From positions 372,001 to 436,000 of the forward strand of contig NZ_VSFF01000004.1 in NCBI RefSeq assembly GCF_008085905.1: a stretch of 64,000 bases of DNA, in the 5' to 3' direction. Within the stretch, counting starts at the first letter, position 1. Each line of letters starts with the position of its first letter. The position numbers were made by a program, and so were the translations under genes. Below the pieces are notes generated by a model that did not search any database, was not told the origin of the DNA, and worked only from the letters and a program-made list of their open reading frames with translations. The stretch is from Actinomadura syzygii (lineage in GTDB: Bacteria; Actinomycetota; Actinomycetes; Streptosporangiales; Streptosporangiaceae). This document shows, piece after piece, positions 1 through 64,000 of this stretch.

Positions 1-186
1 CGGCTGTCGGCCGGATCGGGAGACGAGCAGGTCACCTTCTCCAACACGCTCAACTGCGCGGCAGCCCTGCGTTCACACGGCGCGAAGCCGCACCTCGTCG
101 ACTACGGCCGGGACATGCGGCATATGAATTCACTCTCCCGGGGCGTCCCCGACACCCTCCGCTGGTTCCAACACCTCGAACGATGA
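1..186 (+). CDS. C-terminal end of an alpha/beta hydrolase (5' end outside window)
   Basis: Only the last 61 codons are present. The reading frame from base 1 to the TGA at 184 contains the segment SAGSGDEQVTF, which fits the loop carrying the acid residue of an alpha/beta-hydrolase triad (GDEQV). It also contains HGAKPHLVDYG and RHMNSL, which fits the strand and catalytic His region near the C-terminus of prolyl-oligopeptidase or dienelactone-hydrolase-like enzymes. The family is inferred from these short motifs alone; the substrate cannot be judged. A perfect palindrome lies 17 bp downstream. Confidence 0.55.
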   Translation, partial: RLSAGSGDEQVTFSNTLNCAAALRSHGAKPHLVDYGRDMRHMNSLSRGVPDTLRWFQHLER

Positions 187-203
187 CGACGCCCCGACGG
201 TCT

Positions 204-240
204 GTGGATCGCTGGCTGCGGACCGCAGCCAGCGATCCAC
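204..240 (+). terminator. Perfect 37-nt palindrome downstream of the hydrolase
   Basis: Two 18-nt arms, GTGGATCGCTGGCTGCGG and its exact reverse complement, flank a single A. As RNA this would fold into a very stable hairpin starting 18 nt after the stop codon, with no following T run. Actinomycete terminators often lack the T run, so an intrinsic terminator is the simplest reading. Confidence 0.6.
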
Positions 241-892
241 TCCGGGACCGGAGGACAACTCGTCTCGCTGCGCGGGTGGCATCGGATCGGCCCGACGGCA
301 TCGTGCGGCCCATCTCAGCCCGGCCGCGTGAGTAGACCGGGCGACCGCGACGGCGCCGGGCGGCTCTGCCCCTTCGGCCTGCCCCACCGGCCACCCGCCA
401 GGGCCGAGAAGAGAGGGCACGGCCTACCGGGCGGACCTACGACTGCGGCTCGGCCTCCGTCCTGGCCAGGCGTGTACGTAGGGATGACGGATCGGTCGAG
501 CAGGACGACACCAGGACGCCTGCCACGGTTCGCATCGGGAGAGCGGGCATCGGGGGACAGATACATCGGACGCGGCCGCACTGCCCGCACACCGGAACGC
601 TCATGACGCCTTCCTCCAAAGGGGGAACGTTTACCCGGCCCCTTTACCCGCCAGTTTCTTGATTCCACGCACCTTCAATCTGACCAGGGCATCCTTGCGG
701 CACGCGCCATCTCCTGCGCCGGAACAGGAGGATCATCCATTTGCGCACGATGAACCTGGTCACCGCACAATGGAAGGGTAAGACTGGGCTCCCGCCGACG
801 AACTGTCGGAGTTGCTTTGCTCGCCACGGCTTCGTCGTGATCGGTGTCCGCGAACGGAACGGCGCGGTGATGTTGACCGTTCTGGGAGGATC
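241..892. other. Gene-poor interval before the nitrilase gene
   Basis: No ORF here has convincing coding character. A good AGGAGG box at about 726-731 precedes a TTG at 741 whose frame runs into the nitrilase gene out of phase, and the encoded peptide resembles nothing I know. A minus-strand 60-codon ORF with a CxxCxxxxCxC pattern (437-619) has no clear ribosome binding site. I see no RNA gene. Confidence 0.4.
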
Positions 893-1819
893 ATGGGCAT
901 GCGTGTCGCCGCAGCACAAGCCCGATGCCCCTGGCTCGACTCCACCGCCGGGGTCGCCAAGGTGGTGGAGTTCCTTCAACGGGCCGCCGCGGACCGGATC
1001 GACCTGGTCGCCTTCCCCGAGACGTTCCTGTCGGGCTACCCGTTCTGGGTCGAGCAGACCGGCGGGGCCCGGTTCGACGACCCCGACCAGAAACGCGCTT
1101 ACGCCGCCTACCTGGACGCCGCAGTCGAACTCGACGGCCCCGAGCTACGCGTGATCGTCGAGGCCGTCCGCGACCTGAAGGTCTTCACCTACCTGGGCAT
1201 CACCGAACGGGTCCGCGGAACCGTCTACTGCACGCTCCTCGCGATCTCCCCGGAGGACGGGATCGTCGGCGTCCACCGCAAGTTGATGCCCACGCACGAG
1301 GAACGCCTGGTGTGGGGCATCGGCGACGGGCACGGCCTGCGCACCCATCGGATCGGCGGCATCTCCGTCGGCGGCCTGATCTGCTGGGAGAACTGGATGC
1401 CGCTAGCTCGGCACGCCCTCTACGCCCAAGGCGAGGATCTGCACGTCTCGGTTTGGCCAGGCTCGTCCCGCCTCACCGGGGACATCACCCGGTTCATCGC
1501 CCTCGAAGGCCGCGTCTACTCCCTGGCCGCCGGCACCCTGTTCTCCTACGCCGACATCCCCACCGACTTCCCCTTCCACGACCAACTCGCCGAACAAGCG
1601 TCCCGCTACGACGGCGGCTCGGCCATCGCCGGGCCAGACGGCCAATGGGTCGTTCCGCCGGTCTCGGGCGAGGAACGGCTCGTCACCGCCGACATCGACC
1701 CCGCCGCCGTCCGCGCCGAGCGCCAGAACTTCGACCCCGCCGGCCACTACGCACGAGCCGACGTCCTCCGCCTCAACGTTGATCGCCGCCGCCCGGTTCC
1801 GGCAGAGTACGTCGATTGA
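893..1819 (+). CDS. Nitrilase / carbon-nitrogen hydrolase family enzyme
   Basis: A 308-residue nitrilase-superfamily enzyme, expected to hydrolyse an organic nitrile (or related C-N bond) to the acid and ammonia in the cytoplasm. The Glu-Lys-Cys triad is visible. Glu lies in AFPETFLSGYPFW, Lys in GVHRKLMPTHEERLVW and the nucleophilic Cys in GGLICWENWMPLAR. The CWEN-x-MPLAR signature and the downstream DLHVSVWPG segment are typical of true nitrilases rather than amidases. I start at ATG 893 because a GGGAGG box lies just upstream and the protein then begins MGMRVAAAQ, the normal nitrilase N-terminus; an upstream in-frame start at 812 would add an unconserved leader. The gene stands alone, followed by a hairpin. 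The exact substrate (aliphatic, aryl or arylaceto) is not readable. Confidence 0.9.
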   Translation: MGMRVAAAQARCPWLDSTAGVAKVVEFLQRAAADRIDLVAFPETFLSGYPFWVEQTGGARFDDPDQKRAYAAYLDAAVELDGPELRVIVEAVRDLKVFTYLGITERVRGTVYCTLLAISPEDGIVGVHRKLMPTHEERLVWGIGDGHGLRTHRIGGISVGGLICWENWMPLARHALYAQGEDLHVSVWPGSSRLTGDITRFIALEGRVYSLAAGTLFSYADIPTDFPFHDQLAEQASRYDGGSAIAGPDGQWVVPPVSGEERLVTADIDPAAVRAERQNFDPAGHYARADVLRLNVDRRRPVPAEYVD

Positions 1820-1907
1820 CGACTTCCGGTCTTGCGAGGCTCACCGCCTTGTCGATCCGGAAATCTTATGTCGCGTCTACCCTGGTGGGCCGGGCTGGCC
1901 CAGATGC

Positions 1908-1937
1908 ACGTGAAGGCAATCCGTTTTGCCTTCACGT
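1908..1937 (+). terminator. Hairpin terminator after the nitrilase gene
   Basis: ACGTGAAGGCAA and its exact complement TTGCCTTCACGT form a 12-bp stem with a 6-nt loop about 90 nt downstream of the nitrilase stop. The arms are perfect; a T-rich stretch follows only weakly. Confidence 0.65.
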
Positions 1938-2010
1938 CTTGATCAAGGGTGCCCGTCATCTTGTCCGGCAGGGCCTCGGTAGGTCTCGATCAGCGACTTA
2001 GCTTGCCTGA

Positions 2011-4272
2011 ATGGACAGAACCATTTTTGCCGGCGGCTACGGCGTCCGACGAATCCGCATGCTGTCGCGCCGCCTGGTCCAGGGCTTGGCCGCGGCGCTG
2101 GTCGCGACTTCGGCCGTCGTGGCCGCCCCGTCCGTGCCCTCGGCACTGGCCATCGTCGGCGGCGAACCGGCCCTCACCACTTTCGGACAAGTCGAGGTGC
2201 TGACGGACGGAGAGTTCAATTGCTCCGGGTCGCTCATCGCAGAGAACTGGGTTCTCACTGCGAAGCACTGCGTTCAGCCGGGCGAGACCGTAACGGTGCG
2301 GATCGGCAGCAGAATGCGGGGAAACGGAGCAGTCTCTGATGTGCTCCGGCAGGTGGAACATCCAGACGCGGATGTCCTTCTGCTCGAGATCAGGGAGCCG
2401 GTGCAGCCGTTCAACAGGGCCATCCAGTACGACGATACCCGCAGGCCGGGGAACAACGAGCGCCTCGACGTCCATGGGTGGGGAGCCACCCAAGACGGCA
2501 GCACGGAGCCGTCACCGGTACTCAGGAGCGCGCAGATTCGCTTGGAAGACAATCATGCTGAACCGGAAATCCCTGGGGAAGGCGTTCCTGGGGGAATGCT
2601 CCGATCGACCGGGATCAACGGGCACACCGGCCGAGCCGATTCCGGTGCCGGAGTGATCTATAACGGCGTGTTGGTAGCCGTTCATTCAAACGAGGATGAG
2701 GGAGACATGTTCGCGGTGGCCCTGGAGTCCATCCGCGGATGGATCCAGCAGAACACGAGAATTCCGCCGGTCCGCACCAGGATAGCGGTGGACGATCTGC
2801 TGAATATGCCACTGGGCGATTCCATCACCTACGGTATCGGCAGCTCATCCGGGGCCGGCTATCGAGACGAGCTGCGCCGCAGGCTGGTCGCCGATGGCCC
2901 CCACAGTCTGGACTTCGTCGGCTCGCAGCAGTCCGGGCAGTCGCCCGACCGCGATCACGAGGGCTATCCCGGCGCGATGATCAAGGACATCGCGCGCAGA
3001 GCCGACACCGCGGTTCCCTTGTACCACCCCAATGTCGTCTTGCTGCACGCCGGGACCAACGACTTGGAACGCGGTGACGCCGCTGCCGCCCCGGCCGCGC
3101 TGGGGTCGTTGATCGACCAGGTGGTCGAGGACGCTCCCAACGCCGCGGTGCTGGTGTCCGAGTTGGTGCCCTCGAAGGACGGGGCGGTCCAGTCCAGGAT
3201 CGAGGCCTTCAACAAGCAGATCCCCGGCCTGGTCGCCCAGCGGGCCAGAACCGGCAAGCACGTCGCCGTGGTCGACATGAGCGACGTCACGACCGACGAT
3301 CTGGCGGACAACCTGCACCCCAACGACCGCGGGTACGCCAAGATGGCCGATGCGTTCGAAGACGCCCTGCTCACGGCGGCGGCCAAGGACTGGATCGTGG
3401 ACGCGGGCACCCCGGGCTGCACGGACGCTCCAGGGCGCTGGCTCCCCCGCGGGAAGATCGCTTCCGGCGTCGGCCTCAGCAAGGCCGACAGCGTCCACTT
3501 CGCGGACATCGACGGCGACGGACGCGACGACTACCTGGTGGTCGACGACGACTCCGGGGCGGTGCGAGCCTGGATCAACGCCGGTGGCGACCAGGATGGC
3601 AAGCCAGGCTGGATCGAACGCGGCCAGATCGCCTCCGGCGTGAAGCTCGACGCACAGGAAGGCATCGACTTTGCCGACATCGACGGCGACGGACGTGACG
3701 ACTACCTGGTGTACAACACAGTGACCGGGGCGGTGAAGGCGTGGATCAACGTCGGCGGCGACCGGGACGGCAAACCCGGCTGGATCGAGCGCGGGCAGAT
3801 CGCCTCCGGCGTGGAGTCCACCGCACGGCCGGTCTTCGCCGACATCGACGGTGACAAGCGCGCCGACTACCTGATGGCCAACCCCAGAACCGGAACGGTC
3901 AGGGCCTGGATCAACGCCGGCGGCGACCGGGACGGCAAACCCGGCTGGATCGAACGCGGCCAGATCGCCTCCGGCGTGACGCCGATGGGGATGGGGCCCT
4001 ACTTCGCCAACGTCGACTGCGACATCCGCGCCGACTACCTGATAGCCGACCCCCAGACCTCGGCGGTGAAGGCGTGGCTGAACCGCGGCGGCGACCGGGA
4101 CGGCAAGCCAGGCTGGATCGAGCGCGGACAGATCGCCTCCGGTGTCCTGCCGGACGGCCACACCCTCGCGTTCGCCGACATCGACGGCGACGGACGCGAC
4201 GATTATCTGGCCGTCAACGTCGAGGACGGAAGCGTGCAGGCGTGGATCAACAAGGGCGGAGACCCGGCCTGA
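2011..4272 (+). CDS. Secreted trypsin-like protease / SGNH hydrolase / FG-GAP repeat fusion
   Basis: A 753-residue secreted multidomain protein. The N-terminus holds a signal peptide (Arg-rich, then a long Ala/Val stretch ending ...SALA) directly before IVGGEPAL, the classic trypsin-fold mature start. The S1 triad is present in degenerate form: His in VLTAKHC, Asp in DADVLLLEI and Ser in ADSGAGVIY (instead of GDSGGP). A second domain from about residue 268 has SGNH-hydrolase blocks GDSITYGIG, HAGTNDL and DNLHPNDRGYAKMA. The rest (about 480-753) is a run of FG-GAP/VCBS-like repeats with DIDGDGRDDYL calcium-loop motifs. ATG 2011 gives the longest form; ATG 2059 (MLSRRLVQGL) gives a more typical signal peptide and may be the true start. 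Protease plus esterase/lipase plus beta-propeller in one chain suggests an extracellular depolymerase. Substrates are unknown. Confidence 0.85.
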   Translation: MDRTIFAGGYGVRRIRMLSRRLVQGLAAALVATSAVVAAPSVPSALAIVGGEPALTTFGQVEVLTDGEFNCSGSLIAENWVLTAKHCVQPGETVTVRIGSRMRGNGAVSDVLRQVEHPDADVLLLEIREPVQPFNRAIQYDDTRRPGNNERLDVHGWGATQDGSTEPSPVLRSAQIRLEDNHAEPEIPGEGVPGGMLRSTGINGHTGRADSGAGVIYNGVLVAVHSNEDEGDMFAVALESIRGWIQQNTRIPPVRTRIAVDDLLNMPLGDSITYGIGSSSGAGYRDELRRRLVADGPHSLDFVGSQQSGQSPDRDHEGYPGAMIKDIARRADTAVPLYHPNVVLLHAGTNDLERGDAAAAPAALGSLIDQVVEDAPNAAVLVSELVPSKDGAVQSRIEAFNKQIPGLVAQRARTGKHVAVVDMSDVTTDDLADNLHPNDRGYAKMADAFEDALLTAAAKDWIVDAGTPGCTDAPGRWLPRGKIASGVGLSKADSVHFADIDGDGRDDYLVVDDDSGAVRAWINAGGDQDGKPGWIERGQIASGVKLDAQEGIDFADIDGDGRDDYLVYNTVTGAVKAWINVGGDRDGKPGWIERGQIASGVESTARPVFADIDGDKRADYLMANPRTGTVRAWINAGGDRDGKPGWIERGQIASGVTPMGMGPYFANVDCDIRADYLIADPQTSAVKAWLNRGGDRDGKPGWIERGQIASGVLPDGHTLAFADIDGDGRDDYLAVNVEDGSVQAWINKGGDPA
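3590..4146 (+). repeat. Tandem FG-GAP repeat block with near-identical DNA
   Basis: Four copies of a segment encoding GD-x-DGKPGWIERGQIASGV end near 3642, 3813, 3978 and 4146, a period of 165-171 bp. Each is preceded by an AD(I/V)D-x-D calcium-loop motif. The near-identity at DNA level suggests recent duplication or gene conversion inside the propeller domain. Confidence 0.85.
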
Positions 4273-4309
4273 CACCAGGCTGACCACCGCTCCCGCCGCT
4301 GGCGACAGA

Positions 4310-4344
4310 CGGGGTCCGCGGCCAGACCGAGGCCGCGGACCCCG
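4310..4344 (+). terminator. Strong hairpin terminator
   Basis: A 14-bp perfect GC-rich stem (CGGGGTCCGCGGCC and its complement) with a 7-nt loop, starting 38 nt after the fusion-protein stop and ending just before the next coding region. Confidence 0.75.
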
Positions 4345-4375
4345 CGAGCGGCGGCCTTTTCGGCGACGGCCGCCG

Positions 4376-5509
4376 TTGAGGAGGGCCGGTCTGGCCGCCG
4401 GTGTCACGATGCTGATGATGGCTCATTCCGGCCCTGCCACTGCCGCCCCGGCGCGGACGGGGAACGTCCAAAAGGCGATGGAGGAACTCGCCAGGACTCC
4501 CGGGGTCGTGGGGGCCGTCGGCGGGGCCTACGCCGACGGACGGTCCATCGGACTGGGCAGCGCGGGCTCCCGGCTGCTGGACGGCAGGGGCGGCAAGATA
4601 CCCGCGGACGCTCGCTTCCGGATCGGCTCCCAGACCAAGGAAATGGTGGCCACCGTGGTGCTGCAACTGGTCGCCGAAGGCAGATTGGGGGTGGACGACA
4701 AACTCGCCGACCTGCTGCCGGAAGTGGTCGAGAACGATCTGGTGGTGCGGGCCGACGAAGTCACGGTGCGGCAGATGCTCCGGCACACCTCCGGTATTCC
4801 CGACTGGTACGCCGAAAAGCCGAACCCGGACGGAACCGAGGGAGAGATCTCGTTCGACCCGTTCGACTTCAGGACCCACTACCAGCCGCTCGATCTGGTG
4901 AAGTGGAGTCGCGCCCGGCCCCGGACCGGGGAGCCGGGTGAGAAGTTCTCCTACTCCAACACCAATTACACCCTTCTCGGTCTGATCACCGAGAGACTGA
5001 CCGGCCACGACCTGGCCACCGAGATGCACACCCGCTTGTTCGGCCCACTGGGGATGTCCAAGACCTACCTCGCCGTCAAGCCACCGCAGGGCATCAAGGG
5101 GCCGCACGGCCACGGCTACTACCCCGACGCAGACGGCAAGCTGCGCGACGTGGACCAACTCAACTCCAGCATCGGCGGGGCAGCCGGAGGCGTGATCTCC
5201 ACCGCGCACGACGTGAGCGTCTTCAAACGGGCATTCACCCAGGGCAAACTGCTGCCACCCGAACTCCAGCGCGTCCTGACCGACCGGCTACCCAATCCCC
5301 CGCGCCCTTTGGGCGAACGCCGCAGCCAATGCGGCGACGACATCTACGTCACGGGTGGGACCGCCCCCGGCTTTCTCGCCATGACCTTCTACTCAGAAGA
5401 CGGCCGCCGCCAGCTGTCGATATCGGCAACCTTGAGCGTCAAGGACCTCAGCGGGCCGGGCCAAGCCATGGGCAAAGCCATGGAGGCCATATTCTGCCCG
5501 CCCTCATAA
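4376..5509 (+). CDS. Secreted serine hydrolase of the beta-lactamase / D-Ala-D-Ala carboxypeptidase fold
   Basis: About 377 residues. The SxxK nucleophile motif is in RIGSQTKEMVA, the YxN motif in KFSYSNTNYTLLG, and the third-motif region in VTGGTAPGF. Together they place it with class C beta-lactamase-like hydrolases (R61-type D,D-peptidases, D-aminopeptidases and esterases). The frame is open far upstream into the previous gene, but coding sense starts at a signal peptide (RRAGLAAGVTMLMMAHSGPATAAPA). I therefore choose TTG 4376, just after the upstream terminator; ATG 4409 is the alternative. No clear ribosome binding site settles this. Activity may be on peptidoglycan, on D-amino-acid peptides or as an esterase. 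Confidence 0.82.
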   Translation: MRRAGLAAGVTMLMMAHSGPATAAPARTGNVQKAMEELARTPGVVGAVGGAYADGRSIGLGSAGSRLLDGRGGKIPADARFRIGSQTKEMVATVVLQLVAEGRLGVDDKLADLLPEVVENDLVVRADEVTVRQMLRHTSGIPDWYAEKPNPDGTEGEISFDPFDFRTHYQPLDLVKWSRARPRTGEPGEKFSYSNTNYTLLGLITERLTGHDLATEMHTRLFGPLGMSKTYLAVKPPQGIKGPHGHGYYPDADGKLRDVDQLNSSIGGAAGGVISTAHDVSVFKRAFTQGKLLPPELQRVLTDRLPNPPRPLGERRSQCGDDIYVTGGTAPGFLAMTFYSEDGRRQLSISATLSVKDLSGPGQAMGKAMEAIFCPPS

Positions 5510-5703
5510 ACGGCGGCTCCGGTGCCTCCCGCCCATAAGAGAGCCCGAAAGAGCGCCCTCTCGATTCGGTGAAAGCTGTCTGCGGCGCTTCGGAGCTGGG
5601 CGGGGCCGTGCTTGCCTCCGAGGTGCTGCTTCGTGGAACCGGTCACGTGGGCGGGCCGTCGCAGGGTTTCATGGTCGGTCAGACGATCGAGGCGAAGGAC
5701 GCG

Positions 5704-8604
5704 ATGACTCAGTTTCCCCAGTTGCCGGCACCGGCGGATCTCGCCGCGGCGGGGCCCACAGGCGCCAAGAAGACGCTGAACAAGGCTGCGGGCCCGTTGC
5801 CCGCCGCCGAACTGGCGCCGTTCTTCGAGCACGCCTGCCGGGAGCTGGCGCGGGCGGGCGAGCGCGAACTCGCGTTCTGGGCGTTCGCGCAGGCGCGCAA
5901 GGTCGAGAAGAACCATCCCGCGCTACGCGACCTCGACCGGGTGCAGGACGTCTTCCTCGAACTGGTCCCCGCGGGAGGCGTCGGACCCGCCGCGCTGCGC
6001 GACTACGCCAAGACGCTCGCCGCGGAGCTGCCGGGCGAGGAGGCGCACGCCCGCTTCCGCGCGGTGATCTGCGCGGGATTCGACGCCGGACTCATCCCGT
6101 ACGCCCGCATCTTCCCCGACCTCCGCGCGCTGGCCCGCGCGGCGAAGATCAAAAAGCGGGACGAGGAGGCGTTCCTGGCCGAGCGGCTGCTGCGCGCCGG
6201 GCTCGTGCCCGTCGCGTCCCACCAGGTCTGGGCGGCCGCCCGGGAACCGCTCGCCGCGGTGGCCGGACGCGACGACGACCTGATGAAACTGCTGATCGCC
6301 GCCGAACCCGACCGGGCCCGGCACGAGGAGGAGAGCGGCGAGGAGGTCGCCGAGGAGATCCGGCAGATGTGGCTGGAGACCCTGGCCGAGAGCGGGGCAG
6401 GCACGCATCTGTCGCCGCGGTGGTTCGGCACCGTGGGACGGGGTTGCGCGGCGAACGTCCTGCTGAAGCTCGTCGACCAGGCCGGGAATCGGCTTTTCCC
6501 GGAGTCCGAAGTGATGTTCGGTGAAGAAACAGACCCCGCGATTCCGCCTCCCGACTACCGGCACATCATTCCCCAGGGAGAGCTCACCACCGACTCGCCT
6601 CGCTGGTGGCAGTCGGCCTTCGACGTGGGGCAGCAGGCAGCGGACTTGGCGTCCGGGCCGGAAGGACGCGAGCGTTTCGCCAGTCTGCTGGACGCATTCG
6701 TCCGCGACATGGGCTATTTCGGCAACGTCGACTACGCGGCCACGATGCGAGCGCTCTGGGGCCTGCCGGAGACCCGCGAGGTGGCGAGCGAAGCCGTCGA
6801 CGCATGGAAGGCCGACACGGGCCGCCGAGACCTTCCCTTCCTGTACGACGCCTTGCACCGGTTGGTGCGACTCACCGGCCCCGGCCGTCTCCTCGACCTG
6901 GAGCCGGGCGTCGCCGACGGGCTCGAACCGGCCGATCCCGTGGACGCCCTGCTGATGGCCCTGCGCGGCGGCATCCCCGCCGAACTGGCCGTGCCCGGCG
7001 ACGGAATGCCGCACAAGTCTCCGAAATCAGGCCGGACGATCGTCCAACACCTGGGATTCCTGACCATTACGGAACGGTCTTGGCACGCTTACGCGTCCGT
7101 CATCGGCGCCGACGAACTGTCGGTGAAGCTTCCCCAACTGCCGGAAGGGCTGCTGCCCTGGTACGACGGCGACACCGGGCTCCTGTCGCGAAACCGGGAC
7201 GGCGTCTGGCAGACGTTCCGGGTCGAGGGACGGGCGGGCCAGACCGTCGCGTTGACCCTCGACCCCGACACCGCCACCGCCAGGCCCGAGGCGCCCGGAG
7301 CCGCCGAGGTGACGTTCCCGGGCGCCGCCGGGCCGAGCGAGGTCCGGTTGTGCCGCGGCGCGATCACCGTCACCGCCCCGGACGGGACCCGGACGGCCCG
7401 GCTGCTCTTCTCGCCCGTCATGAGGACGAAGGGCGGCCTGGTGCCGCCGCCCGGCTGGTGGTCGCGGCGCGACCCGGTGGACCTAGACGGGTCGGCGGCA
7501 CTGCGACGTCTCGACCGCGAGGGCGCGGCGCGCCTGCTGGAGGCGACGCTGACCGGACCGCGCGCGGCCGCCGACGTGCTGCACGCCGTGCTGCCCGAGG
7601 TGACCGCTCCCGCCCTCCGCGACGGCGTCCTCGAAGCGGCCCGGACGGCCGTCGAGTGCCTGCTGCTGGCCGTCGAGTTGCGCGACCGGACCGGCCGTCC
7701 GCAGCCTCCGGCGCTGCCCGCGCTGGTCTCACCGGCGTCCGACCTGCCCTTCGCGCGCACCGCGGCGCGGACCAGGTGGCTCGTGCACCAACGGCTGCTG
7801 GCCCGCGCGCTGGAGTCGGCGGCGACAGACGAGCCCGCGGCCGACGAGCCCTATCTCGTCCGGACGGTCTCCCTGCCACGCGGCGGCTACGTGGGCGTCG
7901 GCATGGACACCCTGGCGGGTCACGTCCTCCCGGCCGTCCTGCCATGGACTGCCGACGCGCAGCGCGAAGACGTCCTCGACGTCCTGCGCCTCTGGGCCAA
8001 CGCCCCGATCGGCGACGGCACGGCGACGGCGGCCTGCCGGATACTGCGCCTCACTCCGGCGGGCGGCGACGGGGAGTCCAACGCCGAGCGTCAGATGGTC
8101 GACAAGGAACTGGAGAGGACGGCGCCCGGAGAGCTCTGGCGTACTCCGACCGGCACCCTGCTGATCATGGACTATCAGCGGCACGCCAGGACCGCGACGG
8201 CCGTGGAGTACGCACCCGGCGGGACGTTCGGCCCGATCATGCCGCCCGGTTGGCGAGCGGCTCGGGCGCCCGTTCCCTGCTGGGGCTGGGGCGGCTCCGA
8301 CCGGGTCGTCCGGCTGATCCGGTTGCTGGCCGAGCGCGGCCCCGCACTGATCGACGCCGCCGCCACCGTCCACGACCTGGCGAAACGTGCGGGCTTCACG
8401 GTGGCGGACGCCGTCGCGGTCTGCGACTTCCCCGCCGAGGCCCTGGCCGACGACATCCCCACGACCGGCGCCACGATCTCCTTTCCCATGCGGGACGCGG
8501 TGCGGGAACGCCTGCTGCCCGACGACCCGGCCGACCTCTGGGTCACCGGCCTCGCCACGGACGCGGCGGCCGCCTGGTGGCGAACCACCGGCGACGTCAT
8601 ATAG
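5704..8604 (+). CDS. Large uncharacterised actinobacterial protein
   Basis: A 966-residue protein that I cannot assign to a family. The N-terminal 300 residues are Ala/Leu/Glu-rich and look helical (for example ELAPFFEHACRELARAGERELAFWAFAQARKVEKNHPALRD), resembling a solenoid. No signal peptide, transmembrane segment, Walker motif or metal-binding cluster is visible. I choose ATG 5704 (MTQFPQLPAPADL) because AAGGA lies just upstream and the preceding 45 codons look unlike coding sequence; a GTG at 5569 would extend it. It stands alone, with no obviously related neighbour. It is likely cytosolic. Confidence 0.7.
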   Translation: MTQFPQLPAPADLAAAGPTGAKKTLNKAAGPLPAAELAPFFEHACRELARAGERELAFWAFAQARKVEKNHPALRDLDRVQDVFLELVPAGGVGPAALRDYAKTLAAELPGEEAHARFRAVICAGFDAGLIPYARIFPDLRALARAAKIKKRDEEAFLAERLLRAGLVPVASHQVWAAAREPLAAVAGRDDDLMKLLIAAEPDRARHEEESGEEVAEEIRQMWLETLAESGAGTHLSPRWFGTVGRGCAANVLLKLVDQAGNRLFPESEVMFGEETDPAIPPPDYRHIIPQGELTTDSPRWWQSAFDVGQQAADLASGPEGRERFASLLDAFVRDMGYFGNVDYAATMRALWGLPETREVASEAVDAWKADTGRRDLPFLYDALHRLVRLTGPGRLLDLEPGVADGLEPADPVDALLMALRGGIPAELAVPGDGMPHKSPKSGRTIVQHLGFLTITERSWHAYASVIGADELSVKLPQLPEGLLPWYDGDTGLLSRNRDGVWQTFRVEGRAGQTVALTLDPDTATARPEAPGAAEVTFPGAAGPSEVRLCRGAITVTAPDGTRTARLLFSPVMRTKGGLVPPPGWWSRRDPVDLDGSAALRRLDREGAARLLEATLTGPRAAADVLHAVLPEVTAPALRDGVLEAARTAVECLLLAVELRDRTGRPQPPALPALVSPASDLPFARTAARTRWLVHQRLLARALESAATDEPAADEPYLVRTVSLPRGGYVGVGMDTLAGHVLPAVLPWTADAQREDVLDVLRLWANAPIGDGTATAACRILRLTPAGGDGESNAERQMVDKELERTAPGELWRTPTGTLLIMDYQRHARTATAVEYAPGGTFGPIMPPGWRAARAPVPCWGWGGSDRVVRLIRLLAERGPALIDAAATVHDLAKRAGFTVADAVAVCDFPAEALADDIPTTGATISFPMRDAVRERLLPDDPADLWVTGLATDAAAAWWRTTGDVI

Positions 8605-9382
8605 GCGAGTCCATCTGAAGGTTTCACTGGGGCGTTCCGCGCGACGTTCGAGCGGGTCGTGGCGATCAGCGACCCGCAGGGAAGGCTGCCGGAGCCGCTG
8701 CTCACGCTCGCGACCAGCGAGCGAGACTCGGACGGCTGCGCCCCGGCGGACCTCGGTGGACCTCGGCGGGCGAGAGTGTCACGCGATCACTTGGGAGGTC
8801 ATGAGGGCGCCGCGGCGAACAGACGCGCGGGCGCGTCGAGCGTCGGGCCGCTACGCCGAGCGGTCGGGAGCGCACGGCGAACCGCACACTTTGCGAGGAT
8901 TGTCCCGATTTATCGGGTTAAATGCGACCAAAAGTGGAGGTTCGCCCCGGAACGACCGTTGATCGCGCGGATCCGACCGCTCATCGATCACCCGCCCCGG
9001 TCATCGCTCGGACGCGGCCATTGAGCGAACACGGCGGCACTTGGCCCTTTCCGGCTCTAAAACGCCATTTTAATCTTCGATTCACCCGCCCTCGTGATGC
9101 GTACCCACTGTATTCGGCAGAAGTAAAGGCGCTGCTGCCACCACCGGTCCCGGAAAACAGATCCCTGACCCCTCGCCACACCATAAGCCCGGACAAGAGC
9201 GTCCGGCGCATCGCCCTACTTCGGGGCGCTGTGCATTTCCGGGAATATGGGCTGCCCATCGTCGTGTCCTGCGGCGATGCGCAGCGCCCCGTCCTCGGCG
9301 GTGTGGCCGTCTTCCCCGCGACCACGGCGCCGCCATTTCCTTGCGGCGCCGTCCGATCCCCCGCGTGAGAGAGAAGGTCGGC
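8605..9382. other. Gene-free interval upstream of the carboxylesterase
   Basis: No ORF here has credible codon use or a ribosome binding site. It contains two less GC-rich patches, around 8905-8935 and 9055-9080, that could hold the promoter of the downstream secreted esterase. I see no clear inverted repeat or RNA gene. Confidence 0.4.
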
Positions 9383-11014
9383 ATGGAGCCGAAGAAACTC
9401 CGATGGCCCATCGTCACAGCCGCCGCGGCGGCGGCGATGACGATGTTCACCGCCCCGGTGTCCGCGGCCCCGGTCTCCCCGTCCACGACACTTTCCGAAA
9501 CGACCGACTGCGCGTCCGGCACGACCGTCAGCACGGACAAGGGATCCGTGTGCGGGACGGTCTCCGACGGCGTCGCCTCCTGGCTCGGGATCCGGTACGC
9601 CGCCCCGCCCGTCGGCAGGCTGCGCTGGGCACCGCCTGAACCCGCACCAGCCTGGACCTCGACGTTCCCCGCGACCGAGAAGGGCACCAACTGCCCGCAG
9701 GCGGACGGGCTCGGCGCCGGGTCGACCAACGAGGACTGCCTCAACCTGAACGTCCGGGCGCCCGTGAACGCCGGTTCCAAACGGCTGCCGGTCATGGTCC
9801 AGATCCACGGCGGTGGGTTCAGGTTCGGCACTCCGGCCGACGGAAGCCACCTCGTCCGGTCCGGCAATGTCATCTCGGTGGAAGTGCATTACCGGCTCGG
9901 CATCTTCGGCTTCATGGCGCACAAGGACCTGGGCCGCCACTCGGGCAACTATGCGTTCCAGGACCAGCAGGCAGCGCTCCGCTGGGTGCAGACGAACATC
10001 GCGAAATTCGGCGGAGATCCGCACAACGTGACCATTTTCGGCGCGTCCGCAGGCGGGTCGAGCGTCTGCGCGAACGCCGTCTCCCCCACTGCGAAGGGAC
10101 TGTTCCAGAAGGGAATCGCGCAGAGCGGAGAGTACAACTCGCTGCTCGGCACCAACACTTCGTGGCAGCCGCAGGACTGCAAGTCCGAACTGCCCACCGC
10201 GGAACAGGCGCATCGGACCGGCGACAGGTTCGCCGCCGCCGTCGGCTGCGGGAACGCCTCCGACACCGCCGCCTGTCTGCGCCAGGTGCCGGTGAAGACG
10301 CTGCTCGACAAGTCCGGCGACGGGATGGGCCCCGACCAGGGCACGATGGCGCCGATCGTCGACGGCAAGACCCTGACCATGTCCCCGGCGAAGGCATTTG
10401 TCACCGGCCACATCAACAAGGTGACGCTCATGCACGGCGTGGACCGCGACGAGACCCAACTGGCCTCCGCCAATACACCCGCTGACTACAGCAGGCTGGT
10501 TCAGCAGCAGTACGGCCGGTACGCCTCCAAGGTGTTCGCCCTTTATCCGCTGGACCGCTTCCCCGCGCCCGCGGCGTTCATCGCCTACCGGACGATCGCG
10601 GCCGATTCCAACTCCGTCTGCCCGTCCCTGCTCAACCACCAGCGGATGTCGCGCTACATCACCGTGTACGGCTACCAGTCCGACAACTCCGATGCCCCAC
10701 CGGCGAGTTTCCTCGACCAGACCAAGCCGAACGGCGCGTTCCACGTCCTGCTGAACCAGTTCCTGTCGCCTCGTCCGGGGCAGCAGTTCACGCCCAACCA
10801 GCAGGCGTTCGGCGCGCAGATCACGGCCCAGTGGACGGGATTCGCCCGCACCGGCGACCCGACCGTGCCGGGCGCCCCCCTGTGGCCGCGGTTCACCCGC
10901 CAGAACCCGGACGTCATGTCCCTGGCCCCGGCGGGCGACAGTGAGCTGACCCGAGAGATCGCACGCCAGCACCACTGCGACTTCTGGAACAAGCTCACTC
11001 CCTACAACCACTGA
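9383..11014 (+). CDS. Secreted type-B carboxylesterase
   Basis: A 543-residue carboxylesterase/lipase type B, exported by a signal peptide (KKLRWPIVTAAAAAAMTMFTAPVSA). The family order is visible. The N-terminal strand has GIRYAAPPVGRLRW, the EDCLNLNV block follows, then the oxyanion loop QIHGGGFRFG, and the nucleophile elbow FGASAGGSSV supplies the Ser. The C-terminal HHCDFW supplies the likely catalytic His, and a DRDETQ region may hold the acid. ATG 9383 follows a GAGAAGG box by about 7 nt, which rules out the more distal in-frame start at 9341. It hydrolyses carboxylic esters outside the cell; the natural substrate is unknown. It ends in a strong terminator and is monocistronic. Confidence 0.92.
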   Translation: MEPKKLRWPIVTAAAAAAMTMFTAPVSAAPVSPSTTLSETTDCASGTTVSTDKGSVCGTVSDGVASWLGIRYAAPPVGRLRWAPPEPAPAWTSTFPATEKGTNCPQADGLGAGSTNEDCLNLNVRAPVNAGSKRLPVMVQIHGGGFRFGTPADGSHLVRSGNVISVEVHYRLGIFGFMAHKDLGRHSGNYAFQDQQAALRWVQTNIAKFGGDPHNVTIFGASAGGSSVCANAVSPTAKGLFQKGIAQSGEYNSLLGTNTSWQPQDCKSELPTAEQAHRTGDRFAAAVGCGNASDTAACLRQVPVKTLLDKSGDGMGPDQGTMAPIVDGKTLTMSPAKAFVTGHINKVTLMHGVDRDETQLASANTPADYSRLVQQQYGRYASKVFALYPLDRFPAPAAFIAYRTIAADSNSVCPSLLNHQRMSRYITVYGYQSDNSDAPPASFLDQTKPNGAFHVLLNQFLSPRPGQQFTPNQQAFGAQITAQWTGFARTGDPTVPGAPLWPRFTRQNPDVMSLAPAGDSELTREIARQHHCDFWNKLTPYNH

Positions 11015-11023
11015 CCCATCGAC

Positions 11024-11061
11024 CCGGTTCGGGTGCGGCCCTCGCGCGGCACCCGAACCGG
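11024..11061 (+). terminator. Terminator after the carboxylesterase gene
   Basis: CCGGTTCGGGTGC and its exact complement form a 13-bp stem with a 12-nt loop, starting 9 nt after the stop codon. Confidence 0.75.
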
Positions 11062-11409
11062 CGATGGCTCTCTCTTTGAGTCCGTCCCGCCCGGCGGCGA
11101 CACCCCTCGCGATGGTCCGAGGGCTGAACTCGTTTATAAACCTTGCTCCTGCCACGAGCGCTCAAGGGGCTTCTCTCGGCCTGCCCTAGTGGCTGAGATT
11201 GACGTGTGCCCTGTGGTGGTGCGGCACGTTTTTAGAGGCACTCTGACGATCACGCCCCTCCTTCCGGGCGGCGTTTGCGCGGGTTGTGTTCGTTGGCGTC
11301 GGACGGGGTGCCGGTCCGGCGTGAAAGGGATCCGGGGAGTGAGCGGAGTAGAAGTGACGACCATCCTCCCGGAGGTGCGAATGACGGACCCAACGGAAGG
11401 GGCGGCAGC

Positions 11410-11982
11410 GTGACCGCTCCACCCGACACGGCTCCGACGGACGCGGATCTTCTCTCCGCGTCCGTCCACGACAGCGACTGCTTCACCACCGTCTACGACC
11501 GGCATTACGCCGATGTCCACCGCTACGTCGCCGGGCGCCTCGGCCCGCAGACGGCCGACGACGTCGTGGCTGAGACCTTCCTCGCCGCGTTCCGCCGCCG
11601 CGCCGTCTTCGATCCGTCGCGCGGGTCCGTCCGGCCCTGGCTGTTCGGCATCGCGACCAACCTCATCGCCCAGCACCGCCGCACGGAGACCCGCCGCTAC
11701 CAGGCGCTCGCGCAGGTCGGGGCGGACCGTGATCCCGGCGGCCACGACGACCGGGTCGCGGCCTCGGTGTCGGCCGAACGGCTCCAGCCGTCGCTGGCCC
11801 GCGCGCTCGCCGCGCTGTCCCGCAAGGACCGCGACGTCGTGCTGCTCAAGGCCCTCGCCCAGCTCTCCCACGAGGAGATCGCCGACGTCCTCGGCATCCC
11901 CTACGGCACCGTCGGGTCCCGCCTGAACCGGGCGCGCAAGAGCCTGCGCGCCGCACTGCCCGCTCATACGGAAGGACTGTGA
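11410..11982 (+). CDS. ECF-type RNA polymerase sigma factor
   Basis: A 190-residue sigma-70-family factor. Region 2 is visible as YDRHYADVHRYVAGRLG followed by ADDVVAETFLAAFRRR and RPWLFGIATNLIAQHRR. Region 4 is visible as ALSRKDRDVVLLKALAQLSHEEIADVLGIPYGTVGSRLNRARK. Only regions 2 and 4 are present, as expected for the ECF group. GTG 11410 is chosen because GGAAGGGG lies about 8 nt upstream; the longer in-frame ORF from 11275 has no conserved start. The next gene begins 2 nt after the stop and is preceded by a ribosome binding site inside this gene, so the two form an operon. Confidence 0.9.
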   Translation: MTAPPDTAPTDADLLSASVHDSDCFTTVYDRHYADVHRYVAGRLGPQTADDVVAETFLAAFRRRAVFDPSRGSVRPWLFGIATNLIAQHRRTETRRYQALAQVGADRDPGGHDDRVAASVSAERLQPSLARALAALSRKDRDVVLLKALAQLSHEEIADVLGIPYGTVGSRLNRARKSLRAALPAHTEGL

Positions 11983-11984
11983 CC

Positions 11985-12998
11985 ATGGATGAGCTCCAGA
12001 TGATCGGCACGATGCTGGACGAGCCGCCCACTCCGGAGAGCGAGGCCGCCGTCCGCCATCGCCTCCTCAACGGGATGCGCGAGCCGGAGCGGCCGACGCG
12101 CCGCGCCTGGCGCCGTCCCGCCCTGTGGAGCGGCATCGGCCTGACCGCCACCGCCGCCGCCCTCACGGGGGTGGTCGTCCTGTCGTCCGGGACGACCCCG
12201 CGCGCACCCGACGCCGGCCACGGTCCCGCCGTCCAGCCGATGTCGGCGAAGACGGTACTGCTCACCGCCGCCGAGCACGCCGAGGCGGCACCGACCACCG
12301 GCCGGTACTGGCATGTCCTGACGGTGCAGTCGAGGGCCTTTTACAGTGAGCGCGGAAAGTACTGGATGCTCGGGCAGCAACTGATCGGGCAGTGGAGCCG
12401 GCCGGACGGCCGGTCCTGGACGGGATACCGGGGACTCGGCGCCGTTCCCATGTCCGCCAAGGACGCGCCCGCCTTCAGGCGCGACGGCTCGCCCGACCCG
12501 AACCCGATCTCCCCCGTGCTCGACAAGGACACCGCCACGAAGACCTTCCTGGTCTGCGACAGGGAGATGACGTTCAAGCAGGTCCAGGCGCTGCCGGCCG
12601 ACCCCGGCAAGCTGAGGAGCGCCCTGGAGCGAGCGATCCCACGCAACCACCCCACCGCGGGACGGACCGCGGACGAGGTCGTGAAGAACTGCGTGACGGA
12701 CCTGCTCAGCTTCGTCCCCGCCTCTCCGAAGGTGCGCGCCGCCGCCTACCGGATGCTCGCCGCCATGCCCGGGGTCACCGCCATGGGCGAGGTCACCGAC
12801 GAGCGCGGACGCAAGGGGGTCGGGCTGCACGTGCGGGTCCTGCGCGGCGTCGCCGACACCGTGATCATCGACCCGAACACCTCGCTCGTGCTGAGCACCT
12901 CGCGCTCCGCTCCCGACGTCCCCGGCAAGGTCGACAAGGAGCTGTACCTCCAGGTCGGCTGGACCGACAGCGCCCCGAGGATTCCCACCCTCCCCTAA
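11985..12998 (+). CDS. CU044_5270-like membrane protein paired with the sigma factor
   Basis: A 337-residue protein of the type regularly found immediately after ECF sigma genes in actinomycetes. The N-terminal 40 residues (MDELQMIGTMLDEPPTPE...) are cytosolic and acidic, one transmembrane helix lies at about 45-67 (GIGLTATAAALTGVVVLS), and the rest is extracytoplasmic. This is an anti-sigma-like topology, but no ZAS zinc motif is present. I prefer ATG 11985, with GGAAGGA 9 nt upstream, over the overlapping GTG 11979. By context it probably controls or senses for the sigma factor; this is inference, since the family lacks a defined biochemical role that I can cite. Confidence 0.78.
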   Translation: MDELQMIGTMLDEPPTPESEAAVRHRLLNGMREPERPTRRAWRRPALWSGIGLTATAAALTGVVVLSSGTTPRAPDAGHGPAVQPMSAKTVLLTAAEHAEAAPTTGRYWHVLTVQSRAFYSERGKYWMLGQQLIGQWSRPDGRSWTGYRGLGAVPMSAKDAPAFRRDGSPDPNPISPVLDKDTATKTFLVCDREMTFKQVQALPADPGKLRSALERAIPRNHPTAGRTADEVVKNCVTDLLSFVPASPKVRAAAYRMLAAMPGVTAMGEVTDERGRKGVGLHVRVLRGVADTVIIDPNTSLVLSTSRSAPDVPGKVDKELYLQVGWTDSAPRIPTLP

Positions 12999-13019
12999 CC
13001 GTCCCCGCAAGTGTTGACC

Positions 13020-13067
13020 TGTGGCGTGCCGCCCTAACGCGAGGCTGCGTAACGGCGACACGCCACA
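13020..13067. terminator. Bidirectional hairpin between convergent genes
   Basis: TGTGGCGTG and CACGCCACA pair as a 9-bp outer stem, continued after one mismatch by CGCC/GGCG and an inner ACGC/GCGT pairing. It lies exactly between the stop codons of the convergent CU044_5270-like gene and the lanthipeptide synthetase gene, so it can end transcription from both sides. Confidence 0.6.
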
Positions 13068-13069
13068 CG

Positions 13070-15796
13070 TCATCTAGAAGCGACCGCCTCCGGGATCAGA
13101 TCAGGGCGTGGTGCGTGGGATGGGACGGTGGGCGGGTCGATCCAGAGGCGGGGCGTGTCGGGGATGCGGAGGCGTCGGAGAAAGGACAGGACTCCGCTGC
13201 TACCGGTGGCCCAACCGCCGCTGGTCTCGTGCTGGGTGTGGTCGGGGAAGACGGGGGCCGTGGGAGTACCGCCGGCGCGGTCGAGGATGTGCGCAGCGAC
13301 GGTGGTGGCGTGCCGGTGGTAGGTGGCGTCCTTGGTGGCCTGGTGCAGATCGAGATAGAACTCTCCCAGGCCCGACAGCCCGCAGCACTGCGAAACGACG
13401 ATCATGGTCGGTGCCAGGCGCAGGCAGGTGGTGGCGGCTCGGCGGGCCAGGTCCAGGTGCTGTGGGGCCGCGGAGGCGGTGGCCCGGGTCAGGACCGCAC
13501 CGATTCCCGCTAGACCTTGGCAGAACGAAGCGTGCATCGGTCGGGCGGAGGGTCGCTCCGCTGCCTCAAGGAGCGCCGGTAGGTGTCGGCTCAGGATGGA
13601 GAGGTAGTCGCGCGCTGTCGCCTCAATGGACGAGTCGCCGGTGGCGTCGTGCAGGGCGTGCAGGAATTGGACGGCTCCCGCCAGTCCGTGGGCGAAGCCC
13701 AGGGTCTCGGCCACGTTGCTGCAGTCGTCATAGTCGACGTCCGAGTTGTGCACGACGAAGGGGGCGCGGGCGATGAGGTGCTCGGCGTAGTGTGCGGCGG
13801 CACGGAGATGGCCTGCGTCACCCGTGATGTGCCACAGGTGCAACTGCCCCAGACCGATTCCCGCCAGCCCATGGGTGAAGTCGTGATGCTCGACACGATG
13901 CGGTGGCGGCGCGGGGAGGCCGACGGCCATGGTGAGCAGGGTGTCATCGTTGAGAGCGCGGCCTGCGGCCGCGGTGAATACCGCCGTGCCGGTGGTGCCC
14001 ATCATCAGGGACGCGGGCGCCTGTTTGAGGGTGAGCAGCCCGCACGACCAGTGGGCCAGTGCGCGGACCAGATCACCGACGCCGGGGCGATCGAGGTGGT
14101 GCAGGAGTTCCATACCGATTCCGGCGGCTCCATAGGACACGCCAGCAGGGTTGGGGAATCCGCCGGGCGATCGGTCCTGGCCGGTCAGCAGGGCTTTGGC
14201 GTGGACGATGACCTGGTCGAGGGTGTGGCCGGTGAGGGCGGGCAGGTCGGACGGCCGCTGCGCCGACGGAGACCGGTCAGGCCCGCGGCGCAGGCGACGA
14301 CCGGTGCGCAGTTGCCGGGCCGCGGCGCGGCGTTCGGCGGGTTCGGGACTCATGAGGCCGACGATCACGCCGGTGTGGTCCCGGCCGTCCAGCAGTGCGG
14401 CGATCCGGTCGACGTCGTGATTGCGGACGTCTCCGGTCAGCCAGACCGGGGCCAGGCCGGTGACGGCGTAGAACAGGGTGGCGCCCAGCGAGTAATAGTC
14501 GTCCTCGACGCATGGGGGGTGCCGGTGTTCCTGCTGTGGGGAGCTGTAGCCCGGCGTCCAGCCGTGCAGCGCGGCGCCTTCGACGTGGCTGATCTGGAAG
14601 TCGATCAGGTGCGGGCGACCGCGGACGTCCATGACGACGTTCTTGGGCGCCAGGTCACGGGCGATGATCCCGTGCCGGTGGACCTCGTCCAGCGTGGACA
14701 GCAACGCGGCGGCGAGATCGTCGGCCGCGCGCCCGGGGCATTCGCCGCCGGTACTGAACGGCCCGTTGTCGACCACGTCGCGTACCAGGGTGTGCGCCCC
14801 GAGGTCGGTGAGCGCCAGGTAGTCGGCGTCGCCGTGCCGAAAATGGTCGATCACCTTCGGTACGCCGGGGACGTCCCGCAGAAGGTGGAGCACCTGGCGC
14901 TCGTGGCTCAGCCAGGTCCGGGCATCGCGCTGCCGCTCGTCCTGGTTGACGTGGGCGAGCGCCTCCTTGACGATCACGCTGGTGCCGCCGCGGCGGTCGG
15001 CGGCCCGGTAGACGCCCCCCTTGGCGTTGATGGTGATCGCTTCCTGGACGAGATACCGGCCGCCCAAGGTGATCGGCTCGGGAACGGGATCGCCCTCGGA
15101 GGCCGCCGCGCGGCTAGCGGGCCCTCGGCCAGCGGGCCGCAATGTGCCGCGCACAGGTGTCGCCGCGTCGTCCTGGACGGGTTCGGCGGCGAATGGGTCG
15201 TCGAGCCAGGGTGGTGTCCACACGACCGGGCCGGCCTCACCTGGATGCGGCCGCCCGTCGGGATCGATGACGCTCAGGTACAGGTCGCCGTTGTCGTTGA
15301 ACTCCAGGCGGGCACGGAACGGGCCAAAGCGGTAGTAGACGGGGGCGTCCGCCCGCACCCGCCGGTCGCTGTTGATTCGGGGGCCGCTCAGCCCGGTCAG
15401 CGCGTCGGCCAGGTCGTGCGCCAGGCCCGTCACCTGGTCGGACGCCGGGTAGACGGTCATGGCCTTGCCGACCGCACCCGGCGGCGTCTGCACGCAGTTG
15501 AGCTCGTCCAGATGCTCGCGGGAACGGATCACCTTGAACCGGCAGGGAGTCGCCGTCAGCACCGGGACGGCGCCCCGCAGCGTCTCGGCCAGCGACGCGG
15601 GATGCGCGGAGACGTGGAGCTTCCATCCCTGCTCGGGTGGTCGGAAGCCGGGATCGTCCACGTCGAGCCACATGCCGACGGCGGTCATGACCCGGCCGCT
15701 GCCCGCCAGCAGATCGCTGAGCAGCCCGGCGGTCTCCTTCTCGTGTTCTGGAACGCCGCCGGCGAAGCCGGGCCGGTGGATGGTCCCTCGCGTCAC
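13070..15796 (-). CDS. Three-domain lanthipeptide synthetase (LanKC/LanL type) with a Cys-Cys-Gly cyclase
   Basis: A 908-residue synthetase that phosphorylates Ser/Thr in a precursor, eliminates phosphate and adds Cys thiols to form thioether rings. The N-terminal lyase-type domain (about 1-200) includes GWKLHVSAHPAS, LNCVQTPPGAVGKAMTVYP and VYYRFGPF. The kinase domain (about 245-490) has VIVKEA (ATP Lys), IARDLAPKNVV (catalytic Asp) and LIDFQ (DFG equivalent). The cyclase domain (about 530-880) has SFCQGLAG (Cys759) and SQCCGLSG (Cys804-Cys805). These match the three zinc-ligand positions of LanC, with Cys replacing the usual His, as in CCG-type LanM enzymes. Class III LanKCs usually lack zinc ligands while class IV LanL have C/C/H, so the class is ambiguous. 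GTG 15796 is the start. The precursor gene lies 92 bp upstream, separated by a hairpin. Confidence 0.93.
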   Translation of the reverse strand: MTRGTIHRPGFAGGVPEHEKETAGLLSDLLAGSGRVMTAVGMWLDVDDPGFRPPEQGWKLHVSAHPASLAETLRGAVPVLTATPCRFKVIRSREHLDELNCVQTPPGAVGKAMTVYPASDQVTGLAHDLADALTGLSGPRINSDRRVRADAPVYYRFGPFRARLEFNDNGDLYLSVIDPDGRPHPGEAGPVVWTPPWLDDPFAAEPVQDDAATPVRGTLRPAGRGPASRAAASEGDPVPEPITLGGRYLVQEAITINAKGGVYRAADRRGGTSVIVKEALAHVNQDERQRDARTWLSHERQVLHLLRDVPGVPKVIDHFRHGDADYLALTDLGAHTLVRDVVDNGPFSTGGECPGRAADDLAAALLSTLDEVHRHGIIARDLAPKNVVMDVRGRPHLIDFQISHVEGAALHGWTPGYSSPQQEHRHPPCVEDDYYSLGATLFYAVTGLAPVWLTGDVRNHDVDRIAALLDGRDHTGVIVGLMSPEPAERRAAARQLRTGRRLRRGPDRSPSAQRPSDLPALTGHTLDQVIVHAKALLTGQDRSPGGFPNPAGVSYGAAGIGMELLHHLDRPGVGDLVRALAHWSCGLLTLKQAPASLMMGTTGTAVFTAAAGRALNDDTLLTMAVGLPAPPPHRVEHHDFTHGLAGIGLGQLHLWHITGDAGHLRAAAHYAEHLIARAPFVVHNSDVDYDDCSNVAETLGFAHGLAGAVQFLHALHDATGDSSIEATARDYLSILSRHLPALLEAAERPSARPMHASFCQGLAGIGAVLTRATASAAPQHLDLARRAATTCLRLAPTMIVVSQCCGLSGLGEFYLDLHQATKDATYHRHATTVAAHILDRAGGTPTAPVFPDHTQHETSGGWATGSSGVLSFLRRLRIPDTPRLWIDPPTVPSHAPRPDLIPEAVASR

Positions 15797-15819
15797 TGTT
15801 TCGACCTCACCCGGAAAGA

Positions 15820-15854
15820 GGGCCGGAGCGGGCAGGAATTGTCCGCTCCGGCCC
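15820..15854 (-). terminator. Hairpin between precursor and synthetase genes (attenuator)
   Basis: GGGCCGGAGCGG and its perfect complement form a 12-bp stem with an 11-nt loop, placed after the precursor stop (15889) and before the synthetase start (15796). Partial termination here would give many precursor transcripts per synthetase transcript, the usual arrangement in lanthipeptide operons. Confidence 0.7.
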
Positions 15855-15888
15855 GGACTTCATGGAATTGACGGCAATCCGCCCTCTG

Positions 15889-16050
15889 TCAGAGGGTGTA
15901 GCCGTCGCAGCGGATCGTCCAGCCGGAGACGCAGGTGTTGCGACACGCCGATCCGGCGATATTCACCTCTTCGGTGCTGGGCGCCATGGCGAACAGCCCG
16001 GTGGTGTCGACCGCGTCCGCTTCGCGCGGAATGGGGAGCTCAGTTGACAC
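15889..16050 (-). CDS. Lanthipeptide precursor peptide (53 residues)
   Basis: A 53-residue peptide gene directly upstream of the synthetase. GTG 16050 is preceded by a very strong AAAGGAGG box with about 5 nt spacing. The leader (about residues 1-32) is acidic, beginning MSTELPIPREADAVDTTG and containing STEEVNIA. The probable core is Cys-, Ser- and Thr-rich: GSACRNTCVSGWTIRCDGYT plus a final Leu. It has three Cys (36, 40, 48) and the potential dehydration sites Ser34, Thr39, Ser42, Thr45 and Thr52, enough for up to three thioether rings. The leader/core boundary is inferred, with no visible GG or PA cleavage site. I do not recognise the core as a known lanthipeptide. It is too short for a standard ORF caller. 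Confidence 0.88.
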   Translation of the reverse strand: MSTELPIPREADAVDTTGLFAMAPSTEEVNIAGSACRNTCVSGWTIRCDGYTL

Positions 16051-16078
16051 TACCCCTCCTTTCTTTGTTGTAACAGAA

Positions 16079-16096
16079 CGATTACTTAGAGTAATA
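16079..16096 (-). promoter_or_regulatory. 18-bp motif upstream of the precursor gene (promoter/operator candidate)
   Basis: On the minus strand this reads TATTACTCTAAGTAATCG, ending 29 nt before the GTG, and contains the perfect palindrome ATTACT-CTA-AGTAAT. A closely related 18-mer (14 of 18 identical) lies upstream of the exporter gene. A TTGTCA hexamer lies 17 nt before TAAGTA on the same strand, so the motif may also overlap a -10 box. Confidence 0.5.
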
Positions 16097-16191
16097 GAGC
16101 TTGATTGACAATGGCCACAGCTCCGACGGCAAAGCCTGTGGAGATTGTTGGGAGTGGGATCGGCGACGTCCCCCTGTCGCGCCGACCGGCC

Positions 16192-18201
16192 CTACGGTTC
16201 GGTGGTCGGTTCGCGGTGCCCGCCGCTCGCGGCGGCGTCGTCCGCCGAGCGGTAGGCGGACGCCTGCAGGGCGTACAGCTCGGCGTACAGTCCGCCGCGC
16301 CTCATCAGCTGCGGGTGCGTGCCATGCTCGGTGACGCGGCCGCCGCTCAGGACGTAGATGCGGTCCGCGTGCCGGACGCTCGCGAGCCGGTGGGTGATCA
16401 GCAAGACGGTGCGGTCGCGGTCGGCGGCATGGGCCCGGATCTTGTCGAACAGGTGGTGCTCGGCGCGGGCGTCGAGGGCGGCGGTGGGTTCGTCGCAGAT
16501 CAGTAGCGGTGCGTCCCGGTAGAAGCCGCGCGCGACCGCCAGCCGTTGCCACTGCCCGCCCGACAGCTCGCGTCCGTCGTGGAATCGCCGGTCGAGAAGC
16601 GTGTCCAGCCCGTACGGCAACTCGGCGATCACCGGGGCGGCGCCGGCCGCGGCGACCGCCCGCTCCACAGCGCGCCGGACACCGGGCACCGCGGCGTCGT
16701 CACCCATGGTGACGTTGTCGGCGGCGGTCATCGGCCAATGGGTGTGGTCCTGGGCCACGACCGCGATGGAACCTCGCACGACATCGGGGTCGAGGTCGTC
16801 CACCAGCAGGTCGTCCCAGCGGACATGCCCGCGCTGGGGCAGGTACAGACCGGCCAGGATCTTGGCGAGCGTGGTCTTGCCCGACCCGTTCTCGCCGACC
16901 AGCGCGACGATCTCGCCTCGTCGCAGCCGTACCGACACTTGGTGCAGTGACGGGACCGCGCTATCTGGATAGCTGAAGGTGATCTCTTCCGCGCTGATCT
17001 CCTGGAACTGCTTCAAGGTCTCGATCTGACGCGACGCCTCGGTCTCGCTGGAGGACGACCGGTCGCCAAGGGCTCTGCGCACCCGCGCCTCCGCCCGCCG
17101 GCAATAGGCCAGGTAGTCACTGAAGTACAGACCGTCCTCGTAGCAACGGTTCAGCGAGTGGACCAGGCTGACCAGGGACGCCTGTCCGGCACGGATCGCC
17201 AGCACCGCCGTCCCGGCGACGGCCAGCGGCATGGCGCCACGCCACAGCAACGCCCCCAACGCCGTGTACATCAACGCGATCGTCAGTCCCTTGAGAACAT
17301 CGCCGCAGACCCGTGTCCTGGTCTGACGCCACGCCAGGTCCAGCGACACGCCCCGGATGTGATCGGCGAGTTCGGTGTACCGGCGCAGCAGAAAGCCGCG
17401 GATCGTGAAGGAACGGATCTCGGCCGCGTGCAGCCGCTCGGTCATCAGATCGGCCATGATCCAGCTCCGCCGCTGGACCTCCACCAGGCTCAACTGGGTG
17501 AGATACCCGAGCCGGGCCGCCGCGACCGCCGCCCACGCCTCGGGGAGCGCGGTGAGCAACAGCAGCGGCAGGAGCACCGGATGCAGGACGCCGAGAGCCC
17601 CGGCGGCCGCCGCGACTCCGACCACGGCGGTGAACAACTCCACTGTGTGGTCCACCATCAGCGGGGCCGACTCCGCGCCCCGCAGCCGCGCACGGTGCAG
17701 GTCGTCCTGGAACTCGGGATTGTCGAAGGCCGCCAACTCGATCGCGGTGGTGACCTCGTACAGCCGACGCTCGACGACCTGCTGAACCTGGGGCCGCAAC
17801 CGGGCCTGCGCCCACTGCGCGACCGCCGCGCACGCCGCGCGGAGCGTGACGGCCGCCCCCACGAGCAGCAACTGCGGCACCGCGTCCCGCACCCTGTCCG
17901 GGGTGGGTCCCGCGGCGAACAATGCGGTCAACACGCCCGCCGTGGCCAGCAGCCCGAACGCGGTGAAGACACCGGCGACGACGTTGAACGCGACGGTGAC
18001 GACCTGGTCGGCCCGGTTCGCCTGCCACCCCAGCCGCAGAACCTGACCGACCAGCGCGGGCAACCGCCGGGACATCGTGAGCATCCCGGTCTCCGCCAGC
18101 TCGCTCGCCTTGTCGTACCGGGTCTGTCCGCTCAACTGCGGCCCCAGGGGCACCGCCCTCGACCGCCTCCCGCGCCGTGCCCACCGAACGAACAGCCGCA
18201 T
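16192..18201 (-). CDS. ABC exporter (fused membrane and ATPase domains), probably for the lanthipeptide
   Basis: A 669-residue half-transporter. The N-terminal 370 residues carry several hydrophobic helices (for example VVTVAFNVVAGVFTAFGLLA and LLVGAAVTLRAACAAVAQW). The C-terminal nucleotide-binding domain shows Walker A GENGSGKTT, signature LSGGQWQRLAVARG, Walker B LLICDEPTAALD and the switch His in LLITHR. No N-terminal C39 peptidase domain is present, so leader removal must be done by another protease. ATG 18201 is preferred over the adjacent GTG 18204 because GAGGAGG then has proper spacing. The precursor gene starts 141 bp downstream in the same direction. A homodimer exporting the modified peptide is the natural inference. 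Confidence 0.9.
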   Translation of the reverse strand: MRLFVRWARRGRRSRAVPLGPQLSGQTRYDKASELAETGMLTMSRRLPALVGQVLRLGWQANRADQVVTVAFNVVAGVFTAFGLLATAGVLTALFAAGPTPDRVRDAVPQLLLVGAAVTLRAACAAVAQWAQARLRPQVQQVVERRLYEVTTAIELAAFDNPEFQDDLHRARLRGAESAPLMVDHTVELFTAVVGVAAAAGALGVLHPVLLPLLLLTALPEAWAAVAAARLGYLTQLSLVEVQRRSWIMADLMTERLHAAEIRSFTIRGFLLRRYTELADHIRGVSLDLAWRQTRTRVCGDVLKGLTIALMYTALGALLWRGAMPLAVAGTAVLAIRAGQASLVSLVHSLNRCYEDGLYFSDYLAYCRRAEARVRRALGDRSSSSETEASRQIETLKQFQEISAEEITFSYPDSAVPSLHQVSVRLRRGEIVALVGENGSGKTTLAKILAGLYLPQRGHVRWDDLLVDDLDPDVVRGSIAVVAQDHTHWPMTAADNVTMGDDAAVPGVRRAVERAVAAAGAAPVIAELPYGLDTLLDRRFHDGRELSGGQWQRLAVARGFYRDAPLLICDEPTAALDARAEHHLFDKIRAHAADRDRTVLLITHRLASVRHADRIYVLSGGRVTEHGTHPQLMRRGGLYAELYALQASAYRSADDAAASGGHREPTTEP

Positions 18202-18268
18202 CACACCTCCTCAGAGGATGAAGCGACACCACACGCCCCACCCCGGCGCCTCTCAGAATGACTCACGT

Positions 18269-18286
18269 CGATAACTAAGAGTCATT
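18269..18286 (-). promoter_or_regulatory. 18-bp motif upstream of the exporter gene (shared with the precursor)
   Basis: On the minus strand this reads AATGACTCTTAGTTATCG and matches the motif upstream of the precursor at 14 of 18 positions (consensus WATKACTCTWAGTWATCG). It lies 68 nt before the exporter start. A nearby inverted repeat AATGACTC...GAGTCATT (18257-18286) overlaps it. It is probably a common regulator site or sigma-specific promoter element for the lanthipeptide genes. Confidence 0.45.
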
Positions 18287-18469
18287 GATAGGATGCTCTG
18301 TGTCAGGAGATCCTGAGATCCGCGCCGCACCCGAACGCCTACGGCTGCCGATGCCAGGGTGGCCGTCGTGGGTTGTCGCTGGTCTTGACGTGGGGCGGTC
18401 CCTGGCCGTGAGACGGCGAGTGGTCAACCGCTCTGGAATCTCGTAGGCGCTGGGGTGGTTGACGTCGGT

Positions 18470-19492
18470 GTGAAGAAGATTGGCTTTCTCTCGTTCGGTC
18501 ACTGGAGTGACGGCGCGGGCTCGCAAACCCGGTCTGCGCAGGACGCCCTGCTGCAGTCGGTCGATCTCGCCGTGGCCGCGGAGGAACTCGGCGCCGACGG
18601 CGCCTACTTCCGGGTGCACCACTTCGCCAGGCAGCTGGCTTCTCCCCTGCCGCTGCTGTCCGCGATCGGCGCGAGGACGTCGCGCATCGAGATCGGCACC
18701 GGCGTGATCGACATGCGTTACGAGAACCCGCTGTACTTCGCCGAGAACGCCGGGGCCGCCGACCTGATCTCCGGCGGGCGCCTGCAACTGGGCATCAGCC
18801 GAGGATCACCGGAACAGGTCATCGACGGGTGGAGGTACTTCGGGTACGAGCCGCCCGAGGGCGACACCGACGCCGACATGGCGCGCAAGCACACCGAGGT
18901 ACTGCTCACCGTGCTGCAGGGCAAAGGCTTCGCCCAGCCGAATCCGCGACCGATGTTCCCCAACCCACCCGGGCTGCTGCGCATCGAGCCCCATTCCGCA
19001 GGGCTCCGCGACCGCATCTGGTGGGGCTCGGGCTCCAACGCCACCAGCGTGTGGGCGGCCGAGCTGGGCATGAACCTGCAAAGCTCCACGCTCAAGGACG
19101 ATGAGACGGGCGAGCCGCTGCACGTCCAGCAGCGCAAGCAGATCGAGGCGTACCGGCAGGCGTGGAAGGACGCCGGGCACCAACGCCAGCCGCGCGTGTC
19201 GGTCAGCCGCAGCATCTTCGCGCTGACCAGCGACCTGGACCGCGCCTACTTCGGCCGCAACGCCGACTCGGGCGACCAGATCGGAATGATCGACGAGAAG
19301 ACCAGGGCGATCTTCGGACGCTCGTACGCGGCCGAGCCGAACGTGCTGGTCAAGCAACTCGCCGAAGACGAGGCCATCCAGGCCGCGGACACGCTGCTGC
19401 TCACGGTCCCCAACCAGCTCGGCGTCGACTACAACGCACACGTCCTGGAGAACATCCTGACCCACGTGGCACCCGAACTCGGCTGGCGCTGA
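18470..19492 (+). CDS. LLM-class flavin-dependent oxidoreductase
   Basis: A 340-residue luciferase-like monooxygenase-family protein. Family features are the N-terminal MKKIGFLSFGHWSDG strand, the GADGAYFRVHHF block, RIEIGTGVIDMRYENPLYFAENA and the SGGRLQLGISRGSPEQVI motif. Such enzymes use reduced FMN or F420 with O2 or another acceptor. The first in-frame GTG is 18455; I favour GTG 18470 because the conserved strand starts there. It diverges from the lanthipeptide exporter and shares its 270-bp promoter region. Actagardine biosynthesis uses a luciferase-like enzyme (GarO) for thioether oxidation, so a tailoring role here is possible but unproven. It ends in a hairpin with a T run. Confidence 0.85.
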   Translation: MKKIGFLSFGHWSDGAGSQTRSAQDALLQSVDLAVAAEELGADGAYFRVHHFARQLASPLPLLSAIGARTSRIEIGTGVIDMRYENPLYFAENAGAADLISGGRLQLGISRGSPEQVIDGWRYFGYEPPEGDTDADMARKHTEVLLTVLQGKGFAQPNPRPMFPNPPGLLRIEPHSAGLRDRIWWGSGSNATSVWAAELGMNLQSSTLKDDETGEPLHVQQRKQIEAYRQAWKDAGHQRQPRVSVSRSIFALTSDLDRAYFGRNADSGDQIGMIDEKTRAIFGRSYAAEPNVLVKQLAEDEAIQAADTLLLTVPNQLGVDYNAHVLENILTHVAPELGWR

Positions 19493-19526
19493 ACGCGAAG
19501 CCCCCGCCCATCGAGCTAAGAGCCTT

Positions 19527-19547
19527 GGGCGGGCGCAGTGCCCGCCC
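19527..19547 (+). terminator. Terminator after the LLM oxidoreductase gene
   Basis: GGGCGGGC and GCCCGCCC pair perfectly around a 5-nt loop, 34 nt after the stop. A CTTTTT run occurs about 17 nt further on. Confidence 0.65.
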
Positions 19548-19690
19548 TCGCGGGTCGGAGAGCTTTTTCTCGGGTCCCTGTAGGCTCCGGACATGTCGCT
19601 GGATCGTGGGTTTTTCAGGTCGTGGAACGACGAGGTTCCCTGGTCGTCGGAGAGGCCCGCCGCGATCGACGCTGAACGCGCGAGGCTCTC

Positions 19691-20155
19691 GTGAGGGTGC
19701 TCGATCCGCGCGACCGGATCGCGCTCGCCGACCTCGTCGCCAGGTACGCGCTCTACGCCGACCACGTCAAGTACACCGCTCTCGTTGGTCTCTTCGCCGA
19801 CGACGCGGTTCTCGTCCTGCCGGACCCTCCAGAGCAGCTCGAACCCGTGCATTCCTTCAGGGGACGAGACGAGATCGCCAAAGCGCTCCGATCCCTGGAA
19901 AGGTTCCCGCGCACGTCGCACGAGATCGTGGGCCAGGTATTCGATCCGGGACGCGAGAACGCGACGGCGACCGGGCACGTCACCTGCGTCGCGCACCATC
20001 TCAACGAAGATGAGCCGGGAAAGCCCACCGACTTCGCCTGGCATGTCCGCTTCAGCGACGCCTACCGGCGGGAGGGCGGCTTCTGGCGGATCGAGCGCCG
20101 GACGGTCCAGATCGACTTCATCGAGAAGAGACCGGTCTGGTGCTGGAGAGACTGA
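19691..20155 (+). CDS. SnoaL-like / NTF2-fold protein
   Basis: A 154-residue protein with the cone-shaped NTF2/SnoaL pattern. It has DRIALADLVARYALYADHVKYTALVGLFADDAVL, then FRGRDEIAKAL, then a HVTCVAHHL strand and a final GFWRIERRTVQIDF. Members act as polyketide cyclases, dehydratases, aromatic-ring dioxygenase small subunits or simple ligand binders, and no specific role can be read. GTG 19691 is the likely start; no strong ribosome binding site is seen. It converges on the MFS gene with a 33-bp gap. Confidence 0.75.
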   Translation: MRVLDPRDRIALADLVARYALYADHVKYTALVGLFADDAVLVLPDPPEQLEPVHSFRGRDEIAKALRSLERFPRTSHEIVGQVFDPGRENATATGHVTCVAHHLNEDEPGKPTDFAWHVRFSDAYRREGGFWRIERRTVQIDFIEKRPVWCWRD

Positions 20156-20188
20156 GCACAGGGAAGCCCCCCGAGGCGATCGCCGAGT

Positions 20189-21430
20189 TCACGAGCCTGC
20201 TCGCGCCCGGCGGCGGTAGCCGCTGAGCCGCGCTCCTTGTTCCTGCTCGATGGCGACGGCTCCGGCGGAGAGAGACGTCGCGGCGGCGAGGCTGCCCCAG
20301 AGGACGGCCTGGCCGTGGGACGCGAGAGCGGTGATGACCGCCGGGGAAACGGCCAGGCCGAAGCCCGTGGAGAGCTGGAAGCGGGCGAGGGCTCGTCCCA
20401 GGACATGCGCCGGGGCGAGGACGGTGACGAGCGCCGTGGCGCTGCCCGCGTAGATGATCTCGCCGAGCGTGCAGACCACGGACACCGCGGCGACGGCCGG
20501 GGCACCCCAGCCGTGTCCCAGGAAGGTGGCCGCGAGAAAGCCGAGGTAGGACGCGGTGAGCACCACGCCTGCAATGGCCAGCACGGACCGGCGCGGGAAG
20601 CGGGACATCAGGACGGTGAGCGGAACCTGCAAGGTGACCACCAGCACCGTGTTGGCGACGAAGATGCCTCCCAACCACACCGGGGAGGCATGCAACTGCG
20701 TCACCAAGACAACAGGGACCGCGACTTCGGGGACGTTGAGGCAGAACACGTAGATCACGTTGGCGGCCAGAAGCGCGCGCATCCGGGGTGCGGGCGCGTC
20801 GTCCCCGCCTTTGGCCGCGGCACCGGCCGGACGAGCGTGCACGTGGACCGACCACGCCAAGGCCGCCGCGGCGAGGTAGGCGAGCCCGGTGACGGCCGCC
20901 AGCGCCTGCAACGCGGTGGTGCCGCCCGCCAGGCATGCGGTGGCGAGGAGTGCACCGGCGCCCAGGCCGGCGTTGCGCAGGGCGCGGCCCCCCGCGAGGG
21001 CGGCATCGCGTTCCCGGCCGTGGGCGACCGTGGCCACGAGGGCCGCATGGGCGGCGGGCCAAGCCTGGTTGCCGATGCCGAGAAAGAGCGCCGCCGCCGC
21101 GAACAGCCGGACGTGCCCCGCCGGGGCGGCCAGCAGGAGCGCCACGCCCAGCACCCGCACCAGCATCGACGCTGCCACGACCGTGCTGCGGGAGCCCCGG
21201 TCCAGCCATCGGCCGACCGCGGGCATGCACACCAGACCCGCGACGGCGCCGACCGTCATGGCGATGCCGGTGGCCGGTGCCGACAGCCTCAGCACGGACA
21301 CCCCGTAGAGCAGCAGGAAGGGCCGCAGCAGGCCGGTGCCGAGCGCGTCCACGGCCAGGGCGACGGCATAGCGCGGACCTCCGGAGGCACGGACGAGGGC
21401 GCGCGGCTGGATCTTGGTGGTGGTCGCCAT
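20189..21430 (-). CDS. MFS transporter, probable drug exporter
   Basis: A 413-residue membrane protein with about twelve hydrophobic helices and the MFS loop-2/3 signature (VGRWLDRGSRSTVV). The helices are Ala/Leu/Val-rich and the central loop is short (HARPAGAAAKGGDDAPAPRMR). No substrate is readable. It diverges from an ArsR-type regulator with a perfect palindrome in the 99-bp gap, a typical repressor/efflux pair. Confidence 0.88.
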   Translation of the reverse strand: MATTTKIQPRALVRASGGPRYAVALAVDALGTGLLRPFLLLYGVSVLRLSAPATGIAMTVGAVAGLVCMPAVGRWLDRGSRSTVVAASMLVRVLGVALLLAAPAGHVRLFAAAALFLGIGNQAWPAAHAALVATVAHGRERDAALAGGRALRNAGLGAGALLATACLAGGTTALQALAAVTGLAYLAAAALAWSVHVHARPAGAAAKGGDDAPAPRMRALLAANVIYVFCLNVPEVAVPVVLVTQLHASPVWLGGIFVANTVLVVTLQVPLTVLMSRFPRRSVLAIAGVVLTASYLGFLAATFLGHGWGAPAVAAVSVVCTLGEIIYAGSATALVTVLAPAHVLGRALARFQLSTGFGLAVSPAVITALASHGQAVLWGSLAAATSLSAGAVAIEQEQGARLSGYRRRARAGS

Positions 21431-21468
21431 GGCGTCAACGGTGCGTTCTGCCGCCGAGCCGACCGCGC

Positions 21469-21491
21469 CGGTTGACGGACATCGTCAACCG
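21469..21491. promoter_or_regulatory. Palindromic operator between the MFS gene and its regulator
   Basis: CGGTTGACG and CGTCAACCG are perfect 9-nt arms around GACAT. A further half-site (GCGTCAACG) lies at 21432-21440, next to the MFS start. The position between divergent genes fits binding of the ArsR-like protein. Confidence 0.6.
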
Positions 21492-21529
21492 ACGCGGTCG
21501 TCGGCCGTCCGACCAGCGATGATGAGGGG

Positions 21530-22615
21530 GTGACGTTGAGGATCGACATCGGCGGTCTGCCGTCCGGGCGACTGCGGTTCGCCGCCTCCCCGCTGGCCGA
21601 GCTGACCGCGATGCTGCACGTGCTGGCCGAACCCGCGCATCATCCGCAGCTCGCCGGCTGGGCCGGAGACGTCTGGGCCGGGCTCTCGCCGGAGCTGGCC
21701 GAGCGGCTCAGGGAAGCGGAGTTCCTCTGGCGTTCCTCACGAGCCGACTTCCTGGTCCCCTCCTCACCCCGGCCGACCCTCGCCGAGGAATTGGACGACG
21801 TAGACCGGATCGACGACGAAACCTATGTGACCGCCGCGCTCATCACCACGTGCGGCAGCAACCGGGTCCACTTCGGCGCGCCGTCGCCGCTCACCGACGC
21901 GACGGCGCGCGAGCGGGCCCTGGACCTGGCCCAAGCGCGCGGCGCGCTCCAGGAGGCCTTCGCGGAACGGCTGCTCGCGGACCCGGCCGCCGTGCGGGCG
22001 CGGGTGCGCCACACCCTCGAACTGTGCGCCGAGGCATTCTTCGACGCCGCCTGGACGAGCGTCGCCGTGCAAATCGCCACCGACCTGCGCCTGAAGAACG
22101 ACCTGTTGAAGCGCCAGGGCATCGCGGCGGCACTCGCGTCCGTCTCCGGCGCCGTGACGCTGTCGCCGGACGGCGACTGCATCATCGTGGACAAACTGCA
22201 GGACAATGCGACCACCGCCCACGGGACCGGAGTCACCTTCCTCCCCAGTGTCTTCGGCCGCCCGCACCTGGTAGTGGTCCACGCGCCCAGGTGGCGGCCG
22301 GTGGTGCAGTACCCCGTGGCCGAGGCGAGCCCTCCGGAGCCGGTGTCCCTGGAAACGGTCACGCTACGGCTGGAGGCGCTCGCGCATCCGGTACGGCTGC
22401 GGCTCCTGCGCACCCTGGCCCGGGGCCCGCACACCACCGGTGAGCTGGCCCACGCCTGGGAACTCTCGCCCCCGGAGGTCTCCCGCCACCTCGCCGTCCT
22501 GCGCCGCGCGGGCCTGCTCACGGCCCAGCGGCGCGGTCGTTACGTCCGCTACACCCTCAACCTGCCCGACCTGACAGCACTGGGGTCCGACCTGTTGGCG
22601 GCCGTACTGCGCTGA
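21530..22615 (+). CDS. ArsR-family transcriptional regulator with an N-terminal DUF5937-like domain
   Basis: A 361-residue regulator. The C-terminal 95 residues are a clear ArsR winged helix: EALAHPVRLRLLRTLARG, TTGELAHAWELSPPEVSRHLAVLRRAGLL and RRGRYVRYTLN. The long N-terminal part (LRFAASPLAELTAMLHVLAEPAHHP...) matches the DUF5937 type common in actinomycete ArsR-like proteins. No Cys metal-binding motif is present, so it is probably not a metal sensor. GTG 21530 lies directly after a GAGGGGG stretch. It is divergent from the MFS exporter with a palindrome in between and likely represses it in response to an exported compound. Confidence 0.85.
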   Translation: MTLRIDIGGLPSGRLRFAASPLAELTAMLHVLAEPAHHPQLAGWAGDVWAGLSPELAERLREAEFLWRSSRADFLVPSSPRPTLAEELDDVDRIDDETYVTAALITTCGSNRVHFGAPSPLTDATARERALDLAQARGALQEAFAERLLADPAAVRARVRHTLELCAEAFFDAAWTSVAVQIATDLRLKNDLLKRQGIAAALASVSGAVTLSPDGDCIIVDKLQDNATTAHGTGVTFLPSVFGRPHLVVVHAPRWRPVVQYPVAEASPPEPVSLETVTLRLEALAHPVRLRLLRTLARGPHTTGELAHAWELSPPEVSRHLAVLRRAGLLTAQRRGRYVRYTLNLPDLTALGSDLLAAVLR

Positions 22616-22692
22616 GTAGCTCCGAGCTGCCAGAACACGGACGCCTGCCGTCGCGTTTGGTCGGAGGGCTTCGGAGGAGATGGGCGGCGGTG

Positions 22693-23817
22693 TCAGGCCG
22701 GCGGATTCCAGTTGAAGATGGGGGCGGCCTGGCGGAGGACGAGGTTCTGGCCGAGGTGACCGGCGGTCCACATGCCCGCGTCGCGGAGGGCGGTCCCCAG
22801 CGGGTTCCTCATCTGGGTGAGACGGCCGATCTGGCGGGATCTCCTCATGATGGCCGAGGTGCGCGCCAGCCTGGCGGCGGTGTACCCGGCGGGGCCGACG
22901 CCCTTCGTGACCTCGTGTGCGAGTGTCACGCCGTCTTCGATCGCCTGGCAGGCGCCTTGGCCGAGATTGGGCGTCATGGGATGGGCCGCGTCCCCCAGCA
23001 GGACGACCCGGCCACTGTGCAGGGCGGGAAGCGGGCGTGGCATGAAGTAGACGTCGTTGCGCAGGATCCGTGCGGGGTCGGCCTCGCTCAGCAGTTCGGG
23101 GATCGGGTCGTGCCAGTCGCCGAAGAGGCGGAGCAGTTCCGCCTTCTCGTCCGGCGCGGTCGTCCCCGGCGCGGCGGCGGCGGTGGCGTAGCAGTAGACC
23201 TGGCCTCCGGCGATCGGGTTGAGTCCGAAGACCAGGCCGCGTCCCCAGGATTCGGAGAAGGCGCCGGTCCCCCGAGGGTCCGCGACGAGCAGCCGCCAGG
23301 CCGTCAGGCCCGTGTAGCGCGGTCCGGGGTGGCCGGGGAACAGAGTGGACCGCACGCGGGAGCCGATGCCGTCGGCGGCGACGATCAGGTCCGCGCTCTC
23401 CTCGCCTTGCGAGGTGGCCACCGTCCCGTCAGAAGACGCCGACTCGACGGTGACGCCCAGGCGGATCTCCGCCGGATCGAGCAACTCCTGGAGCAGGTCC
23501 ACCAGGGCGGCGCGCAGGAGGACGACGGTCGGGTCGCCGAACCGCCGGGCGGCGGCCTCGGCGCTGGTACGGCTCAGCCAGCCGCCGTTCGGTCGCCGTA
23601 CCCCGCCGTCGCCGGCGAACGTCGCGAGTCCGCGGACCCGGTCGCCGATGCCGAGGGTGTCGAGAGCCCGCAGCGCGTTGGGCGTCATGCCCAGGCCCGA
23701 CCCGACCGGTTCCAGCGTGGGGGCCCGTTCCAGGACGCTGACCGTCCAGCCGCGGCCCTTGAGCGCCGCGGCGGCGGTCAGCCCTCCGATCCCGCCACCG
23801 ATCACGATCGCTTTCAC
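22693..23817 (-). CDS. FAD-dependent monooxygenase (PHBH fold)
   Basis: A 374-residue class A flavoprotein monooxygenase. It shows the N-terminal dinucleotide motif GGGIGGLTAAAAL, the DG motif region LIVAADGIGSRVRS and the FAD-ribityl motif GRVVLLGDAAHPMTPNLGQGACQAIEDG. It uses NAD(P)H and O2 to hydroxylate or epoxidise a small aromatic or polycyclic compound. It is divergent from a TetR-type regulator across a 70-bp gap holding two operator-like palindromes, so expression is likely inducible. Confidence 0.9.
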   Translation of the reverse strand: MKAIVIGGGIGGLTAAAALKGRGWTVSVLERAPTLEPVGSGLGMTPNALRALDTLGIGDRVRGLATFAGDGGVRRPNGGWLSRTSAEAAARRFGDPTVVLLRAALVDLLQELLDPAEIRLGVTVESASSDGTVATSQGEESADLIVAADGIGSRVRSTLFPGHPGPRYTGLTAWRLLVADPRGTGAFSESWGRGLVFGLNPIAGGQVYCYATAAAAPGTTAPDEKAELLRLFGDWHDPIPELLSEADPARILRNDVYFMPRPLPALHSGRVVLLGDAAHPMTPNLGQGACQAIEDGVTLAHEVTKGVGPAGYTAARLARTSAIMRRSRQIGRLTQMRNPLGTALRDAGMWTAGHLGQNLVLRQAAPIFNWNPPA

Positions 23818-23828
23818 GAAACCTCCAC

Positions 23829-23860
23829 ACTACGTTTGTAGTGAAGACTACGGATGTAGT
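23829..23860. promoter_or_regulatory. Two tandem TetR operator boxes (ACTACnnnnGTAGT)
   Basis: ACTACGTTTGTAGT (23829-23842) and ACTACGGATGTAGT (23847-23860) are palindromes with 5-bp arms, centred 18 bp apart. They sit between the divergent monooxygenase and TetR genes, which fits cooperative binding of two dimers and control of both genes. Confidence 0.7.
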
Positions 23861-23887
23861 TTCCCCTGTGCAAGTAGAGTCTCCGCC

Positions 23888-24460
23888 ATGGGATCGCCGC
23901 GCACCGATCTGGTCGCAGAGACCGCCCTGACACTGCTGGCCGAGCGGGGAATGCGCGGACTGACCCACCGGGCCGTGGACGCGGCCGCCGCACTGCCTCC
24001 AGGCGCCGCCTCCAACGTCGCGCGCACTCGCGCGGCCCTGCTGGAGTTGGCCCTGGCACGCCTGAACGAGCTCGAGGAACGGCAGTTCGCCGCGCTCGGC
24101 GTCGCGTCCGTCCCCGACCGGCTGGAGCCCGCGATCGAATTGCTGGCGCGGCTGCTGCACGGCCAGATCACCGAGGGCCGACGGCGCACGCTGGCACGCT
24201 ACGAGTTGGCGCTGGAGGCCACCCGACGCCCGGAACTGCGGTCGTTGTACGACGTGAGCGGCCGGCACTTCCGGGAACCGGCCGTCGCGCTGATGACGGC
24301 ACTCGGATCCACCGACCCGGAGGCCGACGGCCGCCGCCTGGTGGTCTACGCCGAGGGCGTCATCTTCTACGCGCTCGCTGGCGCGGGCACCGACCCGACG
24401 ATGGACGAACTACGCCGCGACCTGACCGGCTTCCTCACCGGCCTCCTGCGCGGACGTTGA
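23888..24460 (+). CDS. TetR/AcrR-family transcriptional regulator
   Basis: A 190-residue regulator with an N-terminal helix-turn-helix: DLVAETALTLLAERGMRGLTHRAVDAAAALPPGAASNVARTRAALLELAL. The all-helical C-terminal ligand domain includes GRRRTLARYELALEATRRPELR and a final LTGFLTGLLRGR. I start at ATG 23888, since the long in-frame extension upstream runs through the divergent gene and the operators. It probably represses itself and the divergent flavin monooxygenase through the two CTAC/GTAG boxes. Ligand unknown. Confidence 0.88.
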   Translation: MGSPRTDLVAETALTLLAERGMRGLTHRAVDAAAALPPGAASNVARTRAALLELALARLNELEERQFAALGVASVPDRLEPAIELLARLLHGQITEGRRRTLARYELALEATRRPELRSLYDVSGRHFREPAVALMTALGSTDPEADGRRLVVYAEGVIFYALAGAGTDPTMDELRRDLTGFLTGLLRGR

Positions 24461-24520
24461 GACGGGTGCCCTCAGTGGCGCCAGGTGAATCGCGGGTCCA
24501 GGTTCGGTGTCCGAGCGCGG

Positions 24521-24859
24521 TCAAGCGCTGGCGCAGGCGAAGCAGGTACGGGCGGCCGGACGCGCCTCCAGGCGTTCCACCGCGATGGGACCGCCGCACT
24601 GCTCGCAGACGCCATAAGTGCCGTCGCCGACCCTGCCCAGCGCGTCGTCGATTTCGGCCAGACGTTCGCGGGCCCGGATCAAGGACGCCTCGATCCGAGC
24701 GCGCTCGAAGGCGATGGTGGCGCCCTCAGGATCGTGCTCATCGTCCACGTTGGCCTGCGCCGACGCCTCGACGACACCGTCCCAGTCGGCGCTCAGCGAC
24801 GCGACCAACTCCAGCATGCCAGCACGGTCGGCGATCAACCGTTCCTCCACCGTAGCCAC
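24521..24859 (-). CDS. TraR/DksA-type zinc-finger protein
   Basis: About 112 residues. The N-terminal two thirds are an acidic helical hairpin (EERLIADRAGMLELVASLSADWDGVVEAS..., then LAEIDDALGRVGDGTYGVC). The C-terminus has a CEQCG...CFAC four-cysteine zinc finger, the hallmark of the family, with the preceding LGRVGDGTYG motif. Such proteins bind in the RNA polymerase secondary channel or act as general small regulators. The frame is open to 25006, but that extension is basic and unconserved; GTG 24859 (or GTG 24850) gives the usual length. The start is uncertain because no ribosome binding site is evident. Confidence 0.8.
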   Translation of the reverse strand: MATVEERLIADRAGMLELVASLSADWDGVVEASAQANVDDEHDPEGATIAFERARIEASLIRARERLAEIDDALGRVGDGTYGVCEQCGGPIAVERLEARPAARTCFACASA

Positions 24860-24983
24860 ATCACGACAACGCCGGCGGCGCCACCACTTCTTCCAGCCCG
24901 GCCGGCGCACGGTTGTCGGCGAAGGCGACCGGACGCCGCCGAGCAGGCATGGGATTGGTGGGGTGTGGTGCGGGTAGCGCCGA

Positions 24984-25910
24984 ATGATGTTCTTTGACGG
25001 CTTCACGATGGAGCGGATCGATGTCGGTGAGGTCGAGTTGCGGGTGCGGCACGGTGGGGCGGGATTGCCCCTGTTGCTGCTGCACGGTCACCCTCGGACA
25101 CACGCCACCTGGCACAAGGTAGCTCCTGTGCTCGCGGACGAATTTCGTGTGGTGTGCCCGGACCTACGCGGTTACGGGAAGTCGTCCAAGCCGCAGACCG
25201 ACGCCGACCACACCCCGTACTCCAAGCGGGCGATGGCCCAGGACATGGTGAACCTGATGCGGGCGCTCGGGCACGAGGAGTTCGCGGTGGCAGGGCATGA
25301 CCGCGGGTCGCTCGTGGCGTTCCGGACTGCAATGGACCATCCGGAGGTGGTCACTGCGCTCATCCCCATGGACGGGCTCCCGGTGGTCGAGCATCTGGAG
25401 CGCTGCGACGCTCGATTCGCGGCGGAATGGTGGCACTGGTGGTTCTTCGGACAGACCGACAAACCCGCCGAGCGCATTATCAGCGCAGACCCGGACGCCT
25501 GGTACACCGCCACCGACGAGCACATGGCACCCGAAGCCTGGGACGATTTCCGCGAGGCAATTCACGATCCGGCCACCGTGCACGCCATGCTGGAGGAATA
25601 CAGGGCCGGTCTGGGCATCGACCGGCGGCATGACGAGGACGACCGCCACGCCGGTCGCCGCGTCCGGTGCCCGACGCTGGTGTTGTGGTCGTCCAAGGAC
25701 GACCTGGAGGACCTCTACGGCGACCCGGTGCGAATCTGGGAGAACTGGGCCGACGACGTCCGCGGCCATTCCATCGACTCGGGCCACCACATGGCCGAGG
25801 AGGCCCCCGAGCCTGTCGCCGACGCGATCCGCACATTCCTCAATGAGCGAATTCGTCGAACATCCTCTGCCACAACCTCGGCCACCTCACCACCCGACCC
25901 CAGCCGCTGA
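24984..25910 (+). CDS. Alpha/beta hydrolase resembling haloacetate/fluoroacetate dehalogenases
   Basis: A 308-residue cytosolic hydrolase. It has the HGHP oxyanion motif in LLLLHGHPRTHATWHKVAP, PDLRGYGKSSKP, and the nucleophile elbow VAGHDRGS with Asp rather than Ser. The cap region has WWHWWFFGQTDKPAERI, and the catalytic His lies in SGHHMAEEAPE. An Asp nucleophile with this cap is characteristic of the haloacetate dehalogenase H-1/fluoroacetate dehalogenase branch, although epoxide hydrolases share the elbow. ATG 24984 or the adjacent ATG 24987 gives the usual MFF-x-GF N-terminus. Activity on halogenated acids is inference. Confidence 0.82.
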   Translation: MMFFDGFTMERIDVGEVELRVRHGGAGLPLLLLHGHPRTHATWHKVAPVLADEFRVVCPDLRGYGKSSKPQTDADHTPYSKRAMAQDMVNLMRALGHEEFAVAGHDRGSLVAFRTAMDHPEVVTALIPMDGLPVVEHLERCDARFAAEWWHWWFFGQTDKPAERIISADPDAWYTATDEHMAPEAWDDFREAIHDPATVHAMLEEYRAGLGIDRRHDEDDRHAGRRVRCPTLVLWSSKDDLEDLYGDPVRIWENWADDVRGHSIDSGHHMAEEAPEPVADAIRTFLNERIRRTSSATTSATSPPDPSR

Positions 25911-26070
25911 ACCCCGATACCGCGGGACGTGGCCGAGCGGCTGATTCTGCACACGGGGAAGCGGTACCGAACAGCGACCCTCCGCAGCCTCCGACGGCGC
26001 AGACCGACGAAGGTGTCGCTAGCGAAATCTCCGAGCCCAAGCTCCGACGAAACCGACTGGCTGACCCGTC

Positions 26071-26095
26071 GGGGACCGCCCAGCACGCGGTCCCC
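26071..26095. terminator. Hairpin between convergent genes
   Basis: GGGGACCGC and GCGGTCCCC form a perfect 9-bp stem with a 7-nt loop. It lies 19 bp beyond the stop of the minus-strand AMIN-like gene and downstream of the plus-strand hydrolase. Confidence 0.6.
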
Positions 26096-26113
26096 TGCGA
26101 GACGGACTCGGAA

Positions 26114-26638
26114 TTACCAGGTGTGGGCCACGTCGACGATGAGCCGCGTGCCGCCGCCGTCGCGTGGGAGCGTGAGGACCCGGAACGGCAGGCGCGCCCG
26201 CACGCCCACGCCGATCGTCGTCTGGCCCTCGAAGGAGCCCGCTCCGGCCACTTGCCGGAACGTGGTGTAACCGGTGACGTCGGCAAGGTTGGGCGAGCTG
26301 GCGGGGAATCCCGTAGCGGCGGCCGCTTGGACGATGACCCGCAGCTTGGCGCCGCCGCGCAGCGGAACCGGCTTGCCCGAACCCTCCTGTAGCACCTGGT
26401 CGACGTACTCGGTCCGGTAACCGAAGCCCGATCCGGCCACCTCGATGACCAGTCGGTCATAACAGGACTGAGAGCCAGTGCGGACCCGCTCCAGCGGACC
26501 CTCCGCATGACCGCTCAGGGTGCCTTTCGGCAGCGATCCCCAGGCCGTGTCGCACGCGGCCGACGCGGACGTGCCGAGACCCCCGAGAAGAGCCGCCGAC
26601 ACGACTAACGTCAGCAATCCACCAAACAGTCTGCGCAT
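26114..26638 (-). CDS. Secreted AMIN-like domain protein
   Basis: A 174-residue exported protein. It has a Sec signal peptide (MRRLFGGLLTLVVSAALLGGLGTSASA), then a single beta-rich domain. The domain shows CYDRLVIEVAG, GYRTEYVDQVL, GKPVPLRGGAKLRVIVQA, GSFEGQTTIGVGVR and a C-terminal RLIVDVAH. This order matches the actinobacterial AMIN-like (lipo)protein family. There is no lipobox here, so the protein is probably released or wall-associated. Function is unknown; AMIN domains generally bind peptidoglycan or envelope components. It is monocistronic with its own terminator. Confidence 0.8.
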   Translation of the reverse strand: MRRLFGGLLTLVVSAALLGGLGTSASAACDTAWGSLPKGTLSGHAEGPLERVRTGSQSCYDRLVIEVAGSGFGYRTEYVDQVLQEGSGKPVPLRGGAKLRVIVQAAAATGFPASSPNLADVTGYTTFRQVAGAGSFEGQTTIGVGVRARLPFRVLTLPRDGGGTRLIVDVAHTW

Positions 26639-26682
26639 ACTGGACCTCCATCACGCAAAGCGATATCGATCAAGAAGACGCC

Positions 26683-26958
26683 TCATGCCCGCCGACGGTT
26701 GGCCCAGGAGCATGTCCGAATGCGGCGGCCCGGCACCGCGACGGTGATGGAGACGTCGGTCTCCAGCGACCGCCGCGCCTCGTCCTGCGCGCTCCGTAGA
26801 AGGATCGTGTTCACCGTCGTATACGCAGGGTCGGCGTCCAGCCGTGCCACGAGTTCGGTCGTGCCGGCCGAGCCGCCGAGCGCGGCCAGCGCGGCCAGCA
26901 CCTCCGCCTCCAACTGCCCCTGCGATCTGCGCGACGGACCGCGTGGCACCGGCCTCAC
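26683..26958 (-). pseudogene. Shortened BlaI/MecI-like regulator (probable remnant)
   Basis: 91 codons. Residues about 10-55 (GQLEAEVLAALAALGGSAGTTELVARLDADPAYTTVNTILLR) match the N-terminal winged helix of BlaI/MecI/CopY repressors, including the YTTVNTIL recognition helix. The sequence then breaks off into SAQDEARRSLETDVSI... with no wing or dimerisation helices, where family members run to about 120-130 residues. Its GTG start overlaps the stop of the cation transporter gene (GTGA), so translation is coupled. I read it as a 3'-truncated or frame-damaged copy; a functional short protein is less likely. Confidence 0.5.
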
Positions 26959-27875
26959 CCCTTCGGGCGCAGGACGTCGGGTTCCAGGTAGATCAGCCGC
27001 GCGATCGGCACGGCCGCGCGGATGCGGGCCTCGGCGTCGTTGATCGCGTCGGCGACCTCGCGGGCGTCGTCCTGGAGGTCAATGGCGATCTTGGCGGCGA
27101 CCAGCAGCTCGTCCGGGCCGAGGTGCATGGTGCGCATGTGGATCACCGAGGGGACGTCGCGGCCCTCCACGATCGCCGCCCGGATCAGCCGCACCTGCTC
27201 GGGCCCGGCGGACTCGCCGATGAGCAGGCTCTTGACCTCGGTGGCCAGCACGATCGCGATGGCCGCGAGCAGCACGCCGATCGCCGCGGTGCCGATGCCG
27301 TCCCATACGCCGTCGCCGGTGATCAAGGTCAGGCTCACCCCGGCCAGCGCGAAGACCAGGCCGACGAGCGCACCGGTGTCCTCCAGGAGGATCACCGGCA
27401 GCTCGGGCGACTTCGACCGCCGGACGAACTGCACCCAGCTCGACCGTCCCCGGCTGCGGTTCGACTCCTTGACGGCCGTGCGCAGCGCGGTGCCCTCCAA
27501 GGCGATCGCGACCAGCAGCACGACGATCGGCACCCACTGCCACTCGTCGATGGAATGCGGATCGCGGATCTTGTGCCACGCCTCGTACAGCGCGAACAGC
27601 CCGCCCAGGCTGAACAGCACGATCGCGACCAGGAACGCGTAGATATAGCGTTCGCGCCCGTACCCGAACGGGTGCTCCTCGGTCGGACGGCGCTCGGCGC
27701 GCTTCCCGCCGATCAGCAGCAGCGCCTGGTTGCTGGAGTCGGCCACCGAGTGGATCGCCTCGGCCAGCATCGACGACGACCCGGTCAGCGCGAAAGCCAC
27801 GAACTTGGTGACCGCGATCCCCAGGTTCGCGCCCAGCGCGGTGAGGACGGCCTTGGTGCTTCCTTCGGCGCTCAC
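26955..27875 (-). CDS. Cation diffusion facilitator family metal exporter
   Basis: A 306-residue CDF transporter. It carries the N-terminal signature SSSMLAEAIHSVADSSNQALLLIG (transport-site HxxxD) and the loop motif EEHPFGYGRERYIYAFLVA. A second metal-site region is in ILLEDTGALVGLVFALAG (ED in place of HD), and the C-terminal cytosolic domain carries IHMRTMHLGPDELLVAAKIAID. It exports divalent cations (Zn, Fe, Mn or Co) against the proton gradient. The start is GTG 27875. It is translationally coupled to the shortened BlaI-like ORF downstream and lies 63 bp from the TerD gene in the same direction. Confidence 0.9.
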   Translation of the reverse strand: MSAEGSTKAVLTALGANLGIAVTKFVAFALTGSSSMLAEAIHSVADSSNQALLLIGGKRAERRPTEEHPFGYGRERYIYAFLVAIVLFSLGGLFALYEAWHKIRDPHSIDEWQWVPIVVLLVAIALEGTALRTAVKESNRSRGRSSWVQFVRRSKSPELPVILLEDTGALVGLVFALAGVSLTLITGDGVWDGIGTAAIGVLLAAIAIVLATEVKSLLIGESAGPEQVRLIRAAIVEGRDVPSVIHMRTMHLGPDELLVAAKIAIDLQDDAREVADAINDAEARIRAAVPIARLIYLEPDVLRPKG

Positions 27876-27938
27876 GCACTCCCCCGGCGGATGAGACTGT
27901 CACGGGTCCGGACGAGGACCATCCCTCTCGTCGCCCGG

Positions 27939-28511
27939 CTAAGCGTAGGAGGCGATCGCCGGGAGCATGTCCTGAAGGGTGCGTCCCTGGCCGGGTTCGC
28001 CGATCGCGGCCATCTTCCACCCCGAGCCCTGCCGGTAGACGCGGGCCATCACCATCGTGGTGTGCCGCCCGCCGCCGGTGAGGGTGTACCGCGTCAACTC
28101 CTCGCCGGTGCTCTCGTCGACGAGCCGACAGAACGCGTTCTCGACCTCCTCGAAGGTCTGGCCGCTGAACGAGCTGACCGTGAACACCAGCGACGTCACG
28201 TGCACCGGCACGCGGGACAGGTCCACCAGCACCGACTCGTCGTCACCGTCCCCGACTCCGGTGAGGTTGTCGCCGGTGTGCCGGACCGAACCGTCGTCAC
28301 TGGTCAGCTTGCCGAAGTAGACGACGTCGGCGACGCCGCCGTCGGCCAGCAGCACGCAGGAGGCGTCCAGGTCGATGTCCTGCTCGCGCTGCTTGCCGAA
28401 CATGCCCTTCTTCTTGATCGCGTCCCAGCCCAGGCCCATCCGGACCATGGCCAGCGTCCCGCCCGCCTTCTCCAGCGAGACCCGCTGCCCCTTCACCATC
28501 GAAACCGCCAT
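27939..28511 (-). CDS. TerD-family (stress/tellurium-resistance type) protein
   Basis: A 190-residue TerD domain protein. Typical blocks are the N-terminal MVKGQRVSLEK, the GLGWDAIKKKG segment, DIDLDASCVLL and FGKLTSDDGSVRHTGDNLTGVGDGDDESVLVDL (paired Ca-binding acidic loops). SLVFTVSSFSGQTFEEVENAFCRLVD and the terminal TLQDMLP segment follow. It has no tellurium-resistance partners here (TerB/C/E), so it is one of the stand-alone actinomycete copies. Calcium binding is expected from the family; the function here is unknown. ATG 28511 is followed by the CDF exporter downstream. Confidence 0.92.
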   Translation of the reverse strand: MAVSMVKGQRVSLEKAGGTLAMVRMGLGWDAIKKKGMFGKQREQDIDLDASCVLLADGGVADVVYFGKLTSDDGSVRHTGDNLTGVGDGDDESVLVDLSRVPVHVTSLVFTVSSFSGQTFEEVENAFCRLVDESTGEELTRYTLTGGGRHTTMVMARVYRQGSGWKMAAIGEPGQGRTLQDMLPAIASYA

Positions 28512-28570
28512 ACCCGGCTCCTCTCACCGCCGACCGACCGCACCCGTCCGAGCGGCGGGCACGTTTAAAA

Positions 28571-28582
28571 CTACACTTGTAG
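28571..28582. promoter_or_regulatory. Remote CTACnnnnGTAG box upstream of the TerD gene
   Basis: CTACACTTGTAG matches the core of the two boxes at 23829-23860 and lies 60 nt upstream of the TerD start. It sits in a 456-bp gene-free interval (28512-28967) between the TerD and flavin monooxygenase genes. The rest of this interval shows only a TATGAT hexamer near 28799 as a possible -10 element. A short match can arise by chance. Confidence 0.35.
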
Positions 28583-28967
28583 CAGATCACGGGTCGCGGC
28601 GTCGGCGGACTGGCCACCAAGTGCGGCCGTCCAACCAGACGACCGCCGCCGCCGTGGGAGAAGGCGCACTCAGCCCCGGCGTCACCCGCCGCGTCATCGA
28701 CGACTACGAGCCGTCATGCGCTCTCTTCGCCCCGCGGCGGCCTCGGTCACGCCCCTCCCCGGCCGCCATGGGCGGAACAACTTCTAAAGTAGAGCTGTTA
28801 TGATTTTCGAGCAGCGATACTAGTAGGCTCGTTCATGTTGCTGTCCGAGGTGATCGGCCATGACGTCCCGGAATCACCTGAGCCGCATGCCGCACCATTC
28901 GCCACTGGGGCACCGGCCGGCCCGGGTCGGTGACGCTGGCCGCGCTCCCCGTAAGGAGACATTCGCC

Positions 28968-30122
28968 ATGACCACCACGCACCACCCCATCGCGATCATC
29001 GGCGCCGGTCTGGGCGGCCTGACCGTGGCCCGGGTCCTGCACACCCGCGGCATCGAGGCGGCGGTGTTCGAGCTGGAAGCCGGACGCCATGTGCGCACCC
29101 AGGGCGGCATGCTCGACATCCACGAAGACTCCGGACAGGTCGCGCTGCGCGCCGCCGACCTCCACGACGGCTTCCAAAAGATCATCCATCCGGGCGGGGA
29201 GGGACTGCGGCTGCTCAATCGCGACGCGACCGTCGCGCTGCAACAGCAGGACGACGGCACCGGTGATCGCCCCGAGGTCGACCGCGGAGACCTGCGCGAC
29301 CTGCTCCTGGACTCCCTGCCGGACGGCACGGTCCGATGGGGCGCCAAGGCCACCGGCGTCCGCCCGCTGGACGACGCCCCGCACCGCGGCCGCCACGAGG
29401 TGACCTTCGCCGACGGCGCCGTCATCACCACCGACCTGCTCGTTGGCGCCGACGGCGCCTGGTCGAAGATCCGGCCGCTGGTCTCCCCCGCGCACCCGTC
29501 CTACACCGGCATCTCCTTCGTCGAACTCGACCTTCTGGACGCCCGCACCCGCCACCCCGGAGCCGCCGACATGGCCGGCAGCGGCTTCTTGATCGCCATG
29601 GACGGCGAACGCGGGTTCCTCGCCCACCTCGAAACCGACGGCACCCTGCACGTCTACACCGCGCTGCGGGCCCCCGTGACCTGGTTGGACGGCATCGCCT
29701 TCACCGACATCCCGGCCGCCAAGACCGCGCTGCTGTCCCATTTCGCCGACTGGTCCCCCGCCTTCCACGCCTTGATCACCGACGCTGACGGTCCCCTGGA
29801 GCCTCGCCGCATCAACGCCCTGCCGGTCGGCCACCGGTGGGACCGCGTCCCCGGCGTGACCCTGCTCGGCGACGCAGCGCACCTCATGTCACCGTTCGCA
29901 GGGGAAGGCGCCAACCTCGCCATGCTGGACGGCGCCGAACTCGGTCTGGCCATCGCCGGCCACCCCGGCGACCCCGAAGCCGCCCTGACGGCCTATGAGA
30001 AGGACTTGTTCCCGCGCAGCGAGACCTCGGCCGCCGAATCGGCCGCCTCGCTGGAGCTGCTGTTCGGCCCCGCCCCCATCGCCCGCCTGGTCGAAATGTT
30101 CACCGGCCACGAGCGGCACTGA
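28968..30122 (+). CDS. TetX-like FAD-dependent monooxygenase
   Basis: A 384-residue class A flavin monooxygenase. It shows GAGLGGLTVARVL (FAD Rossmann), FELEAGRHVRTQGGMLDIHEDSG, the DG motif LLVGADGAWSKIRPL, and the GD motif GVTLLGDAAHLMSPFAGEGANLAMLDGAELG. The QGGMLD and SPFAGEG(A/V)N segments are typical of the tetracycline-inactivating TetX/aklavinone-type branch. ATG 28968 follows AAGGAGA by 8 nt; the longer frame from 28860 is rejected. An FMN reductase gene follows after 56 bp with its own ribosome binding site, suggesting a redox operon. Drug inactivation or natural-product oxidation is plausible. Confidence 0.88.
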   Translation: MTTTHHPIAIIGAGLGGLTVARVLHTRGIEAAVFELEAGRHVRTQGGMLDIHEDSGQVALRAADLHDGFQKIIHPGGEGLRLLNRDATVALQQQDDGTGDRPEVDRGDLRDLLLDSLPDGTVRWGAKATGVRPLDDAPHRGRHEVTFADGAVITTDLLVGADGAWSKIRPLVSPAHPSYTGISFVELDLLDARTRHPGAADMAGSGFLIAMDGERGFLAHLETDGTLHVYTALRAPVTWLDGIAFTDIPAAKTALLSHFADWSPAFHALITDADGPLEPRRINALPVGHRWDRVPGVTLLGDAAHLMSPFAGEGANLAMLDGAELGLAIAGHPGDPEAALTAYEKDLFPRSETSAAESAASLELLFGPAPIARLVEMFTGHERH

Positions 30123-30178
30123 CGCCCCGCCCGCCGCCCCAGGGGCCGTGCCCGGCTCCAAACGAAAGGCGTTCCGAA

Positions 30179-30742
30179 ATGATCAAGATCGCAGTCGTCC
30201 TGGCAAGCACCCGCCCCGGCCGTCGCGGCGAGACCGTCGCCGACTGGGTCCTCAAGCACGCCGCCCAGCGCGCCGACGCCCGCTTCGAACCGGTCGACCT
30301 CGCCGAGGTCGACCTGCCCCACCTGGACGAGCCGATGCCACCCGCCACCGGCCGCTACACCCACCAGCACACCAGATCATGGGCCGAGACCGTGGCCGGC
30401 TACGACGGCTTCGTGTTCATCACCCCGGAGTACAACCACTCCTATCCCGGAGTGTTGAAGAACGCCCTGGACCGCGTCTACGCCGAATGGAACAACAAGG
30501 CCGCCGCTTTCGTCTCCTACGGCTTCGACGGCGGCGTCCGCGCCGTGGAGGCGCTGCGCCCCGTCCTGGGCGCGCTGCAGGTCGCCGACGTGTCCGCGCA
30601 GGTCGCGCTCAGCTTCCACAACGACTTCACAGGCTTCACCGAGCTCACCCCCGCCGAACATCAGACCGCCGCACTCACCACCACCCTGGACCAGCTCGTC
30701 GCCTGGTCCACCGCCTTGGCCACCTGGCGCGCCACCGCCTGA
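30179..30742 (+). CDS. NADPH-dependent FMN reductase-family flavoprotein
   Basis: A 187-residue flavodoxin-like reductase. It has KIAVVLASTRPGRRGETVADWV (phosphate-binding loop), the YDGFVFITPEYNHSYPGVLKNALD signature of the NADPH-dependent FMN reductase family, and KAAAFVSYGFDGGVRAVEALR. It transfers electrons from NAD(P)H to FMN or a quinone/azo acceptor. ATG 30179 is preceded by GAAAGG. It follows the TetX-like gene and may be co-transcribed with it, though TetX-type enzymes do not need a separate reductase. Confidence 0.9.
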   Translation: MIKIAVVLASTRPGRRGETVADWVLKHAAQRADARFEPVDLAEVDLPHLDEPMPPATGRYTHQHTRSWAETVAGYDGFVFITPEYNHSYPGVLKNALDRVYAEWNNKAAAFVSYGFDGGVRAVEALRPVLGALQVADVSAQVALSFHNDFTGFTELTPAEHQTAALTTTLDQLVAWSTALATWRATA

Positions 30743-31021
30743 CCAGCACAGCGCCAAGATCCCTGACCGCCCAGCAACCAACGCTCCGCCGTCCCGCCCG
30801 CCATCGACGCGCTCATCACCGCTCTTCTTGCCGAGAACCCTGACCAACGCGCGTCCCATCGGCCAGTCTCAGCGATCGGTCCTCGGCACCGCGGCCGACG
30901 AGACTCGCGCCTGTCCCCATCCGGTTACCGTTTCAGGCGGTAGCGGCGCATGAGGTCTGACGCCTCCTCGCCATTTCGCGTCAGGTGGGTCCGGACGTTG
31001 GCCATAAAGATCCCATCGCGT

Positions 31022-32011
31022 TCATGGGCGTGAAGAGTCAGCGGCTCGGAGGTGGTCGGTGGTGGCACCGAAGGCTTGGCGGTAGTCGCGGGGCGGCAGG
31101 CCGACGTGGCGGGTGAAGTGGTGGCGCATGGTGAGGGGGGTGCCGAAGCCGCAGCGGCGGGCGATGGCGGCGATGGGCAGTTCGCTGACCTCCAAGAGGT
31201 GCTGGGCGGCCAGGACACGCTGGGCCAGGAGCCATTGCAGCGGGGTGTCGCCGGTGGTCTGGACGAAGCGGCGGGCGAAACTGCGCTCCGGCATTCGCGC
31301 CAGGCCCGCCATTTCGGCGACGGTCCACGGGTGGGCCAGATCGTTGACGATCCGTTCGCGTAGCCGCGAAAGGGCGTCGTCCCGGCCGACGCCAACTGGG
31401 ACGGGACGGGTGATGAACTGCGCCTGCCCGCCGGGCCGGAACGGTGCGGTGACCATGGTGCGGGCGATCTCGGCCGCGGCCGCGGCGCCGTGGTCGCGGC
31501 GGACCAGGTGCAGGCACAGGTCGATGCCCGCGGCCACGCCCGCCGAGGTCCAGACGGCGCCATCCCCGACGAACAGGACGTGGGGATCCACGGTCACGCC
31601 GGGATGGCGGCGGGCGAGCTCGTCGGTGTCGAGCCAGTGGGCGGTGGCCCGCCGACCGTCCAGCAGGCCCGCGTCGGCCAGCAGGAACGCGCCCGAGCAC
31701 AGGGACGCCACGGTGGCGCCGCGTGCGTGCGCGGCGCGCAGCGCGGCCCGCACGTCCGGGTGGACGGGCTCGGTCGGGCGCTGGACCCCGGGGACGACGA
31801 CCAGGTCGCACTCGTCCAACCCGTCCAGACCGTGATCGGGCACGCAGGTCACTCCCGGCCGCATCGCGACGGCGGTGCCGCCCGGACCGCAGGTGCGCAG
31901 TTCGAACGCCGGGACGCCGTGGGCGGTGCGATCGAGTCCCCAGACCTCGGCGGCGACGGCGTAGTCGAACACGCGGACGTGCTCGGTGACCAGTACTCCC
32001 ACACGCAACAT
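31022..32011 (-). CDS. GlxA/FtrA-type AraC-family regulator (DJ-1/PfpI plus HTH)
   Basis: A 329-residue regulator. The N-terminal 180 residues form a DJ-1/PfpI-like domain with VASLCSGAFLLADAGLLDGRRATAHW, including the nucleophile-elbow Cys of the fold. The C-terminal domain has two AraC helix-turn-helices: WTVAEMAGLARMPERSFARRFVQTTGDTPLQWL and LPIAAIARRCGFGTPLTMRHHFTRHVGLPPRDYR. It is divergent from an MFS gene with a 104-bp gap and probably activates it. The inducer is unknown. Confidence 0.9.
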   Translation of the reverse strand: MLRVGVLVTEHVRVFDYAVAAEVWGLDRTAHGVPAFELRTCGPGGTAVAMRPGVTCVPDHGLDGLDECDLVVVPGVQRPTEPVHPDVRAALRAAHARGATVASLCSGAFLLADAGLLDGRRATAHWLDTDELARRHPGVTVDPHVLFVGDGAVWTSAGVAAGIDLCLHLVRRDHGAAAAAEIARTMVTAPFRPGGQAQFITRPVPVGVGRDDALSRLRERIVNDLAHPWTVAEMAGLARMPERSFARRFVQTTGDTPLQWLLAQRVLAAQHLLEVSELPIAAIARRCGFGTPLTMRHHFTRHVGLPPRDYRQAFGATTDHLRAADSSRP

Positions 32012-32115
32012 GGCGCGAATCTATCCCACATTGCCGTTTCTGCCACTCACGCCGCCGTTGGCCCGCCGACCAGGCTGGACACCGATCTTTCCCGCTAGGT
32101 GAGGAGTGCGACGCC

Positions 32116-33282
32116 ATGCCCTTGGCTTTGTTCGCCCTGGCCGTCACGGCGTTCGGGGTGGGGACCTCGGAGTTCGCCGTCATGGGGCTGTTGCCGCAGG
32201 TCGCCCACGGGGTGGGGGTTTCCGTTCCGGCGGCCGGGGGCCTGATCACCGGCTACGCCGCCGGTGTGATCGTCGGGGCGCCGCTGCTCACCGCCGCCTC
32301 GACCAGGCTTTCGCGCCGCACCACCCTGATGGTGGTCGCGGCGCTGCTGGCGGCGAGCAGCGTCCTGTCGGCGGTCGCCTCCGGCTACGGCGTGCTGCTG
32401 GCGGCCAGGGTGGTCGCGGGCGTGCCGCAGGGGGCGCTGTTCGGGGTCGGGTCGGTGGTCGCGGCGCAACTCGTCCCGCCGGACCGGCGTTCGAGCGCGA
32501 TGTCGGTGATGTTCGGCGGGTTCACCATGGCGAACGTGGCCGGGGTGCCGCTGGTGACATGGCTGGGCCAGGCCGCGGGCTGGCGGGCCGCTTTCTGGGG
32601 GATCGCGGCACTGGGCGCAGTGTCGATGGCCGGCATCGCCGTGCTGGTCCCGCGCCGACTTCGACCCGACGACGAGGCGGGCCTGCGTTCGGAACTGGCG
32701 ACGCTGCGGCGGCCCCAGGTCTGGCTCGCGATGGCGGTGACGACGGCGGGCTTCGGCGGCGTGTTCGCCTCCTTCACCTACGTCACGCCGATGATGACCA
32801 CGGTCGCCGGGTTCGGCCCGTCCAGCATGACGGTGCTGCTGGTCGTCTTCGGGCTGGGCATGGCCACCGGAAATCTGGTGTCGGGCCGCTATGTCGGACG
32901 GCGTCCCATGTCCAGCCTGTATGTGTTCCTGGCCGGGCTGACCGTCGTGCTGACCCTGTTCGTGGTGACCGCGCACAGCGAGCCCTTGGCGGCCTGCACC
33001 TTGTTCATGCTGGGGCTGTTCGGGTTCGCGACCGTTCCGGCGCTGCAGATGCGCGTCCTGGACAAGGCCGCGGGCGCCCCCGCCCTCGCCTCCGCGCTGA
33101 ACATGTCGGCGTTCAACATCGCCAACGCGCTCGGCGCGCTCCTGGGCGGGACGGTGATCAGAGCAGGGTTCGGCTACACCGCCCCCAACGCCGTCGGCGC
33201 GCTGCTGGCAGCCACCGGGCTCGCCTTGGCCGTCTACTCAGGACTGCTCGACAAGCGCACCGAGGCGGCGATCACACGATGA
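32116..33282 (+). CDS. MFS transporter of the AraJ/DHA1 type
   Basis: A 388-residue exporter with about twelve transmembrane helices. The N-terminus ALFALAVTAFGVGTSEFAVMGLLPQVA, with GTSEF, is characteristic of the drug:H+ antiporter-1 group containing AraJ and chloramphenicol-resistance proteins. RVVAGVPQGALFGVGSVVAAQL and the mid-loop RRLRPDDEAGLRSELATLRRPQVW are also visible. It is divergent from the AraC-type regulator and translationally coupled (ATGA overlap) to a methyltransferase, so the trio forms a regulator-exporter-enzyme unit. Confidence 0.9.
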   Translation: MPLALFALAVTAFGVGTSEFAVMGLLPQVAHGVGVSVPAAGGLITGYAAGVIVGAPLLTAASTRLSRRTTLMVVAALLAASSVLSAVASGYGVLLAARVVAGVPQGALFGVGSVVAAQLVPPDRRSSAMSVMFGGFTMANVAGVPLVTWLGQAAGWRAAFWGIAALGAVSMAGIAVLVPRRLRPDDEAGLRSELATLRRPQVWLAMAVTTAGFGGVFASFTYVTPMMTTVAGFGPSSMTVLLVVFGLGMATGNLVSGRYVGRRPMSSLYVFLAGLTVVLTLFVVTAHSEPLAACTLFMLGLFGFATVPALQMRVLDKAAGAPALASALNMSAFNIANALGALLGGTVIRAGFGYTAPNAVGALLAATGLALAVYSGLLDKRTEAAITR

Positions 33283-34031
33283 CCGGCGAGACCGAACGCT
33301 ACACACCTGGCCACGACACGTCCGCCATCGATTTCATGGCCGCCAGGACGGCTGCGACGCACGCACGCTTCTTCCTCCCGCACCTGGCCCCGGGAATGAC
33401 CTTGCTGGACGTGGGTTGCGGGCCCGGAACCATCACCGCCGACCTGGCCGCCGCCGTCGCACCGGGACACGTGCTCGGACTCGACCGGCAAGCCTCCCAG
33501 CTCGTCGACGCACGCGCCCTCGCCCGGCACAGGGGCCTGACCGACATCGAGTTCCGGGAGGGCTCCTGCTATGACATCCCGCTGGACGACCGATCGGTGG
33601 ACCGCGTCTTCTCCCACGCTCTGATCGAGCACCTCGCCCACCCGGTTCGGGCGCTGGCCGAGATCCGGCGGGTGCTGCGCCCCGGCGGGACGGTCGGCCT
33701 CTGCAGCCCCGACTGGGGTGGCTTCCTACTGGCCCCGCCCTGCGACGACGCCATCAGCGCCTACACACGCCTGCAACAAGCCAACGGCGGAGACCCCTTC
33801 GTCGGCCGCAAACTCGGCCGGTACCTGCTCGAAGCGGGATTCGAGCAATACCACCTGGACGCCCACTACGAACGCCATGCCGACCCGTCCCGCATCGCCG
33901 ACTACCTCGCCGTCCAACTCGACACTGCAGGACAGACGACCCACGCCCGCCGACTCCGCAACTGGGCCGCCGACCCCAACTCGATGTTCGCCCAAGCATG
34001 GGTCACCGCCGTTGCCACCCGCCCCCGCTGA
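33279..34031 (+). CDS. Class I SAM-dependent methyltransferase (UbiE-like)
   Basis: A 250-residue methyltransferase. Motif I is LLDVGCGPGTITADLA, motif II region GLDRQASQLVDARALA, motif III SVDRVFSHALIEHL and post-III EIRRVLRPGGTVGLCSPDWGG. This is the small-molecule methyltransferase pattern (UbiE/COQ5-like). ATG 33279 overlaps the exporter stop by 4 nt, showing translational coupling. It may modify the compound exported by the neighbouring MFS protein. Confidence 0.9.
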   Translation: MTGETERYTPGHDTSAIDFMAARTAATHARFFLPHLAPGMTLLDVGCGPGTITADLAAAVAPGHVLGLDRQASQLVDARALARHRGLTDIEFREGSCYDIPLDDRSVDRVFSHALIEHLAHPVRALAEIRRVLRPGGTVGLCSPDWGGFLLAPPCDDAISAYTRLQQANGGDPFVGRKLGRYLLEAGFEQYHLDAHYERHADPSRIADYLAVQLDTAGQTTHARRLRNWAADPNSMFAQAWVTAVATRPR

Positions 34032-34977
34032 ACAAATCGTGAACTGCGCGGCGAAGGCCACATCTTGGTCACCTCTATTGCAAAGTCGGCCACGCCGGCA
34101 GTTTCCAGGGCCGCAATGCAAGCCGCGCTCGACGACACGGGACGCGAACTGACCGCGCTGCCGACCGAGTCGCCCGGCTGGTGGGACCGCCCACGAGGGT
34201 GACTCGGATTTCCCGGGCGACCAGGTCTAGAACGGGGCGTCGCCGCGGTGCGAACTTAGTCCCTACCGGTGCGGTAAGAGCCCATTTCGGCCGACGGGGC
34301 ACGGCCAGAATAAGCATCCAGAACCCTGCTTTGAAGGTCTCGCCATTCGCGCGGACGCACTGGCATCCAAGAGTCTTCAGAGTGCGCCCGGAATGGTGTA
34401 CACGCGACCACCATCGTCCGCCGGGCAGCGGGTCAGCGCCGACATTCGACTGGCTCGTAGCGTGAGTCGCGAGGGCGGACTGAACGACGGCCTGACTGGC
34501 GCTGTGGTCGGATCGGCGCAAGCGCGACGAGGTTGGCTGGCAACCGCCGGGCCGCGATCGTGAACTGCGGTGAATCCAGGCGCAGGTCCGGCGTGGTGCT
34601 GCGGCGTCATTTCGAGGTGCATAATCCGACTCTCGTGAATTCGCACCTCAAACCGGACACAAGATCGCAGCAAGTTGGCCGGAGTAGGTCACGAACATTG
34701 ATGTTGCGCCCCTCGTGGTCCCCTGGAAGCCGGCGTCGAGGCGTGGACCTGGTGTGAGGTCGGTGGCGGATCGCCAACTTGTATTGGTGATCCTTCGTCG
34801 GAAGGCATGTCCCTGTCCTCCAATGATGCGTAAAGTCATGGTTGCAGGGGGATTTCAAAAGCTAAGGAGTTATTGCGCCTGTGTCTCATTTCTGTGCCCA
34901 GCGACAGCACCCCTGCTCGACCACCTCGTGATCATCATCCCAGGCTGGACGCGAGTGATCTCGATGAAGGGACCAGC
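34032..34977. other. Gene-poor stretch before the CHAT gene pair
   Basis: About 950 bp without a convincing gene. The base composition is visibly less GC-biased than the flanks and ORFs are short in all frames. A 5'-proximal segment (34090-34201) encodes a fragment ending MQAALDDTGRELTALPTESP and then a stop, possibly a decayed gene end. An AAGGAG box at 34864-34869 sits 3 nt before an in-frame TTG (34873), which would give the next protein a 35-residue extension. Confidence 0.4.
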
Positions 34978-35649
34978 ATGTCTGAGTGGATCGTTGATGG
35001 AGCCGGTATCTCGCCTCCGACTTCCGAGGTGCTTCTCGATGCGGTACGGCACGGTGCCGTTCGACGGGCTCCTCGGCATCGGTTGGCGGTTCGGCTCTTG
35101 GAGATGGTCATTCACGAGAACCGGCGTTGGTTTGGTGACGCCGCGGTGCGTCTTGACGTGCTCGTCGTCCATGGCGGCAACACGACGGCAGAGTATGCGC
35201 CGACCACGTTCAGCTTTCCTCGGGTGGGTGATGGTGATCGCCTGCCGATCGGTGACGGCGGACTGTTGTTGTTCCACGGTCGTCCGAAGTGGTTCCTGAG
35301 CATGTTCGTCGCCGTTTCACGGGACAAACCGCAGGCCTCGCCGCTGGCGGAGCTGGTCCAGGACGTAGTCACGTCCGAGCCTGCCACAACGCTTCAGGCC
35401 CAGGCGCTCACGCTCGCCACCGGTGTTCCCGATCCTCAGATGCTGGCGATGGCCTGGCAGTCGGCGCTGCTCGTCGGAGACTCGATGCTGAACGCCCTCA
35501 GACGGGAAACAGGAGCTTCCATCGGTGTCTACCGCGATTCCTGGCTGCGCGGCAAGGACGGGTGGGGTGTCGGCCGCCATCCGGCCAGCGGCTTGCTGAC
35601 CGCGAAGGACCTCGCATTCGCCTTTGAGATCGTCGAGGAACCGGAGTGA
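34978..35649 (+). CDS. Unrecognised protein coupled to the CHAT protease
   Basis: A 223-residue protein that I do not recognise. It begins MSEWIVDGAG and has an N-terminal helical part (SEVLLDAVRHGAVRRAPRHRLAVRLLEMVI). A beta-rich middle (VRLDVLVVHGGN, TTFSFPRVGDGDRLPIGDGGLLLFHG, WFLSMFVAVSRD) follows, and then a helical C-terminus. No signal peptide, transmembrane helix or catalytic signature is evident. ATG 34978 is chosen for its GAAGGGA box 6 nt upstream; TTG 34873 is a longer option. Its stop overlaps the start of the CHAT gene (GTGA), so the two are translated together and very likely act together, for example as activator, sensor, substrate or inhibitor of the protease. Confidence 0.8.
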   Translation: MSEWIVDGAGISPPTSEVLLDAVRHGAVRRAPRHRLAVRLLEMVIHENRRWFGDAAVRLDVLVVHGGNTTAEYAPTTFSFPRVGDGDRLPIGDGGLLLFHGRPKWFLSMFVAVSRDKPQASPLAELVQDVVTSEPATTLQAQALTLATGVPDPQMLAMAWQSALLVGDSMLNALRRETGASIGVYRDSWLRGKDGWGVGRHPASGLLTAKDLAFAFEIVEEPE

Positions 35650-38447
35650 GTGACGATATCTCGTCGTTCAATGCAGAGCAGCGAAGGGAACTCCTGTCGC
35701 TGTACGACTTGTTGATGACAGAGCTAAGTGCCGCGCTCACACCCGAGCAGGAGGCCCTCTTCGGCTTCACCCGGCACCAATTGCGCAACGATCAGCAAGT
35801 GGCTGACGACGTTGTCGTCAGAGGGCTACGGATTCTCGGCGAGCAGGCGAACGCCGACAGGCGGCCGGACCTTTGGCGCAAGGTCCGGCGCGTCTTGTAC
35901 GAGGTGACGGCGGACCCGGCCCTCGGCCCCCCGTCCGACGCGCGTCTGAAGTACAGCGGTCCTCCTTTGACGAGGCCGCAGTTGCGCAGGCTTCGGTCGC
36001 TGTATGACCTTGCCCTGGAAGAACTGCATGACGTGCTCACACCGGACGAGTTCGCGGTCTTCGATGCCGTGCGGCACCGGTTACGCAACGACCTTCCGAT
36101 GACCGACCTGGCCGTGATGGGTCTTAGAGAACTCGGCGGGCTAGCGGCCGATCATCGACGGTCCGAACTCGTCGTGCGGCTCCTGCGTAGCTATCTCGAC
36201 CTGATTCCCGACGCCTGGAGCATCTGGTACGACCTCGGAAACCATCTGGTGCATTCGGCGGATCTGGAGGCTGCGCTAAGCGCCTATGACGAGGCGCTAC
36301 ACCGCAACCCCGACCACGCTTATAGCTGGTACAACCGCGGGTGGGTGCACTACGAACTGAAGCACTACGACGATGCCGTGGCCGACTTCGTGGCAGCCGC
36401 TCGGCTGGACTGCGACCTGAGATCCTTCGCGAAGGCGATCACCCGCCGGATCATCAAGGTTCGCGGCTTCACTGCCGTTTTCGAGATCATCACTGATTCT
36501 ACGCTGCCACTGAGTCAACGCCAGAAAATCGTCCAAGCACTACAGGAAGCCATCGACGATGCCCGCGATTTCGATGGTTGGTACCTGACCACGCCGCCCG
36601 ACCTCTCACAAGACGCGGAAAGCCAACTGGCCGCACTGGCTCTTCGCGCGGAACTGGCGGATATTCGACGGGAAAGCCCCCTCACGCCGGGCTTTCTCTT
36701 CTTCAGCCGTACCACCACGGAGTACAACGTCAAAGTTGTTGAAGAGTCGGAACTACACGAGAAGCTCTGGTATCTCTCGCCAGACGGGCGACCCAGCGCA
36801 CCGGACCGGGTTCGACACCTACAGCGGCTGGAAGAAGCCCTGCGAGTGGGGCGACGGCTGGGGGCGCTCGAGGCCGTCTGGGCCGTTCATTATGTTGCAG
36901 GTGCTATCGCGTTGTCGTGCCACATGGACGGCGCGGTCGACTGGCCGTCGCCGGTTCTGCGACTTGCCGTCGCACGCCGCTCCGCCGACGGTATACATCC
37001 CGACGACCGAGGGAATGCCGCGAAAGTCGAGCACTGGATCCGAGAGCGTGGAGGAAAGAACGTCTCTGACTACGCCCTAAGCCAGTTTCGCGCTGCTGCG
37101 GACACGCTTAATGAACTGTCACTCGCTCTGGCTGGACCGGACACTGAGGCGGTGATCTTCCCAGCGGACATGAACCAACTGCTGACGGAATACATAGACG
37201 ACACCGAAGGACGCATCGAACAAGATACTCCAATCCCGGTAAGACTCGGCTCGACCCTTCGCGCGGAATCATTGTGGCTGCTCATCGAGCCGGTCTACCG
37301 CGAATGGGTATTGGCCGCCGACTACGGGGGACGTCCAGACGCCCGCCTCACCGCGCTCTGCCACGCGCGGCAGTTCAATGCAGTCGCGGCGACCGAGTTG
37401 TGGTCCGAAGTCCCGGCCGAGCTTTGGCAGGCGTGCCGGGCGCGGATCGTCGAGGCATACGACACGGACATCACGATCACCGAAGTTCAGGAAGCACTTG
37501 GTCCGGAAACGGTCCTCGCTGATTACTACACTTACGAGATCTTCGGCGAGACGGTGTCCCGGCTTGCCATCACCGCCTCGGAGGCCGCTGTCACGACGCG
37601 GGATGTCAACGTCACCGGTGGCGAACTCAGGGCAATGATCACCTCGGGCCGACCTGCGACCCTTTGCTCGACCGGATTTCCTTCGCAGGTGGAGGACCCG
37701 CTCGTGCTCCCGTCTCCGCTGCCGCGAACCGTGATCTTGGTCCCGTACGGCTACCTGCGCGAACTTCCCATTCATGCCCTGCCCACGGTGCGAGCGGCGA
37801 TGGACAGGGGCGAAGTGGATCGCGTCGTTTATCTCCCGACCGTCTCGTTCGCGACACGCCCGTACCGTCCCCCGACCCGCCCTGAGCGCGCATTGTTCGT
37901 TGGCTGTGACCCGGCTGGCGACATCGGTTTTGACGCGGACCTGGAATCTCTTCGTGAGTACGTCGACGAGGTCACGGTTCTGACTGATGACGATGCCACA
38001 CTCGCCACCGTCCTCACAGAAATGCAGCGACACGACCTCGTCCATTTCGCCTGCCACGGTGATCTGGACCCGCGCCTGGCCGCCGGGTACCTGGAACTGG
38101 CAGATGCGCGACTGTACCCCTGGGACGTGCTGGCCCAACCAGTCCCTCAAACCGTCGTCATGAATGCGTGCCTGGGGATCAGCGTCCAGCGTATCGAGAC
38201 CACATCGGACGGGGCATTCGGGCTGCACGATGCCTTCCTCTTGGCCGGTGCACGCCACGTCGTCGGCGGCTTGTGGGAGGTCCATGAATGGACCGCACGG
38301 CAGTTCGCCAAGTCGATGTATCGCAGGCTGTCCGCCGGACTTGACGTTCCGGCAGCAGTCGCCAGCGCACAGCAGGATCTATACAGCGCCACGCCCGACC
38401 CGTTTCTCTGGGCACCCCACGCATGCTTCGGCGAATGGCGATCCTGA
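35646..38447 (+). CDS. TPR-CHAT domain protein (caspase-like protease)
   Basis: A 933-residue protein with a C-terminal CHAT peptidase domain. The catalytic dyad is visible as His804 in HFACHGDLD and Cys842 in VVMNACLGISV, with the flanking LVPYGYLRELPIHALP and AFLLAGARHVVGGLWEV blocks diagnostic of CHAT. TPR-like repeats occur at about 192-256 (SIWYDLGNHLVHSADLEAALSAYDEAL and SWYNRGWVHYELKHYDDAVADF). The N-terminus holds a duplicated helical module: residues about 9-85 (LLSLYDLLMTELSAALTPEQ) and 108-190 (LRSLYDLALEELHDVLTPDE). No transmembrane region is seen. CHAT proteases are caspase relatives used in bacterial conflict systems such as Craspase. Substrate and trigger are unknown here. Confidence 0.9.
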   Translation: MSDDISSFNAEQRRELLSLYDLLMTELSAALTPEQEALFGFTRHQLRNDQQVADDVVVRGLRILGEQANADRRPDLWRKVRRVLYEVTADPALGPPSDARLKYSGPPLTRPQLRRLRSLYDLALEELHDVLTPDEFAVFDAVRHRLRNDLPMTDLAVMGLRELGGLAADHRRSELVVRLLRSYLDLIPDAWSIWYDLGNHLVHSADLEAALSAYDEALHRNPDHAYSWYNRGWVHYELKHYDDAVADFVAAARLDCDLRSFAKAITRRIIKVRGFTAVFEIITDSTLPLSQRQKIVQALQEAIDDARDFDGWYLTTPPDLSQDAESQLAALALRAELADIRRESPLTPGFLFFSRTTTEYNVKVVEESELHEKLWYLSPDGRPSAPDRVRHLQRLEEALRVGRRLGALEAVWAVHYVAGAIALSCHMDGAVDWPSPVLRLAVARRSADGIHPDDRGNAAKVEHWIRERGGKNVSDYALSQFRAAADTLNELSLALAGPDTEAVIFPADMNQLLTEYIDDTEGRIEQDTPIPVRLGSTLRAESLWLLIEPVYREWVLAADYGGRPDARLTALCHARQFNAVAATELWSEVPAELWQACRARIVEAYDTDITITEVQEALGPETVLADYYTYEIFGETVSRLAITASEAAVTTRDVNVTGGELRAMITSGRPATLCSTGFPSQVEDPLVLPSPLPRTVILVPYGYLRELPIHALPTVRAAMDRGEVDRVVYLPTVSFATRPYRPPTRPERALFVGCDPAGDIGFDADLESLREYVDEVTVLTDDDATLATVLTEMQRHDLVHFACHGDLDPRLAAGYLELADARLYPWDVLAQPVPQTVVMNACLGISVQRIETTSDGAFGLHDAFLLAGARHVVGGLWEVHEWTARQFAKSMYRRLSAGLDVPAAVASAQQDLYSATPDPFLWAPHACFGEWRS

Positions 38448-38973
38448 ACTTCGGGGTGGGCGGGAGAGCGGTTCCTCGGTCAGATGCGGTCGAGGCCGAC
38501 CAACGCCACCGCCTGGCCCGGCACCCGCTCACCAGGCAGCGGGAGCGCGTGGTCCGCGCCCGCCTGCTCCAGAAGACCGGCGACACCACGCGGGCGGCCG
38601 ACCTGGTCCGGGCTGGACGTCGGCCGAGTGTTCGCTTGACGGCCACGAATGGGATCAGGTCGGCGGCATCGGCATCTTGGGCGGCGCCTCGCCCAACATT
38701 CGGGTAACCGGACGACCTGCCGTTATGGAGTCGCTCGCACTCTTCGACCCCAGAGGCGCGGCCCTCTGTAGGGCTAAGCGGCAGGCGTTGAGCCGGGCGC
38801 GGCCAAACGCAGGTGCGCAGATCAATCACCCAGGTGAGCGACGTCCACTTCCTGGACACGTCCATTTGCGGGGATAAGGTGCGTTCTAGAGGGTATTACG
38901 ACAGAGGACCGAGTTTGCGGCGGGCCATTATTACGGTAACGGTCATTACTCTCTGGAACGACGATAGGTCCCG
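38448..38973. other. Interval between the CHAT gene and the LuxR-type regulator
   Basis: No intact gene is supported. A broken plus-strand frame (about 38610-38830, reading DGHEWDQVGGIGILGG and then RPAVMESLALFDPRGAALC) has some coding look, without a start, and may be a gene remnant. The last 90 bp are AT-richer (CCATTATTACGGTAACGGTCATTACTC region, 38922-38951) and probably hold the promoter of the next gene. Confidence 0.4.
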
Positions 38974-39738
38974 ATGGCTTCGAATCGACAGGTAGGGCGG
39001 GACGGTACCCACATCGCCCTGGTCTCGCTGGGCAGCGAAGTGGTCCGGTGCGGGCTCCGCACCATGTTGTGCGAGCTCAACGCGCTGGAGGACGTGGTCG
39101 CCAGCGGCAACTTCGACCACAGCATGGAGTTGCTGCACTCGGGTCGTCCCACGCTGTTGGTTCTGAACTACGGCGACGAGCCTCAGCAGGCGGAGAAGCT
39201 CGCGAGCACGGCCGCCGACGTCGGCGTGCAAGTGCTGTTGATGCTGCGGACCGTCAGCGGAGAGACGCTCGCGCCGGTGGCCGCCGTGCCGGCGGACGGC
39301 TATCTGCTGGAGCCGACGTTGACCCGCGAGGTGCTGATGAACGCACTGAGCGACTTGGACAGCGGGTTGGTACCGATCCCCCATCCAGTGGCGCGCAGGC
39401 TCCTGGCCGAGGTCGGCCCCGCCACCCCGCCCGACCCCCTCGCACCGTCCAGCCCTGTCAACCCGACCGGGCCCGTCGCGGCGGTGCCGGTTCGCGAAGG
39501 CGCGGAGCCCACCACGCTGACGGATCGCGAGCTACAAGCGCTGTCGCTGATGGTGGAAGGGCTCAGCAACAAGCAGATCGCCCGCCGCCTGGGCATCTCC
39601 GAGCATGGCGCCAAACGGCACGTCGCCAACATCCTGGCCAAGCTCAACTGCTCGAACAGGACGCTGGCGGCCGCCGTCGCCCTCAGCCGCGGACTGGTCC
39701 GGGACCCCGGGACCTCGCGCCGGGCTCGACGCCGCTGA
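38974..39738 (+). CDS. LuxR/NarL-type regulator with a degenerate receiver domain
   Basis: A 254-residue regulator. The C-terminal LuxR helix-turn-helix is textbook: TLTDRELQALSLMVEGLSNKQIARRLGISEHGAKRHVANILAKL. The N-terminal domain follows the receiver fold (THIALVSLGSEVVRCGLRTML..., then PTLLVLNYGDEPQQ), but the acidic pocket (usually DD) is LVSLGS and the phospho-acceptor position is Asn (LNYGD). It is therefore probably not controlled by phosphorylation, as in atypical response regulators that sense ligands. No kinase gene is nearby. It borders the siderophore supply operon and overlaps its last gene tail-to-tail by 56 bp, so it is a candidate pathway regulator. Confidence 0.85.
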   Translation: MASNRQVGRDGTHIALVSLGSEVVRCGLRTMLCELNALEDVVASGNFDHSMELLHSGRPTLLVLNYGDEPQQAEKLASTAADVGVQVLLMLRTVSGETLAPVAAVPADGYLLEPTLTREVLMNALSDLDSGLVPIPHPVARRLLAEVGPATPPDPLAPSSPVNPTGPVAAVPVREGAEPTTLTDRELQALSLMVEGLSNKQIARRLGISEHGAKRHVANILAKLNCSNRTLAAAVALSRGLVRDPGTSRRARRR

Positions 39739-41830
39739 ACACCAGCCCGCCACGATCCAGCCCACCGCCATCCAGAGCGGCCAGAGCGCGCAGCGGTGCG
39801 CGGGCTTTCAGCAGCATCTCTTCGTACTCGGCCGCGGGATCGGAATCCAGCACGATGGCGCCGCCCGCGCCCACCGACAGATGGCCCGGGCGCGCCACCA
39901 TGGTGCGGATGACGATGTTGAGGTCCGCGGTTCCGCCCAGGCCGAAGAAGCCGATCGCGCCGGAGTAGACGCCGCGCGCCCGCCCTTCCAGCCTGTCGAT
40001 GATCTCCATGGTGCGCAGCTTCGGCGCTCCGGTCATCGATCCGCCGGGGAAGCACGTCCTCGCCGCTTGGACGGCGGTCACGCCCTCCCGCAGGTGGCCG
40101 CGCACGGTGGAGACGAGCTGGTGCACCGTTTCGTAGGACTCCACCGCCATGAAGCGCGGCACGCTGACCGTGCCGATGTCGCTGATACGGCCCAGGTCGT
40201 TGCGGAGCAGGTCGACGATCATGAGGTTCTCCGCCCTGGTCTTGTCCGAGGCGGCGAGTTCGTCACGCAGGGCGGTGTCCAATGCCGGTTCAGGAGCACG
40301 CGGTGCGGTGCCTTTGATCGGCTTGGACTCGGCCATCCTCTCCCCGTCGACCTTCAAGAAGCGCTCGGGGGAGGAACACAGAACGTGCATCTCGTCCAAC
40401 CGCAGATATGCGGCGTAGGGCGCGGGATTGAGTCGCCGCTGAGCTAGATAGAGCTCGTAGGACGAGCCGTCGAAGGGGATTTCGGCGCTGTTGGTCAGGC
40501 AGATCTCGTAGCTCTCCCCGGCCCGCAGCAGCCGCAGGCACTCCTCGATGTCCGCCATGTAGCGCTCTCGCGGCCGGACGAGCCACGGCTCCGGATCGAA
40601 TTCCGGACCCGGCTGAGGCACCGGTCGCGCCCTCAGCCCGCGCCTCCGGCAGACATCGGCGGCCCTGGAGACCCAGGCGCGGGCAGCCTCCCGGCTCTCA
40701 CCCCTGCGGTCGGTCAACGCGAGCGCCCACGCCTCTCCGGCTTCGTGGTCGATGGCCACGAACCTGCTGGCCGACATCCAGATGGCGTCGGGCGACGACG
40801 AAACGTATTCCGCGGGGGCACCGCACTCGCGCTTCAACTCGTAGCCGAGATAGCCGACATAGCCGCCGTTCAGGTCGAACGGCAGCGCCGGATCGCTCGG
40901 GACGGCCCGTGCCGCGAGATGCGCGTCGAGCACGTCGAAGATCGAGGCGGAGACCGTGGACTCCCGGCCGCCCGCTCGCACCACCACACCGCCGGATCCC
41001 GGGCGGCAGCACAGGATCTCGCCGTGCGGCCCGCCCGCGTCGCCCAGAAAGGAGAAGCGGGACAGGCCGGGCTCGACCCGGCTGCTGTCCAGCCAGAAGG
41101 AGTAGGGCTCGTCCGCGAACAGTTCGGTGAAGACGTCCTCGGCATCGGGGACGCTGGAAATTCGCTCGACCTCCAGGGACCAGCGATCGGACGTCCCCAC
41201 CCGCGCAGCCGAGCCGTTCACGGCACCCCTGCCCGGCCTGGCCGTCGCGTTGTACTCCGCCGCGAGGTCGCGGAAGTTCTTCATCAGCGTCGGCCCGAAG
41301 TCGGTCGATATCGACTCCGGGTGGAACTGAACGCCCCACCAGGGCATCCCCCGGTGTCTCAGGCCCATCACCACCGAATCCGCGGTCCATGCCGTGACCT
41401 CCAGGTCGTCGGGCACGGGCGTGGCGACGCACAACGAGTGGTACCGCACAGCATGGAAGCCCTGGGGCAGACCGCGGAACAGGTCGCGTCCGCAATGCCT
41501 GATCTCTTCCACCTGACCGTGGACGGGTGCGGGCGCGGGCACCACTTCGGCGTCCGACATCCAGGCCAGCGCCTGATGACCGAGGCAGACTCCCAGCGTG
41601 GGCAGCCCCGAGTCGCGGACGAGGTCGAGCGTGACGCCGACGTCGCGGTGCTGCTGCGGACGTCCGGGCCCGGGAGAGACGATGAGCGCGTCGAACCGGC
41701 TCAGATCCAGCTCGGCCCAGCCCGGATCGTCGTTGGGCATCACCACCGGCTCCACCCCGTAGGCCCGAGCGGCGAGCTGGAACAGGTTGTAGGTGTAGGA
41801 GTCGTGGTTGTCGACGATCAGTGTACGCAC
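39683..41830 (-). CDS. pabAB: Fused aminodeoxychorismate synthase (PabA-PabB)
   Basis: A 715-residue fusion making 4-amino-4-deoxychorismate from chorismate and glutamine. The N-terminal glutamine amidotransferase (about 1-195) has IVDNHDSYTYNL, SPGPGRPQ, the nucleophile GVCLGHQAL and WGVQFHPESI. The C-terminal chorismate-binding domain has FLKVDGERMAESKPIKGTAPR, ENLMIVDLLRNDLGR and TCFPGGSMTGAPKLRTMEIID. The Lys in PIKGT is the PabB active-site Lys; anthranilate synthase (TrpE) has PIAGT and salicylate/isochorismate synthases differ, so I call ADC synthase. GTG 41830 is the start, overlapping the PabC gene by 13 bp. It is the last gene of the left operon driven from the iron-box region. Confidence 0.93.
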   Translation of the reverse strand: MRTLIVDNHDSYTYNLFQLAARAYGVEPVVMPNDDPGWAELDLSRFDALIVSPGPGRPQQHRDVGVTLDLVRDSGLPTLGVCLGHQALAWMSDAEVVPAPAPVHGQVEEIRHCGRDLFRGLPQGFHAVRYHSLCVATPVPDDLEVTAWTADSVVMGLRHRGMPWWGVQFHPESISTDFGPTLMKNFRDLAAEYNATARPGRGAVNGSAARVGTSDRWSLEVERISSVPDAEDVFTELFADEPYSFWLDSSRVEPGLSRFSFLGDAGGPHGEILCCRPGSGGVVVRAGGRESTVSASIFDVLDAHLAARAVPSDPALPFDLNGGYVGYLGYELKRECGAPAEYVSSSPDAIWMSASRFVAIDHEAGEAWALALTDRRGESREAARAWVSRAADVCRRRGLRARPVPQPGPEFDPEPWLVRPRERYMADIEECLRLLRAGESYEICLTNSAEIPFDGSSYELYLAQRRLNPAPYAAYLRLDEMHVLCSSPERFLKVDGERMAESKPIKGTAPRAPEPALDTALRDELAASDKTRAENLMIVDLLRNDLGRISDIGTVSVPRFMAVESYETVHQLVSTVRGHLREGVTAVQAARTCFPGGSMTGAPKLRTMEIIDRLEGRARGVYSGAIGFFGLGGTADLNIVIRTMVARPGHLSVGAGGAIVLDSDPAAEYEEMLLKARAPLRALAALDGGGLDRGGLVFSGVEPGARSRGPGPVRG

Positions 41831-42642
41831 GGCAGTTCCCAGAGGTTGGCGGCGGGCAGGACGGCGCGGTGCCGTACGGCCCGCCGCCAGTCCGCGGCCC
41901 TCGCCGAGACCCTGGTGGCCGTCGAACGGCCGTCGGCGCCGACCCATGCGCGCACCGGACGGAGGCCGTGCAGAGCGTTGAGGGTCCAGGTCTCCAGCGT
42001 CGGCAACTCGGCGAGGTCGACGCTCTCCCGCCGGACGGCGCATCGCCAGCACTCGGCCAGCCGTTCCAGGTGAGTCCTGGTCACCGACGGGAGGACGGGG
42101 AGGTCGGCTTCGGGCACGCACAACTCGTCGCCGCGCCACCACACCAGCGCGCTGTGGGCCGTCTCCAGCACGGTGCCGCCGCTGCCGTAGAGCAGAGCGT
42201 CGTCGGCGCCGACGGTCTTGGCCCGATCGCGCAACCCAGCCAGGACGCGGAGATCAGGGCCCTTGACGGTGGGGCACACGCGGGGATCTGCGTCCGGCGG
42301 GATCCACAGCGTCACCTCTCCGGCTCCGGGAGCGGGCGCGGGTCTGGGCCAGAGAGCCAGCCTGGGCTCGGGCCCGCCGTACGCCTCGATCCTCGGGAAC
42401 CAGCGGCCATGGGACGGCAGCCAGTGACGCACCGCGTCCAGGAATTCCAGGACGGTCGCGGGCGACAACTCGGGCACCAGCTCCGCACACGCGCCCAGGA
42501 AGCGCCGCCCGTGCAGCATCAGGTCGCGCACCCGCCCCTCGGCCACCAGCCAGGAGTCCACGACCACCGGGGCGTCGGGACGCCAGTCCGGCACGGGGGT
42601 CAGGCCGGACGGTTCGTTCCACACCAGGCGCAGGCTCGACAT
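41818..42642 (-). CDS. pabC: 4-amino-4-deoxychorismate lyase (PabC), class IV PLP enzyme
   Basis: A 274-residue class IV aminotransferase-fold protein. The likely PLP Lys is in CPTVKGPDLRVL, and VGADDALLYGSGGTVLETAHSALVWW supplies the conserved Glu of the family. WTLNALHGLRPVRAW is the C-terminal cofactor-phosphate region. Adjacent to and overlapping PabA-PabB, it should eliminate pyruvate from ADC to give 4-aminobenzoate. ATG 42642 lies about 10 nt after GGGAGAG; GTG 42651 is also in frame. D-amino-acid aminotransferases share the fold, but the context favours the lyase. Confidence 0.87.
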   Translation of the reverse strand: MSSLRLVWNEPSGLTPVPDWRPDAPVVVDSWLVAEGRVRDLMLHGRRFLGACAELVPELSPATVLEFLDAVRHWLPSHGRWFPRIEAYGGPEPRLALWPRPAPAPGAGEVTLWIPPDADPRVCPTVKGPDLRVLAGLRDRAKTVGADDALLYGSGGTVLETAHSALVWWRGDELCVPEADLPVLPSVTRTHLERLAECWRCAVRRESVDLAELPTLETWTLNALHGLRPVRAWVGADGRSTATRVSARAADWRRAVRHRAVLPAANLWELPCVH

Positions 42643-42644
42643 AG

Positions 42645-44195
42645 TCACCACTCTCCCGTGCGCACCGCGAAGCGGCGCAGCTTGCCCGTCGCGGTGCGCG
42701 GCAGCCTCGCCCGGAATTCCACGTGGCGCGGCACTTTGTAGGGGGCGAGCCGGAGCCGGGCCAGGGCGATCAGCTCGCTCTCCAGCCCGGCGCGGACCGC
42801 GTCGGAACAGGGCACCACGAAGGCGCGCAATTTCCGCGCGCCGTGCTCGTCGGGGATGACCGCCACGGCGACCTCGGACACCGCCGGGTGCTCGCCCAGC
42901 ACACGCTCGATCTCCAAGGGGGAGACGGTGATGCCGCCGACCATTTCCATGTCGTCGTTGCGGCCGCAGTGCTTCAGCGCGCCGCCGTCGACGTATTCGG
43001 CCAGATCCCCGGTGCGCAGCCAGCCGTCGCGCAGCGCCCGCGCGGTCTCGGCGGGACGGTCCAGGTACCCGGCCATGACCGAGGCGCCTCGCACCCAGAT
43101 CTCTCCCGAGCCCTCCGTGATGAGCGCGCCGTTCTCGCCGCGCAGCACGACCTCGTATCCGGGCAGCGGACGGCCGATGGTGCCGGGCTCGTCCCGCCAG
43201 GCAGTATTGGAGCAGTAGGCGTGGCCGACCTCGGTGGAACCGAGCTGGTCCAGGACCGGAACGCCGAGAACCTCACTGGCCCTGGCACCCAAGGCGAGAG
43301 ACAAGGACTCCCCGGCCGAGACGGCCACCCGAACAGATGAGAAAGCCTCGGGCGGGCATTCAGCCACCAGGTTGGCGTAGGCGGACGGAACGCCGTACAG
43401 CAGCGTCACGCCGTGCCGCGCCACGATCTCGGCGATCTCCACCGGCACCGGCCGGTGCGGCACGAGCACGGCGGCGGAGCCGGAGAAGAGCGGGAAGACC
43501 AGCGCGTTTCCCAGGCCGTAGGCGAAGAACAGCTTAGAGACCGACAGCGTGACGTCGTCGCGCCGCACGCCCACCACGCCGTCGCCCGCCGCACGCTGGT
43601 AACGCTCCGGGTCGGCGTGGCGGTGCAGCGCCGCCTTGGGGACGCCGGTCGTGCCGGACGTGTACTGCGCATACAGCGGTGTGTCGCCGGACACGTCCGC
43701 GACCGGTCCGGCGGGGGCGTCAGCGGCCAGCCGCATCAGGCGCTCGCCCGTCAGGACGGCAGGACCGGCGAAGCGTCCGACGAGGTGGTGCTCGGCGACC
43801 ACGAGGCGGGCCCGGCAGTCGTCGGCCAGGAAGCCGTGCTCGTCGGAGACCATCTCGGGATTGACCGGTACCGCGACCGCGCCGATCCGTGCGGCCGCGA
43901 GGAACGCCGTCACCCATGCGATGCCGTCGCCCATCGAGATGAGCACCCGGTCACCGGGGCGGACGCCTTGGCCGACAAGGACCGAAGCGGCGGAGGCGGC
44001 CATCGCGTGCACCTCGCCGTGCATCCAGGAACGCTCCGCCGTGTGGAAGGCGGGCCGCTGCCACCAGCCCTCCCGGCGGGCCTTGGCGGCGAGACGCAGC
44101 GCGAGGTTCGCGGACGGGCTCCCCGCCTTCCCACCGCCGCGCCGTGGCGCGGTCGGCGTCTGGACCGTGGCACGGCTGGACGGAGGCTCAGGCAT
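42645..44195 (-). CDS. Benzoate-CoA ligase-like aryl AMP-ligase
   Basis: A 516-residue ANL-superfamily adenylating enzyme. It shows the P-loop YTSGTTGVPKAALHRH, VTLLYGVPSAYANLV, the LGSTEVGHAYCSN block, WLRTGDLAEYVDGG, MEMVGGITVSPLEIE and the catalytic Lys in RTATGKLRRFA. LGSTEVGH and the overall layout match benzoate- and 4-hydroxybenzoate-CoA ligases more than the DhbE/YbtE salicylate-AMP ligases. ATG 44195 follows GGAAAGG. In context it should activate 4-aminobenzoate (or its oxidised form) as the CoA thioester, either for the neighbouring diiron enzyme or for transfer to the aryl carrier domain of the NRPS. No other free-standing aryl ligase occurs in the cluster. Confidence 0.88.
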   Translation of the reverse strand: MPEPPSSRATVQTPTAPRRGGGKAGSPSANLALRLAAKARREGWWQRPAFHTAERSWMHGEVHAMAASAASVLVGQGVRPGDRVLISMGDGIAWVTAFLAAARIGAVAVPVNPEMVSDEHGFLADDCRARLVVAEHHLVGRFAGPAVLTGERLMRLAADAPAGPVADVSGDTPLYAQYTSGTTGVPKAALHRHADPERYQRAAGDGVVGVRRDDVTLSVSKLFFAYGLGNALVFPLFSGSAAVLVPHRPVPVEIAEIVARHGVTLLYGVPSAYANLVAECPPEAFSSVRVAVSAGESLSLALGARASEVLGVPVLDQLGSTEVGHAYCSNTAWRDEPGTIGRPLPGYEVVLRGENGALITEGSGEIWVRGASVMAGYLDRPAETARALRDGWLRTGDLAEYVDGGALKHCGRNDDMEMVGGITVSPLEIERVLGEHPAVSEVAVAVIPDEHGARKLRAFVVPCSDAVRAGLESELIALARLRLAPYKVPRHVEFRARLPRTATGKLRRFAVRTGEW

Positions 44196-44766
44196 GACGG
44201 GACCTTTCCGGCGGGCCGCCACGGGGACGGCGCGGCAGGTCGAGGGGGGCTGTGAGGAAGGCGCCGTCCACGGGGCCCACCGGCCACCAGCCACGCGCGA
44301 TCAGCTCCGCGAGCGCGTCCGCGCGGTCCTCGGCCAGCGCGTCGGCGACGAGGGTGCCGAGCAGCCAGAGGATCGCCCCCGACATCGCCAGCGCGTCGTC
44401 GTCCTCGGGATCGGCGGGACGCAGCCGCGGGGTGGCGACCAGCATCGCCACGTGCTCGGCCAGTTCCAGCCGGTCCGCGCGGCCGGTGGCGTGGAGCCGT
44501 CGCCGGGCGTCGTGACGGCGGCGCTCCAGCGCGGCCAGCCAGCTGGGAGCGACGCGGTCGAGGAGCGCGGCGGGGACGTGCGGCGTCGGCCGCACCGGCG
44601 CGCCCGCGAGCGTTTTCGGCAAACCCTCACTCGCCCAGCCGCGCGCCCCGTCCGCCGGGACGTGCGCGGATACGCCGTGGAGCAGGGCCGCGACGCGGTC
44701 TCCGCCGGGTCCGAGGTCGCGGGCGAGTCCCTCCGGCGGGGCGCTCAGCTCGTAGTAACGGGCCAA
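44188..44766 (-). CDS. Unrecognised helical protein in the aminobenzoate operon
   Basis: About 192 residues, Ala/Leu/Arg-rich, probably all-helical (for example WLAALERRRHDARRRLHATGRADRLELAEHVAMLVATP and GAILWLLGTLVADALAEDRADALAELIARGWWP). No family was recognised. TTG 44766 is the likely start, with GGAGG 10 nt upstream inside the diiron gene. It overlaps that gene's end by 22 bp and the ligase start by 8 bp, so it is tightly coupled to both. By position it may be a partner or structural subunit of the diiron enzyme, as PaaC is to PaaA, but no metal ligands are visible. Confidence 0.65.
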   Translation of the reverse strand: MARYYELSAPPEGLARDLGPGGDRVAALLHGVSAHVPADGARGWASEGLPKTLAGAPVRPTPHVPAALLDRVAPSWLAALERRRHDARRRLHATGRADRLELAEHVAMLVATPRLRPADPEDDDALAMSGAILWLLGTLVADALAEDRADALAELIARGWWPVGPVDGAFLTAPLDLPRRPRGGPPERSRHA

Positions 44767-45461
44767 CGCGTCGCCACCTCCGGGTAGTCCAGTTCGAGGT
44801 CGTCGCACAGCAGCGCCCGGGTGCGCCGGACGAACTCCGCCCGCGCCTCGTCGTTGGTCTGCCGTTTGATGCCCCACTTGCGAAAGGTCTCGTTGTTCCT
44901 TGAGTCGCTGCGCCCGAAGAAGGGCAGGGTCATCGCGATGAGGCGGTGCGCCGAGGAGCGGACCTCCTCGCGGGTGCCCGGATCGGCGGCCAGCCGCTTG
45001 GCCCGCGCGGTGCCGAACCCGACGTGGAAACGCTCCTCCGGCATCAGCGACCGGCACAACTCGCGCAGCGGCACATAGGAGCACTCGCACAGGTCTTCCA
45101 TCAGCACGACCTCGGCCAGATCCACGATCGCCTTGGTCATCACATATCCGGTCCACGACTCCACCTGGTAGTCGAAGACCGACAGCGGCGGACGGTCCTG
45201 GACGTCCTCAAGGCCCAGTTCATTCGCGAGCTTGTTGAACTTCAGATGGTGGCCGTACTCCTCCATCGCCATTCTGCAGGCGAGCCATTTGTCACGCGGA
45301 GTAGGCGCGAGCGAAATGGACGGCTCATCGAACACCGCGGCCCCCGCCGCCTCATTGCGCACATGACTTCCGATGATCTTTCCGAGCGCGGTGACGTACT
45401 CGCCGCCGAGCGCGTGCGCCGCGGCGGCGTCCCGGGGTTCCTCGGTGAGTGCGGGCGGCAT
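44745..45461 (-). CDS. PaaA/BoxB-like ferritin-fold diiron protein
   Basis: A 238-residue four-helix protein. The carboxylate/His diiron pattern of the phenylacetyl-CoA epoxidase catalytic subunit family is visible: MAMEEYGHHLKF (ExxHH), DLAEVVLMEDLCE and SLMPEERFHVGFG (EExxH). Family members epoxidise ring-activated aryl-CoA substrates (PaaA on phenylacetyl-CoA, BoxB on benzoyl-CoA). With a benzoate-CoA-ligase-like enzyme in the same operon, ring oxidation of 4-aminobenzoyl-CoA is the natural inference, which could install the phenol oxygen needed for metal chelation. ATG 45461 has a strong GGAAGGAG box. It is the first gene of the left operon, 160 bp from the iron box. Confidence 0.82.
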   Translation of the reverse strand: MPPALTEEPRDAAAAHALGGEYVTALGKIIGSHVRNEAAGAAVFDEPSISLAPTPRDKWLACRMAMEEYGHHLKFNKLANELGLEDVQDRPPLSVFDYQVESWTGYVMTKAIVDLAEVVLMEDLCECSYVPLRELCRSLMPEERFHVGFGTARAKRLAADPGTREEVRSSAHRLIAMTLPFFGRSDSRNNETFRKWGIKRQTNDEARAEFVRRTRALLCDDLELDYPEVATRWPVTTS

Positions 45462-45622
45462 CCCATCTCCTTCCGGACATCATCGACGGAAGCTAAGCGC
45501 GGCCCGAAGCGGAGGCAAGTGCCCGGATGGGCACCTCGAAAGAGCACCTCCCGACTTGGGACGGTGCATCGATCGGGCACCGCTGGCACGTTCCCGCTGA
45601 TCAACCTTTCCGGGCCGACCGG

Positions 45623-45641
45623 TTAGGTTAGGCAACCCTAA
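45623..45641. promoter_or_regulatory. Iron box (DmdR/IdeR-type operator) between divergent operons
   Basis: TTAGGTTAGGCAACCCTAA matches the actinobacterial iron-box consensus TTAGGTTAGGCTAACCTAA at 17 of 19 positions. It lies 64 bp before the NRPS start and 161 bp before the divergent diiron gene, so iron-loaded DmdR/IdeR should repress the siderophore genes. A second half-site TTAGGTAT follows at about 45695, just before the NRPS start. Confidence 0.88.
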
Positions 45642-45704
45642 TCGTCGGATGGCTACCTATAGCACGCATGCCAATAATTCGAGATTGGTCAGACACTTAG
45701 GTAT

Positions 45705-48700
45705 ATGTCAGTGTTATGCGCCATGACGGAAACGGCGATGCGTTCGTACTGCCTGTCCGTGCAAGGCTGGCCACTTTCCCCGAACGACCTCGAAGCGGCC
45801 GTGAACGAGCTGACGGGATCGCCATGCCGCGCAATTCAGACCGTTCAGGGGGGAAATCTGACGGCATTGGTGGAATCCGTCCCGGGAGCAGGGCCTTCGG
45901 CCCGCCAGGTGCGGAGCGCCGTCATCGACGCCTGCGGCGCGGTGGTGGAGACGGTGGCGTTCGTCGACCCGGGATCGCTGACGGCCGACCGGGCGGAACT
46001 CGTGACCCGTTACCGCCGCGGGCTGCTGCCGGTCCGTGACGTCGACACACTGGCCACCCCGCCCGTCCCGCTGAGCACCGCCTCGGAGACCGAGCAGCCC
46101 GGCTCGCAAATCGCGGAAAGGACGCACGCCCAGGCCCTCTCCCCCCAGACTCCCGCGATGGAGGAGATCGCCGGTGCCGCAGCGGACCTGCTCGGCGTCC
46201 GCCCGGAGGACCTCGAACGCAGCGAAGACCTCATCGCTCTGGGCCTCGACTCCGTCCGCATCATGCAGCTCGCCAACGACTGGCTGCGCCAGGGTCTGGA
46301 CGTCAAGTTCACCGACCTCGTTGAGTCGCCGACGATCGAGTCATGGCACGCATTGCTCCAGTCGTGCGGCGCCGTCCCTCTGCCACGATCAAAGACCGAA
46401 CCGGTCGATCGCGACGCTCCCTTCGGTCTCACTCCGCTCCAGCACGCCTACTGGTTCGGCCGCCGCGACCGCCAGGTGCTCGGCGGCGTCGGCTGCCACT
46501 TCTACATCGAGTTCGACGGCCTCGCCATCGACCGCGACGCCCTAGAGCGCGCCGGCCGTGCCCTTTTCGAGCGGCACGACCTGCTGCGCGCCCGCTTCCT
46601 CGACGACGGCACCCAGCAGGTTCTGCCGCACAGCCCCTGGCCGGGCCTGACCGTCCACGACCTGACCACGGCGGACGACGCCGAAGAGGCCCTGCTCAAG
46701 ACGCGCGAGAAGCTGTCGCACCGGCGTCTGGACGTCGATCGCGGCGAGGTGCTCGACCTGACGCTCTCCCTGCTGCCCGACGACGGCTACCGCCTGCACG
46801 TCAACATCGACCTCCTCGTTGCCGACGTCCGCAGCATCCAGATCGTCCTGGAAGACCTGGGCGCCCTCTATCGCGGCGAGGACGCCGATCTGCCTCCGCT
46901 GACCTACTCCTTCCGCGAATACCTCGCCGAGCGGGAACCGCTGCGGGCGAACGACCACGAGGCCGACCGCCGGTACTGGGCCGACCGTCTGCCCGAGCTG
47001 CCCTCCGGCCCGCCGCTGCCGCTGGCCGTCGATCCGGAGCGGGTGGAGCAGGTCCGGGTGGTGCGCCGCGACCGCAGGCTCACCGCCGAGGAGCGGGACC
47101 GGCTGGCCGACCGCGCCCGCGCGCACGGCGTCACGCTGCCGATGGTCATGGCCGCCGCGCTGGCCGAGGTCGTCGGCCTGTGGAGCGGCGCGTCGCGCTT
47201 CGTGCTCAACGTTCCGCTGTTCGACCGTCAGGCGATCCACCCGGACGTGGAGCACATGGTCGCCGACTTCTCCAACCTCGTCCTGCTGGAGGTGGACCTG
47301 TCACGGCCGCAGACGTTCGCGGAGCGCGTCGCGACGCTGCAGGCGCGCTTCCAGCGCGACGCGGCGCACTCGGCCTACTCCGGCGTTGAGGTTCTCCGCG
47401 ACCTCAACCGGGGCGGCCGCCATGACCAGGTGACCGCGCCGGTGGTGTTCACCAGCGCGCTCGGCATGGGCGACCTCGTCGGCGCGGACGTGCAGCGGAG
47501 CCTCGGCCGCCTCGGTTCGATGCTGTCGCAGACGCCGCAGGTGTGGCTCGACCACCAGGTGGTCGAGGTCGACGGCGGGCTGCTGATCAACTGGGACGCC
47601 GTCGAGGAGCTGTTCCCGCCGGGCGTGCTGGACGGCATGGCCGACGGTCACGACCGGCTGCTGGACTGGCTGCTGGAGCACGACTGGGAAGCCGCCGCCC
47701 CACCGCTGGTACCGGCCGCCCAACTCGCCGTCCGCGCCACGGTCAACGACACCGCCGCTCCCCTCCCCCAAGGCACCCTGCACGAACGGTTCTTCGAGCT
47801 GGCTCACCGCGCCCCTTCCCGTCCCGCCTTGCACCACGCCGCCGGGCCCGCCATCAGCTACGGCGAACTCGCCGACCAGGCTCTGCGCGTCGCGGGCTTC
47901 CTCCATCGGAACGACGTCCGTCCGGACGACGCGGTGGCGGTGTGCCTGCCCAAAGGCCCCGGCCAGATCGCCGCGGTCCTCGGTGTACTGGCCGCAGGGG
48001 CGGTGTACGTCCCGGTCGGCGTCGACCAGCCGCCCGCGCGGCGCGAGCAGATCGTCCGCCGCGCCGACGCCCGCTTCACACTGACCCTGACACCCGACGA
48101 ACTCCCCGACGTCCCGCCGCTGGACGCCCCCGTCGATGTGGACCCGGAGAGCAGCGCCTATGTGATCTTCACGTCGGGATCCACGGGCGAGCCGAAGGGC
48201 GTCGAGGTCAGCCATCGCGCCGCCCTCAACACCGTGCTGGACGTCAACGCCCGCTTCGGCATCACCGGCGACGACCGCGTCCTGGCGGTGTCGGCGCTGG
48301 ACTTCGACCTGTCGGTCTGGGACGTCTTCGGCCTGCTGTCGGCCGGGGCCTCACTGGTAATGATCAACGAAGACCAGCGCCGCGACGCCGCCCAGTGGGC
48401 GCGGCTGGTCAACGAGCACCGGGTGACGGTCTGGAACACCGTGCCCGCGCTGCTGGACATGCTGCTGATCGCCGCCGATGACCCGCTCCCCTCCCTGCGA
48501 CTGGCCCTGGTGTCCGGCGACTGGGTTCCCTTGGACCTGTCCGCCCGCCTAACTACCGCCGCGCCGCGATGTCGGCTCATCGCGCTCGGCGGCGCCACCG
48601 AAGCCGCTATCTGGTCCAACTACTGTCCGGTGCCACCCCGAATTCCATCCGAATGGGTCTCCGTCCCCTACGGCAGACCCCTGACGAACCAATGTTTCCG

Positions 48701-51700
48701 CGTCGTGGACCCGCAAGGCCGCGACTGCCCGGACTGGGGACGCGGAGAACTGTGGATCGGCGGAGCCGGAGTCGCCAAGGGCTACCGGGGCGACCCCGAC
48801 ACCACCGCCGCCAAGTTCGTCGAGCACGACGGAGTGCGCTGGTACCGCACAGGCGACATGGGGCGCTACTGGCCGGACGGCACATTGGAGTTCCTCGGCC
48901 GCATCGACCATCAGGTCAAAATCCGCGGCCACCGCATCGAACTCGGAGAAATCGAAGCGGCGCTGCTCTCCCATCCCCAGGTCGAACGGGCAATGGCCAC
49001 CACTGTCGAGAGCGCCGCCCATCAATTGGCGGCCGTCATCGTCCCGACCGATGATCAGACCCGACTCGACGAGGACGACCTACGCGCGCACCTCGCCCAA
49101 CACCTGCCGCCCTACATGGTCCCCGAGCACATCGCGCAACTCCCCAGCCTCCCCCTCACCGCCAACGGCAAGATCGACCGCGCCGCCGTCCGGACGATTC
49201 TCACCGGAGACCTCGTCGGACGTGCGGAACGTTTCGAGCCTCCTCGTCCCGGTATCGAAAGCGTCATGGCCGCGATCTGGACCGAGGTGCTGAAGGTACC
49301 GGCGGTGGGCCGTGACCAGAACTTCTTCGCGCTCGGCGGCGACAGCCTCCTGGCCACCCGTCTCATCCTCCGCCTGCGCGCCGCCGGAGTCGCGGACGCC
49401 GAGCTGACGAACCTGTTCGACAACCCCGAACTAGCCGCCTTCGCCCAAACCGCACGACTCGGCGAGGAGGAGGCCGCCGGAGCGTCCGTCCTGCGGGACG
49501 ACCCGGAACACCGGCACGAGCCGTTCCCGCCCACCGACGTGCAGCGCGCCTACTGGTTCGGCCGCACCGACGACTTCGCTCTCGGCGGCGTCGGCTGCCA
49601 CTTCTACACCGAATACGACTTCGACGGACTCGACCTGTCCCGTTTCGCCGCGGCGTGGAACCGGCTGATCGAACGGCACGAGATGCTGCGCGCGGTCTTC
49701 CAGCCCGACGGCGCGCAGCGTATCCTCCCCTCGGCGCCGGAGCTGACCATCCCGGTCACGGAAGCGGGCGACGGCACAGACCAGGCCCTTGCCGAGTTGC
49801 GCGAATCGATGTCGCACCAGCTCATCGATGTCACAAGGTGGCCGTTGTTCGACGTGCGCGCCGTGCGGTACGGCGAGGGCCGCGTCCGGATCGGCGTCAG
49901 TTTCGACAACATCGTCTTCGACGCGCTCAGCATCATGACCCTGCTGCGTGAGCTCGACGTCGTCTACCACGCCCCCGACGCCGAACTGCCGCCGACCGGC
50001 CCGTCCTTCCGCGACTACGTGCTCACGGTCGAGCCCGATCCGAAGGCGCGACGGGAGGCCGAGGAGTACTGGTCGAGCAGAGTCACCGAGCTGCCGCCCG
50101 CGCCGCAGCTTCCGCTGGCGAACGACCCGGCCGGCCTCGGCCGCCCGCGCTTCACCCGCCGCCAGATCCGCGTCCCCGCCGAGCAGTGGCGGACCGTCAA
50201 GGACACCGCCCGGCGGCACGGCCTCACCCTCTCGACCGTCCTCGCCACGGCGTTCGCCGACGCGCTCGGCGCGTGGAGCGCCCGCCGCGACATGACGATC
50301 AACCTCACCCTCTTCGACCGGCGCCAAGTACATCCCGACATCGACACGGTCCTGGGCGACTTCACTTCGCTGCTGCTCGTCGCCTACGAGCCGGGCGAGA
50401 CGTGGCTGGACAGCGCCCGCCGACTCCAGCGCCGGGTGGCGCGCGACCTTGACCACAGCGACGTGTCCGCGCTGTGGGTGATGCGCGAACTGGCCAGGCG
50501 AACCGGCTCGTCCGACGTCGCCATGCCGGTGGTGTTCACCAGCACGCTCGGCGTGGCGGGCGAGGACGGCGCCCTGACCGGCACGCTCTTCGCCGACCCG
50601 GTCTGGGGCGTGTCGCAGACGCCGCAGGTGTGGATCGACCACCAGGTGGTCGAGGTCGACGGCGGGCTGGTCGTCAACTGGGACGCGGTCGAGGACCTGT
50701 TCCCGCCCGGCGTCCTGGACGCCATGACCGACGGATACGGCCGACTGCTGGAATGGCTGCTGGAGTCCGACTGGGACGCGGCCGCGCCGTCGCTGGTCCC
50801 GGCGCCGCAGCTCGCGGTGCGGGCGGCGGCCAACGACACGGCGGCGCCGGTTCCCGAGGGCACGCTGCACGGCCGCTTCTTCGAACGGGCGCGCCGTGAT
50901 CCGTCCCGCGCGGCGATCCACCCGGGCATCTCCTACGGCGAGTTGGCCGGACGGGCGTTGCGGGTGGCGGGCTTCCTGCGCGAGCGCGGTGTGCACGCGG
51001 GCGAGGCGGTGGCGGTGTCGTTGCCGAAGGGCCCCGACCAGGTCGCGGCGGTGCTGGGCGTTCTGGCGGCCGGGGCGCTCTACGTGCCGATCGGGGTCGA
51101 CCAGCCCGAGGCCCGGCGCGAGCAGATCATGCGCCGCGCCGACGCGCGCCTGCTGCTGACCGAGCTGCCCACGGGCGAGCCGTTGGACGCCCCGCTGGAA
51201 GTGAAGCCGGACGCGAGCGCGTATGTGATCTTCACGTCCGGTTCCACGGGCGAGCCGAAGGGCGTGGAGGTCTCCCATCGCGCGGCGCTGAACACGGTGC
51301 TGGACGTCAACGCCCGCTTCGGCATCAGCGAGGACGACCGAGTGCTGGCGGTGTCCGCGCTGGACTTCGACCTGTCGGTATGGGACGTGTTCGGGACGCT
51401 GTCCGCCGGTGGATCGCTGGTGATGGTGGAAGAGGACGACCGCCGCGACGCCGCCCGATGGGCGCGCCTGGTCGCCGAGCATCGCGTGACGGTGTGGAAC
51501 ACGGTGCCCGCGCTGCTGGACATGCTGCTGGTGGCCGAACGCGGGCAACTGAGCTCGCTGCGGCTGGCGATGGTGTCGGGCGACTGGGTCCCCCTGGACA
51601 TGTCGGCCCGGCTCGCACGGGTCGCGCCGGAGTGCGGGCTGATCGCACTCGGCGGCGCGACCGAGGCCGCGATCTGGTCCAACTACTGCCCGGTGCCCGC

Positions 51701-52565
51701 CGAGGTGCCGCCGGAATGGGTGTCGGTGCCCTACGGCCGTCCCTTGGCCAACCAGTGCTTCCGGGTCGTCGACTCGCTCGGCCGCGACTGCCCCGACTGG
51801 GCTCCTGGAGAGCTGTGGATCGGCGGCGCGGGAGTGGCTGAAGGGTATCGGGGCGACCCGGACACCACCCGCGCCAAGTTCGTCGATCACGAGGGGATGC
51901 GGTGGTACCGCACCGGCGACATGGGCCGCTACTGGCCGGACGGAACCCTGGAGTTCCTGGGCCGGGTGGACCACCAGGTCAAGGTCCGCGGCCACCGCAT
52001 CGAACTCGGCGAGATCGAGGCGGCACTGCTCTCCCACCCGGACGTGAAGCGCGCGGTGGCGACCACGGTCGGCGGAGCCGCCCGTGGGCTGGCCGCGCTG
52101 GTCGTCCCGGCCGGTGACCTGGACGCAGAAGACCTGGACGCTGACGACCTCCGCGACCGGCTGGCCGAGCGGCTCCCGCCGTACATGATCCCCGAACCGG
52201 TCGTCCAGGTCCCCGACCTCCCCCTCACCCCCAACGGAAAGATCGACCGGAACGCGCTCCGCCGCCTGGTCGAGGAGCACGGCAACGGCCGCGTGGAGAA
52301 CGCCCCGCCCACCGGACCGGTCGAGGAGGCCCTCGCCCGGATCTGGGAGGCGCTGCTCGACGTCCCCGACGTGGGCAGGCATCAGAACTTCGTGACCCTC
52401 GGCGGCGACAGCGTGCTGGCCACCCGCCTGGCCGAGGAGATCAGGATCGAGTTCGGCGTCGAGCTCCCCCTGCGAGCGCTGTTCGCCGAGCCGACCATCG
52501 CCGAGCACGCGGCCCTGGTCGAGCGGCGCCACGACGACGGAGCCTTCGAGGAGGGGACGATATGA
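45705..52565 (+). CDS. NRPS: [ligase C-domain remnant]-ArCP-Cy-A-PCP-Cy-A-PCP
   Basis: A 2286-residue siderophore NRPS. Residues about 12-115 resemble the C-terminal subdomain of an acyl/aryl-AMP ligase without its catalytic part. The aryl carrier domain follows (LGLDSVRIMQL, Ser183), with no A domain to load it. Cy1 (about 240-690) has NIDLLVADVRS (DxxxxDxxS) and FDRQAIHPDVEHMVADF. A1 (about 700-1170) has FTSGSTGEPKG and RIDHQVKIRGHRIELGEIE. PCP1 is at Ser1214. Cy2 (about 1262-1715) has SFDNIVFDALS. A2 is at about 1715-2185 and PCP2 at Ser2236. Both A domains read as DLWN-x-SLIWK pockets, close to the Cys code DLYNLSLIWK. It should build two thiazolines on an aryl starter. ATG 45705 has no strong ribosome binding site; ATG 45723 is possible. 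Confidence 0.93.
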   Translation: MSVLCAMTETAMRSYCLSVQGWPLSPNDLEAAVNELTGSPCRAIQTVQGGNLTALVESVPGAGPSARQVRSAVIDACGAVVETVAFVDPGSLTADRAELVTRYRRGLLPVRDVDTLATPPVPLSTASETEQPGSQIAERTHAQALSPQTPAMEEIAGAAADLLGVRPEDLERSEDLIALGLDSVRIMQLANDWLRQGLDVKFTDLVESPTIESWHALLQSCGAVPLPRSKTEPVDRDAPFGLTPLQHAYWFGRRDRQVLGGVGCHFYIEFDGLAIDRDALERAGRALFERHDLLRARFLDDGTQQVLPHSPWPGLTVHDLTTADDAEEALLKTREKLSHRRLDVDRGEVLDLTLSLLPDDGYRLHVNIDLLVADVRSIQIVLEDLGALYRGEDADLPPLTYSFREYLAEREPLRANDHEADRRYWADRLPELPSGPPLPLAVDPERVEQVRVVRRDRRLTAEERDRLADRARAHGVTLPMVMAAALAEVVGLWSGASRFVLNVPLFDRQAIHPDVEHMVADFSNLVLLEVDLSRPQTFAERVATLQARFQRDAAHSAYSGVEVLRDLNRGGRHDQVTAPVVFTSALGMGDLVGADVQRSLGRLGSMLSQTPQVWLDHQVVEVDGGLLINWDAVEELFPPGVLDGMADGHDRLLDWLLEHDWEAAAPPLVPAAQLAVRATVNDTAAPLPQGTLHERFFELAHRAPSRPALHHAAGPAISYGELADQALRVAGFLHRNDVRPDDAVAVCLPKGPGQIAAVLGVLAAGAVYVPVGVDQPPARREQIVRRADARFTLTLTPDELPDVPPLDAPVDVDPESSAYVIFTSGSTGEPKGVEVSHRAALNTVLDVNARFGITGDDRVLAVSALDFDLSVWDVFGLLSAGASLVMINEDQRRDAAQWARLVNEHRVTVWNTVPALLDMLLIAADDPLPSLRLALVSGDWVPLDLSARLTTAAPRCRLIALGGATEAAIWSNYCPVPPRIPSEWVSVPYGRPLTNQCFRVVDPQGRDCPDWGRGELWIGGAGVAKGYRGDPDTTAAKFVEHDGVRWYRTGDMGRYWPDGTLEFLGRIDHQVKIRGHRIELGEIEAALLSHPQVERAMATTVESAAHQLAAVIVPTDDQTRLDEDDLRAHLAQHLPPYMVPEHIAQLPSLPLTANGKIDRAAVRTILTGDLVGRAERFEPPRPGIESVMAAIWTEVLKVPAVGRDQNFFALGGDSLLATRLILRLRAAGVADAELTNLFDNPELAAFAQTARLGEEEAAGASVLRDDPEHRHEPFPPTDVQRAYWFGRTDDFALGGVGCHFYTEYDFDGLDLSRFAAAWNRLIERHEMLRAVFQPDGAQRILPSAPELTIPVTEAGDGTDQALAELRESMSHQLIDVTRWPLFDVRAVRYGEGRVRIGVSFDNIVFDALSIMTLLRELDVVYHAPDAELPPTGPSFRDYVLTVEPDPKARREAEEYWSSRVTELPPAPQLPLANDPAGLGRPRFTRRQIRVPAEQWRTVKDTARRHGLTLSTVLATAFADALGAWSARRDMTINLTLFDRRQVHPDIDTVLGDFTSLLLVAYEPGETWLDSARRLQRRVARDLDHSDVSALWVMRELARRTGSSDVAMPVVFTSTLGVAGEDGALTGTLFADPVWGVSQTPQVWIDHQVVEVDGGLVVNWDAVEDLFPPGVLDAMTDGYGRLLEWLLESDWDAAAPSLVPAPQLAVRAAANDTAAPVPEGTLHGRFFERARRDPSRAAIHPGISYGELAGRALRVAGFLRERGVHAGEAVAVSLPKGPDQVAAVLGVLAAGALYVPIGVDQPEARREQIMRRADARLLLTELPTGEPLDAPLEVKPDASAYVIFTSGSTGEPKGVEVSHRAALNTVLDVNARFGISEDDRVLAVSALDFDLSVWDVFGTLSAGGSLVMVEEDDRRDAARWARLVAEHRVTVWNTVPALLDMLLVAERGQLSSLRLAMVSGDWVPLDMSARLARVAPECGLIALGGATEAAIWSNYCPVPAEVPPEWVSVPYGRPLANQCFRVVDSLGRDCPDWAPGELWIGGAGVAEGYRGDPDTTRAKFVDHEGMRWYRTGDMGRYWPDGTLEFLGRVDHQVKVRGHRIELGEIEAALLSHPDVKRAVATTVGGAARGLAALVVPAGDLDAEDLDADDLRDRLAERLPPYMIPEPVVQVPDLPLTPNGKIDRNALRRLVEEHGNGRVENAPPTGPVEEALARIWEALLDVPDVGRHQNFVTLGGDSVLATRLAEEIRIEFGVELPLRALFAEPTIAEHAALVERRHDDGAFEEGTI

Positions 52566-55500
52566 CGGCTGGTCAGCTCATCGCCGAACTGGCCCGCGAG
52601 GGCGTGCACCTGTGGGAAGAGGCGGGCCGGCTGCGGTTCCGCGCTCCCGAGGGCGTCCTCACCGAGGAGCGGCGCGCGCAGCTCGCCGCCCGCAAGGACG
52701 AACTGCTGGACCACCTGAGCCGCCCGGCCACGCCGGAGCTGGTGCCCGAGCCCGACGCCCGGCACGAGCCGTTCCCCCTCACCGACGTCCAGGCCGCCTA
52801 CCTGCTCGGCCGGGGCGACGCCTTCGACTACGGCGGCACCGCCTGCCAGGTCTACGCGGAGCTGGCCTTCGCGGACCTGGACGCGCGTCGCATGGAGGAC
52901 GCCTGGAACCGCCTCGTCGAGCGGCACGACATGCTGCGCTGCACCGTCCACGTGGAGGGCTACCAGGTCACCGCTGCCGAGACGCCCCGGTACGGCATCG
53001 AGGTCGCCGACCTGCGAGGCCGCTCCCCCGCCGAGGTCGAGGCCCATGTCGCCGCCACCAGGAGCGCCATGGACGGCCACCGCTACGACCCCGCGGTCTG
53101 GCCGCTGTTCGACGTGCGGATCACCCGGACCGGCGACCGCGATCTCCTGCACGTCTCCATCGACTTCCTCATCGCCGACTACCTGAGCATCCAGCTCCTG
53201 CTCACCGAGTTGAAGCGCCTCTATCTCGACCCGGGCGCGGAACTGCCGCCGCTGGAGATCACCTTCCGCGACTACGTGGCGGCGGCCCGGGGCCTGCGCG
53301 ACGGCGCCGCCTACGAGCGCGACCGCCGCTACTGGGAGGACCGGCTGGACGATCTGCCCGGGACGCCCGAACTGCCGCTCCGCGAGGACCGGGAGGTCCA
53401 GGCGACCGGCTCCTTCACCCGCCACGCGGTCCGCTTCTCGCCCGACGAATGGAGCGGGCTGCGCGGACGGGCGGCGGCGCACGGCGTCACCCCCTCGACC
53501 GCCGTGCTCGCCGCCTTCGCCGAGGTCGTCGGCCGCTGGAGCCGCCAGCCGGCGTTCTGCCTCAACCTCACGCTGCTCAACCGGCATCCGCTCCACCCGC
53601 AGGTGGGTTCGCTCGTGGGCGACTTCACCACCGTCAGCCTCCTTGAGGTGGACGGCGCCGGAGGCGGCTTCGCCGACCGCGCCGCCGGGCTCCAGCAGCG
53701 GCTCTGGGACGACCTGGACCACCGGCTCTACTCGGGCGTGGAACTGATGCGCGAGATGGCCCGCCGTCAGGGCAGGCGGACCGCCCTGTACCCGATCGTC
53801 TTCACCAGCACGGTCGGGCTCAGCGACGAGAACGAGGGCATGCGCGGCCTGGCCGAGGTGGTGCACGGCGGGAGCCGGACACCCCAGGTGTGGATCGACT
53901 GCCAGGCCCTCGTCGAGAACGGCGTCCTTGAGGTCAGGGCCGACGTGCGCGACGGCGTCTTCCCCGCCGGGCTGATCGAGGACCTGTTCGGCGCTCTGCG
54001 CACGCTGCTCCTCGACCTGGCCGCGTCCGACTCCGCGTGGACGTCGCCCGCGCCGGTCGGGCTGCCCGACGCGCAGGCCGAGCGGCGCGACCGCGCCAAC
54101 GCGACCGCCGCGCCCCGTCCCGAAGGACTGCTCCACGAGCCCGTCATGGCCCAGGCGGCGGCCACGCCGGACGCGCCCGCCGTCGTCACCGCGGAGCGCA
54201 CGCTGACCTACGGCGAGTTGCTCGCGCGGGCCACGGCCGTGGCCGAGAGCCTGGCGGGAGCGGATGACGCGCCCGTCGCGGTGCTCATGGAGAAGGGCTG
54301 GGAGCAGGTCGTCGCCGTGCTCGGCACGATGCTCGCCGGCGCCGCCTACCTGCCCGTGGACGCCGGTCAGCCGCCCGCCCGGCGCGAGCGCATCATGGCC
54401 GACGCCGGGGTGACCACGGCGCTGACCCAATCCTGGATCGGAGCGCGCCCGCCCGGGGTGCGCTGCGTGGACGTCGACACGACGCCGCCCTCCAGCGCCC
54501 CCGTCCCCACCAGTCGTGCCCGCCCCGGCGATCTCGCTTATGTCATCTACACGTCCGGCTCCACCGGCGAGCCCAAGGGCGTGATGATCTCCCATGAGGC
54601 GGCGCTCAACACGGTGGCCGACATCGACCGCCGCTTCTCGGTCACCGCGGCCGACCGGGTGCTCGGCCTGGCGAGCCTCGGTTTCGACCTTTCCGTCTAC
54701 GACGTCTTCGGCCCCTTGGCCGTGGGCGGCGCGCTGGTGCTGCCCGGCCCGCAGGAGCGCGGCGACCCGGCCCGCTGGGCGCGGCTCATCGCCGAGCACG
54801 GGGTCACGCTGTGGAACTCCGTCCCCGCGCAACTCCAGATGCTGGCCCACTACCTGGACGCCGACCCCGAGGCCGACCTGCGAACGCTCAGGCTGGCACT
54901 GCTCAGCGGCGACTGGATCCCGGTCACGCTCCCCTCGGCCGTCCGCGCGCGGCTGCCCGGCGTCGAGCTGGTCAGCCTCGGCGGCGCGACCGAGGCGTCG
55001 ATCTGGTCGATCTACCACCCGATCGGCGACCTCTCACCTGACTGGACGAGCGTCCCGTACGGGAAACCGCTGGCCAACCAGACCTTCCACGTCCTGGACC
55101 GGGCGATGCGGCCGTGCCCGGACTGGGTGGCCGGCGAGCTCTACATCGGCGGCGCCGGGGTCGCGCTGGGATATCTGGGCGACGAGGCGAAGACGGCGCA
55201 GCGGTTCGTCCGGCATCCGGAGACCGGCGAGCGCCTCTACCGCACCGGGGACCTCGGACGCTACCGCGAGGACGGGGTGATCGAGTTCCTCGGCCGCGAG
55301 GACCGGCAGGTCAAGATCCGCGGGCACCGGATCGAGCTCGCGGAGGTCGAGGCCGCCGTCCAGGAGCACCCGGCGGTCGCCGCCGCCCACGTGCTGGTCG
55401 ACGGCGACGGCCTGGAGCGCCGCCTCGCCGCCTTCGCCGAGCCCGCCCGCGACCGGTCGGATGGGCCCACGGAAGAACTGGCGAACGAGCTGCGCACGGC

Positions 55501-58012
55501 GGGAGCCCGCGCCGCCGACCCGCACACCGCGCACCTCGACCGCGACGAACTCATGGAGTTCATGACCCGCCTGGACAGGGCCGCCGTCATCGGCATCATG
55601 CGCGCCCTTGTGCGGCAGGGGCTGTTCAGCGCACCCGGCGAGACGGCCACCACCGAGGAGGTCATCGAGACCATCGGCGCGGCCCCCCGGCACCACCGGC
55701 TGGTGCGCCGCTGGCTGCGCGTCCTGGAGAACGAGGGGTTCCTGGAGCGGGACGGGAACGTCCGCCGCGCGGTGCGCACCGCCGACGAGCACGACCTCGA
55801 CGCCGCCTGGGAGTCGGTCGCCGGACTGCAACGCGAGGACAGCTACCCCGCCGTCCTGATCGACTACTTCAGGACCAGCACCGATCACCTGCCCGAGCTG
55901 GTCCGCGACGAGCTGGACCCGCTGCCGCTGCTCTTCCCCGAGGGCCGCCTGGAGATCTCCGAGGCGGCCTACCGGGAGAACGTCATCAGCCGCTACGTCA
56001 ACCACGCCGCCATCGAGATGCTGCGGCGCATCGCCGGACGGCACGACGGCGGCCTGCGGGTGCTGGAGGTCGGCGCCGGCGTCGGCGGCATCAGCGCGCA
56101 GCTGATCCCGGCGCTGGCGGAGTACGACGTCGACTACCTGTTCACCGACGTCTCGCCGTTCTTCCTCAACGAGGCCCGCGAGCGCTTCGGCGACCGGCCC
56201 TGGGTGCGCTACGGGCTGTTCGACATCAACGAGGACTTCCGCGGGCAGGGGTACAGGCCCAACGACTTCGAGGTCATCGTCTGCGTGAACGTCCTGCACA
56301 ACTCCCGCCACGCGGGCCGGGTGCTCGACCGGCTGACGCAGATGCTGCGGCCCGGCGGCTGGCTGGTGTTCGTCGAGACCACCGAGGACAGCTACCAGAT
56401 CATGACCTCGATGGAGTTCATGATGCCGGAGAAGGACCCGCGCAAATGGGACTACGAGGACTCGCGCAAGGGCCTCGACCAGACCTTCCTCGGCCGCGAG
56501 CAGTGGCAGGAGCTGCTGCTCGACGCGGGCGCCGACACGACCGTGTGCCTCCCCGGCCCGGAGGACGTGACGGGCAGGCTCGGGCAGCACGTCTTCGCCG
56601 CCCGGTTCAAGGCGGACCGGCGGCCCCTGGACGTCACCGCGCTGGCCGGCCACCTGGCCGGACGGCTGCCCGAGTACATGATCCCGGCGCACCTCCAGAT
56701 CGTCGACGAGCTGCCGCTGACCCGCAACGGCAAGGTGGACACGGCCGCGCTGCGCTCCTGGCTGCCGCACGCCGCCGCGAGCCGCGCCTCGGCGGGCGGT
56801 CCGCCCCGCGACGACCTGGAGCGGGAGCTGGCCGCCATCTGGGCCGAGGTGCTCGGCGTCGCCGAGCCCAACCGCGACGACGACTTCTTCGACCTCGGTG
56901 GGGACTCCCTCGTGGTCGCCAAGCTTGCCGCCACGCTCCGCGCCCGCGTGCCCGCCGCGGAGGAGGCGCTCTGGGACGACCTGGTCCGCCAGATCCTGCA
57001 CCGGCCGACCGTGGCCGCGCTCGCCGAAGCGCTGCGCGAGGGAGGCGACCGCGACGGTGCCGCCAAGCGCGTCGACGCCTCGCCGCTCGTCCCGTTCGCC
57101 GGGGAGCCCGACCGCGCCGGGCCGCTGCGCGTCCTCGTCCACGAGGGCAGCGGCACGCTCGCCCCCTACCGGGCGCTGTCGCGGCTGCTGGCGGGCAAGG
57201 GCGGCGCGCTGGCCGGGCTCGCGATCACCGACGTCGAGTCCTACCTGGCCGAGGATCCACAGGGCCTGATCGAACGCCGGGCGGCGAGCTACACCCGGGC
57301 GCTGCTCGACACCGGCGCCGGCGCCTTCCACGTGGTCGGCTACTGCATGGGCGGCCTGCTGGCCACCGAGATCGCCAGGCAGCTCACCGAGGCGGGTTCC
57401 GACGTCGCGAGCCTCACCGTGATCAGCAGCTACACGCTGCCCCGGATCATCGAGGACGAGCTGGTCGTGGAGTACGTCTTCGCCAAGGTCATGGGCGCCG
57501 ACCCGGCCGAAGCGGGCTACCCCGGAGACGAGCGGACGATGTCCGAGGTCTTCGAGCTGCTGCTCCGCGAAGACCAGGACAGGGTGCCCGCCGGGCGCGT
57601 CACCGCGCTCACCGGCGAGCTGGCGCCCGTCGCCGACGTCTTCCGCGCCCAGGCCAGCCGTCCGCAGGACGAACGGCTGGCCGCCATCGGCCGCGCCGCG
57701 AGCCGCCACGCGGACTCGGACGCCGACGTCGAACGGCAGGTCGCCGCCTTCTACCGGGTGGTGCGGCACAGCCTGCGCGCGGTCGGCGCCCACGCGCCGG
57801 AGCCGTACGCCGGTGACATCACGTTCCTGCGCCAGCTCGGCGACACGCGCTTCCTGCCGTGGCTGCGCGACGACATGACCGGCTTCTGGCGCGAGCTGTG
57901 CCTGGGCGAGCTGAGGGTGGCCGACATCCCCGGCGACCACTTCAGCTGCCTCCGTCCGCCGCACGTGGACGAGGTCGCCGCCCTGCTGACCCAGGGGTGG
58001 GAGCGGTCATGA
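52562..58012 (+). CDS. NRPS: TubC docking-Cy-A[MT]-PCP-TE
   Basis: A 1816-residue terminal NRPS, PchF-like in layout. Residues 1-55 are a TubC-type docking domain (MTAGQLIAELAREGVHLWEE). Cy (about 70-495) has SIDFLIADYLS and the NRHPLHPQVGSLVGDFT motif. The A domain (from about 515) has IYTSGSTGEPKG and the canonical Cys pocket (FDLSVYDVFG, WNSVPAQ, LLSGDW, EASIW). A methyltransferase is inserted between A8 (about 893) and A10 (about 1386), with LRVLEVGAGVGGISAQL at about 1166. PCP Ser is 1449. The thioesterase (about 1520-1810) has VVGYCMGGLLA, so the nucleophile is Cys1595 rather than Ser, with His in GDHFSCL. The start ATG overlaps the first NRPS stop (ATGA). It adds, cyclises and probably methylates the third Cys and releases the product. 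Confidence 0.93.
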   Translation: MTAGQLIAELAREGVHLWEEAGRLRFRAPEGVLTEERRAQLAARKDELLDHLSRPATPELVPEPDARHEPFPLTDVQAAYLLGRGDAFDYGGTACQVYAELAFADLDARRMEDAWNRLVERHDMLRCTVHVEGYQVTAAETPRYGIEVADLRGRSPAEVEAHVAATRSAMDGHRYDPAVWPLFDVRITRTGDRDLLHVSIDFLIADYLSIQLLLTELKRLYLDPGAELPPLEITFRDYVAAARGLRDGAAYERDRRYWEDRLDDLPGTPELPLREDREVQATGSFTRHAVRFSPDEWSGLRGRAAAHGVTPSTAVLAAFAEVVGRWSRQPAFCLNLTLLNRHPLHPQVGSLVGDFTTVSLLEVDGAGGGFADRAAGLQQRLWDDLDHRLYSGVELMREMARRQGRRTALYPIVFTSTVGLSDENEGMRGLAEVVHGGSRTPQVWIDCQALVENGVLEVRADVRDGVFPAGLIEDLFGALRTLLLDLAASDSAWTSPAPVGLPDAQAERRDRANATAAPRPEGLLHEPVMAQAAATPDAPAVVTAERTLTYGELLARATAVAESLAGADDAPVAVLMEKGWEQVVAVLGTMLAGAAYLPVDAGQPPARRERIMADAGVTTALTQSWIGARPPGVRCVDVDTTPPSSAPVPTSRARPGDLAYVIYTSGSTGEPKGVMISHEAALNTVADIDRRFSVTAADRVLGLASLGFDLSVYDVFGPLAVGGALVLPGPQERGDPARWARLIAEHGVTLWNSVPAQLQMLAHYLDADPEADLRTLRLALLSGDWIPVTLPSAVRARLPGVELVSLGGATEASIWSIYHPIGDLSPDWTSVPYGKPLANQTFHVLDRAMRPCPDWVAGELYIGGAGVALGYLGDEAKTAQRFVRHPETGERLYRTGDLGRYREDGVIEFLGREDRQVKIRGHRIELAEVEAAVQEHPAVAAAHVLVDGDGLERRLAAFAEPARDRSDGPTEELANELRTAGARAADPHTAHLDRDELMEFMTRLDRAAVIGIMRALVRQGLFSAPGETATTEEVIETIGAAPRHHRLVRRWLRVLENEGFLERDGNVRRAVRTADEHDLDAAWESVAGLQREDSYPAVLIDYFRTSTDHLPELVRDELDPLPLLFPEGRLEISEAAYRENVISRYVNHAAIEMLRRIAGRHDGGLRVLEVGAGVGGISAQLIPALAEYDVDYLFTDVSPFFLNEARERFGDRPWVRYGLFDINEDFRGQGYRPNDFEVIVCVNVLHNSRHAGRVLDRLTQMLRPGGWLVFVETTEDSYQIMTSMEFMMPEKDPRKWDYEDSRKGLDQTFLGREQWQELLLDAGADTTVCLPGPEDVTGRLGQHVFAARFKADRRPLDVTALAGHLAGRLPEYMIPAHLQIVDELPLTRNGKVDTAALRSWLPHAAASRASAGGPPRDDLERELAAIWAEVLGVAEPNRDDDFFDLGGDSLVVAKLAATLRARVPAAEEALWDDLVRQILHRPTVAALAEALREGGDRDGAAKRVDASPLVPFAGEPDRAGPLRVLVHEGSGTLAPYRALSRLLAGKGGALAGLAITDVESYLAEDPQGLIERRAASYTRALLDTGAGAFHVVGYCMGGLLATEIARQLTEAGSDVASLTVISSYTLPRIIEDELVVEYVFAKVMGADPAEAGYPGDERTMSEVFELLLREDQDRVPAGRVTALTGELAPVADVFRAQASRPQDERLAAIGRAASRHADSDADVERQVAAFYRVVRHSLRAVGAHAPEPYAGDITFLRQLGDTRFLPWLRDDMTGFWRELCLGELRVADIPGDHFSCLRPPHVDEVAALLTQGWERS

Positions 58013-59043
58013 CCGTCGGCGTGATCGGATGCTACGGCGCGGTGGGCCGTGCGCTCGTGCGCCGCCTGCGGGGGCGGCTGCGCCTGGGCGGCAGGGACCT
58101 GACGCAGGTGCGGAAGCTGGCCCGTCCCGGCGTCGAAGCCGTCGAGGTGGACATCGACGACGACGCCCGGCTGGCGGAGTTCTGCAACGGCTGCGACGTG
58201 GTGGTGAACTGCGCGGGCCCTTCGGCGAGCATCGGCGACACGGTGGCCCAGGCCGCGCTGAGGGCGGGGGCCCACTACGTGGACGTGGCCGGAGACCAGC
58301 TCGACCGTTCGCGCCTCACGGCACTCGCCCGAGGACGCGCGACGGTGCTGGCCGCGGGGATGATGCCCGGCCTGTCCGCGCTGCTGCCCCGCGCGCTGGC
58401 GGAGCGGGTCGAGCGGCCCTCCCGGCTGGTCGCGCACGTCGGCGGCCTGGACCGCTTCACCAGGGCCGCCGCGCTCGACTACGTCGCCTCCCTGCACGGC
58501 GAGGACGCCGCTCCGCTGGCCGCCTGGCACGGCCACCGGCCGCTGCGCGGCGCGCTGCGTCCGGCGGAGAACGTCGTCCTGCCCCACTTTCCGGGACGTG
58601 TCAGCGCCTACCCCTACCTGAGCGGGGAGACGCAGCGGCTGGCTCGCACGCTGGAGCTCGCCGAGGTCGAGTGGTGGGGCGTCTTCGACGGTGAGCGGAC
58701 ACTTCGCGCGCTGTCCGGAGCCAGGGGCAGGGAGACCGGGCAGGCCGCCGAGGACCTCGAACTGGCCGCCCGCCTCGACGCGCTCGGCCGCCGCCCGTAT
58801 TTCCAACTCGTCTTCGACATGGACGGACGAGTCCTCGTCGTCCGCGCCGCCGACAGTTACGAGCTGACCGCCGCGCTCGCGGCCACGACCACGCGGGCGG
58901 TGGCGGCGGGCCGGGTGCCGCCGGGCGCCCACGACGCCTCCGACGTGCTGGTCCCGGCCGCCGTGCTCAACGAGCTGCGCGACGACCCGGCCGTGGAGGT
59001 CACCGAACTGTCCCGCGCGCCCGTCGAGGAGGGGGTGCTATGA
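58009..59043 (+). CDS. Saccharopine-dehydrogenase-like NAD(P)-binding protein
   Basis: 344 residues. The N-terminal Rossmann fold starts TVGVIGCYGAVGRALVRRLRG, followed by CDVVVNCAGPSASIGDTVAQAALRAGAHYVDVAGD. This is the saccharopine dehydrogenase/trans-acting enoyl reductase pattern. The C-terminal part (RLVAHVGGLDRF..., EWWGVFDGERTL) is a mixed domain of unknown specificity. It overlaps both neighbours by 4 bp in the siderophore operon. It probably carries out a redox step on the growing or released thiazoline chain in addition to the Irp3-type reductase downstream. Confidence 0.8.
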   Translation: MTVGVIGCYGAVGRALVRRLRGRLRLGGRDLTQVRKLARPGVEAVEVDIDDDARLAEFCNGCDVVVNCAGPSASIGDTVAQAALRAGAHYVDVAGDQLDRSRLTALARGRATVLAAGMMPGLSALLPRALAERVERPSRLVAHVGGLDRFTRAAALDYVASLHGEDAAPLAAWHGHRPLRGALRPAENVVLPHFPGRVSAYPYLSGETQRLARTLELAEVEWWGVFDGERTLRALSGARGRETGQAAEDLELAARLDALGRRPYFQLVFDMDGRVLVVRAADSYELTAALAATTTRAVAAGRVPPGAHDASDVLVPAAVLNELRDDPAVEVTELSRAPVEEGVL

Positions 59044-60140
59044 CCACCGGCGCGCACGGAGGTCGGCGCCCGCGCGCACTGGTGTGCGGGACGGGCTTCG
59101 GCCGCGTGCACCTGGCCGCTCTCACCGCGCCCGACTCGGCCTTCGAGCTCGCCGGAATCCTGGCCAAGGGCGGCGAGCGCTCCAAGGCGTGCGCGAACGA
59201 GGCGGGCGTCCCCCTCTTCACCCAGGTCGAGGACGTGCCCGACGACATCGACCTGGCCTGCGTCGTCCTGCTCGGCGAGGTCAACGGGGGACCCGGCAGC
59301 ACGGTGGCGACCGAGCTGATGGATCGCGGCGTGCACGTCCTGCAAGAGGGGCCGCTGCTGCGCGACGAACTGGTCGCGGCTCTGCGCGCCGCCCGCCGCA
59401 ACCAGGTGGTCTACCACGTGAACAGCCACTACGTGCACCTCCCTCCGGTGCGGCGCTTCATCGCCGCCGCCCGCGCGCTGCGACCGGTGTACGTCGAGGC
59501 CGCCTGCGGCGTGCAGGTCTCCTACCACCTGTTCGACATCCTGGGCCGCGCGCTGGGCGGTCTTCGGCCGTTCGACCTGCCGCCCCCGACGGGACGCGGT
59601 CCGTTCCGGACGATCGACGGAACGCTGGCGGGCATCCCGTTCACGCTGCGCGTCCAGAACCAGTTGCACCCCGCAGACCCTGACAACCACGCCCACCTGC
59701 TGCACCGCGTCACCATCGGCACCGAGGGCGGCACGCTCTCCCTGGCCGAGACCCACGGCCCGGTGCTGTGGTCGCCCCGTCCGCACCTGCCCGCCGAGGC
59801 GAGGACGACGACCCGGCTCGACGCCGCCGCGGATCCCGGCCTCGACCTGCCCACCACCAGCGCGATCGGCCCCGCCGCTCCCCCGACGTATCGGGAGATC
59901 CTCGCGTCGATGTGGCCGACGGGCGCCCGCCGCGCGATGACGCGCACATGGACAGCCGTGCGTGAGGGCAGTGATCCATTGCGTGAGGGTCAGTACTACC
60001 TGACCGTGAGCTCGGTATGGCAGGCGATGGCCACTAGCCTCGGCTACCCCGAGCGCCTGTCCGGACCGCCGCACCGTCCGATGCCCGCCGACGAGCTGAT
60101 CGCCGCCGCGAGAACGGAGTTGGAGGAATCACCGACATGA
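59040..60140 (+). CDS. Thiazolinyl imide reductase (PchG/Irp3/YbtU family)
   Basis: A 366-residue Gfo/Idh/MocA-fold reductase. It starts with RALVCGTGFGRVHLAAL and has ELAGILAKGGERSKACANEAGVPLFTQVEDVP and GVHVLQEGPLL, the family's EKP-like position reading EGP. VVYHVNSHYVHLPPVRRFI follows. These blocks are characteristic of thiazolinyl imide reductases, which reduce a carrier-bound thiazoline to a thiazolidine with NADPH in pyochelin and yersiniabactin assembly. A thiazolidine is the substrate for N-methylation, fitting the MT domain in the terminal NRPS. ATG overlaps both neighbouring genes by 4 bp. Confidence 0.9.
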   Translation: MTTGAHGGRRPRALVCGTGFGRVHLAALTAPDSAFELAGILAKGGERSKACANEAGVPLFTQVEDVPDDIDLACVVLLGEVNGGPGSTVATELMDRGVHVLQEGPLLRDELVAALRAARRNQVVYHVNSHYVHLPPVRRFIAAARALRPVYVEAACGVQVSYHLFDILGRALGGLRPFDLPPPTGRGPFRTIDGTLAGIPFTLRVQNQLHPADPDNHAHLLHRVTIGTEGGTLSLAETHGPVLWSPRPHLPAEARTTTRLDAAADPGLDLPTTSAIGPAAPPTYREILASMWPTGARRAMTRTWTAVREGSDPLREGQYYLTVSSVWQAMATSLGYPERLSGPPHRPMPADELIAAARTELEESPT

Positions 60141-60907
60141 CCGTCCGGCAACGGGAACGGTGGCTGCGTCCGCTGCGCGTCCAGGACGTGCCCCGCCTGC
60201 GCGTCGTCTGCTTCCCGCACGCGGGTGGCGCCGCAGGCTTCTTCAGGACGTGGGGAGCGCGCCTCCCCGACGGCGTCGAGTTGTACGGCGTCCAGTACCC
60301 GGGCCGCCAGGACCGGCTGCGCGAACCGCACGCACGGACCATGGACGAGCTCGTCGAGCCGGCCGCCGACGCCCTCGCGTCGCTGGGCGAGGTGCCGCTG
60401 GTCCTGTTCGGGCACAGCATGGGCGCCGCCGTGGCGCACGAGACGGCCCGGCGGCTGGAGGGCGCGCTCGGGCGCCCGCTGGCGGGGCTGGTCGTGTCCG
60501 GCCGTCCGGCTCCCGACCGGCTCCGTCCCACCGAGGTTCACCTGGGCGGCGAACCGGCGCTGGTCGCGGACCTCCGCAGGCTGGGCGGCACCAGCGACGA
60601 GGTCCTGGACGATCCGGCGTTGCGCGAGCTGGTCCTGCCGACGCTCGCCGCGGACTACCGGCTGATCGAGACCTACCGGCCCGCCGAACCTGCCCCGATC
60701 CGCACGCCGGTGTGCGCGTGCGTCTCCACCACCGACCCCGAGGTGGACCGCGACGAGGCCGCCGGATGGGAGCGCCACACCACCGGCCCGTTCCGGCTGC
60801 GGGTGTTCGCGGGCGACCACTTCTACCTGATCCCGCAGGAGGACGAGCTGGTCGAGCAGGTGCTGCTGTTCTGCGGCATGCCCGGCCGCTGGCCGTCCAC
60901 CCCCTGA
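60137..60907 (+). CDS. Type II thioesterase
   Basis: A 256-residue editing thioesterase. It has RVVCFPHAGGAAGFFRTWG, YGVQYPGRQDRLREP and the nucleophile elbow LVLFGHSMGAAVAHETAR (Ser). LAGLVVSGRPAPDRL and the catalytic His in FAGDHFYLIPQEDEL complete the fold. It removes misloaded or stalled acyl groups from the NRPS carrier domains. Its ATG overlaps the reductase stop. It keeps the standard Ser nucleophile, in contrast to the Cys of the integrated TE. Confidence 0.92.
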   Translation: MTVRQRERWLRPLRVQDVPRLRVVCFPHAGGAAGFFRTWGARLPDGVELYGVQYPGRQDRLREPHARTMDELVEPAADALASLGEVPLVLFGHSMGAAVAHETARRLEGALGRPLAGLVVSGRPAPDRLRPTEVHLGGEPALVADLRRLGGTSDEVLDDPALRELVLPTLAADYRLIETYRPAEPAPIRTPVCACVSTTDPEVDRDEAAGWERHTTGPFRLRVFAGDHFYLIPQEDELVEQVLLFCGMPGRWPSTP

Positions 60908-60940
60908 CCCATCACGATCACCAACGGAAAGGAGCCCCTG

Positions 60941-61312
60941 ATGAGCATCGAGAACGAGCTGCGCGAGCTGGAGGAGAAAGGCTGGGCGGCCATCTCGGTC
61001 GGCGACGGCGACTTCTACCGCGGTCTCGTCACCGACCGCACCGTCTGCGTCGAGCCAGACGGCCTGCAGACCGGCCACGAGCTGGCCGACGACATCGAGG
61101 CCAACAAGTCGCCGTTCGACGACTACACGCTCGACGACGTGAAGGTTCTGCCCCTGGGCGACGGGTCGGCGCTGATCACCTACAGGGCCACGATCCGGCT
61201 CACCGAGGCGGACTTCTCCTTCGAGCTCTACATGACGAGCGTCTACGAGCGCGGCGACGACGACTGGAGACTCGTCTTCCACCAGCAGACCCCCGTGAAG
61301 CAGGACGGCTGA
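60941..61312 (+). CDS. NTF2-like small protein in the siderophore operon
   Basis: A 123-residue NTF2/SnoaL-like (DUF4440-type) protein. It has an N-terminal helix ENELRELEEKGWAAISVGDGDFYRGLVTDRTVCV, then GHELADDIEANKSPFDDYTLDDVKVLPLGDGSALITYRATI, and a terminal WRLVFHQQTPV strand. ATG 60941 has a strong AAAGGAG box, so it is independently translated within the operon. Possible roles are a cyclase or dehydratase, or a binder of the chelator. No conserved catalytic residues can be assigned. Confidence 0.78.
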   Translation: MSIENELRELEEKGWAAISVGDGDFYRGLVTDRTVCVEPDGLQTGHELADDIEANKSPFDDYTLDDVKVLPLGDGSALITYRATIRLTEADFSFELYMTSVYERGDDDWRLVFHQQTPVKQDG

Positions 61313-61358
61313 CGGCTCCAGGCGGCACAGAGGCCGCCCACATCGGAAGGTAGCGCTC

Positions 61359-62305
<947 letters not shown>

Positions 62306-62306
<1 letters not shown>

Positions 62307-63085
62307 TGGCCACTGGCACAGAGGCGGGGCCGGTCAACCTCTTCGGGCAGGGACTGCTGCTGGCGGGACGCAACCTCCGGCTGAACTCGACGGCCGACAC
62401 CGTCAGCACGATGGTGGTGTTCCCGATCGTCTTCGTCTTCGGGTTCCTGGCGCTCTTCCAGAACCTGCTGAAAACGCGCGGCGTCGACTACGCCCAGTTC
62501 CTGCCTCCGGCGATCGTCGTGCAGTGGATGTTCTCGGTGGCGATCACCGCCGCCTTCTTCTTCGCGTCCGACCGCCGGAGCGGCATGCTGGCGCGCTACC
62601 GGTCGCTGCCCATCAGCCGAGGTGCCGTGGTGGTGGGCCGGATCGCCGCCGACGCCGTCCGGGCGCTGCTCGCGATCGCGGTGATCATCGCGGCCGGGTA
62701 CGCGGCGGGCTTCCGGTTCCAGGCCGGACCGGTGGCGTCCCTGGGGTTCGTGGTGCTTTCGGTGGGCTTCGCGCTCACGGTCTCGGCGGGCACCAGCGCG
62801 CTCGGGCTCGTCTCCCGCGACCCCGAGTCCGTCTCCTCGACGCTGCACGTCGTCTACCTGCCGCTGCTGATGGTGTCCTCGGCGTTCGTGCCCGCCGACG
62901 CCTTCCCCGGCTGGATCGAGCCGTTCGTGCGGCACCAGCCGGTGAGCGTCGTCCTCGACGCCCTGCGGGCGCTCGCGGACGGCGGCCCGACGGCCGGGCC
63001 GGTGCTGAGGGCGATCGCGTGGCTGGCGGCGCTGCTGGCGGTCTTCTCGGCGGCGGCGGTCCAGGCGTTCAGGAGGGCGGCATGA
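62306..63085 (+). CDS. ABC-2 type permease 1 (DrrB-like)
   Basis: A 259-residue membrane protein with about six helices (for example TMVVFPIVFVFGFLALFQNLL, AIAVIIAAGYAAGF and LLMVSSAFVPADAFPGWI). The late ABC-2 motif SSAFVP-x-D-x-FPGW-x-xPFVRHQPVS is present. The ATG sits in the stop codon of the ATPase gene (TGATG). It pairs with the following permease, probably as a heterodimeric channel. Confidence 0.9.
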
Positions 63086-63831
63086 GCGTCATCACCGAGA
63101 CGGGTCTGCTGGCGGGCCGCAACCTGCGGCGCTTCGCCAAGAGCACGCAACTGGTGGCCGACTCGCTGCTGTTCCCGCTGATCCTGCTCTTCCTCATGCT
63201 GCTGGTCTTCGGCGAGCTGGTCGACGACGCCTCCGGCGGCCGCTACATCGACCGGCTCGCCCCGGCCATCGTGCTGTTCAGCGCCGCCTACGGCGCGGTC
63301 GGCACCGGCCTCGGGTTCTTCACCGACCTGCGCGGCGGCATCGTCGACCGGTTCAGGGCCATGAACATCAGCCGGTTGTCCGTGCTGGGCGGACGGATCG
63401 TCAGCGACCTGGTGCGGGTCCTGCTGGTGGCGGCGGTCACCACGGGCGTCGCGCACGCGGTCGGGTTCCGCTTCACGCGGGGACCGCTGGCCGCGCTCGG
63501 CTTCTTCGCGGTCGTCGTCCTCTTCGCGTGGATCTTCCTGTGGCTCGCGGTCGTGGTGGCGATGTCGGCCAAGAGCGAGCAGGCGGTCAGCGGAGCCCTC
63601 AGCAGTCCGGTCACGCTGCTGCTGTTCCTGTCGTCGGGTTTCGTGCCGGTGGACCAGTTCGCCGCGTGGCTGCGGCCCGTGGTGCGCGCCAATCCGCTGT
63701 CGCTCGCGACCGACGCGCTGGTCGGGCTTTCCAGCGGCGGAGAGATATTGCGTCCGACGCTCTTCACCGTCGCCTGGGCGGTGGCCGCGACGGTGATATC
63801 GGTGCCGCTCGCCGTGCGCCTCTACAAATGA
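63082..63831 (+). CDS. ABC-2 type permease 2 (DrrB-like)
   Basis: A 249-residue membrane protein, similar in layout to the preceding permease. It starts GLLAGRNLRRFAKSTQLVADSLLFPLILLFLMLLVF, has internal FFTDLRGGIVDRFRAMNISRL and the late motif SSGFVPVDQFAAWLRPVVRANPLS. The ATG overlaps the upstream stop by 4 bp. It is the last gene of the operon, followed at once by a perfect terminator. Confidence 0.9.
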   Translation: MSVITETGLLAGRNLRRFAKSTQLVADSLLFPLILLFLMLLVFGELVDDASGGRYIDRLAPAIVLFSAAYGAVGTGLGFFTDLRGGIVDRFRAMNISRLSVLGGRIVSDLVRVLLVAAVTTGVAHAVGFRFTRGPLAALGFFAVVVLFAWIFLWLAVVVAMSAKSEQAVSGALSSPVTLLLFLSSGFVPVDQFAAWLRPVVRANPLSLATDALVGLSSGGEILRPTLFTVAWAVAATVISVPLAVRLYK

Positions 63832-63863
63832 ATTCGCCGGGCCTGCGCGCAGGCCCGGCGAAT
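63832..63863. terminator. Perfect 32-nt palindromic terminator at the end of the siderophore operon
   Basis: ATTCGCCGGGCCTGCG and its exact complement lie directly after the TGA of the last permease and 4 bp from the stop of the convergent gene, so it can act in both directions. Confidence 0.8.
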
Positions 63864-63867
63864 CCGG

Positions 63868-64000
63868 TCAGCCGCGTCGCCTGAATTCGAGGAGGCGGTA
63901 CTCGATATGCCCTTCTTCCGCGGCGCATTTCGCGGCGCGCAGCAGTGCGGGCCGCCAGCCGTGCTCGGCCGCCAGCGCGCGCACGCGCCGCTCGTCGCCG
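63868..64000 (-). CDS. C-terminal end of an unidentified protein (5' end outside window)
   Basis: The minus-strand frame ending at the TGA complementary to 63868-63870 reads DERRVRALAAEHGWRPALL and then RAAKCAAEEGHIEYRLLEFR. About 43 codons are visible. No family can be named from this piece. It converges on the siderophore operon, with the shared palindrome between them. Confidence 0.55.
   Translation of the reverse strand, partial: GDERRVRALAAEHGWRPALLRAAKCAAEEGHIEYRLLEFRRRG

Follow-up and report, generated by a model that had tools for sequence, protein, structure and literature searches.

A 223-residue protein of the soil-type bacterium Actinomadura syzygii, encoded just upstream of a TPR-CHAT protease gene in the 64,000-nucleotide stretch of DNA analysed here (the window), belongs to a family whose members are found repeatedly with peptidases of the trypsin, caspase and CHAT types. 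Since this family, for which we use the working label DOM, is found mostly with trypsins or caspases, it is not CHAT-specific and may be a reusable partner that serves different protease-driven systems of defence or cell death. We tentatively favour, at somewhat less than even confidence, the reading that the window pair is an acquired two-gene module in which DOM docks on the membrane and gates the protease, as part of a conflict or regulated-death system. The features of the locus are the following (positions in the window):

34032..34977, no strand: gene-poor tract upstream of the pair, 946 bp, GC 62.5% (ORFs read by eye)
34978..35649, + strand: DOM gene, 223 aa, ATG start; family unnamed, with members also in actinobacteria, cyanobacteria, Polyangia and Chloroflexi
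35080..35640, + strand: predicted C2-like beta-sandwich including a helical insertion, residues ~35-221 (AlphaFold, pLDDT 77.7)
35344..35511, + strand: predicted helical insertion, residues ~123-178 (AlphaFold model, hydropathy)
35646..38447, + strand: TPR-CHAT protease gene, 933 aa, GTG start (ORF and Pfam)
35646..35649, + strand: GTGA overlap of both genes, 4 bp
35679..35915, + strand: first copy of the N-terminal repeat, residues 12-90, in no named family; 41% identity to the second
35979..36212, + strand: N-terminal repeat copy 2, residues 112-189 (self-comparison)
36222..36410, + strand: TPR region, residues 193-255 (Pfam)
37725..38432, + strand: CHAT domain, residues 694-929 (Pfam PF12770, E 1.1e-29)
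38055..38057, + strand: codon of His804 (H of HFACHG), predicted catalytic by alignment to Csx29-type CHAT
38169..38171, + strand: codon of Cys842 (C of NACLG), predicted catalytic by the same alignment
38854..38913, no strand: right boundary of the DNA absent from three relatives, whose alignments begin here and extend to the right

The original prediction described two translationally coupled frames of 223 and 933 residues, a TPR-CHAT protease with intact His804 and Cys842 and a preceding gene-poor tract of about 950 bp, and all three agree with our measurements. The start at 34978 is supported by a Nostoc relative with a similar N-terminus (MNQRQWLIDEA there, MSEWIVDGA here), and from the shared GTGA we infer that translation of the two genes is coupled. 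The CHAT assignment is clear (104.3 bits for a Pfam gathering score of 24); CHAT is related to caspases, and Pfam gave no Peptidase_C14 match in this protein. As in Csx29, the protease of the type III-E CRISPR Craspase, TPR and CHAT are combined, and a weak phmmer alignment (E 0.011) to Csx29-type CHAT proteins places His804 and Cys842 on their H and C, so that these two are the predicted catalytic residues. However, the protein reaches 34.3 bits for an NCBIfam Csx29 cut-off of 300, and the Csx29 matches obtained lie within the CHAT region. The two N-terminal repeat copies align with a local score of 133 against 27 +/- 4.6 in 300 shuffles; their identification as EAD1 was rejected (0.9% probability in profile comparison). 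Neither a full-length relative of the protein nor, in the plasmid collection, any relative at E<=1e-10 was found; with residues 1-688 as query, 67 of 342 genomes matched over short stretches, apart from the protein's own, and nearly all the matches listed fall in the TPR region.

Considering both the low GC3 of the pair (0.72-0.73, where four nearby genes have 0.83-0.92) and the failure to match it in three close relatives, we conclude that it was probably acquired. A nearby defence island, raised with the original prediction, was not seen around the pair: the flanking ORFs, judged by eye, were read as metabolic, transport and regulatory genes. No window ORF matched our single-sequence MoxR and vWA profiles or our EAD1 and trypsin profiles. 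Scans for tRNAs, repeats, promoters and Rfam families gave nothing usable. The 526 bp 3' of the pair contain no obvious gene, and beyond them, at 38974, lies a LuxR-type gene, in a flank common to the relatives that lack the pair.

The small protein matched no Pfam family at E<=1, and its family has no Pfam or NCBIfam name in the libraries searched. The original prediction of a partner without a recognised family thus holds as to the name; relatives and a recurring context exist nonetheless. Because one relative, a Nostoc plasmid protein, is 38% identical (E 2e-39) and a search recovered 27 loci in genome contigs (with E-values relative to the candidate stretches of that search), these relationships go beyond chance. 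The window protein aligns end to end with 24 relatives at 26-42% identity. The hosts are cyanobacteria, actinobacteria, one Chloroflexi genome and one myxobacterial genome. A stand-alone DOM was present in 1/345 genomes of the window's order, namely its own, and the window member forms a long branch (1.49) in the tree. Trees were computed without L043 and L041 (short or split matches), and a second one without L032 (long branch). In the plasmid collection, matches came from two records, of which one is an 11.85-Mb Nonomuraea replicon. The Nostoc protein had no match among phage records, and of 25 pattern stretches in viral contigs not one could be confirmed as related.

Several weak matches were set aside. 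Six Pfam families at E<=1 (best 0.016) and five NCBIfam families at E<=0.1 (best succinate-CoA ligase, 0.0047, in 3/25 members) among the 25 DOM members were read as chance, and a match in G260 (E 9.7e-4), inside a 1017-aa ORF read as an AAA/LuxR-type regulator, was judged spurious. Against PDB chains the best E was 0.47 by sequence and 0.56 as a profile. No published description of the family was found in the openly accessible main texts searched, that of Kaur et al. 2020 included.

The neighbourhood analysis used 31 DOM loci. L015 (on the contig of L042) and L013 (the locus of L014) were dropped as duplicates, L025 was retained despite its short called ORF (169 aa), and L041 and L045 (partial) are counted in the 31 but lie outside every class. 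In 14 of the 31, DOM is fused to a caspase as its C-terminal domain. Among 13 cyanobacterial stand-alone loci, the gene directly downstream encodes an EAD-trypsin in eight (gaps of 17-202 bp) and a caspase in one, and four (Calothrix-type) have no recognised peptidase nearby among those searched. A TPR-CHAT gene adjoins DOM at two loci, the window and the Chloroflexi genome, whose single CHAT match stops 35 bp before DOM. Since DOM was found in 1/241 Chloroflexi genomes, the one that supplied the query, the CHAT-DOM pair is rare. CHAT ORFs do lie within the fetched flanks of 11/14 caspase-fused loci, for a background of about 1 per Mb (138 in 133.6 Mb of 13 actinobacterial genomes), but they differ in strand and distance, three loci have none, and the loci are not independent of one another. 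A CHAT near DOM in 2/13 cyanobacterial loci (L012, L021) is uninformative, because six cyanobacterial genomes carry 34-82 CHATs each.

Pfam confirmed EAD1-trypsin, EAD8-trypsin, VMAP-C, CHAT, a caspase and a caspase fusion in representative loci. The cyanobacterial locus L024 resembles a VMAP/MoxR ternary conflict system, with EAD1-trypsin and MoxR (own profile, tblastn) and VMAP-C (Pfam), but no vWA gene was identified at this locus. Of the eight DOM-trypsin loci, six have a MoxR profile match. L012, L014 and L018 contributed to our profiles of CHAT, caspase, trypsin, EAD1, MoxR and vWA and therefore match them by construction; Pfam supports the assignments at these three loci, with the exception of MoxR, for which the annotation of the record is the basis.

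The idea of a conflict module built on CHAT and a dedicated partner accordingly survives in part. Some relatives do sit in predicted conflict loci (EAD1- or EAD8-trypsin, VMAP-C, MoxR, caspase), but exclusivity is lost: the caspase fusions and the trypsin-preceding copies do not fit a partner tied to CHAT, and the family mostly occurs without a directly coupled CHAT gene, a result that partly refutes the original prediction by its own yardstick. As for co-occurrence, one other CHAT-DOM pair was found, in Chloroflexi, and the exact window pair nowhere else. We therefore recast DOM as a partner common to several protease families.

Under the favoured reading, DOM would use its predicted C2-like beta-sandwich to dock on the membrane or a membrane ligand, and would form a complex with the neighbouring protease that keeps it positioned and restrained. 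The N-terminal repeats and TPRs of the TPR-CHAT cysteine protease would sense a trigger and then unleash its activity, which would stop or kill the cell. DOM would be reused in other bacteria, both alongside EAD-trypsins, in systems of the VMAP/MoxR type, and together with caspases, to which it is mostly fused. Structure modelling gives a hint, but only a hint, of this fold. The best structural rows for the first AlphaFold model are C2 domains (best Z 7.5), and a second, weak model (pLDDT 64.8) reached Z 6.1; both were made from the same 25-row alignment and fall below Z 8, where a match may reflect just a common arrangement. Plain Foldseek against PDB gave no match at E<=0.001, and its first row, a GlgE enzyme (E 0.025), was disregarded (rmsd 17). 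Among viral models there was one match, at E 5.1e-4 and an rmsd of 11.8.

Known systems offer partial parallels. In the EACC1-caspase system, according to the accessible part of its description (Kaur et al. 2020, PMC7159879), a small 5' gene likewise precedes a peptidase gene, there one of the caspase superfamily, to which the caspase-related CHAT protease may also belong, and EACC1 is also thought to be membrane-associated, as we propose for DOM. However, EACC1 (PF19953, 107 positions) is not among the Pfam families matched at E<=1 by the small protein or by its 24 aligned relatives, and the window peptidase is a TPR-CHAT. EACC1 itself gave no match in the window's genome, a search in which control genomes gave none either. 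Trypco1 and Trypco2, encoded beside trypsin in VMAP/MoxR conflict loci as far as the accessible text goes (PMC7159879, PMC10907252), resemble the cyanobacterial DOM genes in position. DOM, in contrast, pairs with caspase and CHAT too, and neither Trypco is among its six weak Pfam families. Models for both are presumably present in the Pfam library.

An alternative that we consider unlikely is that DOM is the protease's dedicated substrate, as gasdermins are: whichever peptidase is its partner (CHAT, caspase or trypsin) would cleave it and so free the hydrophobic helical insertion, which would enter and damage the membrane. The two-gene logic is shared, since in the accessible parts of the sources fungal gasdermin genes adjoin S8 or CHAT protease genes (PMC10197012) and bacterial ones adjoin caspase-like proteases, a Lysobacter system needing a second, trypsin-like protease (PMC9079055, a commentary); by analogy, the swapping of peptidase partners by DOM recalls these clusters. 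Its C-terminal place in caspases is also that of the variable domains of EACC1 systems, read as effectors in the accessible text (PMC7159879). The insertion (model helices 123-131, 134-145 and 153-178) is Gly/Ala-rich and hydrophobic in relatives, but weakly hydrophobic in the window protein (best 21-residue hydropathy mean 0.91; the range among 24 relatives is 1.31-2.10). Moreover, the listings obtained show C2 domains and no gasdermin row, which does not exclude one, and Pfam gave no gasdermin match. That DOM is an undescribed, C2-like membrane effector unrelated but analogous to gasdermin, its helical insertion unleashed by its partner peptidase of any of the three types, seems to us improbable.

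We also consider it rather unlikely that DOM inhibits the protease or serves it as a signalling substrate, its effect being regulatory instead of directed at the membrane. Craspase, in the accessible text of PMC9729208 and PMC10028731, illustrates that CHAT proteases act with partner proteins, and at L033 the gene ahead of the caspase-DOM fusion encodes an AAA_16/TPR/GerE regulator, in a position occupied by ORFs of 914-1192 aa in 13/14 fused loci. The window pair, however, has no coupled regulator gene, the LuxR-type gene being separated from it and shared with relatives without the pair. Finally, acquired non-defence cargo or a fading pair, with a housekeeping, developmental or no present function, is the least probable reading: the single occurrence in the order, the long branch and the following 526 bp with no obvious gene would fit it, but both frames, the overlap and the catalytic residues are retained and DOM aligns over its whole length with its relatives.

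If the favoured reading is true, the DOM family joins systems usually treated apart, namely the EAD-trypsins of VMAP systems, caspases and TPR-CHAT proteases, and would be a handle for finding protease-driven conflict modules unnamed in the libraries searched. The window pair would then be a minimal two-gene version suited to direct tests of the partner's role. Should the effector reading be true instead, DOM would be a second, independently evolved bacterial pyroptosis-like executioner.

The pair comprises two overlapping reading frames, and the product of the second begins with a tandem repeat:

34978-35649, + strand: small ORF, 223 aa (family given the working name DOM)
35646-38447, + strand: large ORF, 933 aa (TPR-CHAT protease)
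35679-36212: tandem repeat of ~80 residues, N-terminus of the CHAT protein

The two ORFs share a GTGA overlap. According to Pfam, the large protein contains a CHAT domain at residues 694-929 (104.3 bits versus a cut-off of 24) and TPRs around residues 193-255. The H804 and C842 named in the original prediction were found at these positions on reading the protein sequence, and line up with the corresponding H and C in CHAT proteins of the Csx29 type (weak match, E 0.011). The two N-terminal repeats are 41% identical to each other (local score 133 versus 27 +/- 4.6 for 300 shuffles) and correspond to no named family; profile comparison revealed no resemblance to EAD1. The search of 296 genomes returned, beyond the window, one weak match of 60 residues, so that this tandem repeat is almost without relatives there; it is considered a candidate sensor module. 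The small protein has no match in Pfam, NCBIfam or PADLOC at E<=1, nor in PHROGs at E<=0.1; its relatives give weak, scattered library matches only, and the literature searched, supplementary data aside, showed no account of DOM.

The genome of the window (9.7 Mb, 27 contigs), which judging by its kinship labels and the named loci probably belongs to Streptosporangiaceae, as Nonomuraea does, has seven CHAT matches. Besides the gene of the pair, the contig carries another CHAT gene, a 455-aa open frame (G000:C22:348925-349773), roughly 22 kb to the left of the window. GC3 is 0.73 and 0.72 for the pair and 0.83-0.92 for four nearby genes. Three relatives possess a LuxR-type gene 81-93% identical to that of the window at 38974 and, in the stretches fetched, align to the window only rightward from about 38854-38913. 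When positions 26000-38850 were used as query against the same three genomes, matches extended up to about 33.7 kb, beyond which just two short ones were obtained (~105 bp at about 34.1 kb and 102 bp at about 38.5 kb), with none inside the pair; in each genome, 40 of the 985-1341 candidate places were scored. Because the DNA containing the pair seems to be absent from these relatives, we infer that it was probably acquired. To its right, positions 39700-58012 are perhaps, as read by eye, a p-aminobenzoate-type biosynthetic cluster; two long ORFs on the + strand (45705-52565, 2286 aa; 52562-58012, 1816 aa) adjoin ORFs read by eye as PabA/PabB-type synthase and AMP-ligase. The right end of the window (62001-64000) displays a strong AT skew (-0.254).

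Among 345 genomes of the order, protein searches detected DOM in 4; among 396 drawn from the phylum, DOM was detected in 2, the window being counted both times. Two of the three other genomes of the order were identified, through identical ORFs, as Nonomuraea; in these, a protein of 855 aa (L014) or 854 aa (L015) has DOM at its C-terminus and a caspase at its N-terminus, the caspase being recognised by Pfam in L014 and by our own profile in L015. The fourth match in the order was judged spurious. A stand-alone copy, 38% identical, is carried by a Nostoc plasmid. A pattern-seeded scan of genome_contigs, which rests on two short patterns and therefore does not establish the absence of DOM elsewhere, yielded 27 loci from cyanobacteria and actinobacteria as well as from two MAGs, one of Chloroflexi and one of Polyangia. 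Together with the window, the Nostoc plasmid (L012), N. gerenzanensis (L014) and another genome, G564 (L018), these constitute 31 loci, two of them partial. A search of 240 other Chloroflexi genomes gave no additional DOM.

Architectures were assigned with our own profiles on all loci and with Pfam on representatives. Briefly, 14 of the 31 loci form a fused class, in which a caspase-mid-DOM protein of 824-923 aa ends with DOM, and 15 form a stand-alone class (13 cyanobacterial, one Chloroflexi and the window). In 13 of the 14 fused loci, the position upstream of the caspase-DOM gene is occupied by an ORF of 914-1192 aa; at one of them (L033:4147-6999), the 950-aa gene just upstream encodes an AAA_16/TPR/GerE regulator by Pfam. 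A trypsin gene begins 17-202 bp after DOM in 8 of the 13 cyanobacterial stand-alone copies and a caspase gene follows in one (L021), while four Calothrix-type loci (L019, L020, L023, L025) have no nearby peptidase recognised by our profiles or tblastn. The EAD1 profile matches seven of the eight trypsin loci; the eighth encodes an EAD8-trypsin by Pfam (L031:9904-10983), so that the recruiting domain is swapped there and DOM retained. MoxR profiles match six of the eight trypsin loci and one locus (L024) contains VMAP-C by Pfam; therefore, at least some cyanobacterial DOM loci belong to the VMAP/MoxR ternary systems described by Kaur et al. 2020, in which trypsins are often neighboured by Trypco1 or Trypco2 (PMC7159879).

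CHAT genes also accompany DOM outside the window. The single CHAT match of the 5.6-Mb Chloroflexi MAG (L030) lies in a 1153-aa TPR-CHAT ORF ending at L030:3540, and DOM starts 35 bp further, at 3576; the gene order is thus reversed (CHAT first, whereas DOM comes first in the window), and blastp aligns the two CHAT proteins over the CHAT region alone. A CHAT ORF occurs in the fetched flanks of 11 of the 14 caspase-fused loci, on either strand and 14 to 3964 bp away (those of L032, L034 and L037 contain none), although these loci are mutually related and therefore not independent events. The 13 actinobacterial genomes of fused loci hold 138 CHATs in 133.6 Mb, that is, about 0.02 expected per 18.5-kb stretch; the Polyangia genome (28 CHATs in 11.6 Mb) was excluded from this density.

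In a tree of 28 domain rows, one branch (100/96) separates stand-alone from fused DOM, a split that persists at 100/100 in a second tree without the long-branched L032. The window DOM groups on the stand-alone side despite its actinobacterial host, a placement that is unsure because the branch of its row is long (1.49 and 1.57) and each tree was flagged for long branches that meet.

The AlphaFold2 model of the window DOM with 24 relatives (pLDDT 77.7, pTM 0.76) predicts beta strands into which a helical insertion (residues 123-178) is placed. At E<=0.001, Foldseek retrieved no PDB structure; in a second structural comparison, each of the best 50 rows was a C2 domain according to its title or a multi-domain protein containing one, as the PLC and PI3K entries do. 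The closest likenesses included Munc13-1 C2B (Z 7.5, rmsd 3.0 over 110) and cPLA2 C2 (Z 7.3, rmsd 2.9 over 116). A poorer model of the same 25 rows with the Chloroflexi DOM first (pLDDT 64.8) again matched mostly C2 domains (best Z 6.1). As the best Z is under 8 for both models, the predicted resemblance to a C2 domain is a hint. For the 21-residue stretch of greatest hydrophobicity, the mean is 1.31-2.10 in the 24 relatives, where the stretch falls inside the insertion, and 0.91 in the window DOM.

The module belongs to a known type, a peptidase plus a partner. Our tentative first choice is that DOM would be a membrane-docking partner gating the paired protease. The main rival is that DOM would itself be cleaved, as a gasdermin-like effector; gasdermin genes, like those of DOM, lie beside various proteases (PMC10197012, PMC9079055). 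Because DOM is found repeatedly with trypsins as well as with the caspase/CHAT superfamily, it more likely supplies something common to such systems (location, gating or a shared substrate) than something specific to CHAT.
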